IMG/VR virus record: IMGVR_UViG_3300000101_000008
Location: 37,269 to 101,268 of that record
Source of the DNA: a virus
DNA length: 64,000 nt
Direction: 5' to 3' (one strand)
Position 1 is the first letter of the stretch. Every line of letters starts with the position of its first letter. Positions 1 through 64,000 of the stretch are shown in pieces. A program made the translations under genes and the position numbers. The notes beneath the pieces are model-generated. The model was not told where the DNA came from, searched no databases, and worked only from the letters and a program-made list of their open reading frames with translations.

Positions 1-3000
1 GTGGATCTGCTCCAACAAGATTACCAATTGGTGAAGATGGTCAAATTTTAACTGTTAACTCTGAAGGACTTCCTAACTGGGAATTCATAGGCGAAACAGA
101 TGATGTTTATTATGTTGCTGGACACGGTAAAGATAGCCCGGCACCAATATATGGTAAAACAATTGATAGACCTTTTAAAACTATTAGATATGCGGCACAT
201 CAAATTGAACGTGGTGCAAAGAATCCTAATGCGGCAAAACTACTTGAACTAAACAGAAGATTTATTCAAAGAGAAATTGTTGAATTTACAGACAATCAAA
301 TTACAAATAACGTTGCTCCATTTACAAGCAGTTTTGCATACGTTGCAGAAAAATGTGAAAGAGATATGGGTCTTATTGTAGACGCAGTTATTTGGGATAT
401 TAAACATGGCGGCAACGGACTTACATGGGACGCAATGTACGAGTATGTTAAAAATGCAACTAATTTTTACACACTAGGACAAGAAGCAGAAACAGTAGCA
501 AGTATTAACTACGGTGTAACTGTAATGACTGCTGTTTTAAATCAAACAGCGCCAGCAGTAAATTATCAAACATTAAATGGTGATAACTCAACAGCGATTG
601 TAGTACAACATACAGATGCAAGTTTAACTGCTGAAACTGTAATTGAACATATTACAAAAAATGTTAAAATGATAACAGATGCAATTACAGCATCTAACCC
701 AAATCAAGTGTTGCCTAAGAAAATTGTTCCAACAACATTAATTAAAGTTTCTACAGGATACTACTACGAAGTACTTCCAATTATTGTACCAGCTGAATGT
801 TGTATTATGGGAGACGAATTACGTGCAACAAACGTACAGCCTCGTAAAGCAACAAATGCTACACTAACACCAAAACAAGATATACCATTTAGTTTTGAAG
901 GACTTTCTCGTGTAGAAGAAGTTGTTGCAGATATTGTTGAAGGTGTTGCAGTTTCCAAAACAACAGCAAACGCATTGACACAAGACCAAACATGGCCTTA
1001 TGCAGAAACTGATGTAGTTGGTCCACAAATACAAAAATTAGCACGTACTATACGTAGACAAATTGATAGTTCAACAGGTACTAAAGTTGAAGCAATTTAT
1101 ACACCTACATACGAATTAACTGATCCGGACTTTGGACGTTCAAGAGATTTATTCTTACAAAACAAAGCATTTATACAAGCAGAAATAATTGCTTACATTG
1201 AAGAAAATTATCCAGGTTTAAGTTACAGTAAAACAAAATGTAAAAATGATGTTGGCTTAATTATGGACAACGTTGCGTATGACTTAACATACGGCGGTAA
1301 CTGGATGAGTGTTGAAGCAGGTAAAGCATACTTCAACGGTAATACAAATACATTACAAATTAACAGTAGTGAAAAAACAGCAACGTTAGCGGCATATGCA
1401 CAACTTAAATCATTAATGCAAACAGTTGGACGTAACATTGTAGTTAACCCAACTAGCCAAACACCAGATGATGCGGCAGACGTATCAACTGTTGCAGTTC
1501 CTCAAATTGCAGGTACAGGCGGCAGTGTTACAGTTTCAACAGAAATAGGTAACTTACTAGACGATGTAATTTATACAATCGATAACGGATATGATAATGC
1601 TCCGGCAATTACATACCCAACAATAGAAGCAACAGCAGATGCGAAGTTAGTACAAACTCAAACTACTACTGACTTAGCAGGAATACAAACTGGAACTATT
1701 GACTTTATTAGTAAAAACTTTGGTTCGTTCAAATACAACAGTGCAACTTGCCGTAGAGACTTAACAAATATTATTACAGATGTTGCATATGATGTAGCAT
1801 TGGGTACAAACTATAACGGTGTGTTTAGTGGTATTGCTTATCAGCGTCCAACTAATTCATATAACTTAACATCACAGCGTATTGAAACAATTGGTGCATT
1901 ACGTTTTGCTAGAGATGAATTAAAAGCAGACATTACTGATGCAACAGCAGAAGCAAGAATGGTTGCGGCATTTAATGAAATAGTTGATATTATTGATAAT
2001 GGATTAGCGGCGGCAGATGCAAATGTGTATCCAACACCAAGCTCATTACCAACAACAAATGCTGACGATGCGTTTGCTGACTTAAACGCAAACATTGCAT
2101 TTATAAAAGAAGAAATTAATGCTTGGATTGATGATCAAGTTTTATTAAACACAACCACAACACCAGATCCAAACAGTATTTGGTTTAACTTTACTTACGA
2201 TGCAACTAAGTGTGCAAGAGACGTAGGCTACATTATTGAAGCAATGAAGTATGATATACTTTACGGCGGCACAATGGCAGCATCAAGAATTGCTGAATCC
2301 TACTTTGGAATTAACGGCGATTCTTATCCAGCAAACCAAACAGCACAAACTGCGGCAGCCTATGATAGACTTGCTACAGTATTAGATCAAGTTGCAAGAG
2401 AAGCATCAGTAACTAAATCTTCAGGTAACGCTTTAAACCAAACACAATTAGGTTCAGCGGCAACATCAACTGAAGGTAACGCATTACTTGCAAACATGCA
2501 AATTATTGAAGATGTATTAACAGCAGGAAATACTAACAGCATGCCAGCAGTAGTATATCCAAACTTAGCATCATTAGGAGTGTCAGCTACATTACAAACT
2601 GAAAAGGGCGCAATGGACACTGCTAGAGCACAGACAATATTAGATGTTATCCAATACATTTCAGATACTTATAATGACTTTAATTACAATCATGCTAAGT
2701 GTTCAAGAGATGTTGGATTAATTATAACTGCTTTTGTATACGACTATGCATTAGGTACAAACTATGCAGGTATGTTTGCGGCGCAATCATACTTAAGAGC
2801 ACCAAGTAAAAATGTTGTTAACGATCAAAAAACTGCAAGTATTGCGGCATTTGAATTTGCAAGAACTAAAGTATTAGACTCAGTAGTTACAGCAGGTGGC
2901 TTTGCTCCAGCAGTACAAGCAGTAAACGATACTTGGGAATGGATCGATGATACAATCTTTAATGCTACAGCAGAAGGTGGTAAGACAAACAACGATCAAG

Positions 3001-6000
3001 AAGTATGGAACGCAGTAAGACACTTAGAACTTAATAAAGAATTTATTGTAGAAGAAGTTGTTGCACACGTTGATGACTGGTTTAAAATAGCAGTTACTAG
3101 TACTGATCAAGCATCAGGCGTATTAACAGTAGCAGATACAAGTTGGTTAAAAGCAAATCAAAAAGTACTTGCACAAAACATGGACGACTCTGCAGACGCA
3201 GTAACAGATGCAAACCTTGCAGTAAGCACAACTTACTATGTTAAAGATATTCTAAGCGATACAACACTTACATTATCTGCAACACCAGGTGGCTCAGCTG
3301 TTTCATTATACGACACTGATTCAATTGTAGTACAATTAGATGAAGGCAAGTTCCGAAACGATATGTCTGATATAGTTGAAGGTATTGCATTTGATGCAGT
3401 CCTTAATACTAACTACAACCAAGTAGCATTAGGCTTAGATTTTGTAACAGGCGACAATGCATCAATAACTGCATTAGGCAAAACACAAATTGCGGCAGGT
3501 ATATCATATGCTAAAGGATTAGTTGCAGGAATAAAAGAGTTTAGAACAAATGCAACTTACTTGTCAAGATCAAATGCAGGATTTGACGAAGTTACTGATA
3601 TTGTAAACAACGGTGCAGGCAATGCAAACGCATTAACTTACACAGGCACAAACAATGCAGTTGAACAAGTAGAAAACAATGAAGCATTTATAGCAACAGA
3701 AGTATTAGAATGGATTAACCAAAACTATAATTCAATTTACACAGCAATGGACACTGCACAGTTTACAACTGAAATAGGGTACATAGTTGATGCTTTAAGA
3801 TATGACTTATTAAATGGCGGTAACAGTGCAACACATAGACTTGCTACAAGATACTTTACAGGCACAGTATTTAAAGCCAACCTTGGTAATAATGCTACAG
3901 CGGCTGGACTTGCATTTAACTACTTACAATCGTTTATTGATAACGTAGTATTAGATAATACAGCAGGTTGGTCAAAACTAAGCGGTGGAACACAAGATGT
4001 AACTGCTTCAGCTGGTACAGCAGATCAAGCAACAACAGCACAGGCTTTGGTAGGAATAATAGAATCAGTTGCAGGCGGTAACGCGGCAGGTGTTAAAAAT
4101 TATCCAACAATGTCACTAGCAAATGCTACATCAGTAAGTAAAGTTATAGCACATGCTTCTAAAATTGGAGTTAAAGCAGTACGTAGTGTAAGTAATACTT
4201 ACAGAGCAATGTTTGAATTAAAAGCAGATTATGCTTACAATAAAACATTATGTAAACGTGATGTGCGTGAATACATTGAAGCAATGAAATGGGATATGAC
4301 TAACACTCAACAGTGGGCAAGAACATACACTGATAGTATTAGCTTTAATAGACCAGGTGCTTATAAAACAAGACTAGCGGCACGTTACTATGTTAACAAC
4401 GTAATAGGATCACAAGAAGAAGATTTCTACTACTTACGTAACGGTACAGGTTTAAGATTACAAACAATGGAAGGTCTACAAGGCGACCTAAGTCCAGTAA
4501 ATGCTTACGGAACAAGACGTCCAACAGCGGGTGCGTATGCATCACTAGATCCAGGGTATGGTCCAGATGATACAAGAGTTTGGATTAGTGCAAGATCACC
4601 ATACATACAAAACTGTACAACATTTGGCTTTGGTGCAATAGGACAAAAAATTGACGGTGCCCTACACAACGGTGGTAACGACTCAATGGTATCAAATGAC
4701 TTTACACAGGTTATTAGTGATGGTATTGGTGCATGGATTACAAACAACGGTAGAGCAGAACTTGTGTCAGTGTTTACATACTACTCACACGTAGGTTATC
4801 TTGCAGAGAACGGCGGACGTATACGTGCAACAAACGGTAACAACTCTTACGGTGCATTTGGATCAGTAGCAGAAGGTACTGACCCAGAAGAAGTAGCAGT
4901 AACAGGTATTATTGATAATAAATTCCAGTATAACGCTACTGTAGCAACTGTTAATACAGATGCAGATCAGTTACTAGCATTAGAATATTCACATGCTGGT
5001 AATGACTATACTGAAGCAAAATTAGACTTCTTTGGACCAGGTTCAAACGAAGTTATAGTATCAGATGAATTTAGAGATGGTGCAGTATATCAAGTTGGTA
5101 TTGGTAATACAGTAGATGTTACTGACGGTGGTAAAGGTTACTTAGTTGTTACTAATACTGCACAAGCAGGTAGTACTACAAGTCTTACAATATCAGCAAC
5201 AGACGGTAACATTAGTTCAGCATACATTGGTATGAGAATACAAATTGTTGGCGGTGCTGGTGCAGGTTTATTTGGTATAGTTGACACATACAATGCAGGT
5301 AGTAAAGTAGCAACTGTTGAAAGAGAAAGCGACGGAGTTGCAGGTTGGGATCATGTACTTCCAGGATTTACTTGGGAAGAACCTAACTCGACTTCAACAT
5401 ACTTGATTGAACCAGCAGTTTCGTTTACTGCTCCAACTAAAACTTCAGGTGATAGTACGCTACCAACATCAACAACTTGGTATGCAAACGAGTTTATCGA
5501 AACAGCGGCACAATATACAGGAGTTGCTTCAGAAACTGAATCAGACGGTAATGGTGCAACATTTGATGTTACACGTAATGGTAGCAAATATTATGTTACA
5601 GTTAATGCCGCAGGTGCTGGTTATGTTAGAAACGCAACTGTAACAGTTAAAGGTTCTAACTTAGGTGGCGTAGATGTAACACACGATATAACAATAACAT
5701 TAACATCACTTAATGCTAATGGCTCAGTTGTAGACTTTGACTTTGTTGGTCAAGGACGCAAAGGATTCTTCCTTGGTGCAGGTGGCGGCAGTAACGGTGC
5801 AATCAGTTATGACGGTATTACATGGCAGTCACAAAATATTACAGCACCGGGTGCAGGTAATTGGTCAGACATTGCTCAAGGTTTACTTGATGATGGATCA
5901 ACTACATTCCACCCAAGCTCAATAATTATTGTTGGTGACGGAACTAACGACATAGTACGTTCCGAAGACGGCGATACTTGGACAGCTGGTACTTTACCAG

Positions 6001-7682
6001 GTGCGATGAGTAGTGCAGGTGAAAAGAGTATTGCATTTGGTAACGTTAGTGTTGCAGTTAATAGATACGTTGTTATTTCAGATGATGACAGAGATGTTGC
6101 TTATACAGAAGACGCAGGTCAAAACTGGACATTGACATCAAGTGCATTATCAGCAGTAGGCTTTGATAATATTACATACGGAGCAGGATTATATGTTGCT
6201 GTACGTTCAGGAACAACAAGCATAAGTTACTCAACAAATGGTATTGTTTGGACTGATGTTACTGCACCAGGAACAATAACAGGACCAGTAGTTTTTGGTA
6301 ACGGACGTTTTGTTGTAGCAGGCGGAACAGTTGGTGTAATGTACAGTTTAGATGGTATTACATGGGCAAATCCAGCATATCCAGGTGGTGCAAACGTAAG
6401 TACACTAGCTGGAACAGAGCGCAACTTAGCATACGGACACGGCATGTTTGTTTTAACATCAGATGATACTGACGGAGTTCTTTATTCAGAAGATGCAATA
6501 GTTTGGACACTACAGTCATTAGGTTCTGCTGTAACAGGCGGATTTAATGCAGTTGCATTTGGTAACCCTGAGAAGATGGGAGTGTTTAGTATACTTCCTA
6601 ATGCTACAGGTACAGGTGCAAAATACGCTAAGATTGGTGCTACAACAAAAGCAAGAGCAGGTTTAGCAAATGAACAAATATTTGAGTTTAGAATTTATGA
6701 ACCAGGTTCAGGCTACACAAGCGCACCAACTATTACTGTAACAGATCCAAATAATATTGAAGATGTTACACCAGTAGTAAGATTAGGAACAGGCGCACTT
6801 GGACAACCAACATTTGTAAACAGAGGTAGTGGCTTTACAACTGCAACTGCATCAATTGATGCACTAAACAGTAACGGTAACGCAGACTTCTTACAAAGTG
6901 GATCGTATATTGCTGTAAGAAGACTTACTTCAAGACCAGTTAACGGATCCAATGTTCAGTTTGCAGGACTTCCAGGACAGTTCTTTAAATTGGTTAGTAC
7001 AGTATCGTTTATTGGTAGCAACGATGGATCGTATACAACGTTCTTACAAGTTTCACCAGCAATAACTACAGCAAATATTCCAACAGATGGCGATGCTGTA
7101 AACATGCGTATCAGATTTAGTCAAGTACGTCTAACAGGACATGACTTCCTAGATATTGGTACAGGTAACTTTAAAGATACAAACTATCCAGGTGTACCAG
7201 TTAACGTACCTGACCAAAGTAAAGAAACACAAGATGCTAACGGTGGTAGAGTGTTCTACACAGCAACTGACCAAGATGGTAACTTTAGAGTTGGCGACTT
7301 GTTTAGTGTTGAACAGGCAACTGGTGTTGCAACATTGAATGCTGAAGCGTTTAACATTGCAGGTCTACAAGAACTATCGTTGGGCGAAGTTACACTAGGT
7401 GGTAACTCAGCAAGTATTACTGAATTTAGTACAGATCCATTCTTTACTGCAAACAGTGATACGATTGTTCCAACACAGAGAGCAATTAAAGCATACATTG
7501 AATCACAAATTGGTGGCGGTGGTGCTACACTAGTTGTTAACAGTGTTACAGCAGGTGATATATTCATAGGCGGAACACAAATTACAACAGTGTCAGGTAG
7601 CCCAATAACAATTAAAGCGAACATTGTGTTTAGTGGTACGGTGCTAGGATATCCTCTAGCATGGAATTATTACCAGAGATAA
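1..7682 (+). CDS. Giant virion adhesion/tail-fibre protein (5' end outside the window)
   Basis: The frame is open from base 3, so the gene begins upstream; at least 2,559 residues are visible. The N-terminal two thirds carry eight copies of a helical motif of the form KCxRDVGxIIxAxxYDxxxGxN. Their Cys (or Phe) codons lie at nt 354, 1239, 1749, 2211, 2700, 3351, 3762 and 4251. A glycine/asparagine-rich stretch at about nt 4430-4900 looks like a right-handed beta-helix. Six Asp-box (SxDGxxW) repeats between nt 5796 and 6506 suggest a sialidase/BNR-type beta-propeller. The C-terminus has a YTATDQDGNFRVGD segment, as in cyanophage fibres. The role is inferred: a virion structural protein for host contact. 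The next gene follows after 67 bases and has its own late-type box. Confidence 0.8.
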   Translation, partial: GSAPTRLPIGEDGQILTVNSEGLPNWEFIGETDDVYYVAGHGKDSPAPIYGKTIDRPFKTIRYAAHQIERGAKNPNAAKLLELNRRFIQREIVEFTDNQITNNVAPFTSSFAYVAEKCERDMGLIVDAVIWDIKHGGNGLTWDAMYEYVKNATNFYTLGQEAETVASINYGVTVMTAVLNQTAPAVNYQTLNGDNSTAIVVQHTDASLTAETVIEHITKNVKMITDAITASNPNQVLPKKIVPTTLIKVSTGYYYEVLPIIVPAECCIMGDELRATNVQPRKATNATLTPKQDIPFSFEGLSRVEEVVADIVEGVAVSKTTANALTQDQTWPYAETDVVGPQIQKLARTIRRQIDSSTGTKVEAIYTPTYELTDPDFGRSRDLFLQNKAFIQAEIIAYIEENYPGLSYSKTKCKNDVGLIMDNVAYDLTYGGNWMSVEAGKAYFNGNTNTLQINSSEKTATLAAYAQLKSLMQTVGRNIVVNPTSQTPDDAADVSTVAVPQIAGTGGSVTVSTEIGNLLDDVIYTIDNGYDNAPAITYPTIEATADAKLVQTQTTTDLAGIQTGTIDFISKNFGSFKYNSATCRRDLTNIITDVAYDVALGTNYNGVFSGIAYQRPTNSYNLTSQRIETIGALRFARDELKADITDATAEARMVAAFNEIVDIIDNGLAAADANVYPTPSSLPTTNADDAFADLNANIAFIKEEINAWIDDQVLLNTTTTPDPNSIWFNFTYDATKCARDVGYIIEAMKYDILYGGTMAASRIAESYFGINGDSYPANQTAQTAAAYDRLATVLDQVAREASVTKSSGNALNQTQLGSAATSTEGNALLANMQIIEDVLTAGNTNSMPAVVYPNLASLGVSATLQTEKGAMDTARAQTILDVIQYISDTYNDFNYNHAKCSRDVGLIITAFVYDYALGTNYAGMFAAQSYLRAPSKNVVNDQKTASIAAFEFARTKVLDSVVTAGGFAPAVQAVNDTWEWIDDTIFNATAEGGKTNNDQEVWNAVRHLELNKEFIVEEVVAHVDDWFKIAVTSTDQASGVLTVADTSWLKANQKVLAQNMDDSADAVTDANLAVSTTYYVKDILSDTTLTLSATPGGSAVSLYDTDSIVVQLDEGKFRNDMSDIVEGIAFDAVLNTNYNQVALGLDFVTGDNASITALGKTQIAAGISYAKGLVAGIKEFRTNATYLSRSNAGFDEVTDIVNNGAGNANALTYTGTNNAVEQVENNEAFIATEVLEWINQNYNSIYTAMDTAQFTTEIGYIVDALRYDLLNGGNSATHRLATRYFTGTVFKANLGNNATAAGLAFNYLQSFIDNVVLDNTAGWSKLSGGTQDVTASAGTADQATTAQALVGIIESVAGGNAAGVKNYPTMSLANATSVSKVIAHASKIGVKAVRSVSNTYRAMFELKADYAYNKTLCKRDVREYIEAMKWDMTNTQQWARTYTDSISFNRPGAYKTRLAARYYVNNVIGSQEEDFYYLRNGTGLRLQTMEGLQGDLSPVNAYGTRRPTAGAYASLDPGYGPDDTRVWISARSPYIQNCTTFGFGAIGQKIDGALHNGGNDSMVSNDFTQVISDGIGAWITNNGRAELVSVFTYYSHVGYLAENGGRIRATNGNNSYGAFGSVAEGTDPEEVAVTGIIDNKFQYNATVATVNTDADQLLALEYSHAGNDYTEAKLDFFGPGSNEVIVSDEFRDGAVYQVGIGNTVDVTDGGKGYLVVTNTAQAGSTTSLTISATDGNISSAYIGMRIQIVGGAGAGLFGIVDTYNAGSKVATVERESDGVAGWDHVLPGFTWEEPNSTSTYLIEPAVSFTAPTKTSGDSTLPTSTTWYANEFIETAAQYTGVASETESDGNGATFDVTRNGSKYYVTVNAAGAGYVRNATVTVKGSNLGGVDVTHDITITLTSLNANGSVVDFDFVGQGRKGFFLGAGGGSNGAISYDGITWQSQNITAPGAGNWSDIAQGLLDDGSTTFHPSSIIIVGDGTNDIVRSEDGDTWTAGTLPGAMSSAGEKSIAFGNVSVAVNRYVVISDDDRDVAYTEDAGQNWTLTSSALSAVGFDNITYGAGLYVAVRSGTTSISYSTNGIVWTDVTAPGTITGPVVFGNGRFVVAGGTVGVMYSLDGITWANPAYPGGANVSTLAGTERNLAYGHGMFVLTSDDTDGVLYSEDAIVWTLQSLGSAVTGGFNAVAFGNPEKMGVFSILPNATGTGAKYAKIGATTKARAGLANEQIFEFRIYEPGSGYTSAPTITVTDPNNIEDVTPVVRLGTGALGQPTFVNRGSGFTTATASIDALNSNGNADFLQSGSYIAVRRLTSRPVNGSNVQFAGLPGQFFKLVSTVSFIGSNDGSYTTFLQVSPAITTANIPTDGDAVNMRIRFSQVRLTGHDFLDIGTGNFKDTNYPGVPVNVPDQSKETQDANGGRVFYTATDQDGNFRVGDLFSVEQATGVATLNAEAFNIAGLQELSLGEVTLGGNSASITEFSTDPFFTANSDTIVPTQRAIKAYIESQIGGGGATLVVNSVTAGDIFIGGTQITTVSGSPITIKANIVFSGTVLGYPLAWNYYQR

Positions 7683-7690
7683 CAGTAACG

Positions 7691-7698
7691 GATAAATA
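7691..7698 (+). promoter_or_regulatory. Late-type promoter box GATAAATA
   Basis: GATAAATA lies in the gap before the 7750 gene and matches the T4 late box TATAAATA except at the first base. The 15 bases GGATAAATATTAGTA recur exactly at 30801. The predicted start near 7704 gives a leader of about 46 bases containing an AGGAG ribosome site. Confidence 0.6.
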
Positions 7699-7749
7699 TT
7701 AGTAAGATAAAATGTTGAAATATCTAGCATATAACAGGAGATTAAGATA

Positions 7750-8076
7750 ATGGCAAACGGAGTACTAGGATCAGCGGATTTAGCCGCGACAACGTATACT
7801 AACATATACGATGTACCCGATGGAAACTTTTCTGTAGTATCGGTGAGCATTTGTAATAAAAATGCAACATCGGTAACAGTAAGGCTTGCATTGGCAAAAC
7901 CAGGACAGTCACTACCACAGGCAGATGACTATATAGAATACGAAACAGAGATATTACCAAATGGTGTACTTGAAAGAACAGGCGTTGTTCTTGAAGCAGA
8001 CCGTAAAGTTTTTGCTCGTTCGTCAGCAACACAAACAACTGTAGTAGTTTACGGTATAGAAACAGCGACAGTATAA
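7750..8076 (+). CDS. Small virion-associated hypothetical protein
   Basis: This is a 108-residue protein with a beta-rich pattern of alternating hydrophobic residues and no cysteine-rich or catalytic motif. It starts with ATG after AGGAG about 11 bases upstream. It sits between the giant fibre and the S74 fibre, downstream of a late-type box, so a small structural or fibre-attachment role is likely but inferred. Similar short proteins occur between fibre genes of marine T4-like phages. No enzymatic function is suggested. Confidence 0.6.
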   Translation: MANGVLGSADLAATTYTNIYDVPDGNFSVVSVSICNKNATSVTVRLALAKPGQSLPQADDYIEYETEILPNGVLERTGVVLEADRKVFARSSATQTTVVVYGIETATV

Positions 8077-8087
8077 GGAAATAGATT

Positions 8088-8996
8088 ATGGCTAGAAGAA
8101 TTTCAACAGGAAAACTAGGAAGACCAATACTAGGAAACATTAGTGTTGAAGATAGCACTTTTGGTTCAGTGATAGCCAATGCAGATGTTATTTTAGAACC
8201 TAATGGTACAGGCGTAGCACGTTCAACTACAGATTTTCAAGTAGACGGTGCAAATGCTTTACGTTTAGCGGACAGTGATAATACTAATTACGTTGCTTTT
8301 AAATCTCCAGCGGCGGTAAGTAGTAATGTTACATGGACGTTACCAGGCGCAGATGGAACAGCAAACTATCTATTAGCAACAGACGGATCAGGAACACTAA
8401 CTTGGGCTTCACCTTCATTAGCACTAGCAGATGATACAGCAAGTGGTAACATTAATGTTGTACTTACAGCTGATGCAGGATCAAGTTTTTCAAACGCAAA
8501 ACGTTCATCAAGATTACAGTTTGCACCCAACTCAGGTAATTTAACAATTACTGGTGAAGTAGGCGCGGCAACTGGTAATTTTAGTGGAACAGTTACAGCA
8601 GGCGGATTTGCAACTACAGGTGGTGCAACTTTTGGCAGTGACTTAACAATTACAGGAACATTAACAGCAGGTACAGTTGCGTCAACAGGCAACATTACAG
8701 CGGCTGGCGATATTACTTCTAACTCAGATATGAGATTGAAATCCAATATTATTGGTATTAAAGATGCTTTAGCAAAAGTATTAAAATTAAATGGTAAAGA
8801 ATACACAATGAACGGCAAGGACAATCAAATTGGTTTGCTTGCACAAGAAGTTGAAGAAGTATTACCACAAATGGTTCATACAGCAAACGATGATATGGGT
8901 ACTAAAGCAATTAACTACCAAAACATGGTAGCACTATTAGTTGAAGCTGTAAAAGAATTACAGCAGGAAATAAAAGGTTTAAAGGGGACAGCATAA
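8088..8996 (+). CDS. Tail-fibre protein with C-terminal S74 intramolecular chaperone
   Basis: This 302-residue protein has a beta-rich, repetitive fibre shaft rich in Gly, Thr and Ala (residues about 1-210). The C-terminus is a peptidase S74 / endosialidase-chaperone domain. It begins at a SDMRLKSNI motif near residue 215 and ends in a predicted coiled coil (LLVEAVKELQQEI). In this family the domain trimerises the fibre and then cuts itself off, using the Ser and Lys of the SDxRLK motif; both are present. AAGGAA precedes the ATG. The stop codon directly abuts the next gene, so the two are probably translated together. The likely product is a trimeric host-contact fibre. Confidence 0.85.
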   Translation: MARRISTGKLGRPILGNISVEDSTFGSVIANADVILEPNGTGVARSTTDFQVDGANALRLADSDNTNYVAFKSPAAVSSNVTWTLPGADGTANYLLATDGSGTLTWASPSLALADDTASGNINVVLTADAGSSFSNAKRSSRLQFAPNSGNLTITGEVGAATGNFSGTVTAGGFATTGGATFGSDLTITGTLTAGTVASTGNITAAGDITSNSDMRLKSNIIGIKDALAKVLKLNGKEYTMNGKDNQIGLLAQEVEEVLPQMVHTANDDMGTKAINYQNMVALLVEAVKELQQEIKGLKGTA

Positions 8997-10139
8997 ATGG
9001 CTTTCTTTGTAGGAGCAACTGAAGTAGTTCCAGTACCGCCCGGCACCGATACTACTCGCGGAGCAGAATTGATGTCCGACGGTCAAGGAGCGGCGTTCTG
9101 GGGATACATGGGTGCGGCAAGTGGCGACCCGGCGGCAGTTGATACCGGTGGATGGAGATATAGATCTATATTTACACACGGATACTTAGCGGCAGGCTAC
9201 AAAGGATCTAACCCTTGGAGAAGTGTTAATAAGACTTGGCACCAAACAGATACAACATTATACTGCGGTGAGCAGTTAGCAAGTACACAAGCATATACAA
9301 ACGGTGTATGGAGTGATCATCACGCATACGTAATGACTGGTGGTGGCTTTACTGGTACTAGTTCAGCAATATCAAGTTATAGTTTAGCAAACGGTTCAAT
9401 TAGAATGTTTACATCAGATGGATTTTCATCTAGCGGTGTTAGTTACGGCTATGTAGGAAATGATCCAAAGAACGAAGGACTAGGCTATGGTTCAGCAGGA
9501 TATGGTAACCACGTAGGTGGTATGCAAATGCACGTTGCCCGTTATGACTTTCCTGCGGCAAATGATATTAAAGGACAAAGCGGTTGGATTAACGGAGGCG
9601 GTAGTTCAGATACATCACGTATGCACTTTCCGACAGAAGTTATGTACAGTGGATGGAATTCAGGTACAGATGGATACGGCTGTGGCGGACACGGAGAAAA
9701 TAGAGGATACTTTGCTTGGACATCTACATATAGATATGTAACATGGGCAAACTCAACATGGTCAGGAACAGGAGCATGGGGCGGATATTCAAAAGATAGA
9801 CATTGTAAAATACAATCAACAAAATGGGGACACCATTATATTGGTACAGGTAACAACGTAACAGCTGGTAAGGCAAGATTTAGTGATGCAACAGGTTCAA
9901 CTGTAGCAAACTTTAACAAAGTAAGAAGTTACGGAGAAGATAATTCAGAAGACGGTCAGGATCACGGATATATTATGGGACACTTTGACGGTCAACAAAA
10001 CAATCACACTATTAAACAAACACACTCCAGTGATACTGAAACAACGCTTGGTGCTAACGCAATGCCTAAAGGGCATTATGGACAAAGTTCCGGAGCGTGT
10101 TCAACAGGCGCGGCAGGTGTTTTAGGGGGTATAGGATAA
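8997..10139 (+). CDS. Adhesin-like virion protein, tandem paralogue 1 of 3
   Basis: This is a 380-residue, Gly/Tyr/Trp/Asn-rich protein with no signal peptide. It shares with the next two genes an MAFFxGA start, a WRYRSIFTHGYLA block, an IRMFTSDGFSS block, an MHFPTEVMYSGW block and a GQQNNHT...GHYGQSSGACST end. The conserved blocks are separated by variable loops, a pattern typical of receptor-binding families. Function is unknown; position in the fibre operon suggests a tail-tip or fibre-tip adhesin. It overlaps the following gene by one base (TAATG). Confidence 0.7.
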   Translation: MAFFVGATEVVPVPPGTDTTRGAELMSDGQGAAFWGYMGAASGDPAAVDTGGWRYRSIFTHGYLAAGYKGSNPWRSVNKTWHQTDTTLYCGEQLASTQAYTNGVWSDHHAYVMTGGGFTGTSSAISSYSLANGSIRMFTSDGFSSSGVSYGYVGNDPKNEGLGYGSAGYGNHVGGMQMHVARYDFPAANDIKGQSGWINGGGSSDTSRMHFPTEVMYSGWNSGTDGYGCGGHGENRGYFAWTSTYRYVTWANSTWSGTGAWGGYSKDRHCKIQSTKWGHHYIGTGNNVTAGKARFSDATGSTVANFNKVRSYGEDNSEDGQDHGYIMGHFDGQQNNHTIKQTHSSDTETTLGANAMPKGHYGQSSGACSTGAAGVLGGIG

Positions 10140-11293
10140 TGGCATTTTTTGCAGGGGCAACAGAATTAGAATTTGTACCTCAAGGTACTGATAGTTCACG
10201 TGGTGCAAAACTTATTTCAGATGGTTCAAATGGATCGTTTTGGGGATATATGGGCTACACAGGAACTGGTTCTGTACAAGGTGGTGGAGCATGGAGATAT
10301 AGATCCATATACACACATGGTTATTTGGCCGCAGGATACAAAGGTTCTAACCCATGGCGTTCAGTAAACAAAACATGGCATGCAACAGATAGTACTTTAT
10401 ATTGCGGAGAACAAATTTCAGGACCTCAATCATACTGTGACGGTTTTTATTCAGACTATAATGGTTATATTCAAGCAGGTCCTACAGGCAGAGCATTTAA
10501 CGCTGGTGGCGATTGGATGGCAAGTTACGGATTAGCAAATGGTACTATACGTATGTTTACAGCAGATGGTTTTTCATCAGCTGGTCTAAGTTATGGTTAT
10601 GAAGGTAACGATCCAAAGAATGAAGGCTTAACATACGGTAGTGGTGGTTTTACAAATCACGTAGGTGGTATGAGATTAAGTACATCAATAGTTGATGCTT
10701 GCGGAACACAAGACATTAAAGGTCAAGGTGGTTGGATGAATGGTGGCGGTACTAGTACAACACACCGTATGCATTTTCCAACAGAGGTTATGTATACTGG
10801 TTGGGATAGTGGTAACTCAGGAAGAGGTACAGCGGCCGCAGGCGAAAATCGCGGTTATTTCCAATGGAGTGGTACTAACTACAAATATGTAACTTGGAGT
10901 AACAGCACTTGGACAACTAACTGGCCACAAGGCGGCGGTTGGGGTAAAGATAACCACTGTAAAATACAATCAACAAAATGGGGTCATCATTACATTGGTA
11001 CAGGAAATAATGTTACATCAGGTAAAGCACGTTTTAGCGATGCAACTGGTGCTACGTTAGCAAACTTTAGTAAAGTTAGATCCTATGGCGAAGACAATCC
11101 AATGGACGGACAAGATTGGGGTTACATCATGGGACATTATGATGGACAGCAAAACAATCATACTATTAAACAAACACACTCAAGTGATTCAGAAGTAACA
11201 CTTGGCGCTAACGCTATGCCTAAAGGACACTATGGACAGAGTTCCGGAGCGTGTTCAACAGCGTCGGCAACGGTTATTGGAGGAGGAATGTAA
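10139..11293 (+). CDS. Adhesin-like virion protein, tandem paralogue 2 of 3
   Basis: This 384-residue paralogue has the same block order as its neighbours: WRYRSIYTHGYLAAGYKG, GTIRMFTADGFSS, MHFPTEVMYTGW, KWGHHYIGTGNNVT, GQQNNHTIKQTHSSD and the SSGACST end. The start was placed at the ATG inside TAATG, because the MAFF start is shared by all three copies; the upstream ATG at 10097 would add 14 unrelated residues. Loops between blocks differ in length and sequence from copies 1 and 3. One-base overlaps on both sides suggest a single translationally coupled unit. Confidence 0.7.
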   Translation: MAFFAGATELEFVPQGTDSSRGAKLISDGSNGSFWGYMGYTGTGSVQGGGAWRYRSIYTHGYLAAGYKGSNPWRSVNKTWHATDSTLYCGEQISGPQSYCDGFYSDYNGYIQAGPTGRAFNAGGDWMASYGLANGTIRMFTADGFSSAGLSYGYEGNDPKNEGLTYGSGGFTNHVGGMRLSTSIVDACGTQDIKGQGGWMNGGGTSTTHRMHFPTEVMYTGWDSGNSGRGTAAAGENRGYFQWSGTNYKYVTWSNSTWTTNWPQGGGWGKDNHCKIQSTKWGHHYIGTGNNVTSGKARFSDATGATLANFSKVRSYGEDNPMDGQDWGYIMGHYDGQQNNHTIKQTHSSDSEVTLGANAMPKGHYGQSSGACSTASATVIGGGM

Positions 11294-12438
11294 TGGCGTT
11301 TTTCTTAGGAGCAAATCAAGTAAATCCAGTACCAGCAACTACTACAGAAAATACAGGTGCTAAACTTATTTCAGACGGTTCAACAGGAGCTGGCTGGGGA
11401 TATATGGGCAGTGGCTTTACAGGGTTAGATAATGCTCAGTGGAGATATAGATCTATATTTACACATGGATACTTAGCAGGTGGTTATAAAGGTTCGACTC
11501 CGTGGCGTTCAGTAAACAAAACATGGCATAATACAGATACTACTGTATATTGTGGAGAACAACTTTCTAACTATTGTGCATATACAAATGGCTTTTGGAG
11601 CGATTATCATGCATATATTTGTTCAACTAACGGCTACAATAATGCACATGATCAAATTTGTTCATACAGTCTAGCAAATGGATCAATTAGAATGTTTACA
11701 TCGGATGGTTTTTCATCATCTGGTATTGGGTATGGATACGCAGGTGACGATCCTAAAAACCAAGGACTAAGTTATGGTACAGCAGGTTTTGGTAACCACG
11801 TAGGTGGTATGAAAATGAATGTAAACAGAGTTGATGCACTAGCATGTGAAGACATGAAAGGCCAAAGCGGATGGATATCAGGCGGTGGCGATACAAGTAC
11901 TAACCGTATGCACTTTCCAACAGAAGTTATGTATACTGGTTGGGATTCAGGCATGTCAGGACGTGGTGATGCAGTTAGTGGTGAAAATCGCGGTTACTTT
12001 AACGGTGGCGGTAACCAATACAAATATGTAACTTGGTCAACTACAACATGGGTAAACGGATGGGACCAAGGTGGTAACTACGGTAAGACAAGTTATCAAA
12101 CTAAGAACTTAGGTTCTAAATGGGGACATCATTACGCATTTACAGGTAACAATGTAACATCAGGTATTGCAAGATTTAGTGACGCAAACGGCGCCACATT
12201 AGCAAACTTCAGTAAGGTTAGATCTTATGGAGAAGAAAACTCCATGGAAGGTCAGGACTGGGGATACGTAATGGGTCATTATGATGGCCAACAAAACAAT
12301 CATACAGTAAAACAATCATATAGCAGTGATAGTCAGACTACGCTTGGAGCGGCGGCAATGCCTAAAGGGCATTACGGTCAAAGTTCAGGAGCATGTAGCA
12401 CTGGAGCTGCCACAGTTATAGCGGGAGCAGGATTCTAA
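11293..12438 (+). CDS. Adhesin-like virion protein, tandem paralogue 3 of 3
   Basis: This is the third paralogue, 381 residues. It has an MAFFLGA start, the WRYRSIFTHGYLA block, IRMFTSDGFSSSG, MHFPTEVMYTGWDSG and the GQQNNHTVKQ...SSGACSTG end. It is the most diverged copy in the middle, with Cys residues in the CAYTNGFWSDYHAYIC loop. The start is set at the ATG in TAATG by comparison with the other copies; the upstream ATG at 11251 is rejected. Function as a host-contact protein is inferred from context only. Confidence 0.7.
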   Translation: MAFFLGANQVNPVPATTTENTGAKLISDGSTGAGWGYMGSGFTGLDNAQWRYRSIFTHGYLAGGYKGSTPWRSVNKTWHNTDTTVYCGEQLSNYCAYTNGFWSDYHAYICSTNGYNNAHDQICSYSLANGSIRMFTSDGFSSSGIGYGYAGDDPKNQGLSYGTAGFGNHVGGMKMNVNRVDALACEDMKGQSGWISGGGDTSTNRMHFPTEVMYTGWDSGMSGRGDAVSGENRGYFNGGGNQYKYVTWSTTTWVNGWDQGGNYGKTSYQTKNLGSKWGHHYAFTGNNVTSGIARFSDANGATLANFSKVRSYGEENSMEGQDWGYVMGHYDGQQNNHTVKQSYSSDSQTTLGAAAMPKGHYGQSSGACSTGAATVIAGAGF

Positions 12439-12439
12439 A

Positions 12440-13267
12440 ATGAAATATATAATTACAAAGACAGAAGCGATGAGACCATATTTTGGTATGTCTGAAAACG
12501 ATCCAAACATGTATTGCAAAGACTTATACACCTTATTTGATTTAAGTTGTGTAGAAATTGCAGAACCATTATTTGATACAATATATCCAACTATACCAGT
12601 AGGATATGAAGAAGTAACAGCAACTGAAGCCAAGTACGGGACTTTGTTTTTCTCAGAAGTAAGAGACACTGTTAAGATTTGGAATAACGAATATGGTTGG
12701 GCAGAAACTGCTGATATTCCAGAAGATCAAAAAGTTCCTTTTACACTTACTCCCGAGATTAAGGAAATGATACGTACATTTATGTATCGCTTTGCAAAAG
12801 AAATTATTGAAACAGAATACAACTATAGATTCCGCCACTTGCACAATACTACTGAACTAGAACAAGCAAGTTGGGAAATACAGAAACACGAAGCTCGTGA
12901 GTGGTTAACTTATGCTGATGATCCTGCACACATAACACCATTCCTTGATTATCTTGCTGTACAAAGATCAATGGATAAAACTACTCTTGCAAATAAAATT
13001 TTAGAAAAATCTGAATCATACAACGATAAATTATCTACTATGCTAGTTGAATACCAAACACTTATTAAGCAGTTTAAAAACTCAGGTAGTATTTGGAATA
13101 TAAACATATTATACGAAAAATACCTTGGTATTATGATGCCAGCGGCACAGGCTATGTCAATGGGACTTATGGATGTAGGCGGTGTGCGTATATTTGAAGA
13201 CCCAGATACTGGCGCAACAATGGTAGATCAGAACAATCCAAGATTTGGTAACAAGCTCAATTTCTAA
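12440..13267 (+). CDS. Hypothetical protein of the fibre operon
   Basis: This is a 275-residue protein I do not recognise. The N-terminal half is acidic and mixed alpha/beta. The middle (about residues 105-230) is strongly helical and charged, and the C-terminus ends in GGVRIFEDPDTGATMVDQN. It starts one base after the stop of the third adhesin paralogue, so it is probably co-expressed with it. Plausible roles are a fibre assembly factor or a connector, but no motif proves this. Confidence 0.6.
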   Translation: MKYIITKTEAMRPYFGMSENDPNMYCKDLYTLFDLSCVEIAEPLFDTIYPTIPVGYEEVTATEAKYGTLFFSEVRDTVKIWNNEYGWAETADIPEDQKVPFTLTPEIKEMIRTFMYRFAKEIIETEYNYRFRHLHNTTELEQASWEIQKHEAREWLTYADDPAHITPFLDYLAVQRSMDKTTLANKILEKSESYNDKLSTMLVEYQTLIKQFKNSGSIWNINILYEKYLGIMMPAAQAMSMGLMDVGGVRIFEDPDTGATMVDQNNPRFGNKLNF

Positions 13268-13288
13268 CTCTTAGAAGTAAGTTCTTAG

Positions 13289-13294
13289 TAAATA
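13289..13294 (+). promoter_or_regulatory. Late-type promoter box TAAATA with a 5' hairpin
   Basis: AGTAAATAAG lies in the 66-base gap before the 13334 gene. Start is predicted at 13300. The transcript would then begin with AGTC-AAAA-GACT (13300-13311), a small hairpin right at the 5' end, followed by TTAGGAG as the ribosome site. Confidence 0.5.
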
Positions 13295-13333
13295 AGTATA
13301 GTCAAAAGACTAACTATTTCTTAGGAGAAAAAA

Positions 13334-14206
13334 ATGAGTGAACAAGCAAATAATGCTGAGAAGAATAATGCCAATGCGCATATGGCATTAGAAACAAGAG
13401 TAAATCCATACGATGGATTTGAAGAATTCTTTGAGTTATCAGCCCAAGACAGTAAAATACTGGACGGTGCGTTAAACTTAAACAGTGGACAGTCAGCATA
13501 TCAGTCAGAGCATTTTGTTGCTGACTCGCAACTTACCCCATATAGAAAACTAAAACAGTGTTTGTTAGAATTAGAAACAAGACACCACTCTTGGCATAAT
13601 ATCAACAACAGTTTAAAACGTAAACTAGTTGAAGTTAAGATTGCAAAAAGAGATTACGAAGCATGTCCAGATGATCTACAAAAAGAACTAATTGCAGTTG
13701 ATATTGAAGACATGGAGCATGACGTTAAAGTATGGAACCGTAAAATTAAACAAGCGGCAGAAGAAGTAAACACATACTTAAACTTGACAAAGAAAATTGC
13801 AGGCGACGACGACGAGTTGTTAGACAAAGCAATGGGATACGACCATGAAGAAGAAAGAAAATATTGGGTAACACGTATGGCTAAACAAGCGGCTATGGAC
13901 ATGGTATCCTACGGACGCATTGGCTCAGGTAACATGGATTCAATTGCTATGATGCCAGAGGAAGATCAAATCGAAGCATTAGCAACTACTATACAGTATA
14001 ATGAAAGATTACAGAATGGACTTGCACAAATTGCAGGTGCAGTTAATGAAGGCCTTTTAGAAAATAAAAATGCTATTCCAACCTATAATGTACCAAGTGT
14101 AACAGATAAGTTAATGGCAAAAGAAATTTTAAGCGGCAAAGGCAAAAACAAGGAATCAAATGTTCAGCATACCCCTGAATCCAAAACTGGACCGGAAACA
14201 GTTTGA
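13334..14206 (+). CDS. Helical hypothetical protein, probable virion or assembly factor
   Basis: This is a 290-residue hydrophilic protein. Residues about 75-165 form long charged helices with heptad-like spacing, likely a coiled coil. Residues about 170-235 contain several short acidic and Met-rich helices. No catalytic motif was found. The start is supported by TTAGGAGAAAAAA upstream of the ATG and by the late-type box at 13289. Its last 47 bases overlap the following U32-like gene, suggesting coupled translation. Function unknown. Confidence 0.6.
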   Translation: MSEQANNAEKNNANAHMALETRVNPYDGFEEFFELSAQDSKILDGALNLNSGQSAYQSEHFVADSQLTPYRKLKQCLLELETRHHSWHNINNSLKRKLVEVKIAKRDYEACPDDLQKELIAVDIEDMEHDVKVWNRKIKQAAEEVNTYLNLTKKIAGDDDELLDKAMGYDHEEERKYWVTRMAKQAAMDMVSYGRIGSGNMDSIAMMPEEDQIEALATTIQYNERLQNGLAQIAGAVNEGLLENKNAIPTYNVPSVTDKLMAKEILSGKGKNKESNVQHTPESKTGPETV

Positions 14207-15218
14207 AGAATTCTATCAGTTTCTGATTGATCATAAAAGTTTAATATACGATGTATACATAACTACTCGTATACCTCCTTTTGATCAGGATGCGATGGGA
14301 GATATTTTTGTAAATGACCCGAATGACTTGATTGAAAACTCACTCATTATTCAAGACAAGTTAGGCATTCCAGTGTCTGCTACATTTAACAATACTCTTG
14401 TGCGTCCTGATCAAAAGAACTTAGATTTATGGATTGAAAACTTTAAAAGTTTATATCACCATAAAGGTATTAGGTCTGCTACTATCCCACATACACATTG
14501 GGTTATGACAGGGCAAATACAAAAAGAGTTCCCGCAATTAATGATCAAGAATACTATATTACGTGAAGTAAACACTGCCGCTGATGTTGCAAAACAAGCA
14601 GAAGCAGGTTTTAATTACATTAATATTGATAGAGATCTAGTACGTGATAGAGATACTTTAAGAAAAATAAAACAAGTTAAAGACAAGTATAATGTTAAGA
14701 TAGCAATACTAGGCAACGAAGGTTGTGTAGGTAGTTGTCCTGTAATGCCAGAGCATTTTGAATTTAATAATTCAAGAACGTCAACAGGTCCACAATATTT
14801 TAATGATGCTATTAGTCGTATAAGTTGTCCTAAGTGGGATATTACAGAACCAGTAACAGCATTAAAAACAGCAAACATTCCGCCTTGGAGGCAAGACTGG
14901 AAAGAGATGTTATACTATGTTGATGTTATTAAAATGCACGGCAGAGAAAGTGTAGCACAATTATTTTCTACAATGGATATTGTTAAGAAGTTTGCAAAAG
15001 AAGAAGAAATATTATTTTCTGATTTTGATGAATACATTTACGATAAAAATTTAGAAGGTAAGCCCATCCAAGCATGGAGAGAATTTATTAAGAATTGTAA
15101 GTTTGATTGTTGGGATTGCAATAAATGCGATAACTTATATGAAGCAAAAAATGGCAAGCCTCAAATAACAATTAAAAATATAATAGTGGAGTCGATATGT
15201 GGCGCATACACGGACTAA
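14160..15218 (+). CDS. U32-like TIM-barrel protein with iron-sulfur-type cysteines
   Basis: This 352-residue protein has alternating beta/alpha segments of a TIM barrel. It carries cysteines in GNEGCVGSCPVMPEHF (about residues 185-205), ISCPKW (about 222) and FDCWDCNKCD near the C-terminus. This resembles peptidase U32 proteins such as UbiU/UbiV, TrhP and RlhA, which carry a 4Fe-4S cluster and support hydroxylation or similar modification of RNA or quinones rather than proteolysis. The assignment rests on architecture and Cys layout only. AGGA five bases before the ATG supports the start despite the 47-base overlap with the upstream gene. The next gene, a methyltransferase, overlaps it, so a joint modification role is possible. 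Confidence 0.5.
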   Translation: MFSIPLNPKLDRKQFEEFYQFLIDHKSLIYDVYITTRIPPFDQDAMGDIFVNDPNDLIENSLIIQDKLGIPVSATFNNTLVRPDQKNLDLWIENFKSLYHHKGIRSATIPHTHWVMTGQIQKEFPQLMIKNTILREVNTAADVAKQAEAGFNYINIDRDLVRDRDTLRKIKQVKDKYNVKIAILGNEGCVGSCPVMPEHFEFNNSRTSTGPQYFNDAISRISCPKWDITEPVTALKTANIPPWRQDWKEMLYYVDVIKMHGRESVAQLFSTMDIVKKFAKEEEILFSDFDEYIYDKNLEGKPIQAWREFIKNCKFDCWDCNKCDNLYEAKNGKPQITIKNIIVESICGAYTD

Positions 15219-15787
15219 CAAGTCATAAAGTACAAATGCTACTAAATCAGTTATGTCGTTGCGGCCAATCTTATTTAGAAGTAGGATGCTATTTAGGCGC
15301 AACAGCGGCTGCCGCACTAGACGGTAATAAATTAAAAGCATACTTTGTAGATCATTGGGAAGAACAAGTACAACCCTTAAGAGATGATTTACCGCCTTTG
15401 CCAGAGAATAGTAAAGAAGACTTTGTTAAAAATATCAAATACTATAGAGGTGAAAACAAAATTAAAGTATTTGATTCAGACTTGTTTGATGTAGATCTTA
15501 ACCAAATTGATCCTATTGATATTTTCTTTTATGATGGTCCTCATGGCCCGGAAATGACGTTTAATGCTATAAAGTACTATGCAACAGTACTAGCTGATCA
15601 AGCTATAATAGTAGTAGATGATGCTAATTTTGAAGGTAGCGTTCAAGGAGCTAAATCTGCAATTAAAGAGCAGGGTTTTAACATATCATTTGAACGCCTT
15701 ATACTTGAAGAAGAGCCTGAAAATGCTGAGGGCTGGTGGAACGGAGTTTTGATATTAGGTGTCTCTCGTACTTCACTTTCTAAATAA
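15197..15787 (+). CDS. Class I SAM-dependent methyltransferase
   Basis: This is a 196-residue protein with a Rossmann-type N-terminus: SYLEVGCYLGATAAA is the SAM-binding motif I. It continues with a YFVDHW strand end and IDIFFYDGPHG, then AIIVVDDANFEG for the later strands. The pattern fits the TylF / Methyltransf_24-type O-methyltransferases. The substrate cannot be read from the sequence. It overlaps the end of the U32-like gene by 22 bases, and the two may act on the same target. It sits within the fibre operon, so modification of virion proteins or of a host molecule is possible. Confidence 0.7.
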   Translation: MWRIHGLTSHKVQMLLNQLCRCGQSYLEVGCYLGATAAAALDGNKLKAYFVDHWEEQVQPLRDDLPPLPENSKEDFVKNIKYYRGENKIKVFDSDLFDVDLNQIDPIDIFFYDGPHGPEMTFNAIKYYATVLADQAIIVVDDANFEGSVQGAKSAIKEQGFNISFERLILEEEPENAEGWWNGVLILGVSRTSLSK

Positions 15788-15790
15788 ATA
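15783..15790 (+). promoter_or_regulatory. Late-type promoter box AATAAATA
   Basis: TAAATAAATAC overlaps the stop codon of the methyltransferase. The predicted start near 15796 leaves an 18-base leader with TTAGGAGA before the GTG start codon at 15814. Confidence 0.5.
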
Positions 15791-15813
15791 CAATATAAGT
15801 TTAGGAGATTACA

Positions 15814-16953
15814 GTGGCAGGATCAAGTTCAGCACCAATTGTTGATAGATTAAGAATCATACCAAGAGCAGACGACTTTCTTGATAGAAACGTTGGCTCT
15901 AGTGGAGAAGTATTCTTTTCAAGAGACACAAACACATTAAGAGTTTACAGTGGTAAAGACGTATCAGGCTTTGAAATAGCAAGAGCTGATTTAAACAATG
16001 TAGACTTAACTTCATTTTTACAAACATCTACTTTAGCAACTACAAGTGTATCAGCACTAAGTGATGTAAATTACGTATCTACACCTACAGTAGGACAAAT
16101 ACTATCTTGGGACGATACTTATCAAGCATTTATACCAACAGATGCTGACTTGTCAGGTGGTAATTCATCTATTGATGTATCAGAAACTGCACCAACAACA
16201 CCAGCATCAGGTAACTTATGGTTAAACACTGCTACAGGTAAATTATACATTTACATTGATGATGGTACAAGTACACAGTGGATTGAACCAGCAACAACCG
16301 GGGGCGGTGGCAGTAGTAATGCTATTACACTTGCAGGACAATCAGCAAGTTATTATTTAGACTATAACAACGTTACTAACACACCAACTATTCCAACTAA
16401 TATTAATAGTTTAAGTGATGTAACAGCAACAGGCCCGTCAGATGGACAAATATTAAAATGGAGTACATCAAATAGTGCATGGGAATTAGCAAGTGATCTT
16501 GTAGGTGGCGCAGGCGGCGTACAACTTTCAGACTTTAGTATTACTGCAAATGCAGTAGGAACAGCCGCACTATCATATGATAATACAACAGGTGTGTTTA
16601 CATATACACCACCAGACTTAACTTCTTATCTAACAAGTTATTCAGAAACATCAGGCTTAAATGATGTTGTTTCTAGAGGATCAACTACAGCACAAGCAGT
16701 AACTATTAACAATACATTAACAGTAGGAAACGTAGTTACAAACGGTTCAGGTACACCAGAGATAGTAAGTACAAGTACTATTACACTAGACGCTCCAGAC
16801 GGAACTTTAGTGCAAAACGGCCCATTTAGATTGCCAAGTTTTACTACAGCACAAAAGAATGCTCAATCATCAGTTAACGGTGATATGGTATATGATAGTA
16901 CACTTAATAAAGCACAAGTGTATGAAAACGGTGCGTGGGCTAACTTAGCATAA
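15814..16953 (+). CDS. Modular tail-fibre-type structural protein
   Basis: This 379-residue protein has a GTG start chosen because TTAGGAGA lies 8-10 bases upstream. It carries repeated fibre modules: two LSDVxxxxPxxGQILxW units (about residues 77-105 and 204-230), a PASGNLWLNTATGKLYIY unit near residue 130, and a YDNTTGVFTYTPP unit near residue 250. The same modules occur in the 18808 protein. The C-terminus has a PSFTTAQKNAQSSVNGDMVYDST segment common in phage fibre ends. It probably forms a trimeric fibre. It overlaps the protease gene by one base (TAATG). Confidence 0.75.
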   Translation: MAGSSSAPIVDRLRIIPRADDFLDRNVGSSGEVFFSRDTNTLRVYSGKDVSGFEIARADLNNVDLTSFLQTSTLATTSVSALSDVNYVSTPTVGQILSWDDTYQAFIPTDADLSGGNSSIDVSETAPTTPASGNLWLNTATGKLYIYIDDGTSTQWIEPATTGGGGSSNAITLAGQSASYYLDYNNVTNTPTIPTNINSLSDVTATGPSDGQILKWSTSNSAWELASDLVGGAGGVQLSDFSITANAVGTAALSYDNTTGVFTYTPPDLTSYLTSYSETSGLNDVVSRGSTTAQAVTINNTLTVGNVVTNGSGTPEIVSTSTITLDAPDGTLVQNGPFRLPSFTTAQKNAQSSVNGDMVYDSTLNKAQVYENGAWANLA

Positions 16954-18782
16954 TGGAAAAAGAATACGCAGTCATAGTTAGACGTGATCAAAATATTAGC
17001 GATGTAGAAGCTGATATTATTGCTTCTACAGGAAGTGGTCCAATCCCTAACAGAAGCGTAGAAGTTGCTAACCCTAGAATTGGTTCAACTCGTATAACAC
17101 ATTTTATGCTTACTGATGAAGAAGCAAACGAATTATCAACAGATCCAAGAATACTAGCAGTAGAGATACCACCTGATCAAAGAGACGATATTGAAATAGG
17201 TCTTAATTCTAGACAAGCAGGTAATTACTGGAGAGGAACATTTAACAGTGCTAATGATCTTAATTGGGGACTTAGACGTTGTATAGATGCAACAAATCAA
17301 TATGGTACAAGTACAACAATATCCGGAGACTACCTTTATACATTAACAGGTGCCGGCGTTGATATTGTAATACAAGATAGCGGTATACAGCCAGGACACC
17401 CTGAATGGGAAGATGAAAACGGTGTTACTAGACTAGTACAACATGATTGGTATGGAGTAAGTGGAATAGCAGGAACACAAAATGCAAACCACTATAGAGA
17501 TAGAGATGGACACGGTACACACTGTGCAGGTATTGCCGCAGGTAAAACATATGGTTGGGCAAAACATGCAACTATATATTCACAAAAATTAGCAGGATTA
17601 GAGTTAATAGGTGCTACTGATGGTACTGGTATTCCTGTTGCAGATGCATTTGATAGTATTAGATTATGGCACAATAATAAAGTAAGCGGCAAACCAACTG
17701 TAGTAAACATGAGTTGGGGATATAGAAATACTTCAACTGTTGATCCTTCAAGCGGAACATACAGAGGAACTCCGTGGACATTTACAACACAAACTGATGC
17801 AGAGTTATTTACAGACTACGGTATAGTTACACCTAACGGAGATGGTAACAGAACATTCCCTGCACAAAATGCTTTTGCTAATGCAGAAGTTGAAGATATG
17901 ATCGATGCTGGAATTCATGTTGTTATTGCCGCAGGCAATGATAGTTACAAAGCAGATGTTTCAACAGGTACTGATTGGAATAACTTTGTTTCTGTAAGCG
18001 GAATATCAAGACTATATCATAGACCCAGTTCACCGTATTCTGACAGAGCATTTAATGTTGGTAATATTAGTTATGTTACTAATGGCGGTACTGATCAATC
18101 AGCAAATTCTAGTAAAAAAGGACCTGGTGTAAACATATGGGCACCTGGTACTGAAATAATGAGTGCATCAAGCAACGAAGCTGATTCTGGATATACAACT
18201 TATGATTATCCAGATAACAGTAGTTACAAAATTATGAAAATAAGCGGTACGTCAATGGCGGCACCTCAGATAGCAGGACTAGCGGCATTACACTTACAAG
18301 CAAATTCATTACAAACACCAGAACAATTACTTACATTAATGACTAGTGTTAGTAAAAGTGTAGTTTATGAAACAGCAAATAATGATTCAGATTATGATAA
18401 TACTAGAAGTATTTTAGGTTCACCTAATAGAATGATGTTTAGTAGATACGGCGTAGAACGTCCGTACAGAACAAATGGATCTATGACTTTTACCAATTCA
18501 CTAGCAGTGTTAAATGAAGACGGACCTCAATTAGAAACTAATGCTTGGCTAGATGACAATGGTACAAATGTAGCAGTATCTAGTATTGTATCAGGAATTG
18601 CTATTCAAGTTAACGCTGTACTTGCAAGCAACCCAGCAACACCATTTAATATACAAGGACGTCTAAGCGGCGCTACAACAACTGTATCTGCTGTAAGTGC
18701 TAACACAGGAACTGTATTAGAACTAGACGTTAACAACTCATTCGGATTTCAAGTAGGAGAAGGGCTGAACATTATTGCATAA
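16953..18782 (+). CDS. Subtilisin-like (S8) serine protease in the fibre operon
   Basis: This 609-residue protein has the subtilase triad: Asp in IVIQDSGI (about residue 142), His in DGHGTHCAG (about 189) and Ser in SGTSMAAPQIAG (about 434). The oxyanion Asn is in VIAAGNDS (about 327). The first 100 residues look like an inhibitor/propeptide-type or attachment domain. The C-terminal 120 residues are Thr/Ser/Val-rich and beta-like, perhaps an attachment domain. No signal peptide is evident. Translational coupling with fibre genes on both sides suggests a virion-borne protease that processes fibres or digests host surface protein during entry. That role is inferred. Confidence 0.85.
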   Translation: MEKEYAVIVRRDQNISDVEADIIASTGSGPIPNRSVEVANPRIGSTRITHFMLTDEEANELSTDPRILAVEIPPDQRDDIEIGLNSRQAGNYWRGTFNSANDLNWGLRRCIDATNQYGTSTTISGDYLYTLTGAGVDIVIQDSGIQPGHPEWEDENGVTRLVQHDWYGVSGIAGTQNANHYRDRDGHGTHCAGIAAGKTYGWAKHATIYSQKLAGLELIGATDGTGIPVADAFDSIRLWHNNKVSGKPTVVNMSWGYRNTSTVDPSSGTYRGTPWTFTTQTDAELFTDYGIVTPNGDGNRTFPAQNAFANAEVEDMIDAGIHVVIAAGNDSYKADVSTGTDWNNFVSVSGISRLYHRPSSPYSDRAFNVGNISYVTNGGTDQSANSSKKGPGVNIWAPGTEIMSASSNEADSGYTTYDYPDNSSYKIMKISGTSMAAPQIAGLAALHLQANSLQTPEQLLTLMTSVSKSVVYETANNDSDYDNTRSILGSPNRMMFSRYGVERPYRTNGSMTFTNSLAVLNEDGPQLETNAWLDDNGTNVAVSSIVSGIAIQVNAVLASNPATPFNIQGRLSGATTTVSAVSANTGTVLELDVNNSFGFQVGEGLNIIA

Positions 18783-18785
18783 ATA
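18779..18785 (+). promoter_or_regulatory. Late-type promoter box ATAAATA
   Basis: GCATAAATATTG overlaps the stop of the protease gene. The predicted start near 18791 leaves a leader of about 17 bases with CAAGGA before the 18808 ATG. Confidence 0.5.
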
Positions 18786-18807
18786 TTGTAACAGCAAGGA
18801 TTAATAT

Positions 18808-20454
18808 ATGGCTTTAAATTTTCCAGACGCACCTAATGCAGACGATACTTATACTGAAGGTAGTGTAACCTGGGTATATGACGGCACTGTATGGAACATA
18901 CAAGCAGGTGCGGCATCATTAGATCAAAACTTATTTGCAACAGTTAATGCAGATACAGGAACAGTAACAGCATCTAATACAACTGATGCATTAACGGTTG
19001 CTGGCGGAACAAATGTAACTACTGCTATTGTTGGAAAGACACTTACTATTAATTCTAGTGCAGTAGGCGGCTCGTCAGATGTTATTAAAACAGTTACTAC
19101 TGATGACGGATCATTTACAGCAAGCGGAGAAGCTACTTTACAAATTTTAGGTAGAACAAATATTTCTACAGAGCTTACTACTAATACAAACGAATTACAT
19201 ATTGATTTAGATGCACACAGTATTGACTTTTTAAGTGATGTTGATACAACAACTTCTGCACCAGCAGTTGGACAAGTATTAAAGTGGGATGGCACACAAT
19301 GGGCACCAGGCTTTGACTCTACAACAGGCGGTGGCGGTACTGATGCAGATACTTTTGACGGATTTGACAGTACTTACTTTTTAAACTATAATAACTTAAC
19401 CAATACACCAACTGTTGCTACACTATCAGACTTTAGTGTAGGCAATGAAAGAACACCAGACGGTGACGGTGCTATTGAATATGATAATACAACAGGTGTG
19501 TTTAGATATACACCACCAACGCCCGGCGGCATTGGAGCATTAAGTGCAGAAGTAAATGATTTATCAGCGGCAGTTGTTTGGGACGATGTACCAGATGCAA
19601 ATATTACACAATCAAGTGTTACACAACACCAAGCCGCACTAAGTGTAACAGAATCACAAATTACTGACTTGGGCAGTTATATTACAGACTACACTGTAGT
19701 TGCTAGTGACTTAAATGCTATTAGCGTAGGCGCACTTAGTGATGTTGATCTTACTGGAGTTGGTAACGGAGAAGTGTTAGCATGGAACAATACTAACAGT
19801 AGATTTGAACCAACATCTCCTGCAGGATCAGGCGGTATTGCATTAACAGATTTAAGTGTAACAGCAAATGCGGCAAGCGGTACAGGCGCACTTGTGTATG
19901 ATAATACTACTGGAGCATTTACTTATACACCACCTGCGGCAGGCGCAACTGAGATTAACGATTTAAGTGATGTTAGTATTGCTTGGATTGGTAACTTACC
20001 ATTAGATAATAAAGGACAGTTATTAAGTTGGACTGGTAGTACATTTATTAACTACACAGGTACTACTATTGATAAGATTACAGAAAACACATTAGTAGAA
20101 TTTCAAGTTGGTAATGTAGGTACACAGTCTTATAATTTCTTTCCACACTATTCAGGACAAAATCCAACAATATATGTAATGTCAGGTACAACAGTTTCGT
20201 TTAAATTAGACGGAGCCCAAGGACATCCATTTGCTATACAAGATCCTACAGGAACTACAATTACAGATGCTACACAAATTTTCCATGTACAAACTAATGG
20301 TAATAAAACTACTGGCTCATTAGCACAAGGTAGATCAGAAGGTGTATTGTATTGGAGAATACCTGAAACTTATTCAGGTGGTTATAGATATCAGTGTACT
20401 GCTCACCCTGCTATGGTTGGATCAATTCAAATAAAAAGATTTAGTCAAATTTAA
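18808..20454 (+). CDS. Modular tail-fibre protein ending in a cupredoxin-like domain
   Basis: This is a 548-residue protein. The N-terminus has a PDAPNADDTYTEG...WVYDGTVW module. The middle has at least three LSDV...GQxLxW modules and two YDNTTG(V/A)F(R/T)YTPP units, shared with the 15814 protein. The last ~110 residues look like a type-1 copper (plastocyanin-like) domain: His in GHPFAIQD (about residue 472), then Cys, His and Met in YQCTAHPAMVG (about 530-537). This is the Cys-x2-His-x3-Met loop spacing seen in short-loop cupredoxins. Copper binding is inferred; the fold may be used only structurally. The gene end overlaps the convergent minus-strand gene by 14 bases. Confidence 0.75.
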   Translation: MALNFPDAPNADDTYTEGSVTWVYDGTVWNIQAGAASLDQNLFATVNADTGTVTASNTTDALTVAGGTNVTTAIVGKTLTINSSAVGGSSDVIKTVTTDDGSFTASGEATLQILGRTNISTELTTNTNELHIDLDAHSIDFLSDVDTTTSAPAVGQVLKWDGTQWAPGFDSTTGGGGTDADTFDGFDSTYFLNYNNLTNTPTVATLSDFSVGNERTPDGDGAIEYDNTTGVFRYTPPTPGGIGALSAEVNDLSAAVVWDDVPDANITQSSVTQHQAALSVTESQITDLGSYITDYTVVASDLNAISVGALSDVDLTGVGNGEVLAWNNTNSRFEPTSPAGSGGIALTDLSVTANAASGTGALVYDNTTGAFTYTPPAAGATEINDLSDVSIAWIGNLPLDNKGQLLSWTGSTFINYTGTTIDKITENTLVEFQVGNVGTQSYNFFPHYSGQNPTIYVMSGTTVSFKLDGAQGHPFAIQDPTGTTITDATQIFHVQTNGNKTTGSLAQGRSEGVLYWRIPETYSGGYRYQCTAHPAMVGSIQIKRFSQI

Positions 20455-20695
20455 GTAGACTATTTAACTCACGTCTTAGATCAACAGTTTCTTTAATAAG
20501 AGAATTAATATTAGCTAGTTTAGCATGTCCTCTACTAGACGAATGTACTGTATCTATATTTTTTATTTTATCTTTAAGAGTTGCAAGTAACTGTTCGCAA
20601 TGTAGTTTTCCTTTTGAATTAGTTACTTGTGTAATTGCTTGTTCCCAACGCAGAATATCTTCTACATAGTCGTTATGCTGTGCTAGTGTGCGCAA
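20441..20695 (-). CDS. Small helical hypothetical protein
   Basis: This is an 84-residue, mostly helical, charged protein with possible coiled-coil character (NSLIKETVDLRRELNSLL). It is the last gene of the minus-strand block that runs gp14, gp15, Nudix, cupin and this gene. It overlaps the end of the cupin gene by 23 bases and the convergent fibre gene by 14 bases. No motif suggests a function. The chain of overlaps on the minus strand is the main support for it being real. Confidence 0.5.
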   Translation of the reverse strand: MRTLAQHNDYVEDILRWEQAITQVTNSKGKLHCEQLLATLKDKIKNIDTVHSSSRGHAKLANINSLIKETVDLRRELNSLLKFD

Positions 20696-21047
20696 GTTCT
20701 TCTCCTGTTGGAGTTAAGTTATATATGTCAGCATCATCGTCAATGTCGCCAACTTCAGTAAAACTACCACTAGGACTTAGACATTCAATACTTGCAGGCA
20801 TAAGTGCCGGTATATTAAATACTTGTCCTTCTTTTAAATTTGATTCAAATAATGCGCCTGTTGCAGTATCAATGTAATTAAGTTTAAAATTACCATCATT
20901 AATAAACCAACTTTTATTTTTAACTTTATGAAAGTGCATACTAGTTTTATTAGGTTTGTTAAAGCCTACAATTTTACTATAGTATGAATCTGTTTTAGCC
21001 CATGTTGCTTCGTAACCATAGGATGTTTGTTTTACATTTTCTGTCAT
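20673..21047 (-). CDS. Cupin-fold protein
   Basis: This 124-residue protein has a single cupin-like beta-barrel. MHFHKVKNKSWFINDG gives the first metal-binding motif, with the His-x-His pair and a following beta strand. GQVFNIPALMPASIECLSPSG gives the second, with a reduced set of ligands. It resembles sugar-nucleotide or mannose-6-phosphate isomerase type cupins, but the substrate is unknown. It ends in an acidic, unstructured tail. Its ATG directly abuts the stop of the Nudix gene, so the two are cotranscribed from the gp14/gp15 late promoter. Confidence 0.65.
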   Translation of the reverse strand: MTENVKQTSYGYEATWAKTDSYYSKIVGFNKPNKTSMHFHKVKNKSWFINDGNFKLNYIDTATGALFESNLKEGQVFNIPALMPASIECLSPSGSFTEVGDIDDDADIYNLTPTGEELAHTSTA

Positions 21048-21485
21048 TTATTCCTCTAGTAAATCTATAACTTGAAATACTGTTTCTAATTTAGAAAGGT
21101 TAGTTTTATTTTGTAGTGTATTACGTAGCCCTTGATGTAACGTCTTTGGCCAACACCCAAAATCAACCCATGCATACCCACTGTGTTCTTGATTAAGAAT
21201 AGGAATAAACTCTCCTGTACAGCATACAAGGTATGTATGAAAATTAAACTTTGCATCATTAGATACAAAAGTTTCTAAAGGAATAGTTTTTACAATAGGA
21301 GTTGTTTCAGTTACTTCTTCAGCAATCTCTCTTTTGAGGGCTTCAAATGGTGTTTCACCGTTTTCGCTACCACCGCCAACAAGTCCCCAAGTACCGGCAG
21401 TCTTACCACCAGCTCTATGTAAAAATAAAAAACGTTTAGTGTCAAGAGCATAGAATAGTGCTCCACTACAAATTATCTTGTTCAT
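21048..21485 (-). CDS. Nudix hydrolase
   Basis: This 145-residue protein contains a full Nudix box, GGGSENGETPFEALKREIAEEV (positions about 38-59). It matches the Gx5Ex7REUxEExGU signature apart from the final Gly position. The family hydrolyses nucleoside diphosphates linked to another moiety (X), such as dNTPs, NAD-type compounds, nucleotide sugars or RNA caps; which one cannot be told here. It lies 8 bases after gp15 on the minus strand, so it is probably expressed late, which is unusual for a nucleotide-metabolism enzyme. Near a cupin, nucleotide-sugar turnover is one option. Confidence 0.8.
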   Translation of the reverse strand: MNKIICSGALFYALDTKRFLFLHRAGGKTAGTWGLVGGGSENGETPFEALKREIAEEVTETTPIVKTIPLETFVSNDAKFNFHTYLVCCTGEFIPILNQEHSGYAWVDFGCWPKTLHQGLRNTLQNKTNLSKLETVFQVIDLLEE

Positions 21486-21493
21486 ACTAGTAA

Positions 21494-23011
21494 TTAGCCG
21501 TCTAGTTTAATTGACCAGTCACCTTTGGCATATTCACCGTCTACACTTAGTAGCCATTGATCGCCGTCCCAGTAGTATTGTACACCTGTATTAAGATTTG
21601 TAGTATATAAAGTAGTAATTACTTCATCGTTGTATATAAGTTTATCAGCACTTGCATCAAATACTATTTGCCATGCAGTGCCATCCCATTCAATAATATC
21701 ATTGGAGTTTGCAACAAAGTCTGTTCCGTTTGCATTTTTCCAAGCATCAGCACCATCTGTATTTGTTGTACTACCGATGCTACCTAATATTAATAGTCTT
21801 AGTCCTGCTACTTTAGCAGTAGTTGGGTCATAACGTAAAGGATCAATAATAAAGTCTATACTTGAATGTTGATTTGCATTACGTGCAGGGCCTTGTACAG
21901 TGCTGTTACTAGGCAATGTATCTTTATCAAAGTCAATTGTAAGTTTAGTTTCGTCTAATGGATTAACAGTAATACGTCCTGCAAGCATTCCGTTTATATC
22001 GGGCTTTCTAAAGTATGCAATACTTAACCCTGCTCTATAAGATCCTAATAATGCATCAAAATGGTCTCCCCATTTTATATTACTAGGCAATCCGTTTTTA
22101 AGAATTTGTGCTTGTCCATTTAAAATTAATACTCTATGTTGTGTGTAACTTTTTACTACTTCTTTAGCATGTCTAGTTTTTTGTTTTCTTGGATTCATTA
22201 TACCGTCACCGTCACTAGGTGCCGCACCTGTATCAACAACATTAGTAGTGTTATCTAATGTATCTTCTACAACAGTTTCAGTCATTCCGCCCATACTAAA
22301 CAAATTAGTACCTTGTAACATTTGTTCAAAATCAACATATCCGTCACCGTCGAAGATACTAGTAACAATATTTGTAATAACGCCTAAACGTTTTACTTTT
22401 GCTGGAGGACTAATATAAATTGGAGTACTAAATGTCATTGATCCAACATCTATTTCGCTGTCAACACCTGTTGGTATTGAACGACTACTAAAGTTAACAC
22501 TATCAAGCATAATAGTTGTTAAACTAGTCCAGTCTAAATAGTTGTCAGTTGTTTGTATATCTAAACTTGGATTAAAGAGCATTAATATTTGCTCCATAAT
22601 TTGTAATTTCATATCTGTGTTTGTTGACCATAGATCAACATTTACAGTTAGCCTATATGGTGTTGGCATTAAACGTTCTACAGTATATTGTTTACCTGCT
22701 TGATCAGTATAGTCGCCTGCACCATCTTTTGCACGTTCTCTAATATGTCTTTTGTTTACATAACTAGAATCACTAGTACGATCTCTATCTAGTTCTAGTC
22801 CTGTAATATAAACAGCCATACGTGGCGCACTAGGTATTTTATTTTCTGAATTGTCTCTTAATATTGAGCCTACTTGTCTAGTAAGATCTCCGTACAATAC
22901 AGGTACTTGCCTTTCAGTACCATCACCTGTTTGGTAGCTAAAGTTACTGAACAGACGCATCATCTGTACAAGATACTTTCTTATTTGTCCGTCATAAAAA
23001 TGTTCAGCCAT
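21494..23011 (-). CDS. gp15: Tail sheath stabiliser / completion protein gp15, extended form
   Basis: The N-terminal ~240 residues align by eye with T4 gp15. The FYDGQIRKYLVQMMRLFSNF start corresponds to the T4 FYNSSFRRYATLMGDLFSN region. TPYRLTVNVDLWSTNTDMKL followed by IMEQILMLFNPSL matches the T4 IVEQILPYFQP segment. T4 gp15 is 272 residues and this protein is 505. The extra C-terminal half carries WDG modules (IEWDGTAWQIVFD, YYWDGDQWLLS) like those in fibre proteins. In T4, gp15 caps the tail tube and sheath and joins the tail to the head. The ATG overlaps the stop of the preceding gene (TAATG). Confidence 0.75.
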   Translation of the reverse strand: MAEHFYDGQIRKYLVQMMRLFSNFSYQTGDGTERQVPVLYGDLTRQVGSILRDNSENKIPSAPRMAVYITGLELDRDRTSDSSYVNKRHIRERAKDGAGDYTDQAGKQYTVERLMPTPYRLTVNVDLWSTNTDMKLQIMEQILMLFNPSLDIQTTDNYLDWTSLTTIMLDSVNFSSRSIPTGVDSEIDVGSMTFSTPIYISPPAKVKRLGVITNIVTSIFDGDGYVDFEQMLQGTNLFSMGGMTETVVEDTLDNTTNVVDTGAAPSDGDGIMNPRKQKTRHAKEVVKSYTQHRVLILNGQAQILKNGLPSNIKWGDHFDALLGSYRAGLSIAYFRKPDINGMLAGRITVNPLDETKLTIDFDKDTLPSNSTVQGPARNANQHSSIDFIIDPLRYDPTTAKVAGLRLLILGSIGSTTNTDGADAWKNANGTDFVANSNDIIEWDGTAWQIVFDASADKLIYNDEVITTLYTTNLNTGVQYYWDGDQWLLSVDGEYAKGDWSIKLDG

Positions 23012-24411
23012 TAGTTATCTGCCTTAGGTTTTAATACTTGTGAAAGAGCTTGACGTTGTTGCGTTCTTTCATTGTAAAGTGTTATTGTGTGCAGTCCTGC
23101 ATTTTTAATAGCAGTAGCACTTGGTAAAGTTAATTTTACAAGTTGTGTACTGCCGTCTTGACTTGTATATGGCTTTAGTATTCCAGGATAGTTAGTAGCA
23201 CTATTCATTGGATAGTCTACAACTGCATAACTAACCATTTCGTTGCCATCTCTATTGTCGCTAGTATATTCTATTTTTATATATTTTGCTGACATATCAG
23301 CAATGTCTGTTAGCAACTCAGTTTGTCCAACTGTTAATTGCATAAAGTCTGTTGCTATTGGAGTATCGTATAGATAAGTGTCTACATCATTAATAAACGA
23401 TCCTCTTAGTGTATCTTTGGTTCCATTATTCATTGGAGCTCTCTTAACATCGTGTACTTTTATCCAACGATTTTTTTCGTATCTAAATAACCTTTGAGGT
23501 AAAAAGTCTGTTCGCATAAAATAGTCACCGTCTACAGAGTTAACTGGAAAACTTATACCACTACCAAATTGACTTCCGTTAGGTGCAAATTCGTCACCTA
23601 TTAACAGTCCATCATATCCGTGTCCTCTAGGTGTTGCTTTGTCAGTTATTGTACTGCCATCATCAGCAACCTGTTCTACTGCGGCTCTACCTGTATCTTC
23701 ATCTACTGCAAGTGTATATAATGCTGTATCTGTATCATACCCGCTTTTAGGAGTATTAGTATTTGCTTCTGCAACTACAGCATTGTTAACATTCATTTCT
23801 GCTTCGAATGTTGATAATACATCACGTAATGTACCATCTTCTGGATAGTCTTCACTTGCTGGTAAGTCAAGTATATCTTTGTACTCTTGACTGTCTACTA
23901 TTTGTTTTAATTTAAGTCTATATAAGTGTGGATACCAAGTTGGTGAAAAGCCTTCTGCGGCTCTATTAATATCTTCAATAACATAAAAACGCTTTAGTGC
24001 TACACTAAAATCATTCATTGCATATTCATCTTTTAAATGAGGAAGTTCTATAACATCGCCGGGCATAAGTTTACGCCCAACTGTTTGTACTGACGTATTA
24101 ATATGTACAGTCATAAACAATGTATCATTACTTAAGAACAAACCAAATTGGCTTAGATCAAAGTCAATGTCCTGTACATTGTAAATACCTCTGATAGTGT
24201 AGATGTCTTTATCATACTTTCTATCTCTATTTTCTAAAAACAACATATCTTGAATCTGTGTATGATCCTTTTCTGTTGTTCCGTCATTCGTACCGATATA
24301 CTTATGGACAAACAGGTCTGTCCCTCCAATATCGAACATTTCATTTATCTGGCGGTCTAAGAATTGAAAGTCTTTTCCGCGTTCTGGTTTATATAAACTT
24401 AACTTTGGCAT
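23011..24411 (-). CDS. gp14: Neck protein gp14, extended form
   Basis: This 466-residue protein contains the RKLMPGDVIELPHLKDEY segment followed by RFYVIEDINRAAEGFSPTWY and YRLKLKQI, the pattern seen in marine T4-like gp14 neck proteins. In T4, gp14 forms the neck with gp13 at the portal. T4 gp14 is about 256 residues, so a C-terminal half has been added. It includes a GDYFMRTDFLPQRLFRYEKN module typical of marine phages. The start was set at MPKLSLYKPERG; the upstream in-frame ATG at 24564 adds a hydrophobic stretch and runs into gp13 on the other strand. A late box lies immediately upstream. Confidence 0.65.
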   Translation of the reverse strand: MPKLSLYKPERGKDFQFLDRQINEMFDIGGTDLFVHKYIGTNDGTTEKDHTQIQDMLFLENRDRKYDKDIYTIRGIYNVQDIDFDLSQFGLFLSNDTLFMTVHINTSVQTVGRKLMPGDVIELPHLKDEYAMNDFSVALKRFYVIEDINRAAEGFSPTWYPHLYRLKLKQIVDSQEYKDILDLPASEDYPEDGTLRDVLSTFEAEMNVNNAVVAEANTNTPKSGYDTDTALYTLAVDEDTGRAAVEQVADDGSTITDKATPRGHGYDGLLIGDEFAPNGSQFGSGISFPVNSVDGDYFMRTDFLPQRLFRYEKNRWIKVHDVKRAPMNNGTKDTLRGSFINDVDTYLYDTPIATDFMQLTVGQTELLTDIADMSAKYIKIEYTSDNRDGNEMVSYAVVDYPMNSATNYPGILKPYTSQDGSTQLVKLTLPSATAIKNAGLHTITLYNERTQQRQALSQVLKPKADN

Positions 24412-24416
24412 ATACA

Positions 24417-24425
24417 TATTTATCG
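24417..24425 (-). promoter_or_regulatory. Late-type promoter box CGATAAATA for gp14/gp15
   Basis: Read on the minus strand, CGATAAATA ends 6 bases before the gp14 start codon at 24411, so the predicted transcription start falls on the ATG. It forms a perfect 9-base inverted repeat with the gp13 box at 24441-24449. Confidence 0.6.
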
Positions 24426-24440
24426 TAACGATAGTAACTA

Positions 24441-24449
24441 CGATAAATA
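24441..24449 (+). promoter_or_regulatory. Late-type promoter box CGATAAATA for gp13
   Basis: CGATAAATAC lies 20 bases before the gp13 ATG, leaving a short leader with ACGGAGAAA as the ribosome site. It is the mirror copy of the minus-strand box at 24417-24425, with 15 bases between them. Confidence 0.65.
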
Positions 24450-24468
24450 CTATGACGGAGAAACTATA

Positions 24469-25455
24469 ATGGCAGTTAACCAAACACAAAAACAAGCAAT
24501 ATTTGACTATGTAAACGCCTTTCTGGGCGGCGGTATGGTTGATGTAGAACTGGATCCAATCCACTACGAAACTGCTTTATCTAAAGCACTTAGTAAATTT
24601 AGACAAAGGTCTGATAATTCAGTTGAAGAATCTTACTTGTTTATGCCCACGGTAGTTGATCAAAACGAATATGTACTACCAAATGAAGTAGTTGAAGTAC
24701 GTAAACTGTTTCGCAGAAGCATTGGTTCAAGACCTGCTACATCTGCATCAGGTGGTCCTATCTTTACTACATCACATGTTGCTACAGTTTCAAAAAATCA
24801 AACATTTGCTACAAACTATAATTTAAATTCTATTGCAACTGTTGTTGTAAAAGTAAATGGCGAAGCAACTACTGACTATGCAATTGATTACGTAACTAGA
24901 ACAATAACTTTTAACTCTGCACTAGCAGTTGGTGCTGTTGTTGGAATAGAATTATATGAATCAGGAGAAGCAGGCGGCGGATCATTGTTTGAACCGTTTA
25001 ACTTAGCATACACAAATGCATACCTATTATCAAGTTCAAACATGGGCGGACTAGCAACATACGATATGTTTAGTCAGTACCAAGAATTAGTAGGCAGAAT
25101 GTTTGGTTCGTTTATAGAATTTAAATGGAATACTACAAGTAAAAAATTAACATTACTACAACGTCCAAGAGCCGAAGAAGAAATATTAATTTACGCATAC
25201 AACCATAGACCAGATAGTGAACTACTTAGTGACTATCTTGCCAATCAATGGATCAAAGATTATACACTAGCAAGTTGCAAATACATGCTAGGCGAAGCAC
25301 GTAGTAAATTTGCTACAATCGCAGGACCACAAGGCGGTTCAGCACTTAACGGTGATGCATTAAAAGCAGAGGCCGCGGCTGAAATGGAAAAACTTGAAAT
25401 AGATGTAATTAACCAAGTTGCTGGTGGCGTAGGTTACGGATTCACAATAGGCTAA
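24469..25455 (+). CDS. gp13: Neck protein gp13
   Basis: This 328-residue protein matches the T4 gp13 family. The N-terminus is helical with a VDVELDPIHYETALSKALSKF segment (the acidic-helix motif of neck/connector proteins). Mid-protein has the EPFNLAYTNAYLLSSSNMGG and DMFSQYQELVGRMFG segments, and the C-terminus has ALNGDALKAEAAAEMEKLE followed by GYGFTIG. T4 gp13 is 309 residues, so length fits. It assembles with gp14 on the portal after DNA packaging. It is divergent from gp14/gp15, whereas in T4 gp13, gp14 and gp15 are consecutive on one strand. GGAG 10 bases upstream supports the ATG. Confidence 0.8.
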   Translation: MAVNQTQKQAIFDYVNAFLGGGMVDVELDPIHYETALSKALSKFRQRSDNSVEESYLFMPTVVDQNEYVLPNEVVEVRKLFRRSIGSRPATSASGGPIFTTSHVATVSKNQTFATNYNLNSIATVVVKVNGEATTDYAIDYVTRTITFNSALAVGAVVGIELYESGEAGGGSLFEPFNLAYTNAYLLSSSNMGGLATYDMFSQYQELVGRMFGSFIEFKWNTTSKKLTLLQRPRAEEEILIYAYNHRPDSELLSDYLANQWIKDYTLASCKYMLGEARSKFATIAGPQGGSALNGDALKAEAAAEMEKLEIDVINQVAGGVGYGFTIG

Positions 25456-25493
25456 AAACCCCCCAAGTTAACGCTAACGATTTTGGTTCCTTG

Positions 25494-25499
25494 TAAATA
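25494..25499 (+). promoter_or_regulatory. Possible late-type box TGTAAATA
   Basis: TTGTAAATAC lies 22 bases before the 25522 ATG, with AACAAGGAG in the short leader. It lacks the usual GA or AA at the first bases, so it is weaker than the GATAAATA sites. Confidence 0.4.
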
Positions 25500-25521
25500 C
25501 AATATGTAACAAGGAGAAGTC

Positions 25522-25767
25522 ATGTGTTCACCATTTGTGCGTAAAGAGGCTAACCGTCTTAACTGGTTAATTAAAGGAAAACTTATTGATAGATCCTGGA
25601 GCGATGAATCAGTTGAAAAAACCTACGATTCATATTTTAAAAGACTTTGGGGTAATAACGAAAGAGCAGAATACGGTGCTACAGGTTTTGAAGCCGCATA
25701 TAAAGCTCGTGAAGCTGAAATATTATCAGAAGAAATGAAGTCAGTTGCCAATTTAGGTTACGATTAA
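25522..25767 (+). CDS. Small hypothetical protein
   Basis: This is an 81-residue, charged, mainly helical protein with Trp-rich positions (RLNWLIKGKLIDRSWSDES). AAGGAG precedes the ATG at good spacing. It lies between gp13 and an early sigma70-type promoter. I do not recognise it, and no metal-binding or catalytic motif is visible. It could be a small host-takeover or structural accessory protein; neither is shown. Confidence 0.55.
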   Translation: MCSPFVRKEANRLNWLIKGKLIDRSWSDESVEKTYDSYFKRLWGNNERAEYGATGFEAAYKAREAEILSEEMKSVANLGYD

Positions 25768-25769
25768 GG

Positions 25770-25798
25770 TTGACAAGCACTAATATAGAGTATATACT
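25770..25798 (+). promoter_or_regulatory. Sigma70-type promoter before the dNMP-kinase-like gene
   Basis: TTGACA (25770-25775), 17 bases, TATACT (25793-25798). The predicted start near 25805 gives a 22-base leader with AAAGGAG before the GTG start. Unlike the promoters at 50572, 61912 and 62938, this one has a normal ribosome site. Confidence 0.75.
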
Positions 25799-25826
25799 TT
25801 AAAGATACTTAAAGGAGTTTATATTA

Positions 25827-26387
25827 GTGTTACCTAAATTACTAGTTGTTGGGCATGGTCGTCACGGCAAAGATACTGTATGTGAAATGTTAGAAGCATA
25901 CGGATATACATTTCAATCATCAAGTAAATTTTGTTCAGAACTTTTTATCTATAATGATTTGAAAGATCAGTACGGATACGCTGACGAAGAAGAGTGCTAT
26001 GCAGATAGGCATAACCATCGTACCGAATGGTATGATATGATACACAACTATTGTAGCGAAGACTTAGCTCGTTTAGGACGTAACTTATTTGATCAACATG
26101 ATATCTACTGTGGACTACGTAACAAGCGTGAATTCTTTGCAATGCAAAATGAACAAATATTTGACCACGCTATTTGGGTAGATAGAACAGATCATTTGCC
26201 TTTAGAAAATTACAAGTCTATGAGTATTGAACAATGGATGTGTGACTACACTATTGATAATAATGGCACACTAGACAGGCTACAAAAAAATGTTGATGTG
26301 CTTATTAAAACAATATTTAAAAATCGGGGACTAAGTCACCCTGCTTCCACACAACTCCCTCTTTTTGCAGAATTCTCTGACAGTTAG
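25827..26387 (+). CDS. P-loop deoxynucleoside monophosphate kinase-like protein
   Basis: This 186-residue protein has an N-terminal P-loop GHGRHGKDT (residues about 9-17), the form used by phage dNMP kinases (T4 gp1 type) and adenylate-kinase-like proteins. A DRTDHLP segment (about residue 119) follows the IFDHAIWV strand. It would phosphorylate dNMPs to dNDPs for phage DNA synthesis. The GTG start is supported by AAAGGAG upstream and by a consensus-like promoter; no ATG lies nearby in frame. Its last 71 bases overlap the antisense HNH gene. Confidence 0.7.
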   Translation: MLPKLLVVGHGRHGKDTVCEMLEAYGYTFQSSSKFCSELFIYNDLKDQYGYADEEECYADRHNHRTEWYDMIHNYCSEDLARLGRNLFDQHDIYCGLRNKREFFAMQNEQIFDHAIWVDRTDHLPLENYKSMSIEQWMCDYTIDNNGTLDRLQKNVDVLIKTIFKNRGLSHPASTQLPLFAEFSDS

Positions 26388-26652
26388 CACATATTGTTTT
26401 TAAGTTTTGTGGACGGCAGTTTTCTAAATTTCCGTCTATATGAAACACATTAAATTGTTCTGAGTGTTTAGATTTATAATTACACTTCTCACAACTACTC
26501 TTTTTTTCATAACCTCTTTGTTTCCACTTAGGTATTCCGTGGCCTGCTCCATTACGTAAGCAACGCTCACACAATGATCTATAGTAAGTTCTATCATCTT
26601 TTTTATAGTTTATAGCCGCAGGACGCTGTCCGCATTTGCATAAAGGTCTCAT
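26317..26652 (-). CDS. HNH-type zinc-finger endonuclease, antisense
   Basis: This 111-residue protein has an N-terminal zinc-binding part (CKCGQRPAAINYKK, LCERCLRN). It is followed by CEKCNY and the HNH-like core FHIDGNLENCRPQNLKTICANC, in which His, Asn and Cys are placed as in phage HNH nucleases. Proteins of this size in phages are often free-standing homing nucleases. It is convergent with and overlaps the dNMP-kinase-like gene by 71 bases. Its start region, GTAAATACAGTATGAG, is identical over 16 bases to that of gp17, so it carries a late-type promoter almost touching the ATG. Confidence 0.75.
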   Translation of the reverse strand: MRPLCKCGQRPAAINYKKDDRTYYRSLCERCLRNGAGHGIPKWKQRGYEKKSSCEKCNYKSKHSEQFNVFHIDGNLENCRPQNLKTICANCQRILQKEGVVWKQGDLVPDF

Positions 26653-26656
26653 ACTG

Positions 26657-26662
26657 TATTTA
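26657..26662 (-). promoter_or_regulatory. Late-type box TAAATA before the HNH gene
   Basis: Read on the minus strand, GGTAAATACAGTATGAG places the box 5 bases before the ATG, leaving no room for a ribosome site. The same 16 bases occur at the gp17 start (34843-34858). Confidence 0.5.
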
Positions 26663-26720
26663 CCTCACCTTTTCGGTACCTTTTTTTAGGGTATATTACA
26701 GGTGAATTACTCTTAAACTG

Positions 26721-26727
26721 CTAAATA
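26721..26727 (+). promoter_or_regulatory. Late-type box CTAAATA before gp18
   Basis: TGCTAAATAACT lies 42 bases upstream of the tail sheath ATG, with TTAATAGGAG in the leader. It matches the T4-late-like pattern found before most structural genes here. Confidence 0.55.
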
Positions 26728-26768
26728 ACTATAACAAAGACTCATTCATTATTAATAGGAGAAATATA

Positions 26769-29700
26769 ATGGCACTAACATCACCAGGAGTACAGGTTAG
26801 CGTAGTAGACGAAAGTTTTTACACACCCGCTGAACCAGGTACAGTACCAATGATATTCGTTGCCACCGCCGCAAATAAAACAAATGGCGCTGGTACGGGT
26901 ATTGCTCCAGGGTCACTGAAAGCAAACGCAGGTAAGCCTTACTTACTAACATCACAGCGTGACCTTACAGAGACATTTGGAGACCCAGTATTTTATACTG
27001 ATACAAATAACAATCCAATACATGCAGGCGAACTTAACGAATATGGTTTGCAAGCGGCTTACTCATTATTAGGTGTAAGCAACAGAGCATTTATTGTAAG
27101 AGCAGATGTTGACTTAGGCGCTTTACAAGCAACAGCAGATGCCCCAAGCGGTGCACCAGCAGATGGCGCACTTTGGACAGATACTGCATCAACAGCATTT
27201 GGTATTTTTGAATGGAATGGTGCGGCAGCATCGACAACAGGCGGACAGAGCTTTGCAGTTAAAACTCCTATTGTAATAACAGACGCAACAAAAACAAGCG
27301 GCTCAACTCCATATACACCAAAAGGTTCAGTAGGCGCAATAGGCGACTATGCTATAACTGCTGGCTTATCAACAATTTACAGAGTATGGTACAAAAACAC
27401 TTCAGGTAACTGGGTACAAGTTGGTTCATCTGCATGGACAGGAACTACACCAAGTGCAACTGGATCAGTTGTTGTAACAGGCGCTACAACATTATTAGAT
27501 ACCGATACTTTAGTACTTGATATAGGTGGTTCTAACTATACACTAACAGCGGCGGCCAGCGGTGGATCAGCTACTTCATTAGATGATATAGTTTCAAACA
27601 GTAACACAGTACTTTCGGGTACAGGTGTTAGTGTAGCAAACCTTAACAGTCAATTAGTAATTTACAATGATGGTTCAGTAGACACACAAATTACTCTTGC
27701 AGAAGGTGCTGGTTCTCCAGGACTTGCAGAGAAATTAGGCTTTACAGTTGGAAACTTTGATATTCCAGCATTAGCAATTGATCCACATACAAGTGTTCCA
27801 CAATGGAAGTCAACAGGCTCAGGTCAAGTTGCTCGTCCAAGTGGAAGTGTATGGCTAAAAACTACAGAACCAAACAGTGGTGCAAGATGGAGAGTAAAAT
27901 CTTACAATGCAGACACAGCACTTTGGGACTTAGTAGACGCACCAATATACGCTTCAAATCAAAGTGCATTATATGCATTAGATAAAGCAGGCGGCGGCGC
28001 TAACTTAGCAAAAGACGCATTGTACGTACAATCTAACTTTACAGAAGCATCAAGCAAATTAGGTGATTTTGTATTATTTAAAAGAGCGGCGGCAGGTGCA
28101 ACTACAATTAAAACTGCAGAAATAGCAACTCAACTTTCAGCAGTTACATATACATTTAAAATAGCAGAAAGTGTTGTAGGTAGTGCGGCATTAGCAACAG
28201 CAATAGAAGTAACATTTACTGCAACAGGTGCAAGTACTGACTCCGACGAAATGGCAGACGGTATTAACAGCGCAGGCTTTACTAATATTGTTGCTTCAGT
28301 AGACTCAACTAACAAAGTTGTAATTGAACACAAATTAGGTGGCGACTTTAGACTTGACAATGGTTCAGGTACAAGCCCACTTACATTAGTAGGTTTAACT
28401 AACGCGGCAACTAACGTATATGACGCTCCAACAGGTGATTCAACTAATGAACTAGTTGCTTCAAACTGGATGCCAGTAACATCAAGTGCTTCACAAGTGT
28501 ACGTAGCATCAGCTAACGCACCAACAAGCACAACAGCAGATGGTACATTATGGTACAGCAGTGTTATTGACGAAGTTGACATGATGGTACACAATGGTAC
28601 AACATGGGTTGGTTATAAAACATTATACAGTTCAAGTAACGGTACAACAGTATCAGCAACACAACCAAGTACTCCAGCAGATCAGGATCTTTGGGTTGAC
28701 ACATCAGACTTAGAAAACTATCCAACAATTTACCGTTGGAACAATGGTGCTCAAGAATGGCAGTTAGTTGACAAATCAGATCAAACTACTGAAGATGGTG
28801 TATTGTTTGCAGATGCACGTTATGGTACAACAGGCGGAACAACAACAGTTGCTCCAACAGGTACTATTACAGACTTATTAACAAGTGACTACTTAGACCC
28901 AGATGCTCCAGATCCAGCACTTTACCCACGTGGTATGCTACTTTGGAACACACGCAGAAGCGGCTTTAACGTTAAGAAATTTGTACGTAACGCAATTGAT
29001 GTTACTGCTGATAACGCAAGAGCAGGTGATGCATCAATGGCAAGTTACTATCCACACAGATGGCAAACAGAGTCAGCTAACCAAGAAGATGGTTCAGGTA
29101 GCTTTGGACGTAAAGCACAGCGTAAAGTTGTTGTACAACAGTTACAGGCTACAATGAATAGTAACGATGACATTAGAGATGACGAATCAAGAATCTTTAA
29201 CTTGATGGCAACTCCAGGTTATCCAGAGCTAATTGGTGAAATGGTTTCACTAAACTTTGATAGAGGATTAAGTGCATTCATCGTAGGTGATTCACCAGCA
29301 AGATTAACATCAGACGCTACTTCATTAAATGAATGGGGTCAGAACGTTGCATTAGCAGTTGAAGATAACGATGACGGACTTGTAAGCAGAGATGAATACT
29401 TAGGTGTATTTTATCCATGGGGCTTTACAAGTGACAACGCAGGTAACAATGTAGTTGTTCCACCAAGTCACATGATGCTAAGAACTATTGCGCTAAGTGA
29501 CCAAGTTAGCTATCCATGGTTTGCACCAGCAGGTACAAGACGTGGCGGCATTACAAATGCTACAGCAACAGGGTTTATTGATAACGAAGGCGAATTTAAT
29601 TCAATAGCATTAAACGAAGGACAACGTGATACACTTTATGCAGTAAGCGTTAACCCAATTACATTCATTAACGGCGCAGGCTTAGTTGCATATGGTCAAA

Positions 29701-30047
29701 AGACTCGTGCAAGAGGTGCAAGCTCATTAGATAGAATTAACGTAGCACGTTTGGTAATTTACTTACGTGGACAGTTAAACAAATTAGCTAAACCATATAT
29801 CTTTGAACCAAATGATAAGATCACACGTGATCAGATCAAACAGTCCGCAGAGAGCTTATGTTTAGAGTTAGTTGGTGCAAGAGCATTATATGACTTCTTA
29901 GTTGTATGTGACGAAAGCAACAACACTCCAGCTAGAATTGATCGTAACGAGCTTTACTTAGATATAGCGATAGAACCAGTCAAAGCAGTAGAGTTTATTT
30001 ACATTCCACTACGTTTGAAAAATACTGGTGAGATAGCAGGCTTGTAA
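26769..30047 (+). CDS. gp18: Tail sheath protein gp18 with large inserted modules
   Basis: This is the contractile sheath subunit. The N-terminus has the sheath start SPGVQVSVVDESFYTPAE. The C-terminal ~270 residues contain WFAPAGTRRGG, LYAVSVNPITFINGAG, LVIYLRGQLNKLAKPYIFEPN and AIEPVKAVEFIYIPLRLKNTG, as in T4-like sheaths. At 1,092 residues it is far longer than T4 gp18 (659). The extra length lies between about residues 120 and 690. It carries four modules of the form PxxxxDGxLW...WNGxxW (about residues 120-155, 353-392, 580-617 and 628-667), like those of phage fibres, probably displayed on the outside of the sheath. AATAGGAG precedes the ATG. Confidence 0.9.
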   Translation: MALTSPGVQVSVVDESFYTPAEPGTVPMIFVATAANKTNGAGTGIAPGSLKANAGKPYLLTSQRDLTETFGDPVFYTDTNNNPIHAGELNEYGLQAAYSLLGVSNRAFIVRADVDLGALQATADAPSGAPADGALWTDTASTAFGIFEWNGAAASTTGGQSFAVKTPIVITDATKTSGSTPYTPKGSVGAIGDYAITAGLSTIYRVWYKNTSGNWVQVGSSAWTGTTPSATGSVVVTGATTLLDTDTLVLDIGGSNYTLTAAASGGSATSLDDIVSNSNTVLSGTGVSVANLNSQLVIYNDGSVDTQITLAEGAGSPGLAEKLGFTVGNFDIPALAIDPHTSVPQWKSTGSGQVARPSGSVWLKTTEPNSGARWRVKSYNADTALWDLVDAPIYASNQSALYALDKAGGGANLAKDALYVQSNFTEASSKLGDFVLFKRAAAGATTIKTAEIATQLSAVTYTFKIAESVVGSAALATAIEVTFTATGASTDSDEMADGINSAGFTNIVASVDSTNKVVIEHKLGGDFRLDNGSGTSPLTLVGLTNAATNVYDAPTGDSTNELVASNWMPVTSSASQVYVASANAPTSTTADGTLWYSSVIDEVDMMVHNGTTWVGYKTLYSSSNGTTVSATQPSTPADQDLWVDTSDLENYPTIYRWNNGAQEWQLVDKSDQTTEDGVLFADARYGTTGGTTTVAPTGTITDLLTSDYLDPDAPDPALYPRGMLLWNTRRSGFNVKKFVRNAIDVTADNARAGDASMASYYPHRWQTESANQEDGSGSFGRKAQRKVVVQQLQATMNSNDDIRDDESRIFNLMATPGYPELIGEMVSLNFDRGLSAFIVGDSPARLTSDATSLNEWGQNVALAVEDNDDGLVSRDEYLGVFYPWGFTSDNAGNNVVVPPSHMMLRTIALSDQVSYPWFAPAGTRRGGITNATATGFIDNEGEFNSIALNEGQRDTLYAVSVNPITFINGAGLVAYGQKTRARGASSLDRINVARLVIYLRGQLNKLAKPYIFEPNDKITRDQIKQSAESLCLELVGARALYDFLVVCDESNNTPARIDRNELYLDIAIEPVKAVEFIYIPLRLKNTGEIAGL

Positions 30048-30051
30048 AGAT

Positions 30052-30059
30052 GATAAATA
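30052..30059 (+). promoter_or_regulatory. Late-type promoter box GATAAATA before gp19
   Basis: GATGATAAATATATA lies directly after the gp18 stop. The predicted start near 30065 gives a 21-base leader with TTAGGAGC before the gp19 ATG. It would let the tube be expressed above the sheath. Confidence 0.6.
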
Positions 30060-30085
30060 TATATAACAAATTAGGAGCAAAGTAA

Positions 30086-30724
30086 ATGGCTATTTCATCA
30101 TTATCAAAAATCACAGTTCCATTAGCTTCGGATGCAAGTAACTCTACCCAAGGGTTACTTATGCCAAAACTCCAGTATCGCTTTAGAGTGTCACTGGAAA
30201 ACTTTGGTGTAAGTGCAGGCGAAGTTACTGAACTAACAAAACAGGTTCAGGATGTTACTAGACCAAACGTAAGCTTCGAGACAATGACTGTTGACGTATA
30301 TAACTCAAGAGTTTATCTTGCAGGTAAACATACCTGGGAAGCTATTACACTTACTTTAAGAGACGATGCTACTGGTGCTGTACAAAAACTAGTTGGTGAA
30401 CAACTACAAAGACAGTTCGATTTTATGGAACAGTCAAGTGCGGCAAGCGGAATTGATTATAAGTTTGTAACTAGAATCGAAATTCTAGACGGTGGTAACG
30501 GTAACTACGCACCAGAAACATTAGAAACTTTTGAACTATACGGTTGTTACTTAGAAAGTGCAAATTACAATTCATTAGCATACAGTGCTAACGAACCAGT
30601 AACAGTTGCATTAACAGTTAAGTACGACAATGCTATCCAAACATCAGGCGCAAGCGGTGGTGGAGTAGGTACTGCTATTGGAAGATCAGTAGCGGCTATA
30701 GCAAGTACAACTGGCGCAAGCTAA
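30086..30724 (+). CDS. gp19: Tail tube protein gp19
   Basis: This 212-residue protein is of the gp19 family. The N-terminus has LMPKLQYRFRVSLENFG, followed by VQDVTRPNVSFETMTVDVYNS and TWEAITLTLRDD. Later come the RIEILDGGNG and ETFELYGCYLESANYNSLAYS segments that make the tube beta-barrel. T4 gp19 is 163 residues; the extra length is mainly a Gly/Ser/Ala-rich C-terminal tail. It stacks inside the sheath to form the DNA channel. It follows gp18 with its own late-type box and ends at a strong terminator. Confidence 0.9.
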   Translation: MAISSLSKITVPLASDASNSTQGLLMPKLQYRFRVSLENFGVSAGEVTELTKQVQDVTRPNVSFETMTVDVYNSRVYLAGKHTWEAITLTLRDDATGAVQKLVGEQLQRQFDFMEQSSAASGIDYKFVTRIEILDGGNGNYAPETLETFELYGCYLESANYNSLAYSANEPVTVALTVKYDNAIQTSGASGGGVGTAIGRSVAAIASTTGAS

Positions 30725-30753
30725 GTTACTTAATAGTACAACAAATTAGGATT

Positions 30754-30775
30754 AGGGGCTTCATTGCCCCTTTTT
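30754..30775 (+). terminator. Intrinsic terminator after gp19
   Basis: The stem AGGGGC (30754-30759) pairs with GCCCCT (30766-30771), with a TTCATT loop and a T run to 30775. It ends the gp18/gp19 unit; the next gene has its own late box. Confidence 0.85.
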
Positions 30776-30801
30776 CATTTTATACGCAGTTAATAACATT
30801 G

Positions 30802-30809
30802 GATAAATA
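30802..30809 (+). promoter_or_regulatory. Late-type box GATAAATA, leaderless position
   Basis: GGATAAATATTAGTATGG: the box ends 6 bases before the ATG at 30815, so the predicted transcription start is the A of the start codon. No ribosome site is present. Confidence 0.6.
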
Positions 30810-30814
30810 TTAGT

Positions 30815-32230
30815 ATGGCGAACATATTCAATGGATTCTTAGATAACTTAGTAAACGGCGCACTTAGTCCAAAGGGCGACATGGCCGACTATTCACATGC
30901 GGCACGTTTATTCACAGACGACAACTTTCGTTTAGCTCCCAAACAAAAGTTTCTATATCATGTAACACTTAATTTAAATGACAACGTAGTAAACAAAGTA
31001 TTACCAGGTTGGGTTGGCAGACATACTAATGAAGTTAATATGCTTGTTAAAAGTGTAACTATGCCTAGTTATGATATAACAACTGAAACTAAGAACAAAT
31101 ACAATCGTAAAAAGAATGTACAAACACGTATAGATTATTCACCTGTAAATATTGTATTCCACGATGATAACAATAGCATAACAACACAGTTATGGACAGC
31201 ATACTATAACTATATGTTTAGAGACGGTACATATGGTAGCAGAGATGGCGCAGGAGCACCAAATCAAAGTGCAAGACCATATGATAGATTTAATGCGTAC
31301 AAAGGTAGTACACAGAACGGTGACCGCTTTGGTTTAGATAACAATCAATACGAACCGTTTTTTACAAGTATACAAATATCACAGTTAGCAAGACATCAAT
31401 ATCTTACGCTAACATTAGTAAACCCAATTATTGAAAAATGGTCACACGATACACTTGATAATTCAGCAAGTGCTGAGCCTGTGCAGAATACAATGACAGT
31501 AGCATACGAAAGTGTATTTTATGCAGACGGTGCTATTGTAGAAGGATCAACACCTAAAGGGTTTGCAACAGAACATTATGATTCAACACCTAGTCCAATT
31601 GCCGCAGGTAGTGGCGGAAGCCTATTTGGTAGCTCGGGTGTACTAGCAGGCGGTGTTAGTGTGCTAGGAGATTTAGCAGGCGGTAAAGCAGACTTAGGTA
31701 CATTACTTACAGCGGCACGTACAGTTAAAAACGCTAAGAAACTTACTAAAGAAGGTTTGCGTAACGAAGCATATCAAGTTGCAGGACAAACTATTAGAAC
31801 AGCAACAGGAACTAACGTAAGTGGACTTGCTAATACTAGTTTTCCAAAATCCGGTGGCAAAGGTACACAAACAACTGAAGCAAAAGCAATTACAACTGTT
31901 AAGCAAAACAAACAAATAGATACAGCAGAATTACAAACAGCACTAGCCAATAATGCAGAACTAAAAGACTTAGTTGCAGAAAGAGCTGTTGCAATTGGTG
32001 CAGTAAGTACACTAGCAGGGTATAATATAGGTAATGCCGCAGGACTTGGAGCGTACGATAACCTTACTGTAAACGAAAAAACAATAGTTAAAACAGAAGT
32101 TGATCAATTACTATCTAATGAAGATCCCAAGATGTTATCCATTACCAACTCCATAGTCACTAAATACAGAGAGTCACAAGCAGGCAGTAGTACTATTGCC
32201 GCACAAAAGAATCCATTAGGAAACGTATAA
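30815..32230 (+). CDS. Tail-tube-like / baseplate tube protein
   Basis: This 471-residue protein's first ~240 residues show the tube-like pattern KFLYHVTLNLND, VKSVTMPSYDITTETKNKYNRK and SPVNIVFHDDNNS, then YLTLTLVNPIIEKWSHDTLD. These resemble gp19-fold proteins such as the T4 tube initiators gp48 and gp54. The last ~200 residues are Ala/Thr/Lys-rich and helical. It lies directly after gp19. A tube-initiator or baseplate-hub role is likely but not certain; which T4 gene it replaces cannot be told by eye. The start has a late box 6 bases upstream and no ribosome site. Confidence 0.6.
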   Translation: MANIFNGFLDNLVNGALSPKGDMADYSHAARLFTDDNFRLAPKQKFLYHVTLNLNDNVVNKVLPGWVGRHTNEVNMLVKSVTMPSYDITTETKNKYNRKKNVQTRIDYSPVNIVFHDDNNSITTQLWTAYYNYMFRDGTYGSRDGAGAPNQSARPYDRFNAYKGSTQNGDRFGLDNNQYEPFFTSIQISQLARHQYLTLTLVNPIIEKWSHDTLDNSASAEPVQNTMTVAYESVFYADGAIVEGSTPKGFATEHYDSTPSPIAAGSGGSLFGSSGVLAGGVSVLGDLAGGKADLGTLLTAARTVKNAKKLTKEGLRNEAYQVAGQTIRTATGTNVSGLANTSFPKSGGKGTQTTEAKAITTVKQNKQIDTAELQTALANNAELKDLVAERAVAIGAVSTLAGYNIGNAAGLGAYDNLTVNEKTIVKTEVDQLLSNEDPKMLSITNSIVTKYRESQAGSSTIAAQKNPLGNV

Positions 32231-32231
32231 T

Positions 32232-32600
32232 ATGGCAAACAATTTACCAGCAGTTCCAGCACAAGATAGCGGTGCAGAAGTTAAAGAATTTTTCAATCAA
32301 TACTTAACAGAAAAAACTTCTTATCCGGCAAATGATGTTGACGCAGTAATAGGCTTTTTTGAAAATAGAGGTTTCGAAAAATCAAGTGCTATTGCAGTAG
32401 GTACAGCAATCTTAAATCAAGCAAAAGTAGATGACATAAATGTGTTTGAACTTATTGATACACTAAAAGGTATTAACTCAACACAGATGAGTGATATCAT
32501 TGCTAACGTACTAAACTACAGTAGAGAAAAAACAAGCACACTTGGATTTAAAGTAACTTCAAATTACGAAAAAATTGAAAAGCGAAACATCATATACTAA
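32232..32600 (+). CDS. Hypothetical virion-assembly protein
   Basis: This is a 122-residue, mostly helical protein with a short acidic N-terminus and a middle containing FFENRGFEKSSAIAVGTAIL and INVFELIDTLKGINSTQM. It starts two bases after the stop of the tube-like gene, so it is coupled to it. It precedes gp4, placing it among tail and head completion genes. I do not recognise it; a small assembly or connector role would fit the context. Confidence 0.6.
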   Translation: MANNLPAVPAQDSGAEVKEFFNQYLTEKTSYPANDVDAVIGFFENRGFEKSSAIAVGTAILNQAKVDDINVFELIDTLKGINSTQMSDIIANVLNYSREKTSTLGFKVTSNYEKIEKRNIIY

Positions 32601-32606
32601 AATGCC

Positions 32607-33044
32607 ATGGGAAGATTTGCACAGGGAAAATATAGTCTCAAAAATCCTGAGAAGTATATAGGTACAAAGACACCAACTTATAGAAGTAGTTGGGAGTTTA
32701 CGTTTATGCGATTTTGCGACGAACACCCAAGTGTTGCTAAATGGGCAAGTGAAGCAATTAAAATTCCATATAAGAATCCATTAACCGGAAAGCATACAAT
32801 ATATGTTCCGGACTTCTTTATTGCATACGCAGACCGTAAAGGAAAGCAACGTGTAGAACTAATAGAAGTAAAGCCAGAGAATCAAGCAGTAAAAGAAAAA
32901 CTAGGCCGTAGTAAACATAACCAGGCTTCTTGGGTAGTTAACCAAGCAAAATGGGAAGCCGCAAGGGCATACTGTAAACAAAAAGGTATATTCTTTAGAG
33001 TCATAACAGAAAAAGATATATTCCACAACGGTAAAAGACGATAA
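32607..33044 (+). CDS. gp4: Head completion protein gp4
   Basis: This 145-residue protein has the conserved gp4 pattern: a GKYSLKNPEKYIG start, YRSSWEFTFMRFCDEHPSV, KIPYKNPLTGKHTIYVPDFF and VELIEVKPENQ. The PDFF and EVKP motifs are nuclease-like (PD-(D/E)xK): D in VPDFF, then E and K in IEVKP. T4 gp4 (about 150 residues) is needed for head-tail joining and protects or trims DNA ends. Length matches. It sits seven bases after the previous gene and 31 bases before gp16. Confidence 0.85.
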   Translation: MGRFAQGKYSLKNPEKYIGTKTPTYRSSWEFTFMRFCDEHPSVAKWASEAIKIPYKNPLTGKHTIYVPDFFIAYADRKGKQRVELIEVKPENQAVKEKLGRSKHNQASWVVNQAKWEAARAYCKQKGIFFRVITEKDIFHNGKRR

Positions 33045-33047
33045 ATA
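33040..33047 (+). promoter_or_regulatory. Late-type promoter box GATAAATA before gp16
   Basis: GACGATAAATAATAG overlaps the stop codon of gp4. The predicted start near 33053 leaves a leader of 22 bases before the gp16 ATG, including TATAGGAC. Confidence 0.55.
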
Positions 33048-33074
33048 ATAGTAGCATATAATGGTATAGGACAC

Positions 33075-33575
33075 ATGACCAAAAAACTAGAAGATTTACT
33101 CAACATGCCTGATTCAAAAGAAATTATACAACAGGCAGAGAAACAAGAAAAAGCACAAACAAAACACGAAGTAGCTCATGAAGATAGCTTTCGTGATATA
33201 GCAGAGTTTGATAAAATTACAAGCGCATTACCAGCTGTTAAAGGCTTAGGTGATAAAGCAGATAGTGAGTTAAATGAAATAGCAGATAAAGCACTTGAAG
33301 CATATGACGATTTAATGAATCTTGGTATGAATGTAGAAAGCCGTTACAGTGGTAGAGTATTTGAAGTTGCAGGCGGACTGCTTAAAACAGGACTAGATGC
33401 AAAAGTAGCAAAACTTAATAATAAGTTAAAAATGGTTGAACTACAACTTAGAAAAGAAAAGCAAGATAAAGACGGTGGCATTAGTGAAGACGGTATGATT
33501 GCTGGAGAAGGCTATGTTGTAACAGATCGCAATAGCCTCTTAGAAAAGCTCAAAGGACTCGATAAGGATAAATAA
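33075..33575 (+). CDS. gp16: Terminase small subunit gp16
   Basis: This 166-residue protein is of the T4 gp16 type. It is highly charged and helical, with the central signature LGDKADSELNEIADKALEAY and the following DLMNLGMNVESRYSGRVFEVAGGLLKTGLDAK region that builds the oligomeric ring. T4 gp16 is 164 residues. It recognises DNA and regulates gp17 during headful packaging. Unlike in T4, gp17 does not follow directly; two other genes intervene. The start has a late-type box upstream. Confidence 0.9.
   Translation: MTKKLEDLLNMPDSKEIIQQAEKQEKAQTKHEVAHEDSFRDIAEFDKITSALPAVKGLGDKADSELNEIADKALEAYDDLMNLGMNVESRYSGRVFEVAGGLLKTGLDAKVAKLNNKLKMVELQLRKEKQDKDGGISEDGMIAGEGYVVTDRNSLLEKLKGLDKDK
33567..33574 (+). 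promoter_or_regulatory. Late-type promoter box GATAAATA
   Basis: AAGGATAAATAACTT overlaps the gp16 stop codon and lies 21 bases before the ATG at 33595. AGGA in the leader is spaced 8 bases from that ATG. Confidence 0.55.
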
Positions 33576-33594
33576 CTTATATAGGATGGATAAT

Positions 33595-34107
33595 ATGGAA
33601 ACACGATTTCAAGAATTGCTAAACGAGTCTAAAAAGACTTATGCATTTAAAATAGGTATTGCAGGTGTTTTGCCTGAAGGTTGCGAAGAAAGCATCAAAA
33701 CATGCTTACAAAAGTATGATGTTGCTAGTATGAGCAAAGGTAAAAAGACACCTATTACAGAGCGTCCATTAGATTTTCCACAGTTGGAAAACATGGAAGT
33801 TACTTACTTTGAAGTCGAACTTAACTATCCTTCCACACAACAAGTTTTACAAGAGTATATTGGACAGTGCTGTAGCATAGACCAAGCACATATTATTGTA
33901 AGAAATCCATTAGAGATGCAAGAGAAATATCAGGAAATGCCTGAGGACAATGTATATCAATCAAAGTTAACAACAGAAGACATGGGTGGCGAAAGCGCAC
34001 AAGACTCAGTTGGTGAAAACAGAGTAATGGAATTATTGAAAGAACTTGAAAAAGTAAAAACAGAACGTGAGCACGATCCAAGTGCGGCGGTATCGGAGAC
34101 AAACTAA
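33595..34107 (+). CDS. Conserved marine T4-like structural hypothetical protein
   Basis: This 170-residue protein starts METRFQELLNESKKTYAFKIG. It contains GCEESIKTCLQKYDVASMSKGK, RPLDFPQLENMEVTYFEVELN and a LTTEDMGGESAQDSVGENR segment, all familiar from a hypothetical family near head genes in cyanophages. The ATG at 33595 was preferred over 33586 because AGGA then sits 8 bases away; from 33586 it would overlap the codon. Function unknown; head-related by association with gp16 and gp17. It overlaps the next gene by one base. Confidence 0.7.
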   Translation: METRFQELLNESKKTYAFKIGIAGVLPEGCEESIKTCLQKYDVASMSKGKKTPITERPLDFPQLENMEVTYFEVELNYPSTQQVLQEYIGQCCSIDQAHIIVRNPLEMQEKYQEMPEDNVYQSKLTTEDMGGESAQDSVGENRVMELLKELEKVKTEREHDPSAAVSETN

Positions 34108-34799
34108 TGAATATGAAAAAGTTAATAGAGTCGATTGATGTTGCACAGGAAGGCTTACCAATGCCTATGCCTGGTACAGCACCTGAGATGGACAAAGGTA
34201 ACCCAGTAACAATGAATGTTAACATGAATGCAAGCGGCAAAGAACATGTTGCAGATTTAATTGATATGATGAAAAACGCAGGCATGGAAGGCGCAAAAGA
34301 AGTCGGCGCTGAGATTATGCCAATGCGTAGAGATATGGAAAGACTACGTGATATAGTTAAAGGTCCAGACATGGAAAAAGACATGGATGATCTTAAACCA
34401 GGCATGCAAGATGAGCCATGTGATAATTGCGGTAAGCAACATGTTGGTGCAAGTAGTTGTAATGATGACATTGAAATGGATGACGAAGCAGTTGCAGACG
34501 AAGCATATGCTAACGAGCCAGATGAAAAATACAGTGCAATAGACGATGTAATTAATTCAGGCGATGATTTACATAAGTCTAAAGCGGCATATCCTGCAAC
34601 ACAGGGTGGCGACAATCCAATGGCGTTACAAGACGAAATTAAAGAAAAATTAGCGGCTAGACTTAAAGAGTTAATGGCTGGCGATGTAGAAGAAGCAGGC
34701 GACCACGATCATGAAGAAGGCGAAGAACATGATTGTCCAGAATGCGGCGCTCCAGGCAAAACGAAGTTAATGGCTTGTAGCTCTTGCGGCTGTAGTTAA
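34107..34799 (+). CDS. Acidic zinc-ribbon protein of the head region
   Basis: This 230-residue, acidic, Met-rich protein has a VTMNVNMNASGKEHVADLI segment near the N-terminus. Two Cys clusters follow: CDNCGKQHVGASSC (about residues 105-118) and CPECGAPGKTKLMACSSCGC at the very C-terminus, both shaped like zinc ribbons. The middle is a low-complexity acidic region. It overlaps the previous gene by one base (TAATG) and precedes a terminator and gp17. Possible roles are an internal head protein or scaffold partner; no proof is visible. Confidence 0.6.
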   Translation: MNMKKLIESIDVAQEGLPMPMPGTAPEMDKGNPVTMNVNMNASGKEHVADLIDMMKNAGMEGAKEVGAEIMPMRRDMERLRDIVKGPDMEKDMDDLKPGMQDEPCDNCGKQHVGASSCNDDIEMDDEAVADEAYANEPDEKYSAIDDVINSGDDLHKSKAAYPATQGGDNPMALQDEIKEKLAARLKELMAGDVEEAGDHDHEEGEEHDCPECGAPGKTKLMACSSCGCS

Positions 34800-34813
34800 A
34801 ATACACAAAATTC

Positions 34814-34840
34814 AATAGGGCTTCCGGGCCCTATTTTTTT
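34814..34840 (+). terminator. Intrinsic terminator before gp17
   Basis: The stem TAGGGC (34816-34821) pairs with GCCCTA (34828-34833), extended by AA/TT, with a TTCCGG loop and a seven-base T run. It separates the gp16 unit from gp17. Confidence 0.85.
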
Positions 34841-34843
34841 GAG

Positions 34844-34849
34844 TAAATA
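34844..34849 (+). promoter_or_regulatory. Late-type box TAAATA touching the gp17 start
   Basis: GAGTAAATACAGTATGAG: the box ends 5 bases before the gp17 ATG, right after the terminator T run. The 16 bases GTAAATACAGTATGAG are identical to the HNH gene start on the minus strand at 26649-26664. Confidence 0.5.
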
Positions 34850-34853
34850 CAGT

Positions 34854-36434
34854 ATGAGCAAGAGTTTAGACGGTGTCCTTACTAAAAAGGCCAATCAAAA
34901 AGAATCATTTAGCGAAGCACAAATTGCTGACTTGTTAGCATGTACAGATCCTGACACAGGGTATATGTACTTTGCCAAGAAGTTTGCTTTTATACAACAT
35001 CCTGTACAAGGTAAGTTGTTGTTTGATCCTTATGAGTATCAAACACGTTTGATGCATTCATATCACAGTTATCGTTTTAATATAAACATGATGCCTAGAC
35101 AAACAGGTAAAACTACTTGTGCGGCAATATACCTTGCATGGTATGCAATGTTTGTACCTGATCAAACTATACTTATTGCGGCACACAAATACACAGGTGC
35201 TCAAGAGATTATGTCACGTATACGTTACATATATGAAACATGCGAAGATCATATTAGAGCAGGTGTTACAAGTTACAACAAAGGTAGTATTGAGTTCGAA
35301 AACGGCAGTAGAATTGTATCACAAACAACTACTGGAAACACTGGACGTGGTATGTCCATATCATTACTATACTGTGACGAGTTTGCATTTGTGCAACCTA
35401 ACATCGCAGAAGAGTTTTGGACATCAATATCACCTACACTAGCAACAGGTGGTCGTGCTATTATTACTAGCACACCTAACAGTGATGAAGATACGTTTGC
35501 TACTATTTGGAAACAAGCAGAAGAGAAGTTTGACGCACACGGTAATGAAACTGAACTAGGGTCAAACGGATTTCATAGTTTTGTTGCAGAGTGGCAGGAG
35601 CATCCAGATAGAGATGAAGAATGGAAAGAAGCAGAAATTGGACGTATAGGCGAAGAAAAGTTTAGACGTGAATACGGCTGTGAATTCTTAGTCTTTGATG
35701 AAACACTTATTAACAGTATTAAGTTAGCCGCAATGGATGGTAAAAATCCTATATTAAATATGGGTCAAACTCGTTGGTATAAAAAGCCAAGCAGTGAGTT
35801 TACATATGCAGTTGCATTAGATCCGTCAATGGGAACAGGTGGCGATAATGCCGCAATTGAAGTATTTGAATTACCTAGTTATGAACAAGTAGCAGAGTGG
35901 CAACATAACCAAACAGGCATTCCAGGACAAGTTAGAGTATTAAGTGATATATGTAATTACATTGCTACTGAAACTAAGTCCGATACTAATGTATATTGGA
36001 GTGTAGAAAACAATGGTATAGGTGAAGCCGCACTAATTGTTATAAATGACTTTGGTGAAGAAAATATACCCGGACTATTTGTAAGTGAACCTATACGCAA
36101 AGGACATGTACGTAAGTTCCGTAAAGGATTTAATACTACACACAGTACAAAAATTACTGCATGTAGTAGACTTAAAACTATGATAGAAAACGATAAAATG
36201 TCTATAATAAGTAAACCTTTATTATCAGAACTAAAAGGCTTTGTTGCAACGGGTTCAAGTTTCCAAGCAAAGTCAGGAATGACAGATGATTTAGTAAGTG
36301 CTACATTACTTGCTATTAGAATGATGGCAGTACTAAAAGACTGGGATCCAAGAGTGTATAATACATTCAATCAAGCCGAACAAGATGCAGATTATGAGCC
36401 ACCAATGCCTATCTTCATTAGCAGTAACTATTGA
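34854..36434 (+). CDS. gp17: Terminase large subunit gp17
   Basis: This 526-residue packaging motor-nuclease has an ATPase with Walker A MMPRQTGKT (about residues 80-88). Walker B is LLYCDEFAF (about 173-181) and the coupling motif is AIITSTPNS. The RNase H-type nuclease begins at ALDPSMGTGGDN (about 320), with the catalytic Asp of ALDPS visible. T4 gp17 is 610 residues, so this is a compact form. The ATG at 34854 was chosen; the in-frame TTG at 34839 lies inside the terminator T run. No ribosome site is present, only the late box. Confidence 0.9.
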   Translation: MSKSLDGVLTKKANQKESFSEAQIADLLACTDPDTGYMYFAKKFAFIQHPVQGKLLFDPYEYQTRLMHSYHSYRFNINMMPRQTGKTTCAAIYLAWYAMFVPDQTILIAAHKYTGAQEIMSRIRYIYETCEDHIRAGVTSYNKGSIEFENGSRIVSQTTTGNTGRGMSISLLYCDEFAFVQPNIAEEFWTSISPTLATGGRAIITSTPNSDEDTFATIWKQAEEKFDAHGNETELGSNGFHSFVAEWQEHPDRDEEWKEAEIGRIGEEKFRREYGCEFLVFDETLINSIKLAAMDGKNPILNMGQTRWYKKPSSEFTYAVALDPSMGTGGDNAAIEVFELPSYEQVAEWQHNQTGIPGQVRVLSDICNYIATETKSDTNVYWSVENNGIGEAALIVINDFGEENIPGLFVSEPIRKGHVRKFRKGFNTTHSTKITACSRLKTMIENDKMSIISKPLLSELKGFVATGSSFQAKSGMTDDLVSATLLAIRMMAVLKDWDPRVYNTFNQAEQDADYEPPMPIFISSNY

Positions 36435-36440
36435 TAAATA
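36433..36440 (+). promoter_or_regulatory. Late-type box GATAAATA, leaderless position
   Basis: TTGATAAATACATTTATG: the box overlaps the gp17 stop codon and ends 6 bases before the ATG at 36446. The predicted start equals the A of the start codon, and no ribosome site is present. Confidence 0.6.
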
Positions 36441-36445
36441 CATTT

Positions 36446-38533
36446 ATGCAGAATTTAGACACAACAGCAGAAGAACTATTTAATAAGATACGTGGACGCT
36501 TTCCAAGTATTACTATAGGTGATGCTGAAGGTAACGTAACTAACGAACCTAAACTAGGTAGATACTTTGATTTTGACTTTGTAAATGAAGGTCGTCCAAT
36601 TGGTAAAGTTAGTGTAAGTCTAGATGAAAAGAATGTGGCAGTAGTATACGGTGGCGACTTAGTTGCTACTGAATCAGATATAGCAAAAAAAGGCTGGTAC
36701 GATTTCTTAAAAGAACTACGCATGTTTGCAAGAAAACGAACACTAGAATTTGACACAAGAGACATAACAAAATCTAATTTAGATCAAAGAGATTACAAAT
36801 TTTTGGCAAAGAATCGTGACGGGGATAACGGAATGAACGAATCAAAATTATATGGCACATCAAGACAGTCTTATCAAGACTTTGATGGAGCACGTTTAAT
36901 GATCAAACATACAGAAGGTGTTGATCAAGAAGCAAGCGCAGGACGCACAAGAAAAATTGGTGCAATATATGTTGAAAGCTCAGAAGGTGAAAGATTTAAA
37001 TATCCTTTCAAACACCTTACTGGTGCAAGAGCAATGGCAAGACACGTATCAGAAGGCGGAGTACCGCATGATGATTTTGGTAAGCATATTGTAAGTATGT
37101 CAGAAGAAATGAACAAACTACGTAAGTTTAAATCTTATATGGGACGTTCAGCAGTAATGGCAGAAAGCCTAGCAGAGTATGTAGATGTTGTTAAACAACG
37201 TGTAGGTACAATTAAGAAAACATTAGAATCATTACAAAAGCCATCATACTATAAAGAAACATTTGAAGCATTTGAAACCCCCGTACTTGAAGATGTTCCT
37301 ACTGATGTTGCTGAAAATTGGATTGATCAACTTACTATTAAACAGTTCAATGAAGAGCTTGCAGATGTATTCCCCTACATTTACAAATTAGTAAGCGAAG
37401 CAAACAAAGCAGAAGAACTAGGACCTTTAGATTTACAAGGATATACTGTTCACGAAGTAGCAGGGCCAAAAGATTGTTGGGACGGTTATAAGAAAGACGG
37501 TACACAGGCTGGAACAGGTAAGAACAAAGGCAAGCGTGTAAACAAGTGTGTTCCGGAAGATGCTGAACTAGAGCAAGGCTTTGAAGAAATGATGGGCCAG
37601 TTTGCTGAAGGCGAAACCAACGAAGAAGTTGAAGTTTCAGATGAGATGAGAAGCCAAATATCAGATTGGATTGATAAATTCTCCAAGTACAAAGGCGGTA
37701 ACGGAGATACATTACCAGAAGGTTATATGCAGTGGGCATTAAACTCGGGTATTGCTACAGACTTTTTTGAAGAAAATGAAGTAGATGCATTTAACAAAAA
37801 GAAAGGTTACGATGCTGATAGCCAAACTGAAGAATGGACCGATGAAGACCACGATGATTTTACAGATAACACATCAGGTGCAAGTCCAATTACAAGTGCG
37901 TGTCTAAAAATGCTTAATAAAATTACAGGCGATGATTTCATTGAAGACAATGCTCATATTATTGACGCAGTAATGCACGGTGACGGTAACGAATCAACTA
38001 ACGAAGCACAAGAAGGCCAAGTAGGAACTATGACACTGTTTGTTACTGATCAAGATGGCGGCGAACACGAAGCAGAAGTTCAAGTTAAAATTGTAAATGG
38101 TAAGCCAGAGATTGATCCTAATACATTACCTGGACCAGAAGACCAACTTTATTGGGACGAAGCTGACATTGAACAACAAGCAATGGATGCAATGAAAAAC
38201 GGCGATATTGAATTTGATGAAGGCGACAACGACACTATGGACGTTAAGATAGACAAAGACGGAGCTATTAGCAAAGACGGCGGCACTGACGAAAAAGAGC
38301 AAAAGACACCATTAGGCGAGTTCATACTATCTTACTACGATAAAGAAGAAGGTGCATTTCCAAAAGGCGAAACAGCAGTACTAACAATGGTAGAAAAAGA
38401 TTACGGTGAACAGTATATCAATCCAGCAAAAGCATTTATTGAAAGTGTATATGAAATGACGGAAAGATACAAACAGGCAGAAGATACGAATCCACAAATG
38501 GATAGAATGAAAGAATTAGCCGGTCTAAGATAG
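36446..38533 (+). CDS. Large hypothetical virion-type protein
   Basis: This is a 695-residue, acidic, mostly helical protein. The N-terminal ~130 residues are alpha/beta (FPSITIGDAEGN, YFDFDFVNEGRPIGK). Near residue 345 there is a Cys-containing insert, GPKDCWDGYKKDGTQAGTGK followed by RVNKCVPED, a motif seen in several large marine phage proteins. The C-terminal third is very acidic and low-complexity. The ATG at 36446 was chosen over the TTG at 36431. Function is unknown; the late promoter and the gp17 neighbour suggest an internal head or scaffold-related protein. Confidence 0.65.
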   Translation: MQNLDTTAEELFNKIRGRFPSITIGDAEGNVTNEPKLGRYFDFDFVNEGRPIGKVSVSLDEKNVAVVYGGDLVATESDIAKKGWYDFLKELRMFARKRTLEFDTRDITKSNLDQRDYKFLAKNRDGDNGMNESKLYGTSRQSYQDFDGARLMIKHTEGVDQEASAGRTRKIGAIYVESSEGERFKYPFKHLTGARAMARHVSEGGVPHDDFGKHIVSMSEEMNKLRKFKSYMGRSAVMAESLAEYVDVVKQRVGTIKKTLESLQKPSYYKETFEAFETPVLEDVPTDVAENWIDQLTIKQFNEELADVFPYIYKLVSEANKAEELGPLDLQGYTVHEVAGPKDCWDGYKKDGTQAGTGKNKGKRVNKCVPEDAELEQGFEEMMGQFAEGETNEEVEVSDEMRSQISDWIDKFSKYKGGNGDTLPEGYMQWALNSGIATDFFEENEVDAFNKKKGYDADSQTEEWTDEDHDDFTDNTSGASPITSACLKMLNKITGDDFIEDNAHIIDAVMHGDGNESTNEAQEGQVGTMTLFVTDQDGGEHEAEVQVKIVNGKPEIDPNTLPGPEDQLYWDEADIEQQAMDAMKNGDIEFDEGDNDTMDVKIDKDGAISKDGGTDEKEQKTPLGEFILSYYDKEEGAFPKGETAVLTMVEKDYGEQYINPAKAFIESVYEMTERYKQAEDTNPQMDRMKELAGLR

Positions 38534-38573
38534 ATTGGTTATAAGTTTTTCAGGTTTTTCTTTAAAAAAGACT

Positions 38574-38601
38574 TGACAAGGTAAGTAGTAGAGTGTATTA
38601 T
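38574..38601 (+). promoter_or_regulatory. Sigma70-type promoter of gp32
   Basis: TTGACA (38574-38579), 16 bases, TATTAT (38596-38601). The leader of about 60 bases carries ATAGGAGGC, one of the best ribosome sites in the window, fitting the high expression expected for a single-strand-binding protein. Confidence 0.75.
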
Positions 38602-38669
38602 ATATACTGTGCTACAAACAAATAGGCACAAAAGCACATAGGCATAACAATCATATAGGAGGCACAACT

Positions 38670-39659
38670 ATGGCATCATTAGCAGAAATCCGAGCAAAGC
38701 TCAAAGAGCAAGAAGCAAACGCTTCAGGTAACCGTAGCTCAGGCGGCGGTGACAACAGCATTTACCCATTTTGGAATATTAAAGAAGGCGAGTCGGCAAC
38801 GATGAGATTCTTGCCAGATGGCGATGCAGATAATACTTTCTTTTGGAAAGAACGTTTAGTAATTAAACTTCCATTTGCAGGTATTAAAGGTGAGACAGAC
38901 TCACGTCCAGTACAAGTACAAATTCCGTGTATGGAAATGTACGGCGAAACATGTAACATTCTAAACGAAGTACGTGGCTGGTTTAAAGATCCAAGTCTTG
39001 AAGATATGGGTCGCAAGTATTGGAAGAAACGTTCTTATATCTTCCAAGGGTTTGTAACTGATAACCCGCTATCCGATGATCAAACTCCGGAGAATCCAAT
39101 CCGTAGATTTATTATTGGTCCACAAATCTTCCAAATCATTAAGCAGGCGCTTATGGATCCGGATATGGAAGAGTTACCAACAGATTATACTGCTGGTGTA
39201 GACTTCCGTCTTAACAAAACAAGTAAAGGCGGTTATGCAGACTATTCAACATCTAATTGGGCACGTAGAGATCGTCCACTAGGTGACACTGAAATGAATG
39301 CAGTTAATACACACGGGTTGTTTAATTTAAGTGACTTCCTTCCTAAAAAGCCAGGTGATGTAGAACTAAAGGTTATGCAAGAAATGTTTGAAGCGTCAGT
39401 AGACGGTGAAGCATATGATGCAGAACGTTGGGGACAATACTTCCGACCAGCAGGTATGCAACAGCGTACAGGTGATCCATTAAAGGCATCTGCACCAGCG
39501 GCAACAACACCTGCTCCGACACCAGCACCAGCGGCACCTGCTCCAGTAGCAGAAGCGGCTCCTGCGGCAACTCCAGCACCAACTGCTGAAGCTCCTGCAG
39601 AAGGTGGCGGCAATGCAAATGACATTCTAGCAATGATCAGAGCACGTCAAAGTTCATAA
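38670..39659 (+). CDS. gp32: Single-stranded DNA-binding protein gp32
   Basis: This 329-residue protein has the N-terminal LAEIRAKLKEQE cooperativity region. The OB-fold core contains FWNIKEGESATMRFLPDGD and the conserved WKERLVIKLPF, then IFQGFVTDNPL and FIIGPQIFQIIKQAL. T4 gp32 is 301 residues and binds zinc; here only two core cysteines are evident (IPCMEMYGETCN), so the zinc site is probably missing or altered. The C-terminal tail is an unusual Pro/Ala-rich linker of about 50 residues, then NANDILAMIRARQ in place of the typical acidic tip. It coats ssDNA in replication and recombination. Confidence 0.9.
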   Translation: MASLAEIRAKLKEQEANASGNRSSGGGDNSIYPFWNIKEGESATMRFLPDGDADNTFFWKERLVIKLPFAGIKGETDSRPVQVQIPCMEMYGETCNILNEVRGWFKDPSLEDMGRKYWKKRSYIFQGFVTDNPLSDDQTPENPIRRFIIGPQIFQIIKQALMDPDMEELPTDYTAGVDFRLNKTSKGGYADYSTSNWARRDRPLGDTEMNAVNTHGLFNLSDFLPKKPGDVELKVMQEMFEASVDGEAYDAERWGQYFRPAGMQQRTGDPLKASAPAATTPAPTPAPAAPAPVAEAAPAATPAPTAEAPAEGGGNANDILAMIRARQSS

Positions 39660-39672
39660 TAATTTAATACGG

Positions 39673-39695
39673 GTTACAAGTGTAATGCTTGTAAC
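39673..39695 (+). repeat. Inverted repeat between gp32 and uvsX
   Basis: GTTACAAG (39673-39680) pairs with CTTGTAAC (39688-39695) around a 7-base loop. No T run follows, so it is more likely an mRNA 3'-end or processing hairpin than a simple terminator. Confidence 0.5.
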
Positions 39696-39730
39696 TCATA
39701 AATTAACGGCTTTTAAAAACAGGAGATACC

Positions 39731-40825
39731 ATGGCGAATAAAGCGTTTGATCCTACTAAGTTTAGGACACAACTAACTAAATCCATTTCAGGAATGAGTG
39801 CAGGGTTCAATGACCCGACTGATTGGATTAGTACAGGAAATTATGCACTCAACTATCTTATCTCAGGAGACTTTCATAAAGGTGTTCCGCTAGGTAAGGT
39901 ATCTGTTTTTGCAGGAGAATCAGGTGCAGGTAAATCATATATCTGTGCAGGTAACATTGTAAAAGCGGCACAAGACCAAGGCATCTTTGTAGTCTTAATT
40001 GATTCAGAGAATGCACTTGACGAAGCGTGGCTACAAGCATTAGATGTAGACACAGCAGATGACAAACTACTAAAACTTAATATGTCAATGATTGATGATG
40101 TTGCTAAAACAGTATCAACATTTATGATTGACTATAAAGAAATGAACGAAGAAGAACGTCCTAAAGTATTATTTGTTATTGACTCACTAGGTATGCTATT
40201 AACACCAACAGATGTTGATCAGTTTCAAAAGGGTGATATGAAAGGTGATATGGGTCGTAAGCCTAAAGCACTAACATCACTTGTACGTAATACTGTTAAC
40301 ATGATTGGTTCACATAACGTAGGCTTAGTGTGTACTAACCATACATATGCATCACAAGATATGTTTGATCCAGATGACAAGATATCAGGTGGTCAAGGCT
40401 TTATCTATGCATCTTCAATTGTTGTAGCAATGAAAAAACTAAAACTAAAAGAAGATGAAGATGGTAACAAGATCAGTCAAGTTATGGGTATTCGTGCAGG
40501 CTGTAAGGTAATGAAAACTAGATATGCAAAACCTTTCGAGGCAGTGCAAGTTAAAATTCCTTATGAAACAGGCATGAATCCATATAGCGGACTATTGGAG
40601 TTATTTGAAGCAAAAGGTGTCATTGAAAAACAAGGTAACAGACTAAAGTATGTTTCCAGCGATGGCGAAGAAATCTTAGAATATCGTAAGAAATGGATCG
40701 GCGAAAACCTCGATACTGTTATGTCAGATTATCTAATAAAAGAAGCGACTTTGGTAAATACCTCGGACGACGAATCTATTATAGATGAAGTAGAATTAGA
40801 CGACATACAAACAATCGAGGAGTAG
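39731..40825 (+). CDS. uvsX: RecA-like recombinase UvsX
   Basis: This 364-residue protein carries Walker A GESGAGKS (residues about 63-70). Walker B is VLFVIDSLGMLLTP (about 139-152). The KISGGQGFIYASSIVV segment follows where RecA has its DNA-binding loops and inter-subunit motifs. T4 UvsX is 391 residues. It forms filaments on ssDNA and catalyses strand invasion with UvsY and gp32. The C-terminus is acidic. ACAGGAG precedes the ATG. It is followed after three bases by a small acidic gene. Confidence 0.95.
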   Translation: MANKAFDPTKFRTQLTKSISGMSAGFNDPTDWISTGNYALNYLISGDFHKGVPLGKVSVFAGESGAGKSYICAGNIVKAAQDQGIFVVLIDSENALDEAWLQALDVDTADDKLLKLNMSMIDDVAKTVSTFMIDYKEMNEEERPKVLFVIDSLGMLLTPTDVDQFQKGDMKGDMGRKPKALTSLVRNTVNMIGSHNVGLVCTNHTYASQDMFDPDDKISGGQGFIYASSIVVAMKKLKLKEDEDGNKISQVMGIRAGCKVMKTRYAKPFEAVQVKIPYETGMNPYSGLLELFEAKGVIEKQGNRLKYVSSDGEEILEYRKKWIGENLDTVMSDYLIKEATLVNTSDDESIIDEVELDDIQTIEE

Positions 40826-40828
40826 AGT

Positions 40829-41059
40829 ATGGAAGAAGAGCAAATCGTAGATATATGGAATATGTTTAAGGAGTATCTTGATAAAAAGCATATTGAAATT
40901 GCGGCAGAACGCTTTGTAGACTTGATGGCCGATATGGGCACAGGTGACGATGTGTTTACTAATGCACTAGGAAGTGATAGTGCATTGGATACTGCAATAA
41001 ACTATTATCTAGACATTGACGATGAAGATGTTCTTGACGAAGAGACAGATTGGGATTAA
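40829..41059 (+). CDS. Small acidic protein between uvsX and uvsY
   Basis: This 76-residue, very acidic, helical protein has no cysteine motif. Its C-terminal third is almost entirely Asp/Glu (DIDDEDVLDEETDWD). It begins 3 bases after the uvsX stop, with GAGGAG upstream of the ATG, and ends 3 bases before uvsY. A related small acidic protein is found beside UvsX in other marine T4-like phages. Interaction with a recombination or DNA-binding protein is an inference from charge and location. Confidence 0.7.
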   Translation: MEEEQIVDIWNMFKEYLDKKHIEIAAERFVDLMADMGTGDDVFTNALGSDSALDTAINYYLDIDDEDVLDEETDWD

Positions 41060-41062
41060 ATT

Positions 41063-41518
41063 ATGGGTTGGTATAGCGAAGTATCTAGAGACATTAACAA
41101 GATACCTAATGCAGTTACATTCTATGAAAGTGAACTAATTGACGCAAAGAAAGAAGTTAAATTAGTTGGCAGTGTAGAAAAAGCATCAGCGGCTATGCCA
41201 GGCATAGTAGAACACAGGTTCAATCAATTACAAGAGATTGAAGCAATCCTAAACTATCTAAACATTGAGCTACGCAGGTTGCGTAGTTCATACTTTAAAA
41301 AATACTTAGAAAATTATCAACGAGCTCTGTCTAGTCGCGACGTAGAAAAATACGTTGACGGCGAGGCAGACGTTGTTGATTATGAAAAAATTATTAACGA
41401 GTTTGCACTAATGCGTAATAAGTGGTTAGGTGTCTTAAAAGGACTTGATCAAAAGCAATGGCAAATAACAAACGTAGTTAAACTACGTGTAGCAGGTATG
41501 GAAGATGCTACGCTATGA
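41063..41518 (+). CDS. uvsY: Recombination mediator UvsY
   Basis: This 151-residue protein matches marine T4-like UvsY. It has FYESELIDAKKEVKLVG and VEKASAAMPGIVEHRFNQLQ, then EAILNYLNIELRRLRSSYFKKYL and ALSSRDVEKYVDGEADVVDY. T4 UvsY is 137 residues. It loads UvsX onto gp32-covered ssDNA. Lying just after uvsX, it forms a recombination operon (gp32, uvsX, small acidic gene, uvsY) under the 38574 promoter. It overlaps the following methyltransferase by 4 bases (ATGA), linking the recombination operon to the glycan island. Confidence 0.9.
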   Translation: MGWYSEVSRDINKIPNAVTFYESELIDAKKEVKLVGSVEKASAAMPGIVEHRFNQLQEIEAILNYLNIELRRLRSSYFKKYLENYQRALSSRDVEKYVDGEADVVDYEKIINEFALMRNKWLGVLKGLDQKQWQITNVVKLRVAGMEDATL

Positions 41519-42168
41519 CACAATACTACAGTCAAATAGAACAAGACAAATATTATATTGAAAATATATCACGTGGCAAACGTGAAGGATTCTATTTAGA
41601 TATTGGTGCTAATGATGGAGTATTTACAAGTAATACTGCTACATTAGACTACTCCTTTGGCTGGAAAGGTATTTGTATAGAAGCAAATCCGCATTTAATA
41701 CCGCAACTACAAAACAACAGACAGCATAGTACAGTAGTACATTGTGCTGTTTTTAATACTAACGGTGAAGTTACTTTTGAAATTCCTTTAAGTGAACATA
41801 AGGATATTCGAGGAGACTTGTTATCTAGAATTACAAACGTAGATTTAGATGCTAGAAATAAAAAATACTTTAAAAAACATTTTAAAGATAAAACAGAAAC
41901 TACAACAGTAACAAGCAAAACTGTTACCACAATATTACAAGAGAATCATAAATTGCCATGTACAGTTGACTACATGAGTTTGGATACAGAAGGTGCTGAA
42001 CTAGAAGCATTACAAGGTATAGACTTTAGTAAAATTACAATAAAGTTTATGACTATTGAACATGGTAATAGAAAAGGCATGATTGAAAAGTTAACGGATT
42101 ACCTATCACCACATGGATACAAAGTACATAGAATCAATAAGTGGGATATAGAATTTGAGCATGAATAG
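41515..42168 (+). CDS. FkbM-family methyltransferase
   Basis: This 217-residue protein has SAM motif I FYLDIGANDGVFTSNT (about residues 26-41), then GICIEANP and the FkbM hallmark LDTEGAELEALQGIDF (about 152-167). FkbM enzymes usually O-methylate sugars or glycolipids, and they are frequent in phage and bacterial surface-polysaccharide clusters. It is the first gene of the glycan island and overlaps uvsY by 4 bases. The likely role is capping or decorating a glycan made by the following genes; this is inferred from context. Confidence 0.85.
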   Translation: MTQYYSQIEQDKYYIENISRGKREGFYLDIGANDGVFTSNTATLDYSFGWKGICIEANPHLIPQLQNNRQHSTVVHCAVFNTNGEVTFEIPLSEHKDIRGDLLSRITNVDLDARNKKYFKKHFKDKTETTTVTSKTVTTILQENHKLPCTVDYMSLDTEGAELEALQGIDFSKITIKFMTIEHGNRKGMIEKLTDYLSPHGYKVHRINKWDIEFEHE

Positions 42169-43384
42169 TTGGGACGTATTTGATACACTAATTGCACGTA
42201 GGTTCTTTTATCCTAAAACAGTACATGAAGAAACTGCTAGACGTATTAACGATTCTAACTACGTTAAAAAACGTATACGTGCTGAAAAAGCAACTAAGAA
42301 AGACGAAGGCAACTTCGAAGACATCTATAAACTGTTACCTGAGTACGATCCACAAGTTGAATTACAAGTAGAACTTGAACACTTATTTCCAATAGTAGAA
42401 AATATAAACAAAGTCAAAGACGGTGACTTAATACTAAGTGACATGTATCTTAGTGCAGATGAAATTATGAAAATATTACGCAACTGCGGACTAACAAAAA
42501 ATGTAGATATTATTGTTACTAGGTATGGTAAGCGTCACGGATACATTTGGGATAGTGTAAAACAGAAGTATAACATAGATACACACTATGGAGATAACGA
42601 ACATAGCGATGTTAAAACTGCACAAGCAAACGGAGTTAATGGCGTCTTAGACACGCTTACACACTTCACAGAGCTTGAACAAATGGCATATGAAGTAGAT
42701 CCACAACTAGCATGTTGGATGCGTAAAACTAGGTTATTATGTCCACATACAGGCGATGCAAAGAAGTATTGGATTGAGCAAGCAAACTTAAACTTGCCTG
42801 TACTAGCACTTGCTACACTAGAACTACCAGATAGAGATATTGCTTTTACATATAGAGACTGTTGTAATTGGCAACCGTTATACGAAGCAATGACTGGTAA
42901 GAAAAGTAAGATGCTTATTACTAGTAGGAAAATGTATTTAGAACCTAACAAACACTTTAAAGAATATATAGATAGAACGATTGATGCTAACACAACTATA
43001 GTAGATTTGCAAGGTGAAGGCAATAGCATTTATAAATTTTATAACCAAGCACCACCGCATACAATATACATAGGAGGAAAGACACTTCCTTACATTGATC
43101 GTCTTGTACCGTTTGCTACAAAGAGTTTAGAAAAACACAACTGCTATCAGTTTGGCCCAGTAATTGATTGGGACGAAGATGGACCTATTAGAGGACCAAA
43201 CGATCATCCTCAACAGATTGCAAAGATACAATATAATGCAATAGCTAGTGCAATTAGTATTTGTGATTTATTTAAACCTAAGCCTAACAAGGAACTATTG
43301 TTAAAGTTTGTTGAACGTATGCACAGTAAAGAATATGCAACAACAAATATTAAATGGGCAAAGTTTAATGAGCAAAAGAAATGA
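42161..43384 (+). CDS. HAD-superfamily hydrolase-like protein
   Basis: This 407-residue protein has HAD motif I SWDVFDTLIARR at the start, ILSDMYLSADEI (about residues 92-103) as the motif II region, and HYGDNEHSDVKTAQANGV (about 147-164) as motif IV. The C-terminal half is another alpha/beta domain with no clear match. This arrangement is common in polysaccharide loci. It may act as a phosphatase on a sugar phosphate. The ATG at 42161, inside the end of the FkbM gene, was preferred to the TTG at 42155. It overlaps the next gene by 4 bases. Confidence 0.7.
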   Translation: MNSWDVFDTLIARRFFYPKTVHEETARRINDSNYVKKRIRAEKATKKDEGNFEDIYKLLPEYDPQVELQVELEHLFPIVENINKVKDGDLILSDMYLSADEIMKILRNCGLTKNVDIIVTRYGKRHGYIWDSVKQKYNIDTHYGDNEHSDVKTAQANGVNGVLDTLTHFTELEQMAYEVDPQLACWMRKTRLLCPHTGDAKKYWIEQANLNLPVLALATLELPDRDIAFTYRDCCNWQPLYEAMTGKKSKMLITSRKMYLEPNKHFKEYIDRTIDANTTIVDLQGEGNSIYKFYNQAPPHTIYIGGKTLPYIDRLVPFATKSLEKHNCYQFGPVIDWDEDGPIRGPNDHPQQIAKIQYNAIASAISICDLFKPKPNKELLLKFVERMHSKEYATTNIKWAKFNEQKK

Positions 43385-44367
43385 AAGGCGTAGCAGTAAT
43401 AGGCGCAAGTAAGTCATCTGGAATACTAAAGCGTATGTTATACGCACATGGACATACATTTGATTTAAAAAGTTGTTTAGATTCTAACTATGCTGATTTT
43501 TATTTCCAAACAAATATCTTAAAACATTATGAAGGAAAGAAAGTAACTAGAGATGCATTTGAATTTATTGCACGTAGTGATAAACCTTCTATTGTAAACG
43601 AAAGTCCTATCTTTAGAGATTTACAAGGTAACAGTAAATTAACTAAATGGCACAGGCTTGCTTGGAATAGTTACTTTTATAATACTGGCACGTATCCAAA
43701 AGACTGTCCTAGTGACCGTTGGGAAATGATGCAAAAGGATTTTGATTTACAAATAAACCCTTGGGACGATAACGGCGATTATGTATTACTATGCTTACAG
43801 AAAATTGGTGATAGTAGTTTAAATCATTTGTATAAAAAATACAATACCGACACAGCCTGGCAAGCATACACCTTATGGTTAAAAGATACACTAGACGAAA
43901 TACGTAGAAATACAGATAGAAAAATTGTAATACGCCCACACCCAAATAATATGCGACCACAAGTAAGATACTTTTCAGAGTTAGCAAGCAAATATACAAA
44001 TGTGGTAATGAGTAGCAACTTTGAATACAACGGAAGTGTTACTATGGCACCCAGCGGTGGGCTTAAAAAGGACATTTTAGACTCAAAATGCGTTATAGTT
44101 TTTAGTAGTTTAACGGCAGTTGAGAGCATTTTTAATGGCAAACCAACGTATACATTAGACCCAAGTTCAGTAGCATCACCTATTGCTAGAAGCAATTTAC
44201 ATCATATTGAGACTGCTTGGCAACCCGTTGATAGACAACAATGGTTAAATGATATGAGTTATGCACAGTGGACAGGTGAAGAAATACAAAGAGGTGATCC
44301 CTGGCATACATTACATTCTTTATTTGAACAAGCCAAGACACAAAAGCATACACAAATCATGCAATAA
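43381..44367 (+). CDS. KpsC/KpsS-like capsule glycosyltransferase, paralogue A
   Basis: This 328-residue protein has the GT-B-like C-terminal pattern of capsule transferases. GDYVLLCLQKIGDSS lies near residue 125. EIRRNTDRKIVIRPHPNN carries the His-Pro pair, followed by CVIVFSSLTAVESIFNGKPT. It ends YAQWTGEEIQRGDPWHTL. KpsC and KpsS enzymes add beta-Kdo residues at the base of capsules. Three related genes follow in this island (45792, 47254, 49744). With KdsA and KdsB also present, Kdo transfer is a reasonable hypothesis. Donor and acceptor are not shown by sequence. Confidence 0.65.
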   Translation: MKGVAVIGASKSSGILKRMLYAHGHTFDLKSCLDSNYADFYFQTNILKHYEGKKVTRDAFEFIARSDKPSIVNESPIFRDLQGNSKLTKWHRLAWNSYFYNTGTYPKDCPSDRWEMMQKDFDLQINPWDDNGDYVLLCLQKIGDSSLNHLYKKYNTDTAWQAYTLWLKDTLDEIRRNTDRKIVIRPHPNNMRPQVRYFSELASKYTNVVMSSNFEYNGSVTMAPSGGLKKDILDSKCVIVFSSLTAVESIFNGKPTYTLDPSSVASPIARSNLHHIETAWQPVDRQQWLNDMSYAQWTGEEIQRGDPWHTLHSLFEQAKTQKHTQIMQ

Positions 44368-44370
44368 ATA
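44363..44370 (+). promoter_or_regulatory. Late-type box AATAAATA, leaderless position
   Basis: GCAATAAATATCTACATG: the box overlaps the stop of the previous gene and ends 6 bases before the ATG at 44376. It places part of the glycan island under late control. Confidence 0.6.
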
Positions 44371-44375
44371 TCTAC

Positions 44376-45137
44376 ATGAACGTAGTATTAGTAACCGGCG
44401 GCTTTGATCCGCTACACTCAGGACACATAGAATATTTTATAGAAGCAAAGAAACTCGGCGACAAACTTGTTGTTGGTGTTAATACAGATGCTTGGTTAAA
44501 ACGCAAGAAAGGTCGTCCGTTTATGCCCGGCGGCGAACGCATTTCAATTATAAAAAACTTATCAATGGTTGATCATTGTTTGTTATTTGGTGACGATGAC
44601 GATAGTGCTATTGAAGCAATAAACAATGTTAGACTGTTATATCCTGATGCACATATCATATTTGCAAACGGCGGAGATAGAACATCTGAGAATATTCCAG
44701 AGATGGAAGCAGATGTAGAAAATATTTCTTTTAAATTCGGCGTAGGCGGAGAGATCAAAGCCAACAGTAGTAGTTGGATACTTGACGAGTGGAAAACACA
44801 AAAGACTGAACGTGATTGGGGCTATTGGCGTGTACTAGATGACAAGCCAGACAAAGGTTACAAAGTAAAAGAGCTTGTAATATATCCAGGTAAATCACTC
44901 AGTGATCAAAAACACTTTAAGCGTTCAGAAGAATGGAATGTGCTAGAAGGCACAGTTAAAATGGACACTGAATGGAATAGTATACAAAGTAGTATAATAC
45001 TAGAACCAAAAAGTAGAACATTTGAAATTGGTGAACAAGTTTGGCATAAGGCAAGCAATCCTGGAACAGAGAACACTCATATACTAGAAGTACAATGGGG
45101 CGACTGTTATGAAGAAGATATAGAAAGAAGAGATTAA
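44376..45137 (+). CDS. Cytidylyltransferase-like / cupin fusion protein
   Basis: This is a 253-residue two-domain protein. Residues 1-~130 are a nucleotidyltransferase of the glycerol-phosphate cytidylyltransferase / RfaE type: GGFDPLHSGHIEYF carries the HxGH motif, and GGDRTSENIPE the later strand. Residues ~165-253 form a cupin like the end of mannose-6-phosphate isomerases (LVIYPGKSLSDQKHFKRSEEW, QVWHKASNPG). It probably activates a sugar phosphate or polyol phosphate with CTP or ATP for the island. The start sits on the predicted transcription start and has no ribosome site. It overlaps the next gene by one base. Confidence 0.75.
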   Translation: MNVVLVTGGFDPLHSGHIEYFIEAKKLGDKLVVGVNTDAWLKRKKGRPFMPGGERISIIKNLSMVDHCLLFGDDDDSAIEAINNVRLLYPDAHIIFANGGDRTSENIPEMEADVENISFKFGVGGEIKANSSSWILDEWKTQKTERDWGYWRVLDDKPDKGYKVKELVIYPGKSLSDQKHFKRSEEWNVLEGTVKMDTEWNSIQSSIILEPKSRTFEIGEQVWHKASNPGTENTHILEVQWGDCYEEDIERRD

Positions 45138-45808
45138 TGAAAGTATTCATAGGCTACGAACCAAGAGAAGATATGGCTTATCAAGTGTGTAAACATAGCA
45201 TACTAAAGCATCAACCCGATGCAGATGTACGTCCACTAGTACAAAAAGAATTAAGACAAGCAGGATGGTACAAGCGTCCTGAAGATAAACTTGCATCAAC
45301 AGAATTTACATTTACACGTTTCTTAGTACCAGAGCTTGCTAACTATAAAGGCTGGGCTTTGTTTATGGATTGTGATATGTTGCTTACAACAGACATTAAA
45401 GAATTATTTGATCAAGCAGATGACAAGTATGCTGTTATGTGTGTGCAACATGATTACACACCTAAAGAAAGCACAAAGATGGATGGGCAAAAGCAAACTA
45501 TCTATCCACGAAAGAACTGGTCAAGTGTTGTGTTATGGAACTGTAGTCATCCTAGTAATAAAGTTGTTGACCAAGATCAAGTTAACAGTTTAGAATTAAA
45601 TGGTGCATACTTTCATAGGTTTAGTTGGCTACAAGATGAAGAAATTGGCGAACTAGATCATACATGGAACTACTTAGTAGGTGTGTACGACGATATTGAA
45701 AAACCTAAATTAATTCATTTCACTGAAGGAGGTCCTTGGTTTGAAAACTATAGAGACTGTCAGTTTAATGAATTATGGAAACAAGAACTGTATGATATGT
45801 TTAAGTAA
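45137..45808 (+). CDS. DxD glycosyltransferase (GT-A type), copy 1
   Basis: This 223-residue protein has an N-terminal KVFIGYEPREDMAYQVCKHS strand-helix. GWALFMDCDMLLTTDI (about residues 72-87) provides the DxD metal site. Later come the acidic KPKLIHFTEGGPWFENY segments, in which His and Gly follow as in GT8-type enzymes. It would transfer a sugar from a nucleotide-sugar donor to an unknown acceptor. It overlaps both its neighbours. Three other DxD proteins of the same general type are in the island (46565, 48165, and 48854 on the minus strand). Confidence 0.75.
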   Translation: MKVFIGYEPREDMAYQVCKHSILKHQPDADVRPLVQKELRQAGWYKRPEDKLASTEFTFTRFLVPELANYKGWALFMDCDMLLTTDIKELFDQADDKYAVMCVQHDYTPKESTKMDGQKQTIYPRKNWSSVVLWNCSHPSNKVVDQDQVNSLELNGAYFHRFSWLQDEEIGELDHTWNYLVGVYDDIEKPKLIHFTEGGPWFENYRDCQFNELWKQELYDMFK

Positions 45809-46568
45809 AAATAAAACAGATCAATATATAAACATGTTTGCTAAAAGTGCAAACTTGCCTATATACGACTATAGCGACTTTCCAGACAATGTCCCTATTG
45901 TAATACGTAGCATGGGCAAACGAAAACTTATACACGAATGTTGGAAGAACAAAAGAGACTTTTACTATATGGATAGTGGTTATGTAGGAAACTACAAGTC
46001 ATCAATAAATCCAAACGGTTGGAAACAATGGCATCGTATAGTAAAGAATGATGTACAACACAACGAAATAATAGACAGACCAAACGACAGATGGAACCGA
46101 CTACAACAAGCAATACACAAACCTAAGAAAGGTGGCGCACATATATTACTTGTTACACCTAGTGAAAAGCCTTGTAAGTTTTATGGTATTGATAGAGATC
46201 AATGGGTCAAAGATACTGTTAACGAAATAGAAAAGCATACAGATAGAACTATTATAATTAGAGACAAAGCACCACGACAAAGTCGTATAGACAAAACTAT
46301 ATATGATGACTTAGACAACTGTCATGCAATGGTTACATATCAAAGCATAGCGGCAGTAGAAAGTGTGTTATATGGCGTCTCAGCGTTTACTACAGCGCCT
46401 ACAGCGGCTGATCCAGTGTGCGATAAGGATATTAGTCGTATTGAAAGTCCAACACAACAAGACTCGCATAAAGTATATAAATGGGCATGTCACTTAGCAT
46501 ACGGACAATTCCATAATGAAGAATTACAAAACGGTACAGCACATAGAATAATAAAGGGCCTAGTATGA
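45792..46568 (+). CDS. KpsC/KpsS-like glycosyltransferase, paralogue B
   Basis: This 258-residue protein is shorter than its three relatives. It has GGAHILLVTPSEKP, then DTVNEIEKHTDRTIIIRDK (the usual RxHP is replaced by RDKAPR), and CHAMVTYQSIAAVESVLYGV. It ends with WACHLAYGQFHNEELQNG. The missing His-Pro could reduce or change activity. The start at 45792 overlaps the end of the DxD transferase by 17 bases; ATGs at 45741 and 45768 would overlap more and have no better ribosome site. It overlaps the next gene by four bases. Confidence 0.6.
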   Translation: MICLSKNKTDQYINMFAKSANLPIYDYSDFPDNVPIVIRSMGKRKLIHECWKNKRDFYYMDSGYVGNYKSSINPNGWKQWHRIVKNDVQHNEIIDRPNDRWNRLQQAIHKPKKGGAHILLVTPSEKPCKFYGIDRDQWVKDTVNEIEKHTDRTIIIRDKAPRQSRIDKTIYDDLDNCHAMVTYQSIAAVESVLYGVSAFTTAPTAADPVCDKDISRIESPTQQDSHKVYKWACHLAYGQFHNEELQNGTAHRIIKGLV

Positions 46569-47257
46569 AATTAAAATTTGTTACAAGTATATCAAAAAAC
46601 TATTGGAAAGGCGTTGGCAAGCATTGTATTAGCACATGGGACTTACCCGGCAAAGTAGAAATATATATTGACCAACACGAAGGTGATGTTGAATGGTTTA
46701 ACGAATTGCCTTTTAACAAAAGATTGTTACATGTACCTGCATTAGATGTTGACAGCGAGTTTGATGTTAATACTAAAATAAGAAAGTTCTGGGGTAAAAG
46801 TGTAGCACAAATACATGCTATAAAAAATAGACAAGAGGACGAAAGAATAATTTGGTTAGACGCAGACATAGAACAAATGCGTAAAGTGCCCGAAGAAGCA
46901 TTTAGTTTTCCATTTATAAATCCAGTTGCTATGATGCAAAGTAATAATTCACACCCTGACTGTTACGAATCAGGACTTGTATTGTTTAATGAAGAATACG
47001 AAAAATTAACATTATGGTCAAACAAGTATTGGGCATTTTGGAATGATCAAAACAAACTAGAAAGTTTACACAAACCTTATGATGCTATTGTACTTGGTAA
47101 CTTTGCTAAAGGTGAAAAAGCAGGCTTCTTAAATTTATGTGACGATGTATGTGAAAATGTAAATGCATTAGAAAATACACGCTTTAGTTTATATTTCAAA
47201 CATCATATTAATAAAACTAATAAAGACAAACTTAAACATACATTGGCATCAACATGA
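46565..47257 (+). CDS. DxD glycosyltransferase-like protein, copy 2
   Basis: This 230-residue protein starts KLKFVTSISKNYWKGVG. It has the DxD-type site in ERIIWLDADIEQMRKVP (about residues 93-109) and a downstream NSHPDCYESGLVLFNEEYE segment. The fold would be GT-A. The same motif layout occurs in the 48165 protein, so these two are probably paralogues. It overlaps KpsC/S-like genes by 4 bases on both sides (ATGA), supporting coupled synthesis and perhaps paired action. Sugar and acceptor unknown. Confidence 0.65.
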   Translation: MKLKFVTSISKNYWKGVGKHCISTWDLPGKVEIYIDQHEGDVEWFNELPFNKRLLHVPALDVDSEFDVNTKIRKFWGKSVAQIHAIKNRQEDERIIWLDADIEQMRKVPEEAFSFPFINPVAMMQSNNSHPDCYESGLVLFNEEYEKLTLWSNKYWAFWNDQNKLESLHKPYDAIVLGNFAKGEKAGFLNLCDDVCENVNALENTRFSLYFKHHINKTNKDKLKHTLAST

Positions 47258-48168
47258 AATCTGTAAGAATTTACTACGCAGGTATTCCCGCACATAATAA
47301 AAATTTAGAAAAAAGACAAGTTCTAACAAGTTTCCATAATGGCGTAGGCACTGATGGAGAAAGTTTAGAAATTCAAACACCTAACTGGGAACCAAGTGAC
47401 TTAGGTGTTATACAAGGATGGGTACATGCAAATAGCGGTAGTACTCCACACTTAATGTTTCGCAGACAAGTAATACAACAACAAAAACTTATTGGCAAAC
47501 ATACACTTGCTATTGATAGTAATTTATTCTTATATAGAGATCCAGGTAATACTAAACAGTATCTACGTTTTAGTTTAGATGATGTATTTCCAACCACAGG
47601 TAATTACTTTACAGATAATGTAGACCCTACACGCTGGCAACAATTAAAACGCAACTTAGGTTTTGATTTGCACCCGTGGACTAACAAAGGCAAGCACATA
47701 CTATTATGTTTACAACGCAATGGCGGTTGGAGCATGGGCGGATATGACGTAATGGATTGGTGTAATAAAACTATTAAAGAAATACAACAACACACTGATA
47801 GAGATATTATAGTTAGAGCGCACCCTGGAGATAAGAAAGCAAAACAATACTTGACTTTGAACTATCCGGGTGTTAAGATAAGCACAGCACCGTCTATATT
47901 AGACGATTTTAGAAAATGCTGGGCAGTAGTTACATACAACAGTAGCCCAGGCGTAGCGGCGGCGATAGAGGGTATTCCTGTGTTTATAACAGACCCTAAT
48001 GCTAAAGTTAGTCAAGCATATGATGTAGGCAATACAGATTTAAGTCAACTAGACAATCCAATACGTCCTGAAAGACAACAGTGGATTGAAAAACTAGCAA
48101 TGAGTCATTTTAATTTTGCAGATTTAGAAAAAGGAACTGCATGGAATATTATTAAGGAGTACCTATGA
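47254..48168 (+). CDS. KpsC/KpsS-like glycosyltransferase, paralogue C
   Basis: This 304-residue protein has the full set of family landmarks: HPWTNKGKHILLCLQRNGG, then EIQQHTDRDIIVRAHPGDKK with the His-Pro, and CWAVVTYNSSPGVAAAIEGIPV. It ends MSHFNFADLEKGTAW. It is closest in layout to the 43381 and 49744 proteins. It lies between two DxD transferases with 4-base overlaps at each end. Transfer of Kdo or a related acidic sugar is the working hypothesis. Confidence 0.65.
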   Translation: MKSVRIYYAGIPAHNKNLEKRQVLTSFHNGVGTDGESLEIQTPNWEPSDLGVIQGWVHANSGSTPHLMFRRQVIQQQKLIGKHTLAIDSNLFLYRDPGNTKQYLRFSLDDVFPTTGNYFTDNVDPTRWQQLKRNLGFDLHPWTNKGKHILLCLQRNGGWSMGGYDVMDWCNKTIKEIQQHTDRDIIVRAHPGDKKAKQYLTLNYPGVKISTAPSILDDFRKCWAVVTYNSSPGVAAAIEGIPVFITDPNAKVSQAYDVGNTDLSQLDNPIRPERQQWIEKLAMSHFNFADLEKGTAWNIIKEYL

Positions 48169-48872
48169 AATACGCAGGTATAACTAGTATGAATCAATCA
48201 TATTATGATCGTTGTGGTTCTAATATGTTGAATACGTTTAAGAAACATTGGTCACACTTAATAAAATTGCATGTTTATAATGAAGATAACTTCTCATTAA
48301 ATGATGATACGTTTATTGAAATGGGTTGGGACTTAGGCGATGCATACGAATCATTTCAAGCAAGACATAAAAATAAAAGAGTAAAAACATTTGCTAAAAA
48401 AGGCTTTAGTATTATACATGCTATGGATAATATTGACGCTGATAGAATTATTTGGATTGATGCAGATACAATAATTAAGAAGCCTTTTGACCTAGCAGTG
48501 TTTGGAAATATTACACAAGATAAGTTTTTAAGTTCGCATTTACAAGTATGGCATAACAAAAATGACATTGACTATTATAGTTGTGAAACAGGATTCTTTG
48601 TTTTAAATACAAGACACAAAGGCTACAAAGAGTTTTGTGATACATACAAAGACATTTATTATAATGATAAACGTGAAGGTATGCGTAGATTTTATGATGG
48701 AGAAATTTACGGTAAAACTGTACAAGCAATGCACAGTAGAAACTTTAAAATGTATAATATGACATACGGGGATCGTGTAAAAACACCTGTGCCTAGAAGT
48801 CCATTAGCACCATTTATTGAACACAATAAAGCAGGATTAAAAGAACGTATTGACTACGACTTAGTCCAATAG
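48165..48872 (+). CDS. DxD glycosyltransferase-like protein, copy 3
   Basis: This 235-residue protein starts KYAGITSMNQSYYDRCG and has DRIIWIDADTIIKKPFD (about residues 90-106) as the DxD site. Next come a YYSCETGFFVLN segment like that of GT-A acceptor regions, and EIYGKTVQAMHS. It is probably a paralogue of the 46565 protein. Its last 19 bases overlap the convergent minus-strand transferase, so two glycosyltransferase genes meet tail to tail here. Confidence 0.65.
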   Translation: MKYAGITSMNQSYYDRCGSNMLNTFKKHWSHLIKLHVYNEDNFSLNDDTFIEMGWDLGDAYESFQARHKNKRVKTFAKKGFSIIHAMDNIDADRIIWIDADTIIKKPFDLAVFGNITQDKFLSSHLQVWHNKNDIDYYSCETGFFVLNTRHKGYKEFCDTYKDIYYNDKREGMRRFYDGEIYGKTVQAMHSRNFKMYNMTYGDRVKTPVPRSPLAPFIEHNKAGLKERIDYDLVQ

Positions 48873-49702
48873 TCTTCTTTTCTATTAACCATTATATCTG
48901 TACGTTTGCTCTTGCCAGCAGTTTTACGATCACCTTTCATGTGATCCATCCATCTACCTAGTTCAGTATTAATTAAAGGATGTCCGCCGCCACCTGTACG
49001 TGCTTCACGCATATACATAGTAGCACTATAGTCAAATGCATTAGCATCAAATTCTTTATAATGTTTTAGTATGTGTCCAAACACATAACTGTCGTGCCAT
49101 TCTTCCAATTCAAAAATACCGTTGTCTGCATCTTCGTACATACGTTCAAACTCTTTAAGGAACTCGTGACACACAGGATGATTTAAGTTCATACCATAAA
49201 AGCCGCACTCTGGCCATGTCTGCGATCCTTTGCCTCTACCTACATATGTAATGTAAGCATTGTTAGGTAGTAAGCGAGAAAAGTCTTTGTGCTTCCAAGG
49301 ACTGTGAATAAATGTATCTGCGTCCATCCATACACACCAACCTTTGCTACGTTCACACGCATCAAACACTGCATAAGTTTTGTTAGCAAAACGTATAGCG
49401 TCCCACTTAAACTTCTTTTGCCAATCTCTTGGTCTACGTGCTTTAATATCATCTGGAGGAATACCATTTGCTTTGTCTACGTTACCCCAACGCTGTTTAA
49501 ATTTTACAAGTTTAGGTAACTCTTTAGTTGCATCTAATATTGTAATTTGTTCTGGATTAGGATTAACAGGATTACAATCTTCTGCATATACTAGCAGTTT
49601 GATCTTATCACTTACGTTCTCAGCAAATGAATCTATCATACGCTGTCCATATAATTTTAAACCCGGACGGTGAAACGTTGTAACCACAGTTATGTCTGAC
49701 AT
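48854..49702 (-). CDS. DxD glycosyltransferase-like protein on the minus strand
   Basis: This 282-residue protein starts ITVVTTFHRPGLKLYGQRM, with the DxD site WCVWMDADTFIHSPW (about residues 122-136). GSQTWPECGFYGMNLNHP follows, and its Cys-Gly-Phe region parallels the CETGFF segment of the 48165 protein. It is the only gene of the island on the minus strand. A purine-rich GAGAGAG lies upstream of the ATG. It faces away from the 49744 gene across a 41-base gap. Confidence 0.7.
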   Translation of the reverse strand: MSDITVVTTFHRPGLKLYGQRMIDSFAENVSDKIKLLVYAEDCNPVNPNPEQITILDATKELPKLVKFKQRWGNVDKANGIPPDDIKARRPRDWQKKFKWDAIRFANKTYAVFDACERSKGWCVWMDADTFIHSPWKHKDFSRLLPNNAYITYVGRGKGSQTWPECGFYGMNLNHPVCHEFLKEFERMYEDADNGIFELEEWHDSYVFGHILKHYKEFDANAFDYSATMYMREARTGGGGHPLINTELGRWMDHMKGDRKTAGKSKRTDIMVNRKEDYWTKS

Positions 49703-49716
49703 TATACTCTCTCTTG

Positions 49717-49722
49717 TAAATA
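49717..49722 (+). promoter_or_regulatory. Late-type box TGTAAATA before paralogue D
   Basis: CTTGTAAATAGCTTATAGG lies in the gap between the divergent 48854 and 49744 genes. The predicted start near 49728 gives a leader of about 16 bases with ATAGGAA. Confidence 0.45.
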
Positions 49723-49743
49723 GCTTATAGGAATATTTAACTT

Positions 49744-50592
49744 ATGAGATTCAGTTTATGGACACAATATGGCGCACAGAATAGCAGATCGGTTTTTGAT
49801 GCCTTTGCTCACAGCCTTGTGGTTGCTGGGCATGATGTTTTGTATAATACTAGTGGCTGTGACGTTGACGTCATTTGGAGTGTTCTTTGGAGTGGTAGAA
49901 TGGCTCCAAACGAAAATATCTGGAAGCAAGCAGTACAACAATCGAAACCGATAATAGTTTTAGAGGTCGGCGGCATAAGAAGAGGTACAACATGGAAGGT
50001 TGGACTCAATGGCATTAATAGGGACGCTTACTTTGGCCCTAGTAGCACAGATAGCAATCGTGCTAACAGTTTTAACATCAAGTTAAAAGACTGGAACTAT
50101 AACGGCGAATACATTTTACTATGTGGGCAACACGACAAAAGCCTGCAATGGGCAACCATGCCTCCAATGTCTCGCTGGGTACACGACACAATAACATTCA
50201 TAAGAGCGCAAACGAAACGTCCTATCATATTTAGGCCTCATCCTAGATGCAGACTTGAAGCAATTGAAAGAGACTTCAAAGATGTAATAAGACAAGAACC
50301 GCGACAAATACTAGGTTCATATGACGACTTCGATATGAAGTTTGATAACATATGGGCTACTATAAGCTGGTCAAGCAATCCAGGCATACACAGTATTATT
50401 AATGGTGTGCCTGCATTTACAGGACCTAGCAGTCTAGCATTTGATGTTGCTGATCAAAACTTTCGCAACATAGAGAATCCTCTTTATCTAGATAGAACTA
50501 AATGGGTCAACGACTATGCTTGGACAGAATTTACTTTAGAAGAAATATCTCAGGGAATACCACTTAAACGCTTGACTTCTAAGCTAACATAG
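49744..50592 (+). CDS. KpsC/KpsS-like glycosyltransferase, paralogue D
   Basis: This 282-residue protein has NYNGEYILLCGQHDKSLQW, then RPIIFRPHPRCRLEAIE with the His-Pro, and WATISWSSNPGIHSIINGVP. It ends with YAWTEFTLEEISQGIP, the same block order as paralogues A and C. It ends the glycan island. Its 3' end contains the -35 element of the next gene's promoter. Like the others it has no signal peptide or membrane helix, so it should work at the cytoplasmic face of the inner membrane or on phage proteins. Confidence 0.65.
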   Translation: MRFSLWTQYGAQNSRSVFDAFAHSLVVAGHDVLYNTSGCDVDVIWSVLWSGRMAPNENIWKQAVQQSKPIIVLEVGGIRRGTTWKVGLNGINRDAYFGPSSTDSNRANSFNIKLKDWNYNGEYILLCGQHDKSLQWATMPPMSRWVHDTITFIRAQTKRPIIFRPHPRCRLEAIERDFKDVIRQEPRQILGSYDDFDMKFDNIWATISWSSNPGIHSIINGVPAFTGPSSLAFDVADQNFRNIENPLYLDRTKWVNDYAWTEFTLEEISQGIPLKRLTSKLT

Positions 50593-50600
50593 CGTATACT
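50572..50600 (+). promoter_or_regulatory. Sigma70-type promoter, leaderless position, before 50607
   Basis: TTGACT (50572-50577), 17 bases, TATACT (50595-50600). The -10 ends 7 bases before the ATG at 50607, so the predicted start is the A of the ATG. There is no ribosome site. Confidence 0.7.
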
Positions 50601-50606
50601 AACACT

Positions 50607-51839
50607 ATGGAAACATTAGAAGATTGCATAGAACATCTTGTCGGAATACAGTCAAGAGAAACAGATAAGTTTGATATAGATAGTAGCGACTATAACTTAC
50701 TTACTAGCCTCGCCCGCCAGACCTTCAAAGGCACAGCATATACAGATAGGCAAGCAGAACTTGCTAAACAAAAACTGTTGCAATATAAAGATCAGTTTGA
50801 TGCTAACGGATATAACATTGATGATTCTTATAGTAATTTAAGAATGCCGTTACGTTCAATAGACAGAAGTCGTTGGGTTAAAGTATTTGACGAAGAACAT
50901 TTAATTTCAGATGAAGAAGGACCTTGGATAGGTGTAAGATTTATTTTTCAAAAGAAACTAATAACTGCTATTGAAAGAATGAATAAGTTTCTAGGCGAAG
51001 GCTTATACGACAAAGTAGAAAAGATACACTACTTTAAATTTAATGAAAACACATGCTACGAAATAATTAATACATTTAATGAAAACAACAACTTTGAAGT
51101 TGAGGATCAGTTACTAGAATATTATGAGAAGTTATTAGAAATGAAAAAAAATCAAGACAAATACGTACCGGGAATATATTCGTTTAAACTAAAAAATTTA
51201 CATGAGAAAAGTTTTAACTTTGCTATTAGCAGTATAGGTGAACCTAATATAGATAACCTATGTAACTATTACGACAAAAAAGATCAGTTTGGATTAGAAC
51301 ATTTTGATCAAGAAGAGTTACAACAAAGTTTAAAATCATTAACTCCGCTTGCACAAAAAGTAGTAAACAGAAGTCAAGCAAGTATATTTGTAAACAATAA
51401 AGAACACACTGTTAACAATCTTGCTGAAGTAGTATTAGAGTTATATAGATTTCCGTTAGTTATTGTACTACATGAAGATACTTGCTACGATCATTTAACA
51501 CAATTTAATAAGGCCTTTCAAAATATTATACCTAGCGAACGCATGTCTGTAATGTTTAGATTAGATAATACTCCAGAAGGAAAACCGTTTAACGAATACA
51601 TTAAACAACACAATATTAATAATGTGGTTGACAAAGACACAAAAATAGTGTATATTAGTAGTAATAAAATACCGAAACCACTTTTAAAAAGTGAATGGTT
51701 TCCTAGCGCGGCTATAACAACATTTGCTGGAAAAGCATATGGTGATGCAAAAACTAGTACATACATAGGAGAATTAGATTTGATAATACATTATGACAAT
51801 CAGCTTAGTCCTTTTATGAGAAAAATTGAGACGATATAA
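50607..51839 (+). CDS. Hypothetical early protein upstream of uvsW
   Basis: This 410-residue alpha/beta protein has no motif I recognise. It has an acidic N-terminus, a PWIGVRFIFQKKLITAIERM segment (about residues 107-126) and a charged helical middle. The C-terminal half is more globular (FPLVIVLHEDTCYDHL, TKIVYISSNKIPKPLLKSEW). Its stop abuts the uvsW ATG, so it is cotranscribed with that helicase. The promoter is sigma70-like and the mRNA is predicted to be leaderless. A role in replication or recombination with UvsW is inferred from linkage. Confidence 0.65.
   Translation: METLEDCIEHLVGIQSRETDKFDIDSSDYNLLTSLARQTFKGTAYTDRQAELAKQKLLQYKDQFDANGYNIDDSYSNLRMPLRSIDRSRWVKVFDEEHLISDEEGPWIGVRFIFQKKLITAIERMNKFLGEGLYDKVEKIHYFKFNENTCYEIINTFNENNNFEVEDQLLEYYEKLLEMKKNQDKYVPGIYSFKLKNLHEKSFNFAISSIGEPNIDNLCNYYDKKDQFGLEHFDQEELQQSLKSLTPLAQKVVNRSQASIFVNNKEHTVNNLAEVVLELYRFPLVIVLHEDTCYDHLTQFNKAFQNIIPSERMSVMFRLDNTPEGKPFNEYIKQHNINNVVDKDTKIVYISSNKIPKPLLKSEWFPSAAITTFAGKAYGDAKTSTYIGELDLIIHYDNQLSPFMRKIETI
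51628..51656 (+). promoter_or_regulatory. Possible internal sigma70-type promoter for uvsW
   Basis: TTGACA (51628-51633), 17 bases, TATATT (51651-51656), inside the end of the 50607 gene and about 180 bases before uvsW. It may be chance in this AT-rich DNA. Confidence 0.3.
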
Positions 51840-53303
51840 ATGGCAACATGTAGACTAATTATTGAAGATGAAGTAAACATTAAACTAGAAGGACTAGAAG
51901 TTGACGTACGAAGGAAGCTCGCGAATGCTCTCAAGTTTGAAGTGCCTTACGCAAAGTACATGCCACAATATAAACTTGGTCGCTGGGATGGAAAAGTTGC
52001 TTTCTTTGGCATTGGCGGTACTGGTTATGTCAATCATCTTGACGTTGTTAGTCAAGTTCTACAAAAGAATAATGTTGAAATAATAGATATTCAAGACAAT
52101 AGACATCCTATACAATTAGACTTTACGCCAGTAACAGAACGTTATTGGGCTGATCAAAATGTACGTTGGCCAAAAGGTCATCCAGCAGAAGGCGAAGAGA
52201 TTATTCTACGTGACTATCAAGTAGAGTCAATTAATAACTTTTTAAAACATCCACAGAGCTTGCAACAGATTGCTACTGGTGCAGGTAAAACAATTACTAC
52301 AGCAACACTTTCACATATAACTGAGCCGTATGGACGTAGTCTTATTATTGTGCCTAACAAGAGTCTTGTTACACAAACGGAGGAAGACTACATTAACTGC
52401 GGACTCGATGCTGGGGTGTACTTCGGCGACAGAAAAGAGTTAGGTAAGACTCACACTATTTGCACTTGGCAGAGTTTGAATATACTCGACAAGAAGCACA
52501 AGGACGGAACAGCAGTATTATCATTAGCTGAGTTCTTAGATGGTGTAAGCACTATTATTGTCGACGAAGTACACCAGGCTAAAGCAGAAGTACTAAAGAA
52601 TTTACTTACACGTAATTTAAAGAACGCTCCAATACGTTGGGGACTAACAGGAACAATACCAAGAGAGAAGTTTGAATTTGAAAGTATTCATGCTAGTCTA
52701 GGTCCTGTGATTGGACAAATTAGTGCTAAAGAACTGCAAGACAAAGGTGTACTATCACAATGTCATGTTAATGTAGTTCAACTATTAGATGTAGTAGCAC
52801 ACAGTAACTATCAAGAAGAATTAAAATATCTAACAACAAATCAGGCAAGACTAGAATATATAGGCAAATTATTAAGCACAGTAAAAGAATCAGGAAACAC
52901 ACTTATACTTGTAGATAGAATTAGTGCTGGAGAAATACTTCAACAACTAATACCAGGTAGTGTGTTTGTAAAGGGCGATGTAAAATTAAAAGATCGCAAG
53001 GAAGCATATGATGAAATCAATCAAGGAACTAACCACGTGGTTATCGCAACATATGGGGTCGCGGCTGTGGGTATTAACATACCGCGTATTTTTAATTTGG
53101 TTCTTATTGAGCCTGGCAAAAGTTTTGTCCGGGTAATTCAAAGTATTGGTAGAGGCGTAAGAAAGGCAAAGGACAAGGACTTTGTGCAAATTTGGGATAT
53201 CACGTCATCGTGCAAATTTGCAAAGAGACATTTAACACAACGTAAAAAATTCTATAAGGAAGCAGAGTATCCATTCACTATAGAAAAAGTAGACTGGAAC
53301 TAA
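51840..53303 (+). CDS. uvsW: DNA/RNA helicase UvsW
   Basis: This 487-residue superfamily 2 helicase has an N-terminal DNA-binding region (YAKYMPQYKLGRWDGKVAFF). The Q-like RDYQVESINNF is followed by motif I QIATGAGKT (about residues 142-150) and motif II IIVDEVHQ (about 239-246). Motif III is WGLTGTIPR and motif VI is QSIGRGVRKAKD. T4 UvsW is 503 residues; it unwinds R-loops and branched DNA and shifts replication from origin to recombination mode. Its start follows the previous stop directly with no clear ribosome site, suggesting coupled translation. Confidence 0.95.
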   Translation: MATCRLIIEDEVNIKLEGLEVDVRRKLANALKFEVPYAKYMPQYKLGRWDGKVAFFGIGGTGYVNHLDVVSQVLQKNNVEIIDIQDNRHPIQLDFTPVTERYWADQNVRWPKGHPAEGEEIILRDYQVESINNFLKHPQSLQQIATGAGKTITTATLSHITEPYGRSLIIVPNKSLVTQTEEDYINCGLDAGVYFGDRKELGKTHTICTWQSLNILDKKHKDGTAVLSLAEFLDGVSTIIVDEVHQAKAEVLKNLLTRNLKNAPIRWGLTGTIPREKFEFESIHASLGPVIGQISAKELQDKGVLSQCHVNVVQLLDVVAHSNYQEELKYLTTNQARLEYIGKLLSTVKESGNTLILVDRISAGEILQQLIPGSVFVKGDVKLKDRKEAYDEINQGTNHVVIATYGVAAVGINIPRIFNLVLIEPGKSFVRVIQSIGRGVRKAKDKDFVQIWDITSSCKFAKRHLTQRKKFYKEAEYPFTIEKVDWN

Positions 53304-53307
53304 AAAT

Positions 53308-53814
53308 ATGCAAATACTAACATTAGAAAATCAAACGTTTCCACTTAAAGATATACCCGAAGAATTAGAAGACGAAGTACGGTTTGCTGTACTAGACAAC
53401 AGCGATGCAAAAAATCCTGACTTCTTTTTTGTACCTATGATCTTTTTAGAAAGTTTCTCCGCACCAGCAATGGTAATGGAAATAGGCGGACACGAAATAA
53501 CAATGCCAGTTGATTGGCACATTGCCGTTGGTGACTCAATGTCAGGCAACGACTTAGAAGTATTACCACTAACAAGTATTAATGATAGGGGCTTTGAAGC
53601 ATTCTTGTTTAACCCTTTATCAAGTTACAAATTTGACTTTGCGGAAATAAAAATAACAAACTTTTACAATGATGTAAAATGGTATTTTCCTAAAGTTAAA
53701 AACGGACAGTTACTTGCTGTACCGTTAACGACTAAAGATAAATCTGTGTGTGCTTACTTTATTAAAGACATTAGTAGACAGAGTGAGCTTATAGATTATA
53801 CAAACTTGCTGTAA
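53308..53814 (+). CDS. Hypothetical protein after uvsW
   Basis: This is a 168-residue beta-rich protein with PMIFLESFSAPAMVMEIGGH, a GHEITMPVDWHIAVGDSMSG segment and an YFPKVKNGQLLAVPL segment. It has no catalytic motif and does not look like a membrane protein. Similar proteins occur beside replication genes in marine T4-like phages, to my recollection without known function. It starts four bases after uvsW and ends 10 bases before the cupin. Confidence 0.6.
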   Translation: MQILTLENQTFPLKDIPEELEDEVRFAVLDNSDAKNPDFFFVPMIFLESFSAPAMVMEIGGHEITMPVDWHIAVGDSMSGNDLEVLPLTSINDRGFEAFLFNPLSSYKFDFAEIKITNFYNDVKWYFPKVKNGQLLAVPLTTKDKSVCAYFIKDISRQSELIDYTNLL

Positions 53815-53824
53815 GGAGATAAAG

Positions 53825-54181
53825 ATGAAAGCAGGAAAGATTTGGGGTCAGACAGAATTGATCCACGCTAACGGTGTACTAGAGTTTCACCGCATTGAAT
53901 ACAAAGCAGGTTACAAGTGTTCTGAACACGAACATCAATATAAATGGAATGGCTTTTTTGTAGAGTCAGGAAAAATGATTGTACGTGTTTGGCAAGAAGA
54001 CCAAGGACTAGTTGATGAAACTATTCTTGGCCCTGGTGACTTTACACAAGTAAGGCCAGGAAAAATTCACCAGTTTGAAGGTTTAGAAGATGGTGTCGCT
54101 TTTGAACTATACTGGGCTGAATTCAATCACGATGACATTGTTCGTCGAACATCTGGCACCGCAACAGGAAAGAAGAAATAG
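53825..54181 (+). CDS. Cupin-fold protein
   Basis: This is a 118-residue single-domain cupin. The first motif is CSEHEHQYKWNGFFVESGKM with His-x-His and a later Glu, and the second is GPGDFTQVRPGKIHQFEGLE with the final His. Both match a metal-binding RmlC-like barrel. The residues VRVWQEDQG and FELYWAEF fill the strands between. AAGGAG lies 7 bases before the ATG. The substrate is unknown. It is followed directly by the transporter gene. Confidence 0.75.
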   Translation: MKAGKIWGQTELIHANGVLEFHRIEYKAGYKCSEHEHQYKWNGFFVESGKMIVRVWQEDQGLVDETILGPGDFTQVRPGKIHQFEGLEDGVAFELYWAEFNHDDIVRRTSGTATGKKK

Positions 54182-54182
54182 A

Positions 54183-54791
54183 ATGTTTAAAAACATCGAT
54201 GTAAAGATGATGCTAAAACTTGCGCTGTTGCAAGTTGTAGTCATCACAGTAAGTAACGCACTAGTTGCGATTCCAGTAGAGATTGCTGGATTTAAATTAA
54301 CTTGGGCGGCATTTACGTTCCCATTAGTTATTCTAGCAACTGACTTAACAGTACGTTTGTTAGGTAAGAACATTGCTAGAGCAACTATTGCCGCGGCATA
54401 TCCAATTGCAATTATCACAAGTATTGCAGTAGTATTAGCAGAAGGTGCACCAGAGAGTGTAGCAATGCGTATTGGATTTGCATCAGCAACAGCATATGCT
54501 GTAGGTACGTTTATTGACGTATATGTATTCCAAGCAATTAGAGAGCGTATGAATGTTTGGTGGTTAGCACCTGCATTATCAACTATTGTTGCAAACGTAA
54601 TTGATAGTTACACGTTCTTTGCAGTTGCATTCAACAACAGCGCCGATGAGTATATGGCCGCTAACTGGATGGAAATTGCAGGCTCACAGGCTGTACTAAA
54701 AATTGCAGTAGGCTTAATATTATTCCTACCAGCATATGGCTTATTGTTACGTTACCTAAAAGGTAAAATGAGTGATACTGAAGCAGGTTAA
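54183..54791 (+). CDS. Queuosine-precursor-type transporter (YhhQ/QPTR family)
   Basis: This 202-residue membrane protein has about six hydrophobic helices and the family landmarks: FPLVILATDLTVRLLGKNIAR (early helices and loop), FASATAYAVGTFIDVYVFQ, then WWLAPALSTIVANVIDSYTF. YhhQ proteins import preQ0/preQ1, precursors of queuosine and of deazaguanine bases. The ATG at 54183 follows the cupin stop by one base and fits the helix pattern; the ORF from 54090 would add a hydrophilic start. In the phage it could feed host tRNA queuosine or a 7-deazaguanine DNA modification. Confidence 0.85.
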   Translation: MFKNIDVKMMLKLALLQVVVITVSNALVAIPVEIAGFKLTWAAFTFPLVILATDLTVRLLGKNIARATIAAAYPIAIITSIAVVLAEGAPESVAMRIGFASATAYAVGTFIDVYVFQAIRERMNVWWLAPALSTIVANVIDSYTFFAVAFNNSADEYMAANWMEIAGSQAVLKIAVGLILFLPAYGLLLRYLKGKMSDTEAG

Positions 54792-55333
54792 TGTATAGCA
54801 ATAGCTACATAAAACAACTCCAAAGCCTACATGCTGATGCTAGTCGTCAATTGGGCTTTGGAGGCAAAGCAAAAAAGTTAGGTAAGTTTCATTCGTTTAT
54901 GGACAAATGGCAACCTAGCTCTTTGCTTGACTATGGTTGCGGCAAGGGTCGTATACTTGCAGACTTAAGAGATAGATATCCTAATGTAGTCTGTGAAGGT
55001 TACGATCCTGCTGTACCTATGTTTAATAAAGATAAGTTTAGCACATATGATTGTGTATTTTCAAATGATGTACTAGAACACATTGAACCAGAATTTATTA
55101 GCCAAGTATTAGGACATATTAACACACTTGCATCTAAATACATTTGGCTACGCATTGATACAGTGCCTGCAAGAAAAAGACTATCAGACGGGCGCAATGC
55201 ACATTTAATACTTGAAGGTGAACAGTGGTGGCTAGATAAAATTAAAGACCACACTGACATCAAAGTAGTATATTCTAACTTAGATAGAAAAGGAAAACTA
55301 GACATTGCAGGAACAAAAAATGATACCAGGTGA
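54791..55333 (+). CDS. Class I SAM-dependent methyltransferase
   Basis: This 180-residue protein has motif I SLLDYGCGKGRILADL (about residues 43-58), then EGYDPAVPMF for the acidic loop and YDCVFSNDVLEHI (about 85-97), the pattern of Methyltransf_11/23 small-molecule methyltransferases. The C-terminus has a short beta end, KVVYSNLDRKGKLDI. The substrate is unknown. It overlaps the transporter by one base (TAATG) and its end overlaps the next gene by 14 bases, so all three are coupled. Confidence 0.75.
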   Translation: MYSNSYIKQLQSLHADASRQLGFGGKAKKLGKFHSFMDKWQPSSLLDYGCGKGRILADLRDRYPNVVCEGYDPAVPMFNKDKFSTYDCVFSNDVLEHIEPEFISQVLGHINTLASKYIWLRIDTVPARKRLSDGRNAHLILEGEQWWLDKIKDHTDIKVVYSNLDRKGKLDIAGTKNDTR

Positions 55334-55595
55334 AGCATTACTATACGAACGTTACGACGGTGTAGTATATGCAAAGTATAGAGATGCTCCTCATAATAAA
55401 ATACCTCGTTGGATTATAGGCGGAGATCCTGCAGGTGTAGCAAGAGCGCAAGGCGACATGTTGTACTATGCAGAGTGGCAAGAGTTGTGTGAGTTAGCAG
55501 AGGAGTACCCCACAATAAAAAAGCTCTTAGACAAGTTGGTAACAACTTACTATACAGTAAAGGAAGCACGTAATGGACAAAACAATATATCATGA
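55320..55595 (+). CDS. Small hypothetical protein
   Basis: This 91-residue protein starts MIPGEALLYERYDGVVYAKY, has WIIGGDPAGVARAQGDMLYY, and a helical C-terminus. The ATG at 55320 was chosen because AGGA lies about 7 bases upstream; the TTG at 55305 has none. It is coupled to the methyltransferase and to the following 2OG oxygenase by overlaps of 14 and 23 bases. Similar short proteins occur in marine T4-like phages; function unknown. Confidence 0.65.
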   Translation: MIPGEALLYERYDGVVYAKYRDAPHNKIPRWIIGGDPAGVARAQGDMLYYAEWQELCELAEEYPTIKKLLDKLVTTYYTVKEARNGQNNIS

Positions 55596-56193
55596 ACAGA
55601 TAGCAGATCAATTATTTTGTGATCGACTGTATAACCCAAGCAGAGAGATTGCTCGAGATGTAGTTCTCTTTTGGCAAGATTATTTAAAAGAGAACGAAAC
55701 TAAACCTCGTTGGATGGACTTCGCTGACGGTAGTGACAGTACAAAAATATATGAAGCATACAACATATTTTTAAATCATCGCCCAGGCATTACTACATTG
55801 TATCAAAAGATTGTAGAAAGTTTTAAAACAAAAGTTGACAACCCACAGAAGTACGCTATTGCGGGATGGGTTAATGTATATGAAGGCGGTGGCTTTTTAG
55901 ACTGGCATACACACGGCGTTGGTCAAGGAGGATACTTTGATGGACGATGGCACGGTTACTTTTGTGTAAACGGTGAGCCAAGTAAAACAATGTATAGAGA
56001 TAATGAAACGCATCAACTTGTACAATCAGTAGAAAATAAAAACGGTTGGCTTACAATGAGTCCTGGGGGAATGGAACATAGAGTTACTCCTTGGGAAAAT
56101 GAAGAAAAGCCACGTATTACTATTGCATTTGATATTGCGTTAAGAAACGGAATTAGTCCCGGCAATTACAATCATTGGATACCAATTATATAA
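55573..56193 (+). CDS. 2OG-Fe(II) oxygenase-like protein
   Basis: This 206-residue protein contains FLDWHTHGVGQGGYFDGRW (about residues 113-131), with a His-x-His pair in the strand that carries the first iron ligands. PGGMEHRVTPWENEEKPRITIAFDI (about 160-185) supplies the distal His and the Arg for 2-oxoglutarate. This is the 2OG-FeII_Oxy_5-type layout often seen in marine phages. It probably hydroxylates an amino acid, sugar or nucleobase; which one is unknown. It precedes a small zinc-finger gene by three bases. Confidence 0.75.
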   Translation: MDKTIYHEQIADQLFCDRLYNPSREIARDVVLFWQDYLKENETKPRWMDFADGSDSTKIYEAYNIFLNHRPGITTLYQKIVESFKTKVDNPQKYAIAGWVNVYEGGGFLDWHTHGVGQGGYFDGRWHGYFCVNGEPSKTMYRDNETHQLVQSVENKNGWLTMSPGGMEHRVTPWENEEKPRITIAFDIALRNGISPGNYNHWIPII

Positions 56194-56196
56194 TAT

Positions 56197-56349
56197 ATGA
56201 ATAACACTAGAAACTGTAGTACTTGTAACAAACCAATAGACCTGTATGCTATAAAGTATCATACAGCTGATAAACAAAATGTATTTTGCAATGCATACTG
56301 TTCAAACGAATGGTATCAAAAGAAGAAGGAAAACAATCATGAGACATAA
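56197..56349 (+). CDS. Very small zinc-finger protein
   Basis: This is a 50-residue open reading frame with CSTC (residues 7-10) and CNAYC (residues 31-35) pairs, spaced like an FCS- or treble-clef-type zinc finger, and a basic C-terminal tail. It starts three bases after the oxygenase stop and overlaps the next gene by 11 bases. No strong ribosome site is visible, so it may depend on coupling to the oxygenase. It is too short for standard gene calling. The cysteine pattern argues that it is real. Confidence 0.55.
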   Translation: MNNTRNCSTCNKPIDLYAIKYHTADKQNVFCNAYCSNEWYQKKKENNHET

Positions 56350-56563
56350 AATAGCAGGAGTACTATTCTTATTATTAGGAATATATTTTTTAATTCAAGA
56401 TATGATGCCATTGTCAATGGGCTTTGGTGCGGCAATGGAACACAACATGCCAGCACACAACAATACATTATTAGGCATTAGCGAAATGACTTGGATGTGG
56501 TTTACAATGGCACTAGTACATTTCTTTATACGTGATTGTAATTGCAAGGAGTGTAACAAGTGA
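56339..56563 (+). CDS. Small membrane protein
   Basis: This 74-residue protein has two likely membrane helices: KIAGVLFLLLGIYFLIQDMM (residues about 4-23) and MTWMWFTMALVHFFI (about 50-64). The C-terminus is Cys-rich (DCNCKECNK). The ATG at 56339 was chosen because AAGAAGGA lies upstream and the helix then starts near the N-terminus; the ORF from 56279 overlaps the small zinc-finger gene almost entirely. Its stop overlaps the GTG of kdsA (GTGA). Function is unknown; a small inner membrane protein next to Kdo genes is suggestive. Confidence 0.65.
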   Translation: MRHKIAGVLFLLLGIYFLIQDMMPLSMGFGAAMEHNMPAHNNTLLGISEMTWMWFTMALVHFFIRDCNCKECNK

Positions 56564-57339
56564 GAATTATAGCAGGACCTTGTCAACACGAATCGTTGCC
56601 ACAAAGTTTAGAGATTGCTAAAGAGTGTAAACGTGTATGCGACAAGTATGGTATTGAGTATTACTTCAAAGCAAGTTACGACAAAGCCAATCGTTCAAGC
56701 GAAAGTGGTATTCGTGGTCTAGGATTAGAAACAACGCTACTAGACTTCCTAGCACTTAAAGTAGAGCTAGGTGTAAAGACACTAACTGACGTACACGACT
56801 ATGTACAAGTTGCACGTATTGAACGAGAATTTAGAGATGCAGTTGATGTCTATCAGATACCTGCATTCTTGTGTAGACAGACTGACTTGATCAAAGCGGC
56901 TTGTGCTACAGATAAAATTGTTAATATTAAAAAAGGTCAGTTTATGGCACCTTGGGATATGAAAGGTGTGCTAAGTAAAACTGAAGAAGCAAAAGAAGTT
57001 TGGATTACTGAAAGGGGAACTAGTTTTGGCTATAACAATCTTGTCGTTGACTATACTGGTCTTATGTATATGCTCGACAATTATGAACATGATGTTATTT
57101 TTGATTGTACGCACTCTGCCCAAAAACCCGGAGGACAAGGTACTAGCTCAGGTGGCAATCGTAATTACGTGCCTGGGTTGGCTCGTAGCGGGAGTGCTCT
57201 TGGGGTCCGGAATTTTTTCTTGGAAGTCCATCCTAACCCTGATGTAGCACCAAGCGATGGTCCTAATATGCTACGCTTACAAGACTTTGAACAAGTAGTA
57301 AAAGATATTGTAGCATACAGTTATGGTTGGTATGAATGA
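56560..57339 (+). CDS. kdsA: 3-deoxy-8-phosphooctulonate synthase KdsA
   Basis: This 259-residue TIM-barrel enzyme condenses arabinose-5-phosphate and phosphoenolpyruvate to Kdo-8-phosphate. Family landmarks include an IIAGPCQHES start, YYFKASYDKANRSS (substrate Lys and Asn), LTDVHDYVQV, DVYQIPAFLCRQTDLI, KKGQFMAPWDM, TERGTSFGYNNLVVD, DCTHSAQKPGG and EVHPNPDVAPSDGPNML. All expected active-site stretches are intact. The E. coli enzyme is 284 residues. The GTG start overlaps the previous stop. It overlaps kdsB by 4 bases, so the two Kdo genes form a unit. Confidence 0.95.
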   Translation: MRIIAGPCQHESLPQSLEIAKECKRVCDKYGIEYYFKASYDKANRSSESGIRGLGLETTLLDFLALKVELGVKTLTDVHDYVQVARIEREFRDAVDVYQIPAFLCRQTDLIKAACATDKIVNIKKGQFMAPWDMKGVLSKTEEAKEVWITERGTSFGYNNLVVDYTGLMYMLDNYEHDVIFDCTHSAQKPGGQGTSSGGNRNYVPGLARSGSALGVRNFFLEVHPNPDVAPSDGPNMLRLQDFEQVVKDIVAYSYGWYE

Positions 57340-58016
57340 AAACTGCAATACTAATTCCTGCACGTTACGGTAGCACACGCTTACCTGGAAAGCCATTGTG
57401 TATGTTAGATGGTGTGCCTATGATAAAACGTGTGTATGACGCTTGTATTGCGTCTAAGATACCAACATACGTGCTTACTGATGATCCACGCATTGCTAGT
57501 GTATTTCAAAACACAAGTGTTATTATAGATGACACAGACTATGCAAATGGCACTGAAAGATGTGCAGGTGCAATCAAACTAGACTATATGCAGAAGTATA
57601 ATAAGTTTATAAATGTACAAGGTGATATGCCTGATGTAACATTGCAGATGATAGAACGCTGTGTAGAATGGTTACAATATTATCCTGTTAGTACAGTGTT
57701 TACAAACATGCCCGAAGACAAACAAAACGATCCTAACTCAGTTAAGATGGTTAGAGCAGGTGATCAAGCATTGTGGTTTGGCAGAGGGATGACAGGTTAC
57801 GGAGAATGGCATTTAGGCGTTTATGGCTACAAACGCAACTCGCTAGAAATGTATCCTAACTTAATTGTAGAACGCGAAGAAGAAATTGAAAAACTGGAAC
57901 AGCTTCGGTGGCTCAAAAACGGTTGGCAAATTGGCTGTTCTAGTGTATACTATAATGGAGTAGAGATAAATTCACCAAAGGACATTGTTACATGGCATAT
58001 CAAGAATTCCCAGTAA
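57336..58016 (+). CDS. kdsB: CMP-Kdo synthetase KdsB
   Basis: This 226-residue protein has IPARYGSTRLPGKPL (CTP-binding loop), then TERCAGAIKLDYMQKYNKFINVQGDMPDV, in which QGDMP carries the metal-binding Asp. HLGVYGYKRNSLEMYPNL follows near residue 160. It activates Kdo with CTP to CMP-Kdo for transfer. E. coli KdsB is 248 residues. The usual YFSR stretch before the IP residues is replaced by WFGRGMTGYGEW, a change that might alter substrate choice. Its end overlaps the next gene by 25 bases. Confidence 0.85.
   Translation: MKTAILIPARYGSTRLPGKPLCMLDGVPMIKRVYDACIASKIPTYVLTDDPRIASVFQNTSVIIDDTDYANGTERCAGAIKLDYMQKYNKFINVQGDMPDVTLQMIERCVEWLQYYPVSTVFTNMPEDKQNDPNSVKMVRAGDQALWFGRGMTGYGEWHLGVYGYKRNSLEMYPNLIVEREEEIEKLEQLRWLKNGWQIGCSSVYYNGVEINSPKDIVTWHIKNSQ
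57924..57952 (+). promoter_or_regulatory. Sigma70-like promoter inside kdsB for the gp62-like gene
   Basis: TTGGCA (57924-57929), 17 bases, TATACT (57947-57952). The predicted start near 57959 gives a 33-base leader with AAAGGAC before the ATG at 57992. It could separate replication genes from the Kdo unit. Confidence 0.5.
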
Positions 58017-58447
58017 GAGAAGTATTAGCATGTATAGATACAAATGCAAAAAGCATTTGGCCTGAGCTTACTGATGAACAAAAGAAGTGTGTTAACTTTT
58101 GGCTATTGAATAGATATGCAAGTTCAGTAGTTGGCTCAAGAGAAGCACAAGAGCTTGCTGTTGTTATGACTAACCAAATCTATAATAAGAATTGGAATGT
58201 GTTAGCAACAAGACATCCGCAACTGCAATGGCAACTATTATGTTCAACACACAATGCATCTGCATCAATTAGAAAACATCAATGGATAGGATTTAAGAAA
58301 AAGAAAGGCAATAACAATGCTATAAAACTTTTAGAAAAAATATATCCTAACATGAAACAAGACGAGGTAGAATTACTTGCTAGATTATCTACAAAAAAAG
58401 AACTCAAAGAACTTGCAAAGGATCACGAAATTGACGTCAAGCTCTGA
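57992..58447 (+). CDS. Clamp-loader small-subunit (gp62)-like protein
   Basis: This is a 151-residue helical protein. The middle has QWQLLCSTHNASASIRKHQWIGF and the C-terminus NAIKLLEKIYPNMKQDEVELL followed by KELKELAKDHE. This resembles the arrangement in T4 gp62 (187 residues), where a similar helix pattern ends in a charged KKLAL tail. The match is weak and by eye. gp44 is not visible nearby. It overlaps the zinc-finger gene by 17 bases. If not gp62, it is an unknown replication-associated helical protein. Confidence 0.45.
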   Translation: MAYQEFPVREVLACIDTNAKSIWPELTDEQKKCVNFWLLNRYASSVVGSREAQELAVVMTNQIYNKNWNVLATRHPQLQWQLLCSTHNASASIRKHQWIGFKKKKGNNNAIKLLEKIYPNMKQDEVELLARLSTKKELKELAKDHEIDVKL

Positions 58448-59126
58448 GAAGCCATACAAGTGTGAGTATTGTGGCAACAGCTATATGCGAGAAAAAACTC
58501 TTGCGGCGCACATGTGTGAAAAGAAAAGACGTGCATTACAAAAAGATGAGAAACGTGTACGCTATGGCTTTTATGCTTTTGGTAGATTTTATAAACTAAG
58601 TGCAGGTACAAAGAAAGAAAAGACATATGAAGATTTTTGTGCTAGTCCCTATTACAATGCTTTTGTTAAGTTTGGGAGTTTTCTTAATAACGTCAAACCC
58701 TTATATCCTGAGAAGTATATCGATTATGTTGTTACAAGCGGTGTCAAATTAGATCACTGGGCTAAAGACGAACTGTATGAAAAATATGCATTACAATTTA
58801 TATTAAAAGAAGATGTAACTACTGCACTAGAGCGTAGTGTTCAAACAATGATGGAATGGGCAAGTGAAAACGAGCCAGCGGCATGGAATCATTATTTTAA
58901 TTACATTAGTTTAAATAGAGCAGTATGGAATATCAGAGATGGAAAGATAAGTCCGTGGTTGATACTAAATTGTAAGAGTGGAAAAGAAATGTTAAGTAAG
59001 TTCAATGATGAACAACTTAAAATGGTATATAATGTAATTGAACCACAGCACTGGGCAATGAGATTTAAAAGACAACCTAACGATGCCCAACTAGCAAAAG
59101 ATGTTGCTAAAGAAAGTAATTTATGA
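58431..59126 (+). CDS. C2H2-like zinc-finger protein
   Basis: This 231-residue protein has an N-terminal zinc finger CEYCGNSYMREKTLAAHMC (about residues 11-29), with Cys-Cys and His-Cys ligands. It is followed by a large helical domain (FYAFGRFYKLSAGTKKEKTY, YIDYVVTSGVKLDHWAKDEL). The TTG start at 58431 was chosen because AAGGA lies about 8 bases upstream and overlaps the previous gene's end; the longer ORF from 58377 has no ribosome site. Such proteins occur beside replication genes in marine T4-like phages. Nucleic-acid binding is likely; the target is unknown. Confidence 0.7.
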   Translation: MTSSSEKPYKCEYCGNSYMREKTLAAHMCEKKRRALQKDEKRVRYGFYAFGRFYKLSAGTKKEKTYEDFCASPYYNAFVKFGSFLNNVKPLYPEKYIDYVVTSGVKLDHWAKDELYEKYALQFILKEDVTTALERSVQTMMEWASENEPAAWNHYFNYISLNRAVWNIRDGKISPWLILNCKSGKEMLSKFNDEQLKMVYNVIEPQHWAMRFKRQPNDAQLAKDVAKESNL

Positions 59127-59314
59127 GAAAACTATTAGACGGAACTGAAGTAGCCGACGAATTAGAAGCAGACAAACTTGAAGTATATACTAAGTGTCCT
59201 ACAAAGTATAAACTAGTAGATATGGAAACAGGTGACGAGTATATGGGACTACCGTTTGGTACAAGACACCCTAGCGGACTGTATGATGTATACTGGCAGA
59301 AGATAGACAAATGA
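59123..59314 (+). CDS. Small hypothetical protein
   Basis: This is a 63-residue acidic protein with a VYTKCPTKYKLVDMETGDEY segment and GLYDVYWQKIDK at the end. It is bounded by 4-base overlaps (ATGA) on both sides, which supports it being translated in the chain of the zinc-finger gene and the oxygenase. Only one cysteine is present, so no zinc site. No function can be assigned. Confidence 0.6.
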   Translation: MRKLLDGTEVADELEADKLEVYTKCPTKYKLVDMETGDEYMGLPFGTRHPSGLYDVYWQKIDK

Positions 59315-59847
59315 TACAAGTAATAGAAAACTTTTTACCAGCAGACGAATTTAAAAAATTACGAGATGAATTATTGTCTCCTGAGTTCCCTTGGTACATT
59401 ACACCTGATGTAGCATTTGGACACAAAGACAATCAACCTCATGTAGAACGTTGTGATGATATTTACAACTGGCAACTTATACATAATTTTTATAATACAC
59501 CAGGAACAATGAGCGAAGCAATTAAACTTATGAATCCTGTACTTGAAACAATCAAAGCAAACGTACTACTACGCATTAAAGCAAACCTTACACCTAGAGC
59601 AGATGCAATAGTAGAACACGGTATGCATGTAGATGTAATGCCTCCGATTGACAATGTTACCACAGGTGTGTTATACTTAAACACAAACAACGGCTATACA
59701 GCATTTGAAGATGGACAACAAATACCTAGTATTGAAAATACATTTGTAACTTTTCCTTGTACGTGGAAACACACAGGTACAACTTGCACAGATGAAAAGT
59801 ATAGAGCGTTAATAAATTTTAACTACATAAAGGTTGACGATGCCTGA
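59311..59847 (+). CDS. 2OG-Fe(II) oxygenase (prolyl-hydroxylase-like)
   Basis: This 178-residue protein has the HGMHVD iron motif (about residues 104-109, His-x-Asp) and GVLYLNTNNGYTAFEDGQQI in the middle strands. TFPCTWKHTGTTCTDEKYRALINFNY carries the distal His and the Arg that would bind 2-oxoglutarate. It belongs to the wide marine-phage group of small dioxygenases. The substrate is unknown; protein, lipid or nucleotide hydroxylation is possible. It overlaps the mini-DnaE gene by 8 bases. Confidence 0.85.
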   Translation: MIQVIENFLPADEFKKLRDELLSPEFPWYITPDVAFGHKDNQPHVERCDDIYNWQLIHNFYNTPGTMSEAIKLMNPVLETIKANVLLRIKANLTPRADAIVEHGMHVDVMPPIDNVTTGVLYLNTNNGYTAFEDGQQIPSIENTFVTFPCTWKHTGTTCTDEKYRALINFNYIKVDDA

Positions 59848-60406
59848 TATTGATATTGACTTTGCAGACAGAGATATTATCTTAACTAAGATACAACACC
59901 GTGTGGCAAAACTTAATACAGGTAAAAAGCACAACACAGGTGTGTATGTAACTGAGGTTCCACACAATCCTGTAGACAACTTGACTACAATAGAACACAA
60001 GACTGCGGAAGAACGCGGCTACTTTAAACTAGACTTTCTTAACGTAAGCATATACAAAGATGTTAAGAACGAACAACACTTAATAGATCTAATGAAGAAA
60101 GAACCAATATGGCAACTACTGGAACACAAGGACTTCGTCGACAAAGTATTTCATCTAAGCGGGCACGACAGTCTGTTAAAGCAATTGAAGCCTACTTCGG
60201 TTGTGCAATTGGCGGCTACACTGGCAATCATACGTCCGGCCAAGAAATACCTAGCAAACGAAAGTTGGGAAAAGATACACGAAGAAGTTTGGCAAAAGCC
60301 GACTAATGGTGAATACTTTTTTAAGAAAGCACACGCATACGCCTACGCACAAAGTGTTGTGGTTCATATGAATCTATTATGTGAGATGCTTGAAAGCGAA
60401 TCTTAA
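59840..60406 (+). CDS. Mini DnaE-like protein (DNA polymerase III alpha palm remnant)
   Basis: This 188-residue protein contains compact versions of several DnaE segments in the right order. MPDIDIDFADRD at the N-terminus matches the palm aspartates. HNTGVYVTEVPHNPVDNL and YFKLDFLNVSIYKDV (Asp65) match the GGVVI and KFDFLGL strands. LAIIRPAKKYL matches ALYRPGP, and FFKKAHAYAYAQSVVVHMN matches FNKSHAAAYALVSYQ. The exonuclease/PHP, thumb and tau-binding parts are absent, as are about 95 residues between the palm motifs. Whether it polymerises DNA is unknown. The ATG at 59840 follows AAAGG; the TTG at 59834 is less likely. Confidence 0.75.
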   Translation: MPDIDIDFADRDIILTKIQHRVAKLNTGKKHNTGVYVTEVPHNPVDNLTTIEHKTAEERGYFKLDFLNVSIYKDVKNEQHLIDLMKKEPIWQLLEHKDFVDKVFHLSGHDSLLKQLKPTSVVQLAATLAIIRPAKKYLANESWEKIHEEVWQKPTNGEYFFKKAHAYAYAQSVVVHMNLLCEMLESES

Positions 60407-60717
60407 AATATATTATCTTCGCTAACTTCGCCAGGTACTACTTTACCATCGACTGTAGTTTGGCCACCTTTGACTGAACGAGGAACAACTACAAATTCTA
60501 TTTCATGCTCCTCTACTTCTTTAGGAGGTTCAGGAACATATTCTTCCAATGCTTCCATACCAAGTGCTACATAGAATACACCCATCTTAGGATCTACACA
60601 GAATGCCGCCGGCGTTCCTAAATGAGGATGAAGAACAATCTTCTTACACTCGCCTTCATAGAACTTGCCCTTGTCTGCATAGTCGCATTTAAATGTTTGT
60701 CCAAGCCACTTACCCAT
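60403..60717 (-). CDS. Small hypothetical protein on the minus strand
   Basis: This 104-residue protein starts GKWLGQTFKCDYADKGKFYEG, with three cysteines (KCDY, GECKK, AFCVD) that might bind a metal. Its acidic, Pro-rich C-terminal half contains PPKEVEEHEIEFVVVP. AAGGAGAT lies just upstream of the ATG. It is convergent with the mini-DnaE gene, overlapping by 4 bases. It is probably co-expressed with the next minus-strand gene upstream of it. No function is known to me. Confidence 0.65.
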   Translation of the reverse strand: MGKWLGQTFKCDYADKGKFYEGECKKIVLHPHLGTPAAFCVDPKMGVFYVALGMEALEEYVPEPPKEVEEHEIEFVVVPRSVKGGQTTVDGKVVPGEVSEDNIF

Positions 60718-60726
60718 GATATCTCC

Positions 60727-61095
60727 TTACTTAGGTTTCTTAACCAGTTGTACTGATTTGCGCTTAACTCTTTTTATAGTTAGGTTGTTTAAGTTTACAC
60801 AAGGACCTATGGTTACTTTTACATCTTTGCTGTTCATTGTTTGAATAGCATAACGGAAGTATTCCATTTCTTTACGCAAAAAGATATTAATAGGAATCAT
60901 TCTATTTGATTCCCACCACCATACATCTCCCATTTCAAGTAATTTTTTCTTTTCGACTTCTGATTTTAAGTTGGTGTATACGTACATCGATGTAACGTAT
61001 TGATCTTGATTTATAATTATACCAACGTATTCGTTTCCACCATAATGGACAACACTGATAAATGGGAAGTTATTTTCTATATCTTTTAATAGCAT
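60727..61095 (-). CDS. Conserved hypothetical protein of marine T4-like phages
   Basis: This 122-residue protein starts LLKDIENNFPFISVVHYGGN and contains YVGIIINQDQYVTSMYVY and GDVWWWESNRMIPINIFL. The latter resembles a hypothetical family seen near primase genes in cyanophages. The ATG at 61095 was preferred to 61122 because the latter would overlap the divergent gene's start and add a poor, non-conserved stretch. It ends 9 bases before the 60717 gene start. Function unknown; it is basic at the C-terminus (KRVKRKSVQLVKKPK). Confidence 0.65.
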   Translation of the reverse strand: MLLKDIENNFPFISVVHYGGNEYVGIIINQDQYVTSMYVYTNLKSEVEKKKLLEMGDVWWWESNRMIPINIFLRKEMEYFRYAIQTMNSKDVKVTIGPCVNLNNLTIKRVKRKSVQLVKKPK

Positions 61096-61103
61096 GTTTT
61101 TCC

Positions 61104-61111
61104 GATAAATA
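61104..61111 (+). promoter_or_regulatory. Late-type box GATAAATA, leaderless position
   Basis: TCCGATAAATACTTTTATGC: the box ends 6 bases before the ATG at 61117, so the predicted transcription start is the A of the start codon. It is one of the few late boxes among replication genes. Confidence 0.6.
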
Positions 61112-61116
61112 CTTTT

Positions 61117-61911
61117 ATGCAAACTTTAAGATATTTAGCACCAAATAGAATCGAGGTCCTAGCAAATGAAGCAGGACACGTTACGGAGTATAGACCAGTG
61201 TATAGCAGACAGTTAAATGTATATAGAGGCATAGATAATGTGCTTGAATTTAAATTACTAAACCCAGACCAAAAACCATTAGATGTAGATAGATACACAC
61301 CTAAGTTTGTTGCGTTTGATGAAAACAATGTACAAGTACTTTCGTATGAAGGTGTTAACTTACAAGAGGGTGATAGTACTGCATATACTAAAAAAGGTTT
61401 GTTTAAAGTTACAGTTACAGAAAACGATCTATTAAACGTAAAAGATCAGTTCTTAACATATAACATATATCTAATTGACTTCGATGGTACTAACGTATTA
61501 ACATATGCTAACGAATGGTTTGATGCTACAGGTATTATAAATGTTAAGAGTCATGCGTTTCCAGGACCAGTTGAAACAAAGTCTATAAAGACACTTGCTA
61601 AACTTACATCTAATGCTACAGAATGGCACAGTAGAGATACAGTAGATGCACAGCCAGGTATTAACGGTAATGAAGCATTACATACAGCAGTTGTATACAC
61701 AGACGGATACGAAGGTGATATTGTAGTACAAGCAACACTTGATGATCAGGTAACAGACTATACGCCTTGGGCTGATGTAAAACAAGTAGCATTCACAGGT
61801 GCTGAAACAGAACCAACACCAATAAACTTTAACGGTGTATTTTCATACATACGTTTCAAAAGTACAGCAGATCCAACAAACAAAATATCTAAAATACTCG
61901 TTCGAAACTGA
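61117..61911 (+). CDS. Probable virion structural protein (beta-rich)
   Basis: This 264-residue protein is beta-strand rich. Segments include YRPVYSRQLNVYRGIDNVLEF, FLTYNIYLIDFDGTNVLTY and NFNGVFSYIRFKSTADPTNK at the end, and no catalytic motif is visible. The pattern looks like an Ig-like structural domain pair from a baseplate or fibre protein. The late-type promoter supports a structural role even though it lies beside primase. No ribosome site precedes the ATG. Confidence 0.65.
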   Translation: MQTLRYLAPNRIEVLANEAGHVTEYRPVYSRQLNVYRGIDNVLEFKLLNPDQKPLDVDRYTPKFVAFDENNVQVLSYEGVNLQEGDSTAYTKKGLFKVTVTENDLLNVKDQFLTYNIYLIDFDGTNVLTYANEWFDATGIINVKSHAFPGPVETKSIKTLAKLTSNATEWHSRDTVDAQPGINGNEALHTAVVYTDGYEGDIVVQATLDDQVTDYTPWADVKQVAFTGAETEPTPINFNGVFSYIRFKSTADPTNKISKILVRN

Positions 61912-61940
61912 TTGACATTACTTTAAATCTCTGCTATAAT
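61912..61940 (+). promoter_or_regulatory. Perfect sigma70 consensus promoter of the primase gene, leaderless position
   Basis: TTGACA (61912-61917), 17 bases, TATAAT (61935-61940), with TG one base before the -10 (extended -10). The -10 ends 7 bases before the primase ATG, so the predicted start is its A and no ribosome site is present. Confidence 0.85.
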
Positions 61941-61946
61941 AATAGT

Positions 61947-62930
61947 ATGAGTGTAGTAAACGATACAGTTCTGACATACTTGCCGTCTAAGCGGAAACAA
62001 ACGCCTAGTGGCTGGATATCTTTTAATGCTACGTGTTGCCATCACAATGGTCACGCCGCAGACACTCGAGGACGTGGTGGCTTAATAAGCAACCCAGATG
62101 GAGGCGTAAGTTATCATTGCTTTAACTGCGGCTTCAAAGCATCCTGGCAACCGGGCAGGTCTTTCTCACATAAACTGCGTAAACTTCTCCAATGGATGGG
62201 AGCGCCTGATGACGTAGTCAACAAGGTGGCATTAGAAGTGATGAGAGAGAATGAAGGTGTTGAAGCAAAAACGTTAATAGCGCAACTGCCGACATTCAAT
62301 ACTGTTCCGTTGCCAGATGATGCGATTAAGATAACAGACATAACAGACTTCAACAAGTACAGCATGGCAGTACTTGAATACATGGCCGCTCGTGGATTAA
62401 ACACAGATGACACAAACTATTACTGGAGCCCCAGCTTAGGGTATCGTGATAGATTGATCATACCCTTCTACTTTGAAGGTAGGGTAGTAGGTTGGACTGG
62501 TCGTAGTGTCAACCCAGACAAGAAGCCCAAGTACTTAACTGAGGTACAACCTGGATACGTATACGGACTAGACGAACAGGGCTATGCTAAATCCTTTGCT
62601 ATATTGTGTGAGGGTCAGATAGACGCTATACACATACAAGGTACAGCACTGGGTGGGTCAGAGATAAATGACCAACAGTCTATGCTACTCAACAGATTGC
62701 AGAAGCAAATCATAGTATGCCCTGACAGAGATAAAGCAGGGTCCAAACTTGTAGAGCAAGCAATCGACCTAGGGTGGAGTGTAAGTATGCCCGAATGGAC
62801 AGAAGACATCTGTGATATAGGCGAAGCAGTAGAACGCTATGGTAGACTGTATACATTGTACAGCATAGCAAATACAGCAGAAGATAGCCCACTTAAAATA
62901 AGACTTAGAGCAAAGAAATGGTTTGCCTAA
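61947..62930 (+). CDS. gp61: DNA primase gp61
   Basis: This 327-residue primase has an N-terminal zinc-binding domain with CCHHNGHAADTRGRGG and YHCFNCGFK (about residues 30-70). The Toprim core has AILCEGQIDAIHIQGTALGGS (about 215-235) and IIVCPDRDKAGSKLVEQ (about 252-268), with the catalytic acidic residues in place. T4 gp61 is 342 residues. It makes RNA primers for lagging-strand synthesis together with helicase gp41. The mRNA is predicted to be leaderless, from a perfect promoter. gp41 follows after 42 bases with its own promoter. Confidence 0.9.
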   Translation: MSVVNDTVLTYLPSKRKQTPSGWISFNATCCHHNGHAADTRGRGGLISNPDGGVSYHCFNCGFKASWQPGRSFSHKLRKLLQWMGAPDDVVNKVALEVMRENEGVEAKTLIAQLPTFNTVPLPDDAIKITDITDFNKYSMAVLEYMAARGLNTDDTNYYWSPSLGYRDRLIIPFYFEGRVVGWTGRSVNPDKKPKYLTEVQPGYVYGLDEQGYAKSFAILCEGQIDAIHIQGTALGGSEINDQQSMLLNRLQKQIIVCPDRDKAGSKLVEQAIDLGWSVSMPEWTEDICDIGEAVERYGRLYTLYSIANTAEDSPLKIRLRAKKWFA

Positions 62931-62937
62931 ATATAGA

Positions 62938-62966
62938 TTGACAACTAACGTAGTAGGATATATAGT
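62938..62966 (+). promoter_or_regulatory. Sigma70-type promoter of the helicase gene, leaderless position
   Basis: TTGACA (62938-62943), 17 bases, TATAGT (62961-62966). The -10 ends 7 bases before the helicase ATG at 62973, the same spacing as at 50607 and 61947. No ribosome site is present. Confidence 0.75.
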
Positions 62967-62972
62967 ACACAT

Positions 62973-64000
62973 ATGACAACAAGACAAAACACAGACTATG
63001 GTTATGATATACAGAAAGTATATCTAGAGATGATGCTATCGGACGCTGAGAGCTTTGTACGCTGTCAGGCAGTATTTGATCCAGATAGTTTTGACAGAAG
63101 ACTAAAAGCACCAGCAGAGTTTCTTAACAATTATGTTAGTGAACACAATGCATTGCCTACACTTGATATGATCAATGCGGCAACTGATGTTAAATTAAAA
63201 GACGTAGGCGAACTACAAGAGAATCATTATGATTGGTTACTTGCAGAGTTTGAAACGTTTAGTAAACACAAAGCACTAGAGGCGGCGATCTTAAAGAGTG
63301 CTGACTTACTAGAGAATGGTGACTATGGACAGTGTGAAGACTTGGTCAAGAAGGCTGTACAGATTGGCTTACAAAAAGACTTGGGTACAAACTACTGGGC
63401 AGATCCAAGAGCAAGACTAGAAGGCATCAAGAGTACAAACGGACAGGTAAGCACAGGTTGGCCAGCTATGGACAAGAAATTGTTTGGTGGCTTCAACAGA
63501 GGCGAGCTTAACATCTTTGCAGGTGGTTCGGGTGCAGGTAAGAGTTTGTTCTTAGCAAACATTGGTGTTAACATGGCCGAGAAAGGTCTTAACGTGATCT
63601 ACTTGACACTAGAGCTTGCAGAGAGTCTAGTTAGTATGAGACTTGATAGTATGACCACAGGCATTCCAAGTCGTGATGTGTTTAAGAGCATTGACGATGT
63701 TGAAATGAAAGTTAAGATGATTGGCAAGAAGAGCGGTAAGTTCCAAGTCAAGTATATGCCTAGTGGTAAGACAGCAAATGATGTACGTAGTTACATTAAA
63801 GAGTATGAGATTAAAACAGGTACTAAGGTAGACTGTTTGTTGATTGACTACTTAGACTTGTTGATGCCAGCAAGCACAAAGGTAAGTGCAGAGAACTTGT
63901 TTGTCAAAGACAAGTACGTAAGTGAAGAACTACGTAACCTAGCAATGGAATTGAACACAGTGTTTGTTACAGCGGCACAGTTGAATCGTGGTGCTGTTGA
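62973..64000 (+). CDS. gp41: Replicative DNA helicase gp41 (3' end outside the window)
   Basis: At least 342 residues are visible; the frame is open to the window edge. The N-terminal ~150 residues are helical (DnaB-type N-domain). The RecA-like motor has Walker A FAGGSGAGKSLFL (about residues 180-192), an IYLTLELAESLVSMRLDSM helix and Walker B VDCLLIDYLDLLMP (about 286-299). FVTAAQLNRG appears near the end. T4 gp41 is 475 residues. It unwinds the fork ahead of the polymerase and works with primase gp61. It has its own leaderless-type promoter. Confidence 0.9.
   Translation, partial: MTTRQNTDYGYDIQKVYLEMMLSDAESFVRCQAVFDPDSFDRRLKAPAEFLNNYVSEHNALPTLDMINAATDVKLKDVGELQENHYDWLLAEFETFSKHKALEAAILKSADLLENGDYGQCEDLVKKAVQIGLQKDLGTNYWADPRARLEGIKSTNGQVSTGWPAMDKKLFGGFNRGELNIFAGGSGAGKSLFLANIGVNMAEKGLNVIYLTLELAESLVSMRLDSMTTGIPSRDVFKSIDDVEMKVKMIGKKSGKFQVKYMPSGKTANDVRSYIKEYEIKTGTKVDCLLIDYLDLLMPASTKVSAENLFVKDKYVSEELRNLAMELNTVFVTAAQLNRGAV

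Follow-up and report, generated by a model that had tools for sequence, protein, structure and literature searches.

An island of KpsC-fold and GT-A glycosyltransferases, with kdsA and kdsB nearby, in a large marine T4-like phage: a putative late pathway for a Kdo-type glycan

The window analysed here, a stretch of 64,000 nucleotides, comes from a large uncultured marine T4-like phage and carries, between uvsY and the gene adjoining uvsW, an island of 11 genes that includes four related transferase-like proteins (K1 to K4) and four DxD proteins of GT-A type (G1 to G4). Genes for Kdo synthesis and activation, kdsA and kdsB, lie 6 kb downstream of the island in the same phage genome and had been overlooked in the original prediction. 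Together, the island and the kdsA-kdsB pair may constitute a soluble, largely late pathway that attaches a Kdo-type glycan to an acceptor in the cytoplasm, most likely a virion protein, a reading to which we give about an even chance. All of the island genes named in the original prediction are present at the positions given there, including the FkbM methyltransferase, the HAD-like protein and the nucleotidyltransferase-cupin fusion, as seen from Pfam matches or the sequence itself. The features are as follows.

41515-42168, plus strand: FkbM-family methyltransferase (PF05050, 2.6e-17; TIGR01444, 1.3e-17, above cut-off)
42161-43384, plus strand: HAD-like protein with an N-terminal DVFDTL and an internal SDMYLS motif
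43381-44367, plus strand: K1, KpsC-fold transferase with the full QXXXD and RXHP signature (TIGR04396, 1.7e-6, below cut-off)
44363-44370, plus strand: late-type promoter motif AATAAATA, 5' of the CT-cupin gene
44376-45137, plus strand: CT-cupin, a fusion of an HldE-type nucleotidyltransferase and a type-II PMI cupin (PF01467, 7.9e-13; PF01050, 1.5e-16)
45137-45808, plus strand: G1, GT8-like GT-A transferase (PF01501, 1.4e-6; phrog_28018, 7.4e-52)
45792-46568, plus strand: K2, KpsC-fold relative without HP and QXXXD; 45792 is the likely start
46565-47257, plus strand: G2, DxD GT-A transferase (D127, D129 and D204 in G4 numbering, invariant in alignment A4)
47254-48168, plus strand: K3, KpsC-fold transferase with RXHP kept and QRNGG at the QXXXD place (AlphaFold model and PDB matches)
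48165-48872, plus strand: G3, DxD GT-A transferase (alignment A4)
48854-49702, minus strand: G4, DxD GT-A transferase, divergent from K4 (structural model)
49716-49740, both strands: TAAATA-type element between the divergent G4 and K4 (from the sequence)
49744-50592, plus strand: K4, KpsC-fold transferase (homology to the other K proteins; K tree)
50607-51839, plus strand: conserved gene between K4 and uvsW that marks the island boundary (synteny; no Pfam family matched)
56560-57339, plus strand: kdsA, Kdo-8-phosphate synthase (TIGR01362, NF003543, PF00793)
57336-58016, plus strand: kdsB, probable CMP-Kdo synthetase (PF02348; PDB 1gq9)

The four-base overlaps described earlier hold for uvsY/FkbM, HAD/K1, K2/G2, G2/K3 and K3/G3, but CT-cupin and G1 share 1 base and FkbM and HAD share 8; K2 starts within the end of G1, and G4 is on the minus strand. 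The alternation of K and DxD genes is seen in part in the window but is not conserved, many relatives having runs of K genes.

The strongest evidence tying the island to Kdo is the kdsA-kdsB pair, whose genes overlap by 4 bases. The kdsA product scores 317.8 bits against TIGR01362 (cut-off 314) and 328.8 against NF003543 (cut-off 242), and matches PF00793 at 1.8e-53; by these equivalog scores it is assigned as KdsA. The kdsB product matches PF02348 above cut-off (7e-25); its best NCBIfam matches are KdsB models, under their cut-offs (NF003952, 1.6e-47; TIGR00466, 105.3 vs. 155.2), and 13 of its 14 PDB matches are KdsB, including the best, 1gq9 (1.1e-26). The two genes occupy the same place in many, though not all, island-bearing relatives, and in most kdsA-bearing records the identity of kdsA is 68-76%. 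No kdsA was found in island-bearing loci L054, L056, L069, L070, L073 and L081, where the sequence extends past uvsW, and it is absent from both island-less isolates examined, Phosso and Vibrio 2.275.O, in which the uvsY-uvsW slot is without annotated glycan genes. We infer that Kdo is the donor.

The original prediction saw the K proteins as duplications, and they are indeed ancient paralogues: a K4 search of the same record recovers the other three at E values of 1e-17, 5e-17 and 6e-8, beyond chance, their conserved blocks align, and a single HMM family gathers 287 ORFs from 86 loci plus the window. The K1 clade is marked 99* in the K tree. Their fold was tested with K3, the one member modelled (AlphaFold, pLDDT 96.7): the top 28 PDB matches are all beta-Kdo transferases, led by KpsC (E 1.9e-8, TM about 0.5), with WbbB and KrkA also among the best. 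At the level of sequence K1-K4 give no match to PF05159 (Capsule_synth, KpsC/KpsS) at the gathering score, the K profiles find nothing among PDB sequences at E up to 1, and Pfam, PHROGs and NCBIfam offer no named K family beyond weak TIGR04396 and BFO_1060 matches. The earlier description as KpsC/S-like is therefore true of the fold and not of the family, given the absence of a PF05159 match together with the motif losses that follow.

The RXHP motif, which binds CMP in Kdo and sialic acid transferases (PMC12887879), is present in K1, K3 and K4 and in 59 of 90 K-family members; K2-type proteins are without it. The QXXXD nucleophile motif is kept in only 16 of the 90, all K1-type, its place being taken by QRNGG in K3, QHDKS in K4 and PSEKP in K2, such that among K1-K4 the two motifs occur together in K1 only, where Q140/D144 and H187/P188 are invariant in alignment A8. 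An acidic residue stands at column 88 in all 90, and this residue of the N-terminal domain is comparable with Glu102 of KrkA (PMC12887879). K3 shares its predicted fold with KpsC (GT107), WbbB (GT99) and KrkA (GT140), which have RXHP in common with the HP-type K proteins and QXXXD with the K1-type; they differ from the phage proteins in lacking any detectable family-level sequence relation to them, in the loss of QXXXD from the K3, K4 and K2 types and of HP from K2 as well, and in the presence of four paralogues in this one genome. The K family as a whole does not have the QXXXD motif of the retaining beta-Kdo transferases (GT99/GT107/GT140) and is not counted among them; K1 remains a candidate member.

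The K proteins might instead be GT-B relatives using CDP-polyol or other donors, in the manner of TagF, with kdsA and kdsB serving another purpose such as maintenance of host LPS. TagF and UDP-GlcNAc 2-epimerases do match the K3 fold (5e-5 to 9e-6), the CT domain also matches glycerol-3-phosphate cytidylyltransferase, and most K proteins are missing QXXXD. We nevertheless consider this improbable: the 28 best places all go to Kdo transferases, whose best scores are better by two to three orders of magnitude, the CT domain is far better as HldE-type (5e-22 vs. 5.5e-10; TIGR02199 matches at 5.1e-22, under its cut-off), and CMP-Kdo synthesis is encoded in the same genomes.

The four DxD proteins are all GT-A-like, as had been proposed, but belong to two families: G1 is GT8-like, with 28.5 bits against PF01501 (cut-off 24.3), and its profile aligns only weakly with that of G2-G4 (probability 5.6). 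In an alignment of 27 sequences the DCD motif of G1 has an invariant first D and a second D with conservation of 90% or more, and G1 comes after CT-cupin in 63 of 70 loci. The G4 model (pLDDT 92.7) finds GT6-type and other GT-A structures as its best PDB matches. The HAD-like protein, for which no Pfam family was matched, has a weak PDB match to residues 476-602 of the Bcs3 capsule polymerase (5.7e-5) and is possibly a sugar-phosphate phosphatase.

Two late-type promoters had been placed inside the island. The one at 44363, AATAAATA, is well supported by conservation: of the 51 distinct sequences upstream of CT-cupin, 32 carry the motif, shuffled ones giving 1.7, and it is missing from all distinct upstream sequences of uvsX, uvsY, uvsW and gp32. 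At the second site, around 49716, a TAAATA-type element lies in the gap between the divergent G4 and K4; of the minus-strand G genes 19 of 34 have TAAATA upstream, as do 17 of 36 K4 genes. The strict late promoter TATAAATA is absent from the window, where the local form is NATAAATA, and the motif is not upstream of kdsA, kdsB, FkbM, HAD or K1 there. Behind late-type promoters are CT-cupin, G1, K2, G2, K3 and G3, and also G4 and K4.

As to the product, the fold search, the tree and the conserved synteny bear out the proposal that the phage codes for a glycan pathway with duplicated KpsC/S-fold transferases, but the "repeating" polymer is not borne out: no polytopic membrane transferase, flippase, polymerase or exporter appears in the islands (25 of 61 Pfam families listed), and membrane segments are absent from 310 of 316 accessory ORFs and from nearly all K, G and CT proteins, with the Vut_1 transporter, as control, scoring 2-4. 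Of the two targets suggested, surface or virion, the late promoter and the soluble enzymes favour the virion, short of proof. The chief rival is that the host envelope (LPS or capsule) is remodelled via host lipid carriers and exporters, which would block superinfection or progeny adsorption ("lock-out"). LPS and capsule pathways typically include Kdo, HldE-type and FkbM/sulfotransferase functions, and GDP-mannose dehydratase, epimerases and pyruvyl transferases are among the accessory genes. Soluble enzymes are compatible with a surface target because flippase, polymerase and lipid carrier could come from the host. Against this stand the lack in the islands, among the Pfam families listed, of any membrane-bound transferase, flippase, polymerase or ABC exporter, and a conserved late promoter, which would act late for lock-out by a lytic phage; we regard host-surface remodelling as possible but rather unlikely. 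The phage's own Kdo synthesis and activation, with eight transferases in a shared slot, therefore make coating of the virion probable and of the host less likely.

In T4-like phages hydroxymethylcytosine is glycosylated, and this precedent, with which soluble transferases would fit, raises the further alternative that the transferases glycosylate modified bases in phage DNA. A thymidylate synthase/hydroxymethylase homologue was not found in the G000 fragment, the 256-kb and 167-kb records or the 335-kb phage contig, and the late promoter and Kdo/capsule-type enzymes fit poorly, making this a very remote prospect.

In the pathway that we favour, ending on the virion, KdsA and KdsB would produce Kdo-8-phosphate and CMP-Kdo, the missing arabinose-5-phosphate isomerase and Kdo-8-phosphatase steps being provided by the host or the HAD protein, and the CT-cupin enzyme would make a second activated sugar. 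The K enzymes, most plausibly those bearing RXHP, would transfer Kdo or a similar ulosonic acid, and the GT-A enzymes G1-G4 ordinary NDP-sugars; the order of the sugars, like the virion as target, we infer. The product would be decorated by methyltransferases, and in relatives also by sulfo- and pyruvyl-transferases, with a virion protein most likely receiving it in the cytoplasm, and the phage lineage would vary the coat through exchange of cassettes.

At least 40 uncultured phages have an island in the uvsY-uvsW slot. A K gene lies immediately 5' of the 50607 gene in 46 of 49 loci, and the accessory genes differ between islands, those of relatives including GDP-mannose dehydratase, epimerases and pyruvyl transferases. 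Terminase and UvsX place the phage near PA5oct, Phosso, Atu_ph07 and 121Q-type phages. Membership of the "moraphage" lineage, which has four core glycosyltransferases (PMC12619734), was considered and rejected, that lineage lying outside the established T4-like groups. A search of K alignment A6 against genome contigs found no relative. Five loci from the A8 profile scan were rejected as cellular K genes because phage uvsX or uvsW either shares their bins or lies next to the island; a 335-kb contig from a Neomarinimicrobiota bin has the appearance of a jumbo phage.

A broader reading, which we advance tentatively and with less than even confidence, is that this jumbo-phage lineage places a Kdo glycan on its own virions from self-supplied CMP-Kdo, using a new, phage-restricted KpsC-fold family, with exchange of cassettes in one slot that would vary the coat; some members being nucleophile-less, they would work by another mechanism. 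Glycosylation genes are common in marine phages and rarely linked to a defined sugar, and here the fold, the CMP-binding motif, kdsA/kdsB and the conserved late motif point to Kdo chemistry and late expression. A virion-borne glycan would make this a defined example of a phage that coats itself with an LPS/capsule-type sugar. The K family, with QXXXD and HP variously kept or lost, offers a natural series for change of mechanism in Kdo transferases.

Marine T4-like phages with LPS/capsule gene sets include P-SSM2-type cyanophages and a TARA genome, with KdsA in one T4-like environmental genome (PMC5332604). These sets are alike in sugar-nucleotide and transferase genes, the HldE-type nucleotidyltransferase and, in that one genome, KdsA; the present island differs in its fixed uvsY-uvsW slot in a jumbo-phage lineage, its multi-paralogue KpsC-fold family, the kdsA-kdsB pair downstream and the conserved late-promoter motif. 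Pelagibacter phage Mosig EXVC030M, Caulobacter phage CcrColossus and podovirus ct7QV12 also have K genes beside GT-A, methyltransferase or sulfotransferase genes, but only one or two each, at a different genome position, and neither kdsA nor kdsB was found in them. Among giant viruses, CroV and Fadolivirus have a putative Kdo pathway, and PBCV-1 and mimivirus glycosylate their virions (PMC9614988). Virus-encoded Kdo synthesis is common to the first two and this phage, but these viruses have eukaryotic hosts and another gene organisation, as well as isomerase and phosphatase domains that were not seen in this phage. If the jumbo-phage reading is true, virion glycosylation by giant viruses would have a prokaryotic counterpart. 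Four proteins of Tetraselmis virus 1 likewise have the K fold.

The window covers positions 37269-101268 of an uncultivated virus record of 101,268 bp, and the phage is T4-like, judging from the sequences of its gp32, UvsX, UvsY, UvsW, terminase, tail sheath and tail tube. Its terminase and UvsX are nearest to those of the jumbo phages PA5oct, Phosso, Atu_ph07, Vibrio 2.275.O and the 121Q/Munch type. The main features, in window coordinates, are:

34839, terminase
38670, gp32
39731, uvsX
41063, uvsY
41515-50592, island: FkbM methyltransferase, HAD-like protein, K1, CT-cupin (HldE-type nucleotidyltransferase fused to a type-II PMI cupin), G1, K2, G2, K3, G3, G4, K4
50607-51839, conserved protein of 410 aa
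51840, uvsW
56560-57339, kdsA (equivalog models above cut-off)
57336-58016, kdsB (PF02348, 7e-25; best PDB match a CMP-Kdo synthetase, 1.1e-26)
7691, 15783, 18778, 24442, 30052, 30802, 33040, 33567 and 61104, late-type motif NATAAATA close before + strand genes

An ORF of 2438 aa near the tail genes (366-7682) is without a Pfam match.

All eleven genes originally predicted between uvsY and the 50607 gene are there. A search of viral contigs with an alignment of the KpsC-fold K proteins gave 260 relatives, the best 80 of which yielded 79 loci; iterated HMMs then counted 287 K ORFs, about 122 G and 79 G1 in 86 loci plus the window. In most loci the island genes are flanked by uvsY on one side and by a 50607-type gene and uvsW on the other, with 2-5 K genes in each of 40 complete islands. 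G1 comes after CT-cupin in 63 of 70 loci; in 46 of 49 the gene immediately before the 50607-type gene is a K gene. The 50607-type gene, whose product has no Pfam family, nearly always separates uvsW from the last K gene and is possibly an old neighbor marking the insertion boundary. The isolated jumbo relatives Phosso, Vibrio 2.275.O and Munch have no recognized glycan genes in the uvsX-uvsY-uvsW region, which holds at most a few other genes. The arrangement of the relatives' islands, which include runs of K genes, makes the proposed K/G alternation no general rule. Accessory genes also vary, among them methyltransferases, GDP-mannose dehydratase, epimerases, sulfotransferase, pyruvyl transferase and aminotransferase. 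Some relatives have a second CTP_transf_3 domain in an island protein of 442-445 aa (loci L067 and L068, at about 4.3-4.7 kb; the record of L048, at 137759), which suggests another CMP-sugar there.

The four transferases taken as one group are indeed DxD proteins, but form two families, the GT8-like G1 (PF01501) and G2/G3/G4, whose profiles match weakly. D127, D129 and D204 are invariant among 60 aligned sequences of the second family, and the G4 model (pLDDT 92.7) is GT-A, closest to GT6-type enzymes.

Homology of the K proteins and their shared sequence blocks were both seen, in a search of the record and in the alignment. The paralogy behind their proposed duplication is borne out by a tree of 90 K proteins, with four old clades (support 99 for K1, 95 for K3 and 100 for K4; K2 makes up 29 of the 30 rows of a set with 100); each is spread over many phages, so the duplications are older than this phage. 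No K1-K4 protein matched PF05159 in the Pfam search. The best 28 PDB matches of the K3 model (pLDDT 96.7; top match 1.9e-8) are all to KpsC, WbbB and KrkA, retaining beta-Kdo transferases, followed by UDP-GlcNAc 2-epimerases and TagF; with TM-scores of about 0.5, the relationship is at the level of the fold. Retaining beta-Kdo transferases have a nucleophile motif QXXXD and a CMP-binding motif (K/R)XHP (PMC12887879, PMC10148158). RXHP occurs in 59 of the 90 K proteins and QXXXD in only 16, K1 included, while one N-terminal-domain column is acidic in all 90 (D in 60, E in 30). The K3 (QRNGG) and K4 (QHDKS) types retain only Q and HP, and the K2 type neither. On this pattern K1 is a candidate for retaining Kdo transfer, and K3 and K4 may transfer sugars from CMP donors by another mechanism.

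The genes kdsA, for Kdo-8-phosphate synthase, and kdsB, for a probable CMP-Kdo synthetase, overlap by 4 bases and lie beyond the stretch originally described. Of 40 records tested, 16 have KdsA, and many of the negative ones stop short of its expected place; in mapped loci kdsA is just downstream of uvsW, and complete copies are mostly 68-76% identical. Neither Phosso nor Vibrio 2.275.O has it, nor do Mosig, ct7QV12 and CcrColossus, although these three carry K genes. Island-bearing loci L054, L056, L070, L073 and L081 have no kdsA in the 4-6 kb past uvsW, nor was it found in the island-bearing record of L069; the coupling, though common, is therefore not obligatory. Synechococcus phage S-SCSM2R, one uncultured phage and two Acinetobacter phage records are the sole isolated or named phage entries in which kdsA relatives above 40% identity were found. 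Two apparent jumbo-phage contigs of this lineage with nearly identical islands (PBPT01000016.1, 335 kb; PBPT01000082.1) are filed in a Neomarinimicrobiota genome bin, the 335-kb contig having island and kdsA/kdsB in unchanged order. A further pair on a different contig of the bin, 45% and 31% identical, is probably the bacterium's own. Between uvsW and kdsA a Vut_1 (queuosine-precursor-type) transporter gene (54090-54791) is accompanied by cupin and methyltransferase genes, a set found in several relatives.

Marine T4-like phages are known to carry LPS-type genes, with KdsA in one environmental genome and a lock-out hypothesis (PMC5332604), and viral kdsA/kdsB are known from metagenomes (PMC10653327). 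The conserved island, the K family and the kdsA/kdsB coupling are apparently new; we found no published account of them in a search that reached few subscription papers. Kdo synthesis has been predicted for the giant viruses CroV and Fadolivirus (PMC9614988). Structure models place the K fold in four proteins of Tetraselmis virus 1 (BFVD A0A2P0VNK4, A0A2P0VP54, A0A2P0VP74 and A0A2P0VP72; TM 0.73-0.75), a predicted link between the phages and a eukaryotic giant virus; the theca of Tetraselmis, its algal host genus, contains 2-keto sugar acids (PMC10762512).

On the + strand of the window the motif NATAAATA, whose commonest local form is GATAAATA, has 11 occurrences, against one on the - strand; most stand 13-60 bases 5' of + strand genes, many of which are structural. 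Of 51 distinct sequences upstream of CT-cupin, 32 have it within the last 45 bases (shuffles average 1.7 and reach 7 at most), a count inflated by relatedness, yet the flanking bases differ widely; it precedes uvsX, uvsY, uvsW, gp32, kdsA or kdsB in none of the distinct 45-base upstream sequences. TAAATA is present on both strands of the gap between the divergent G4 and K4. From these motifs much of the island looks late, in contrast to FkbM, HAD and K1, which appear to continue from uvsY.

Membrane segments are absent from almost all island proteins (the Vut_1 transporter, as control, scores 2-4), and the Pfam families listed for the islands include no flippase, polymerase, initiating transferase or exporter. 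Soluble late enzymes fit the modification of a cytoplasmic acceptor, of which the virion is the obvious one; a surface glycan made with host assistance is also possible. The phage contigs showed no homologue of thymidylate synthase/hydroxymethylase. In Caulobacter phage CcrColossus (4991-6675 of its locus, L086) two K genes lie close behind a tail gene and adjoin a nucleotide-sugar transferase, and this phage could serve as a cultured model for possible virion glycosylation.
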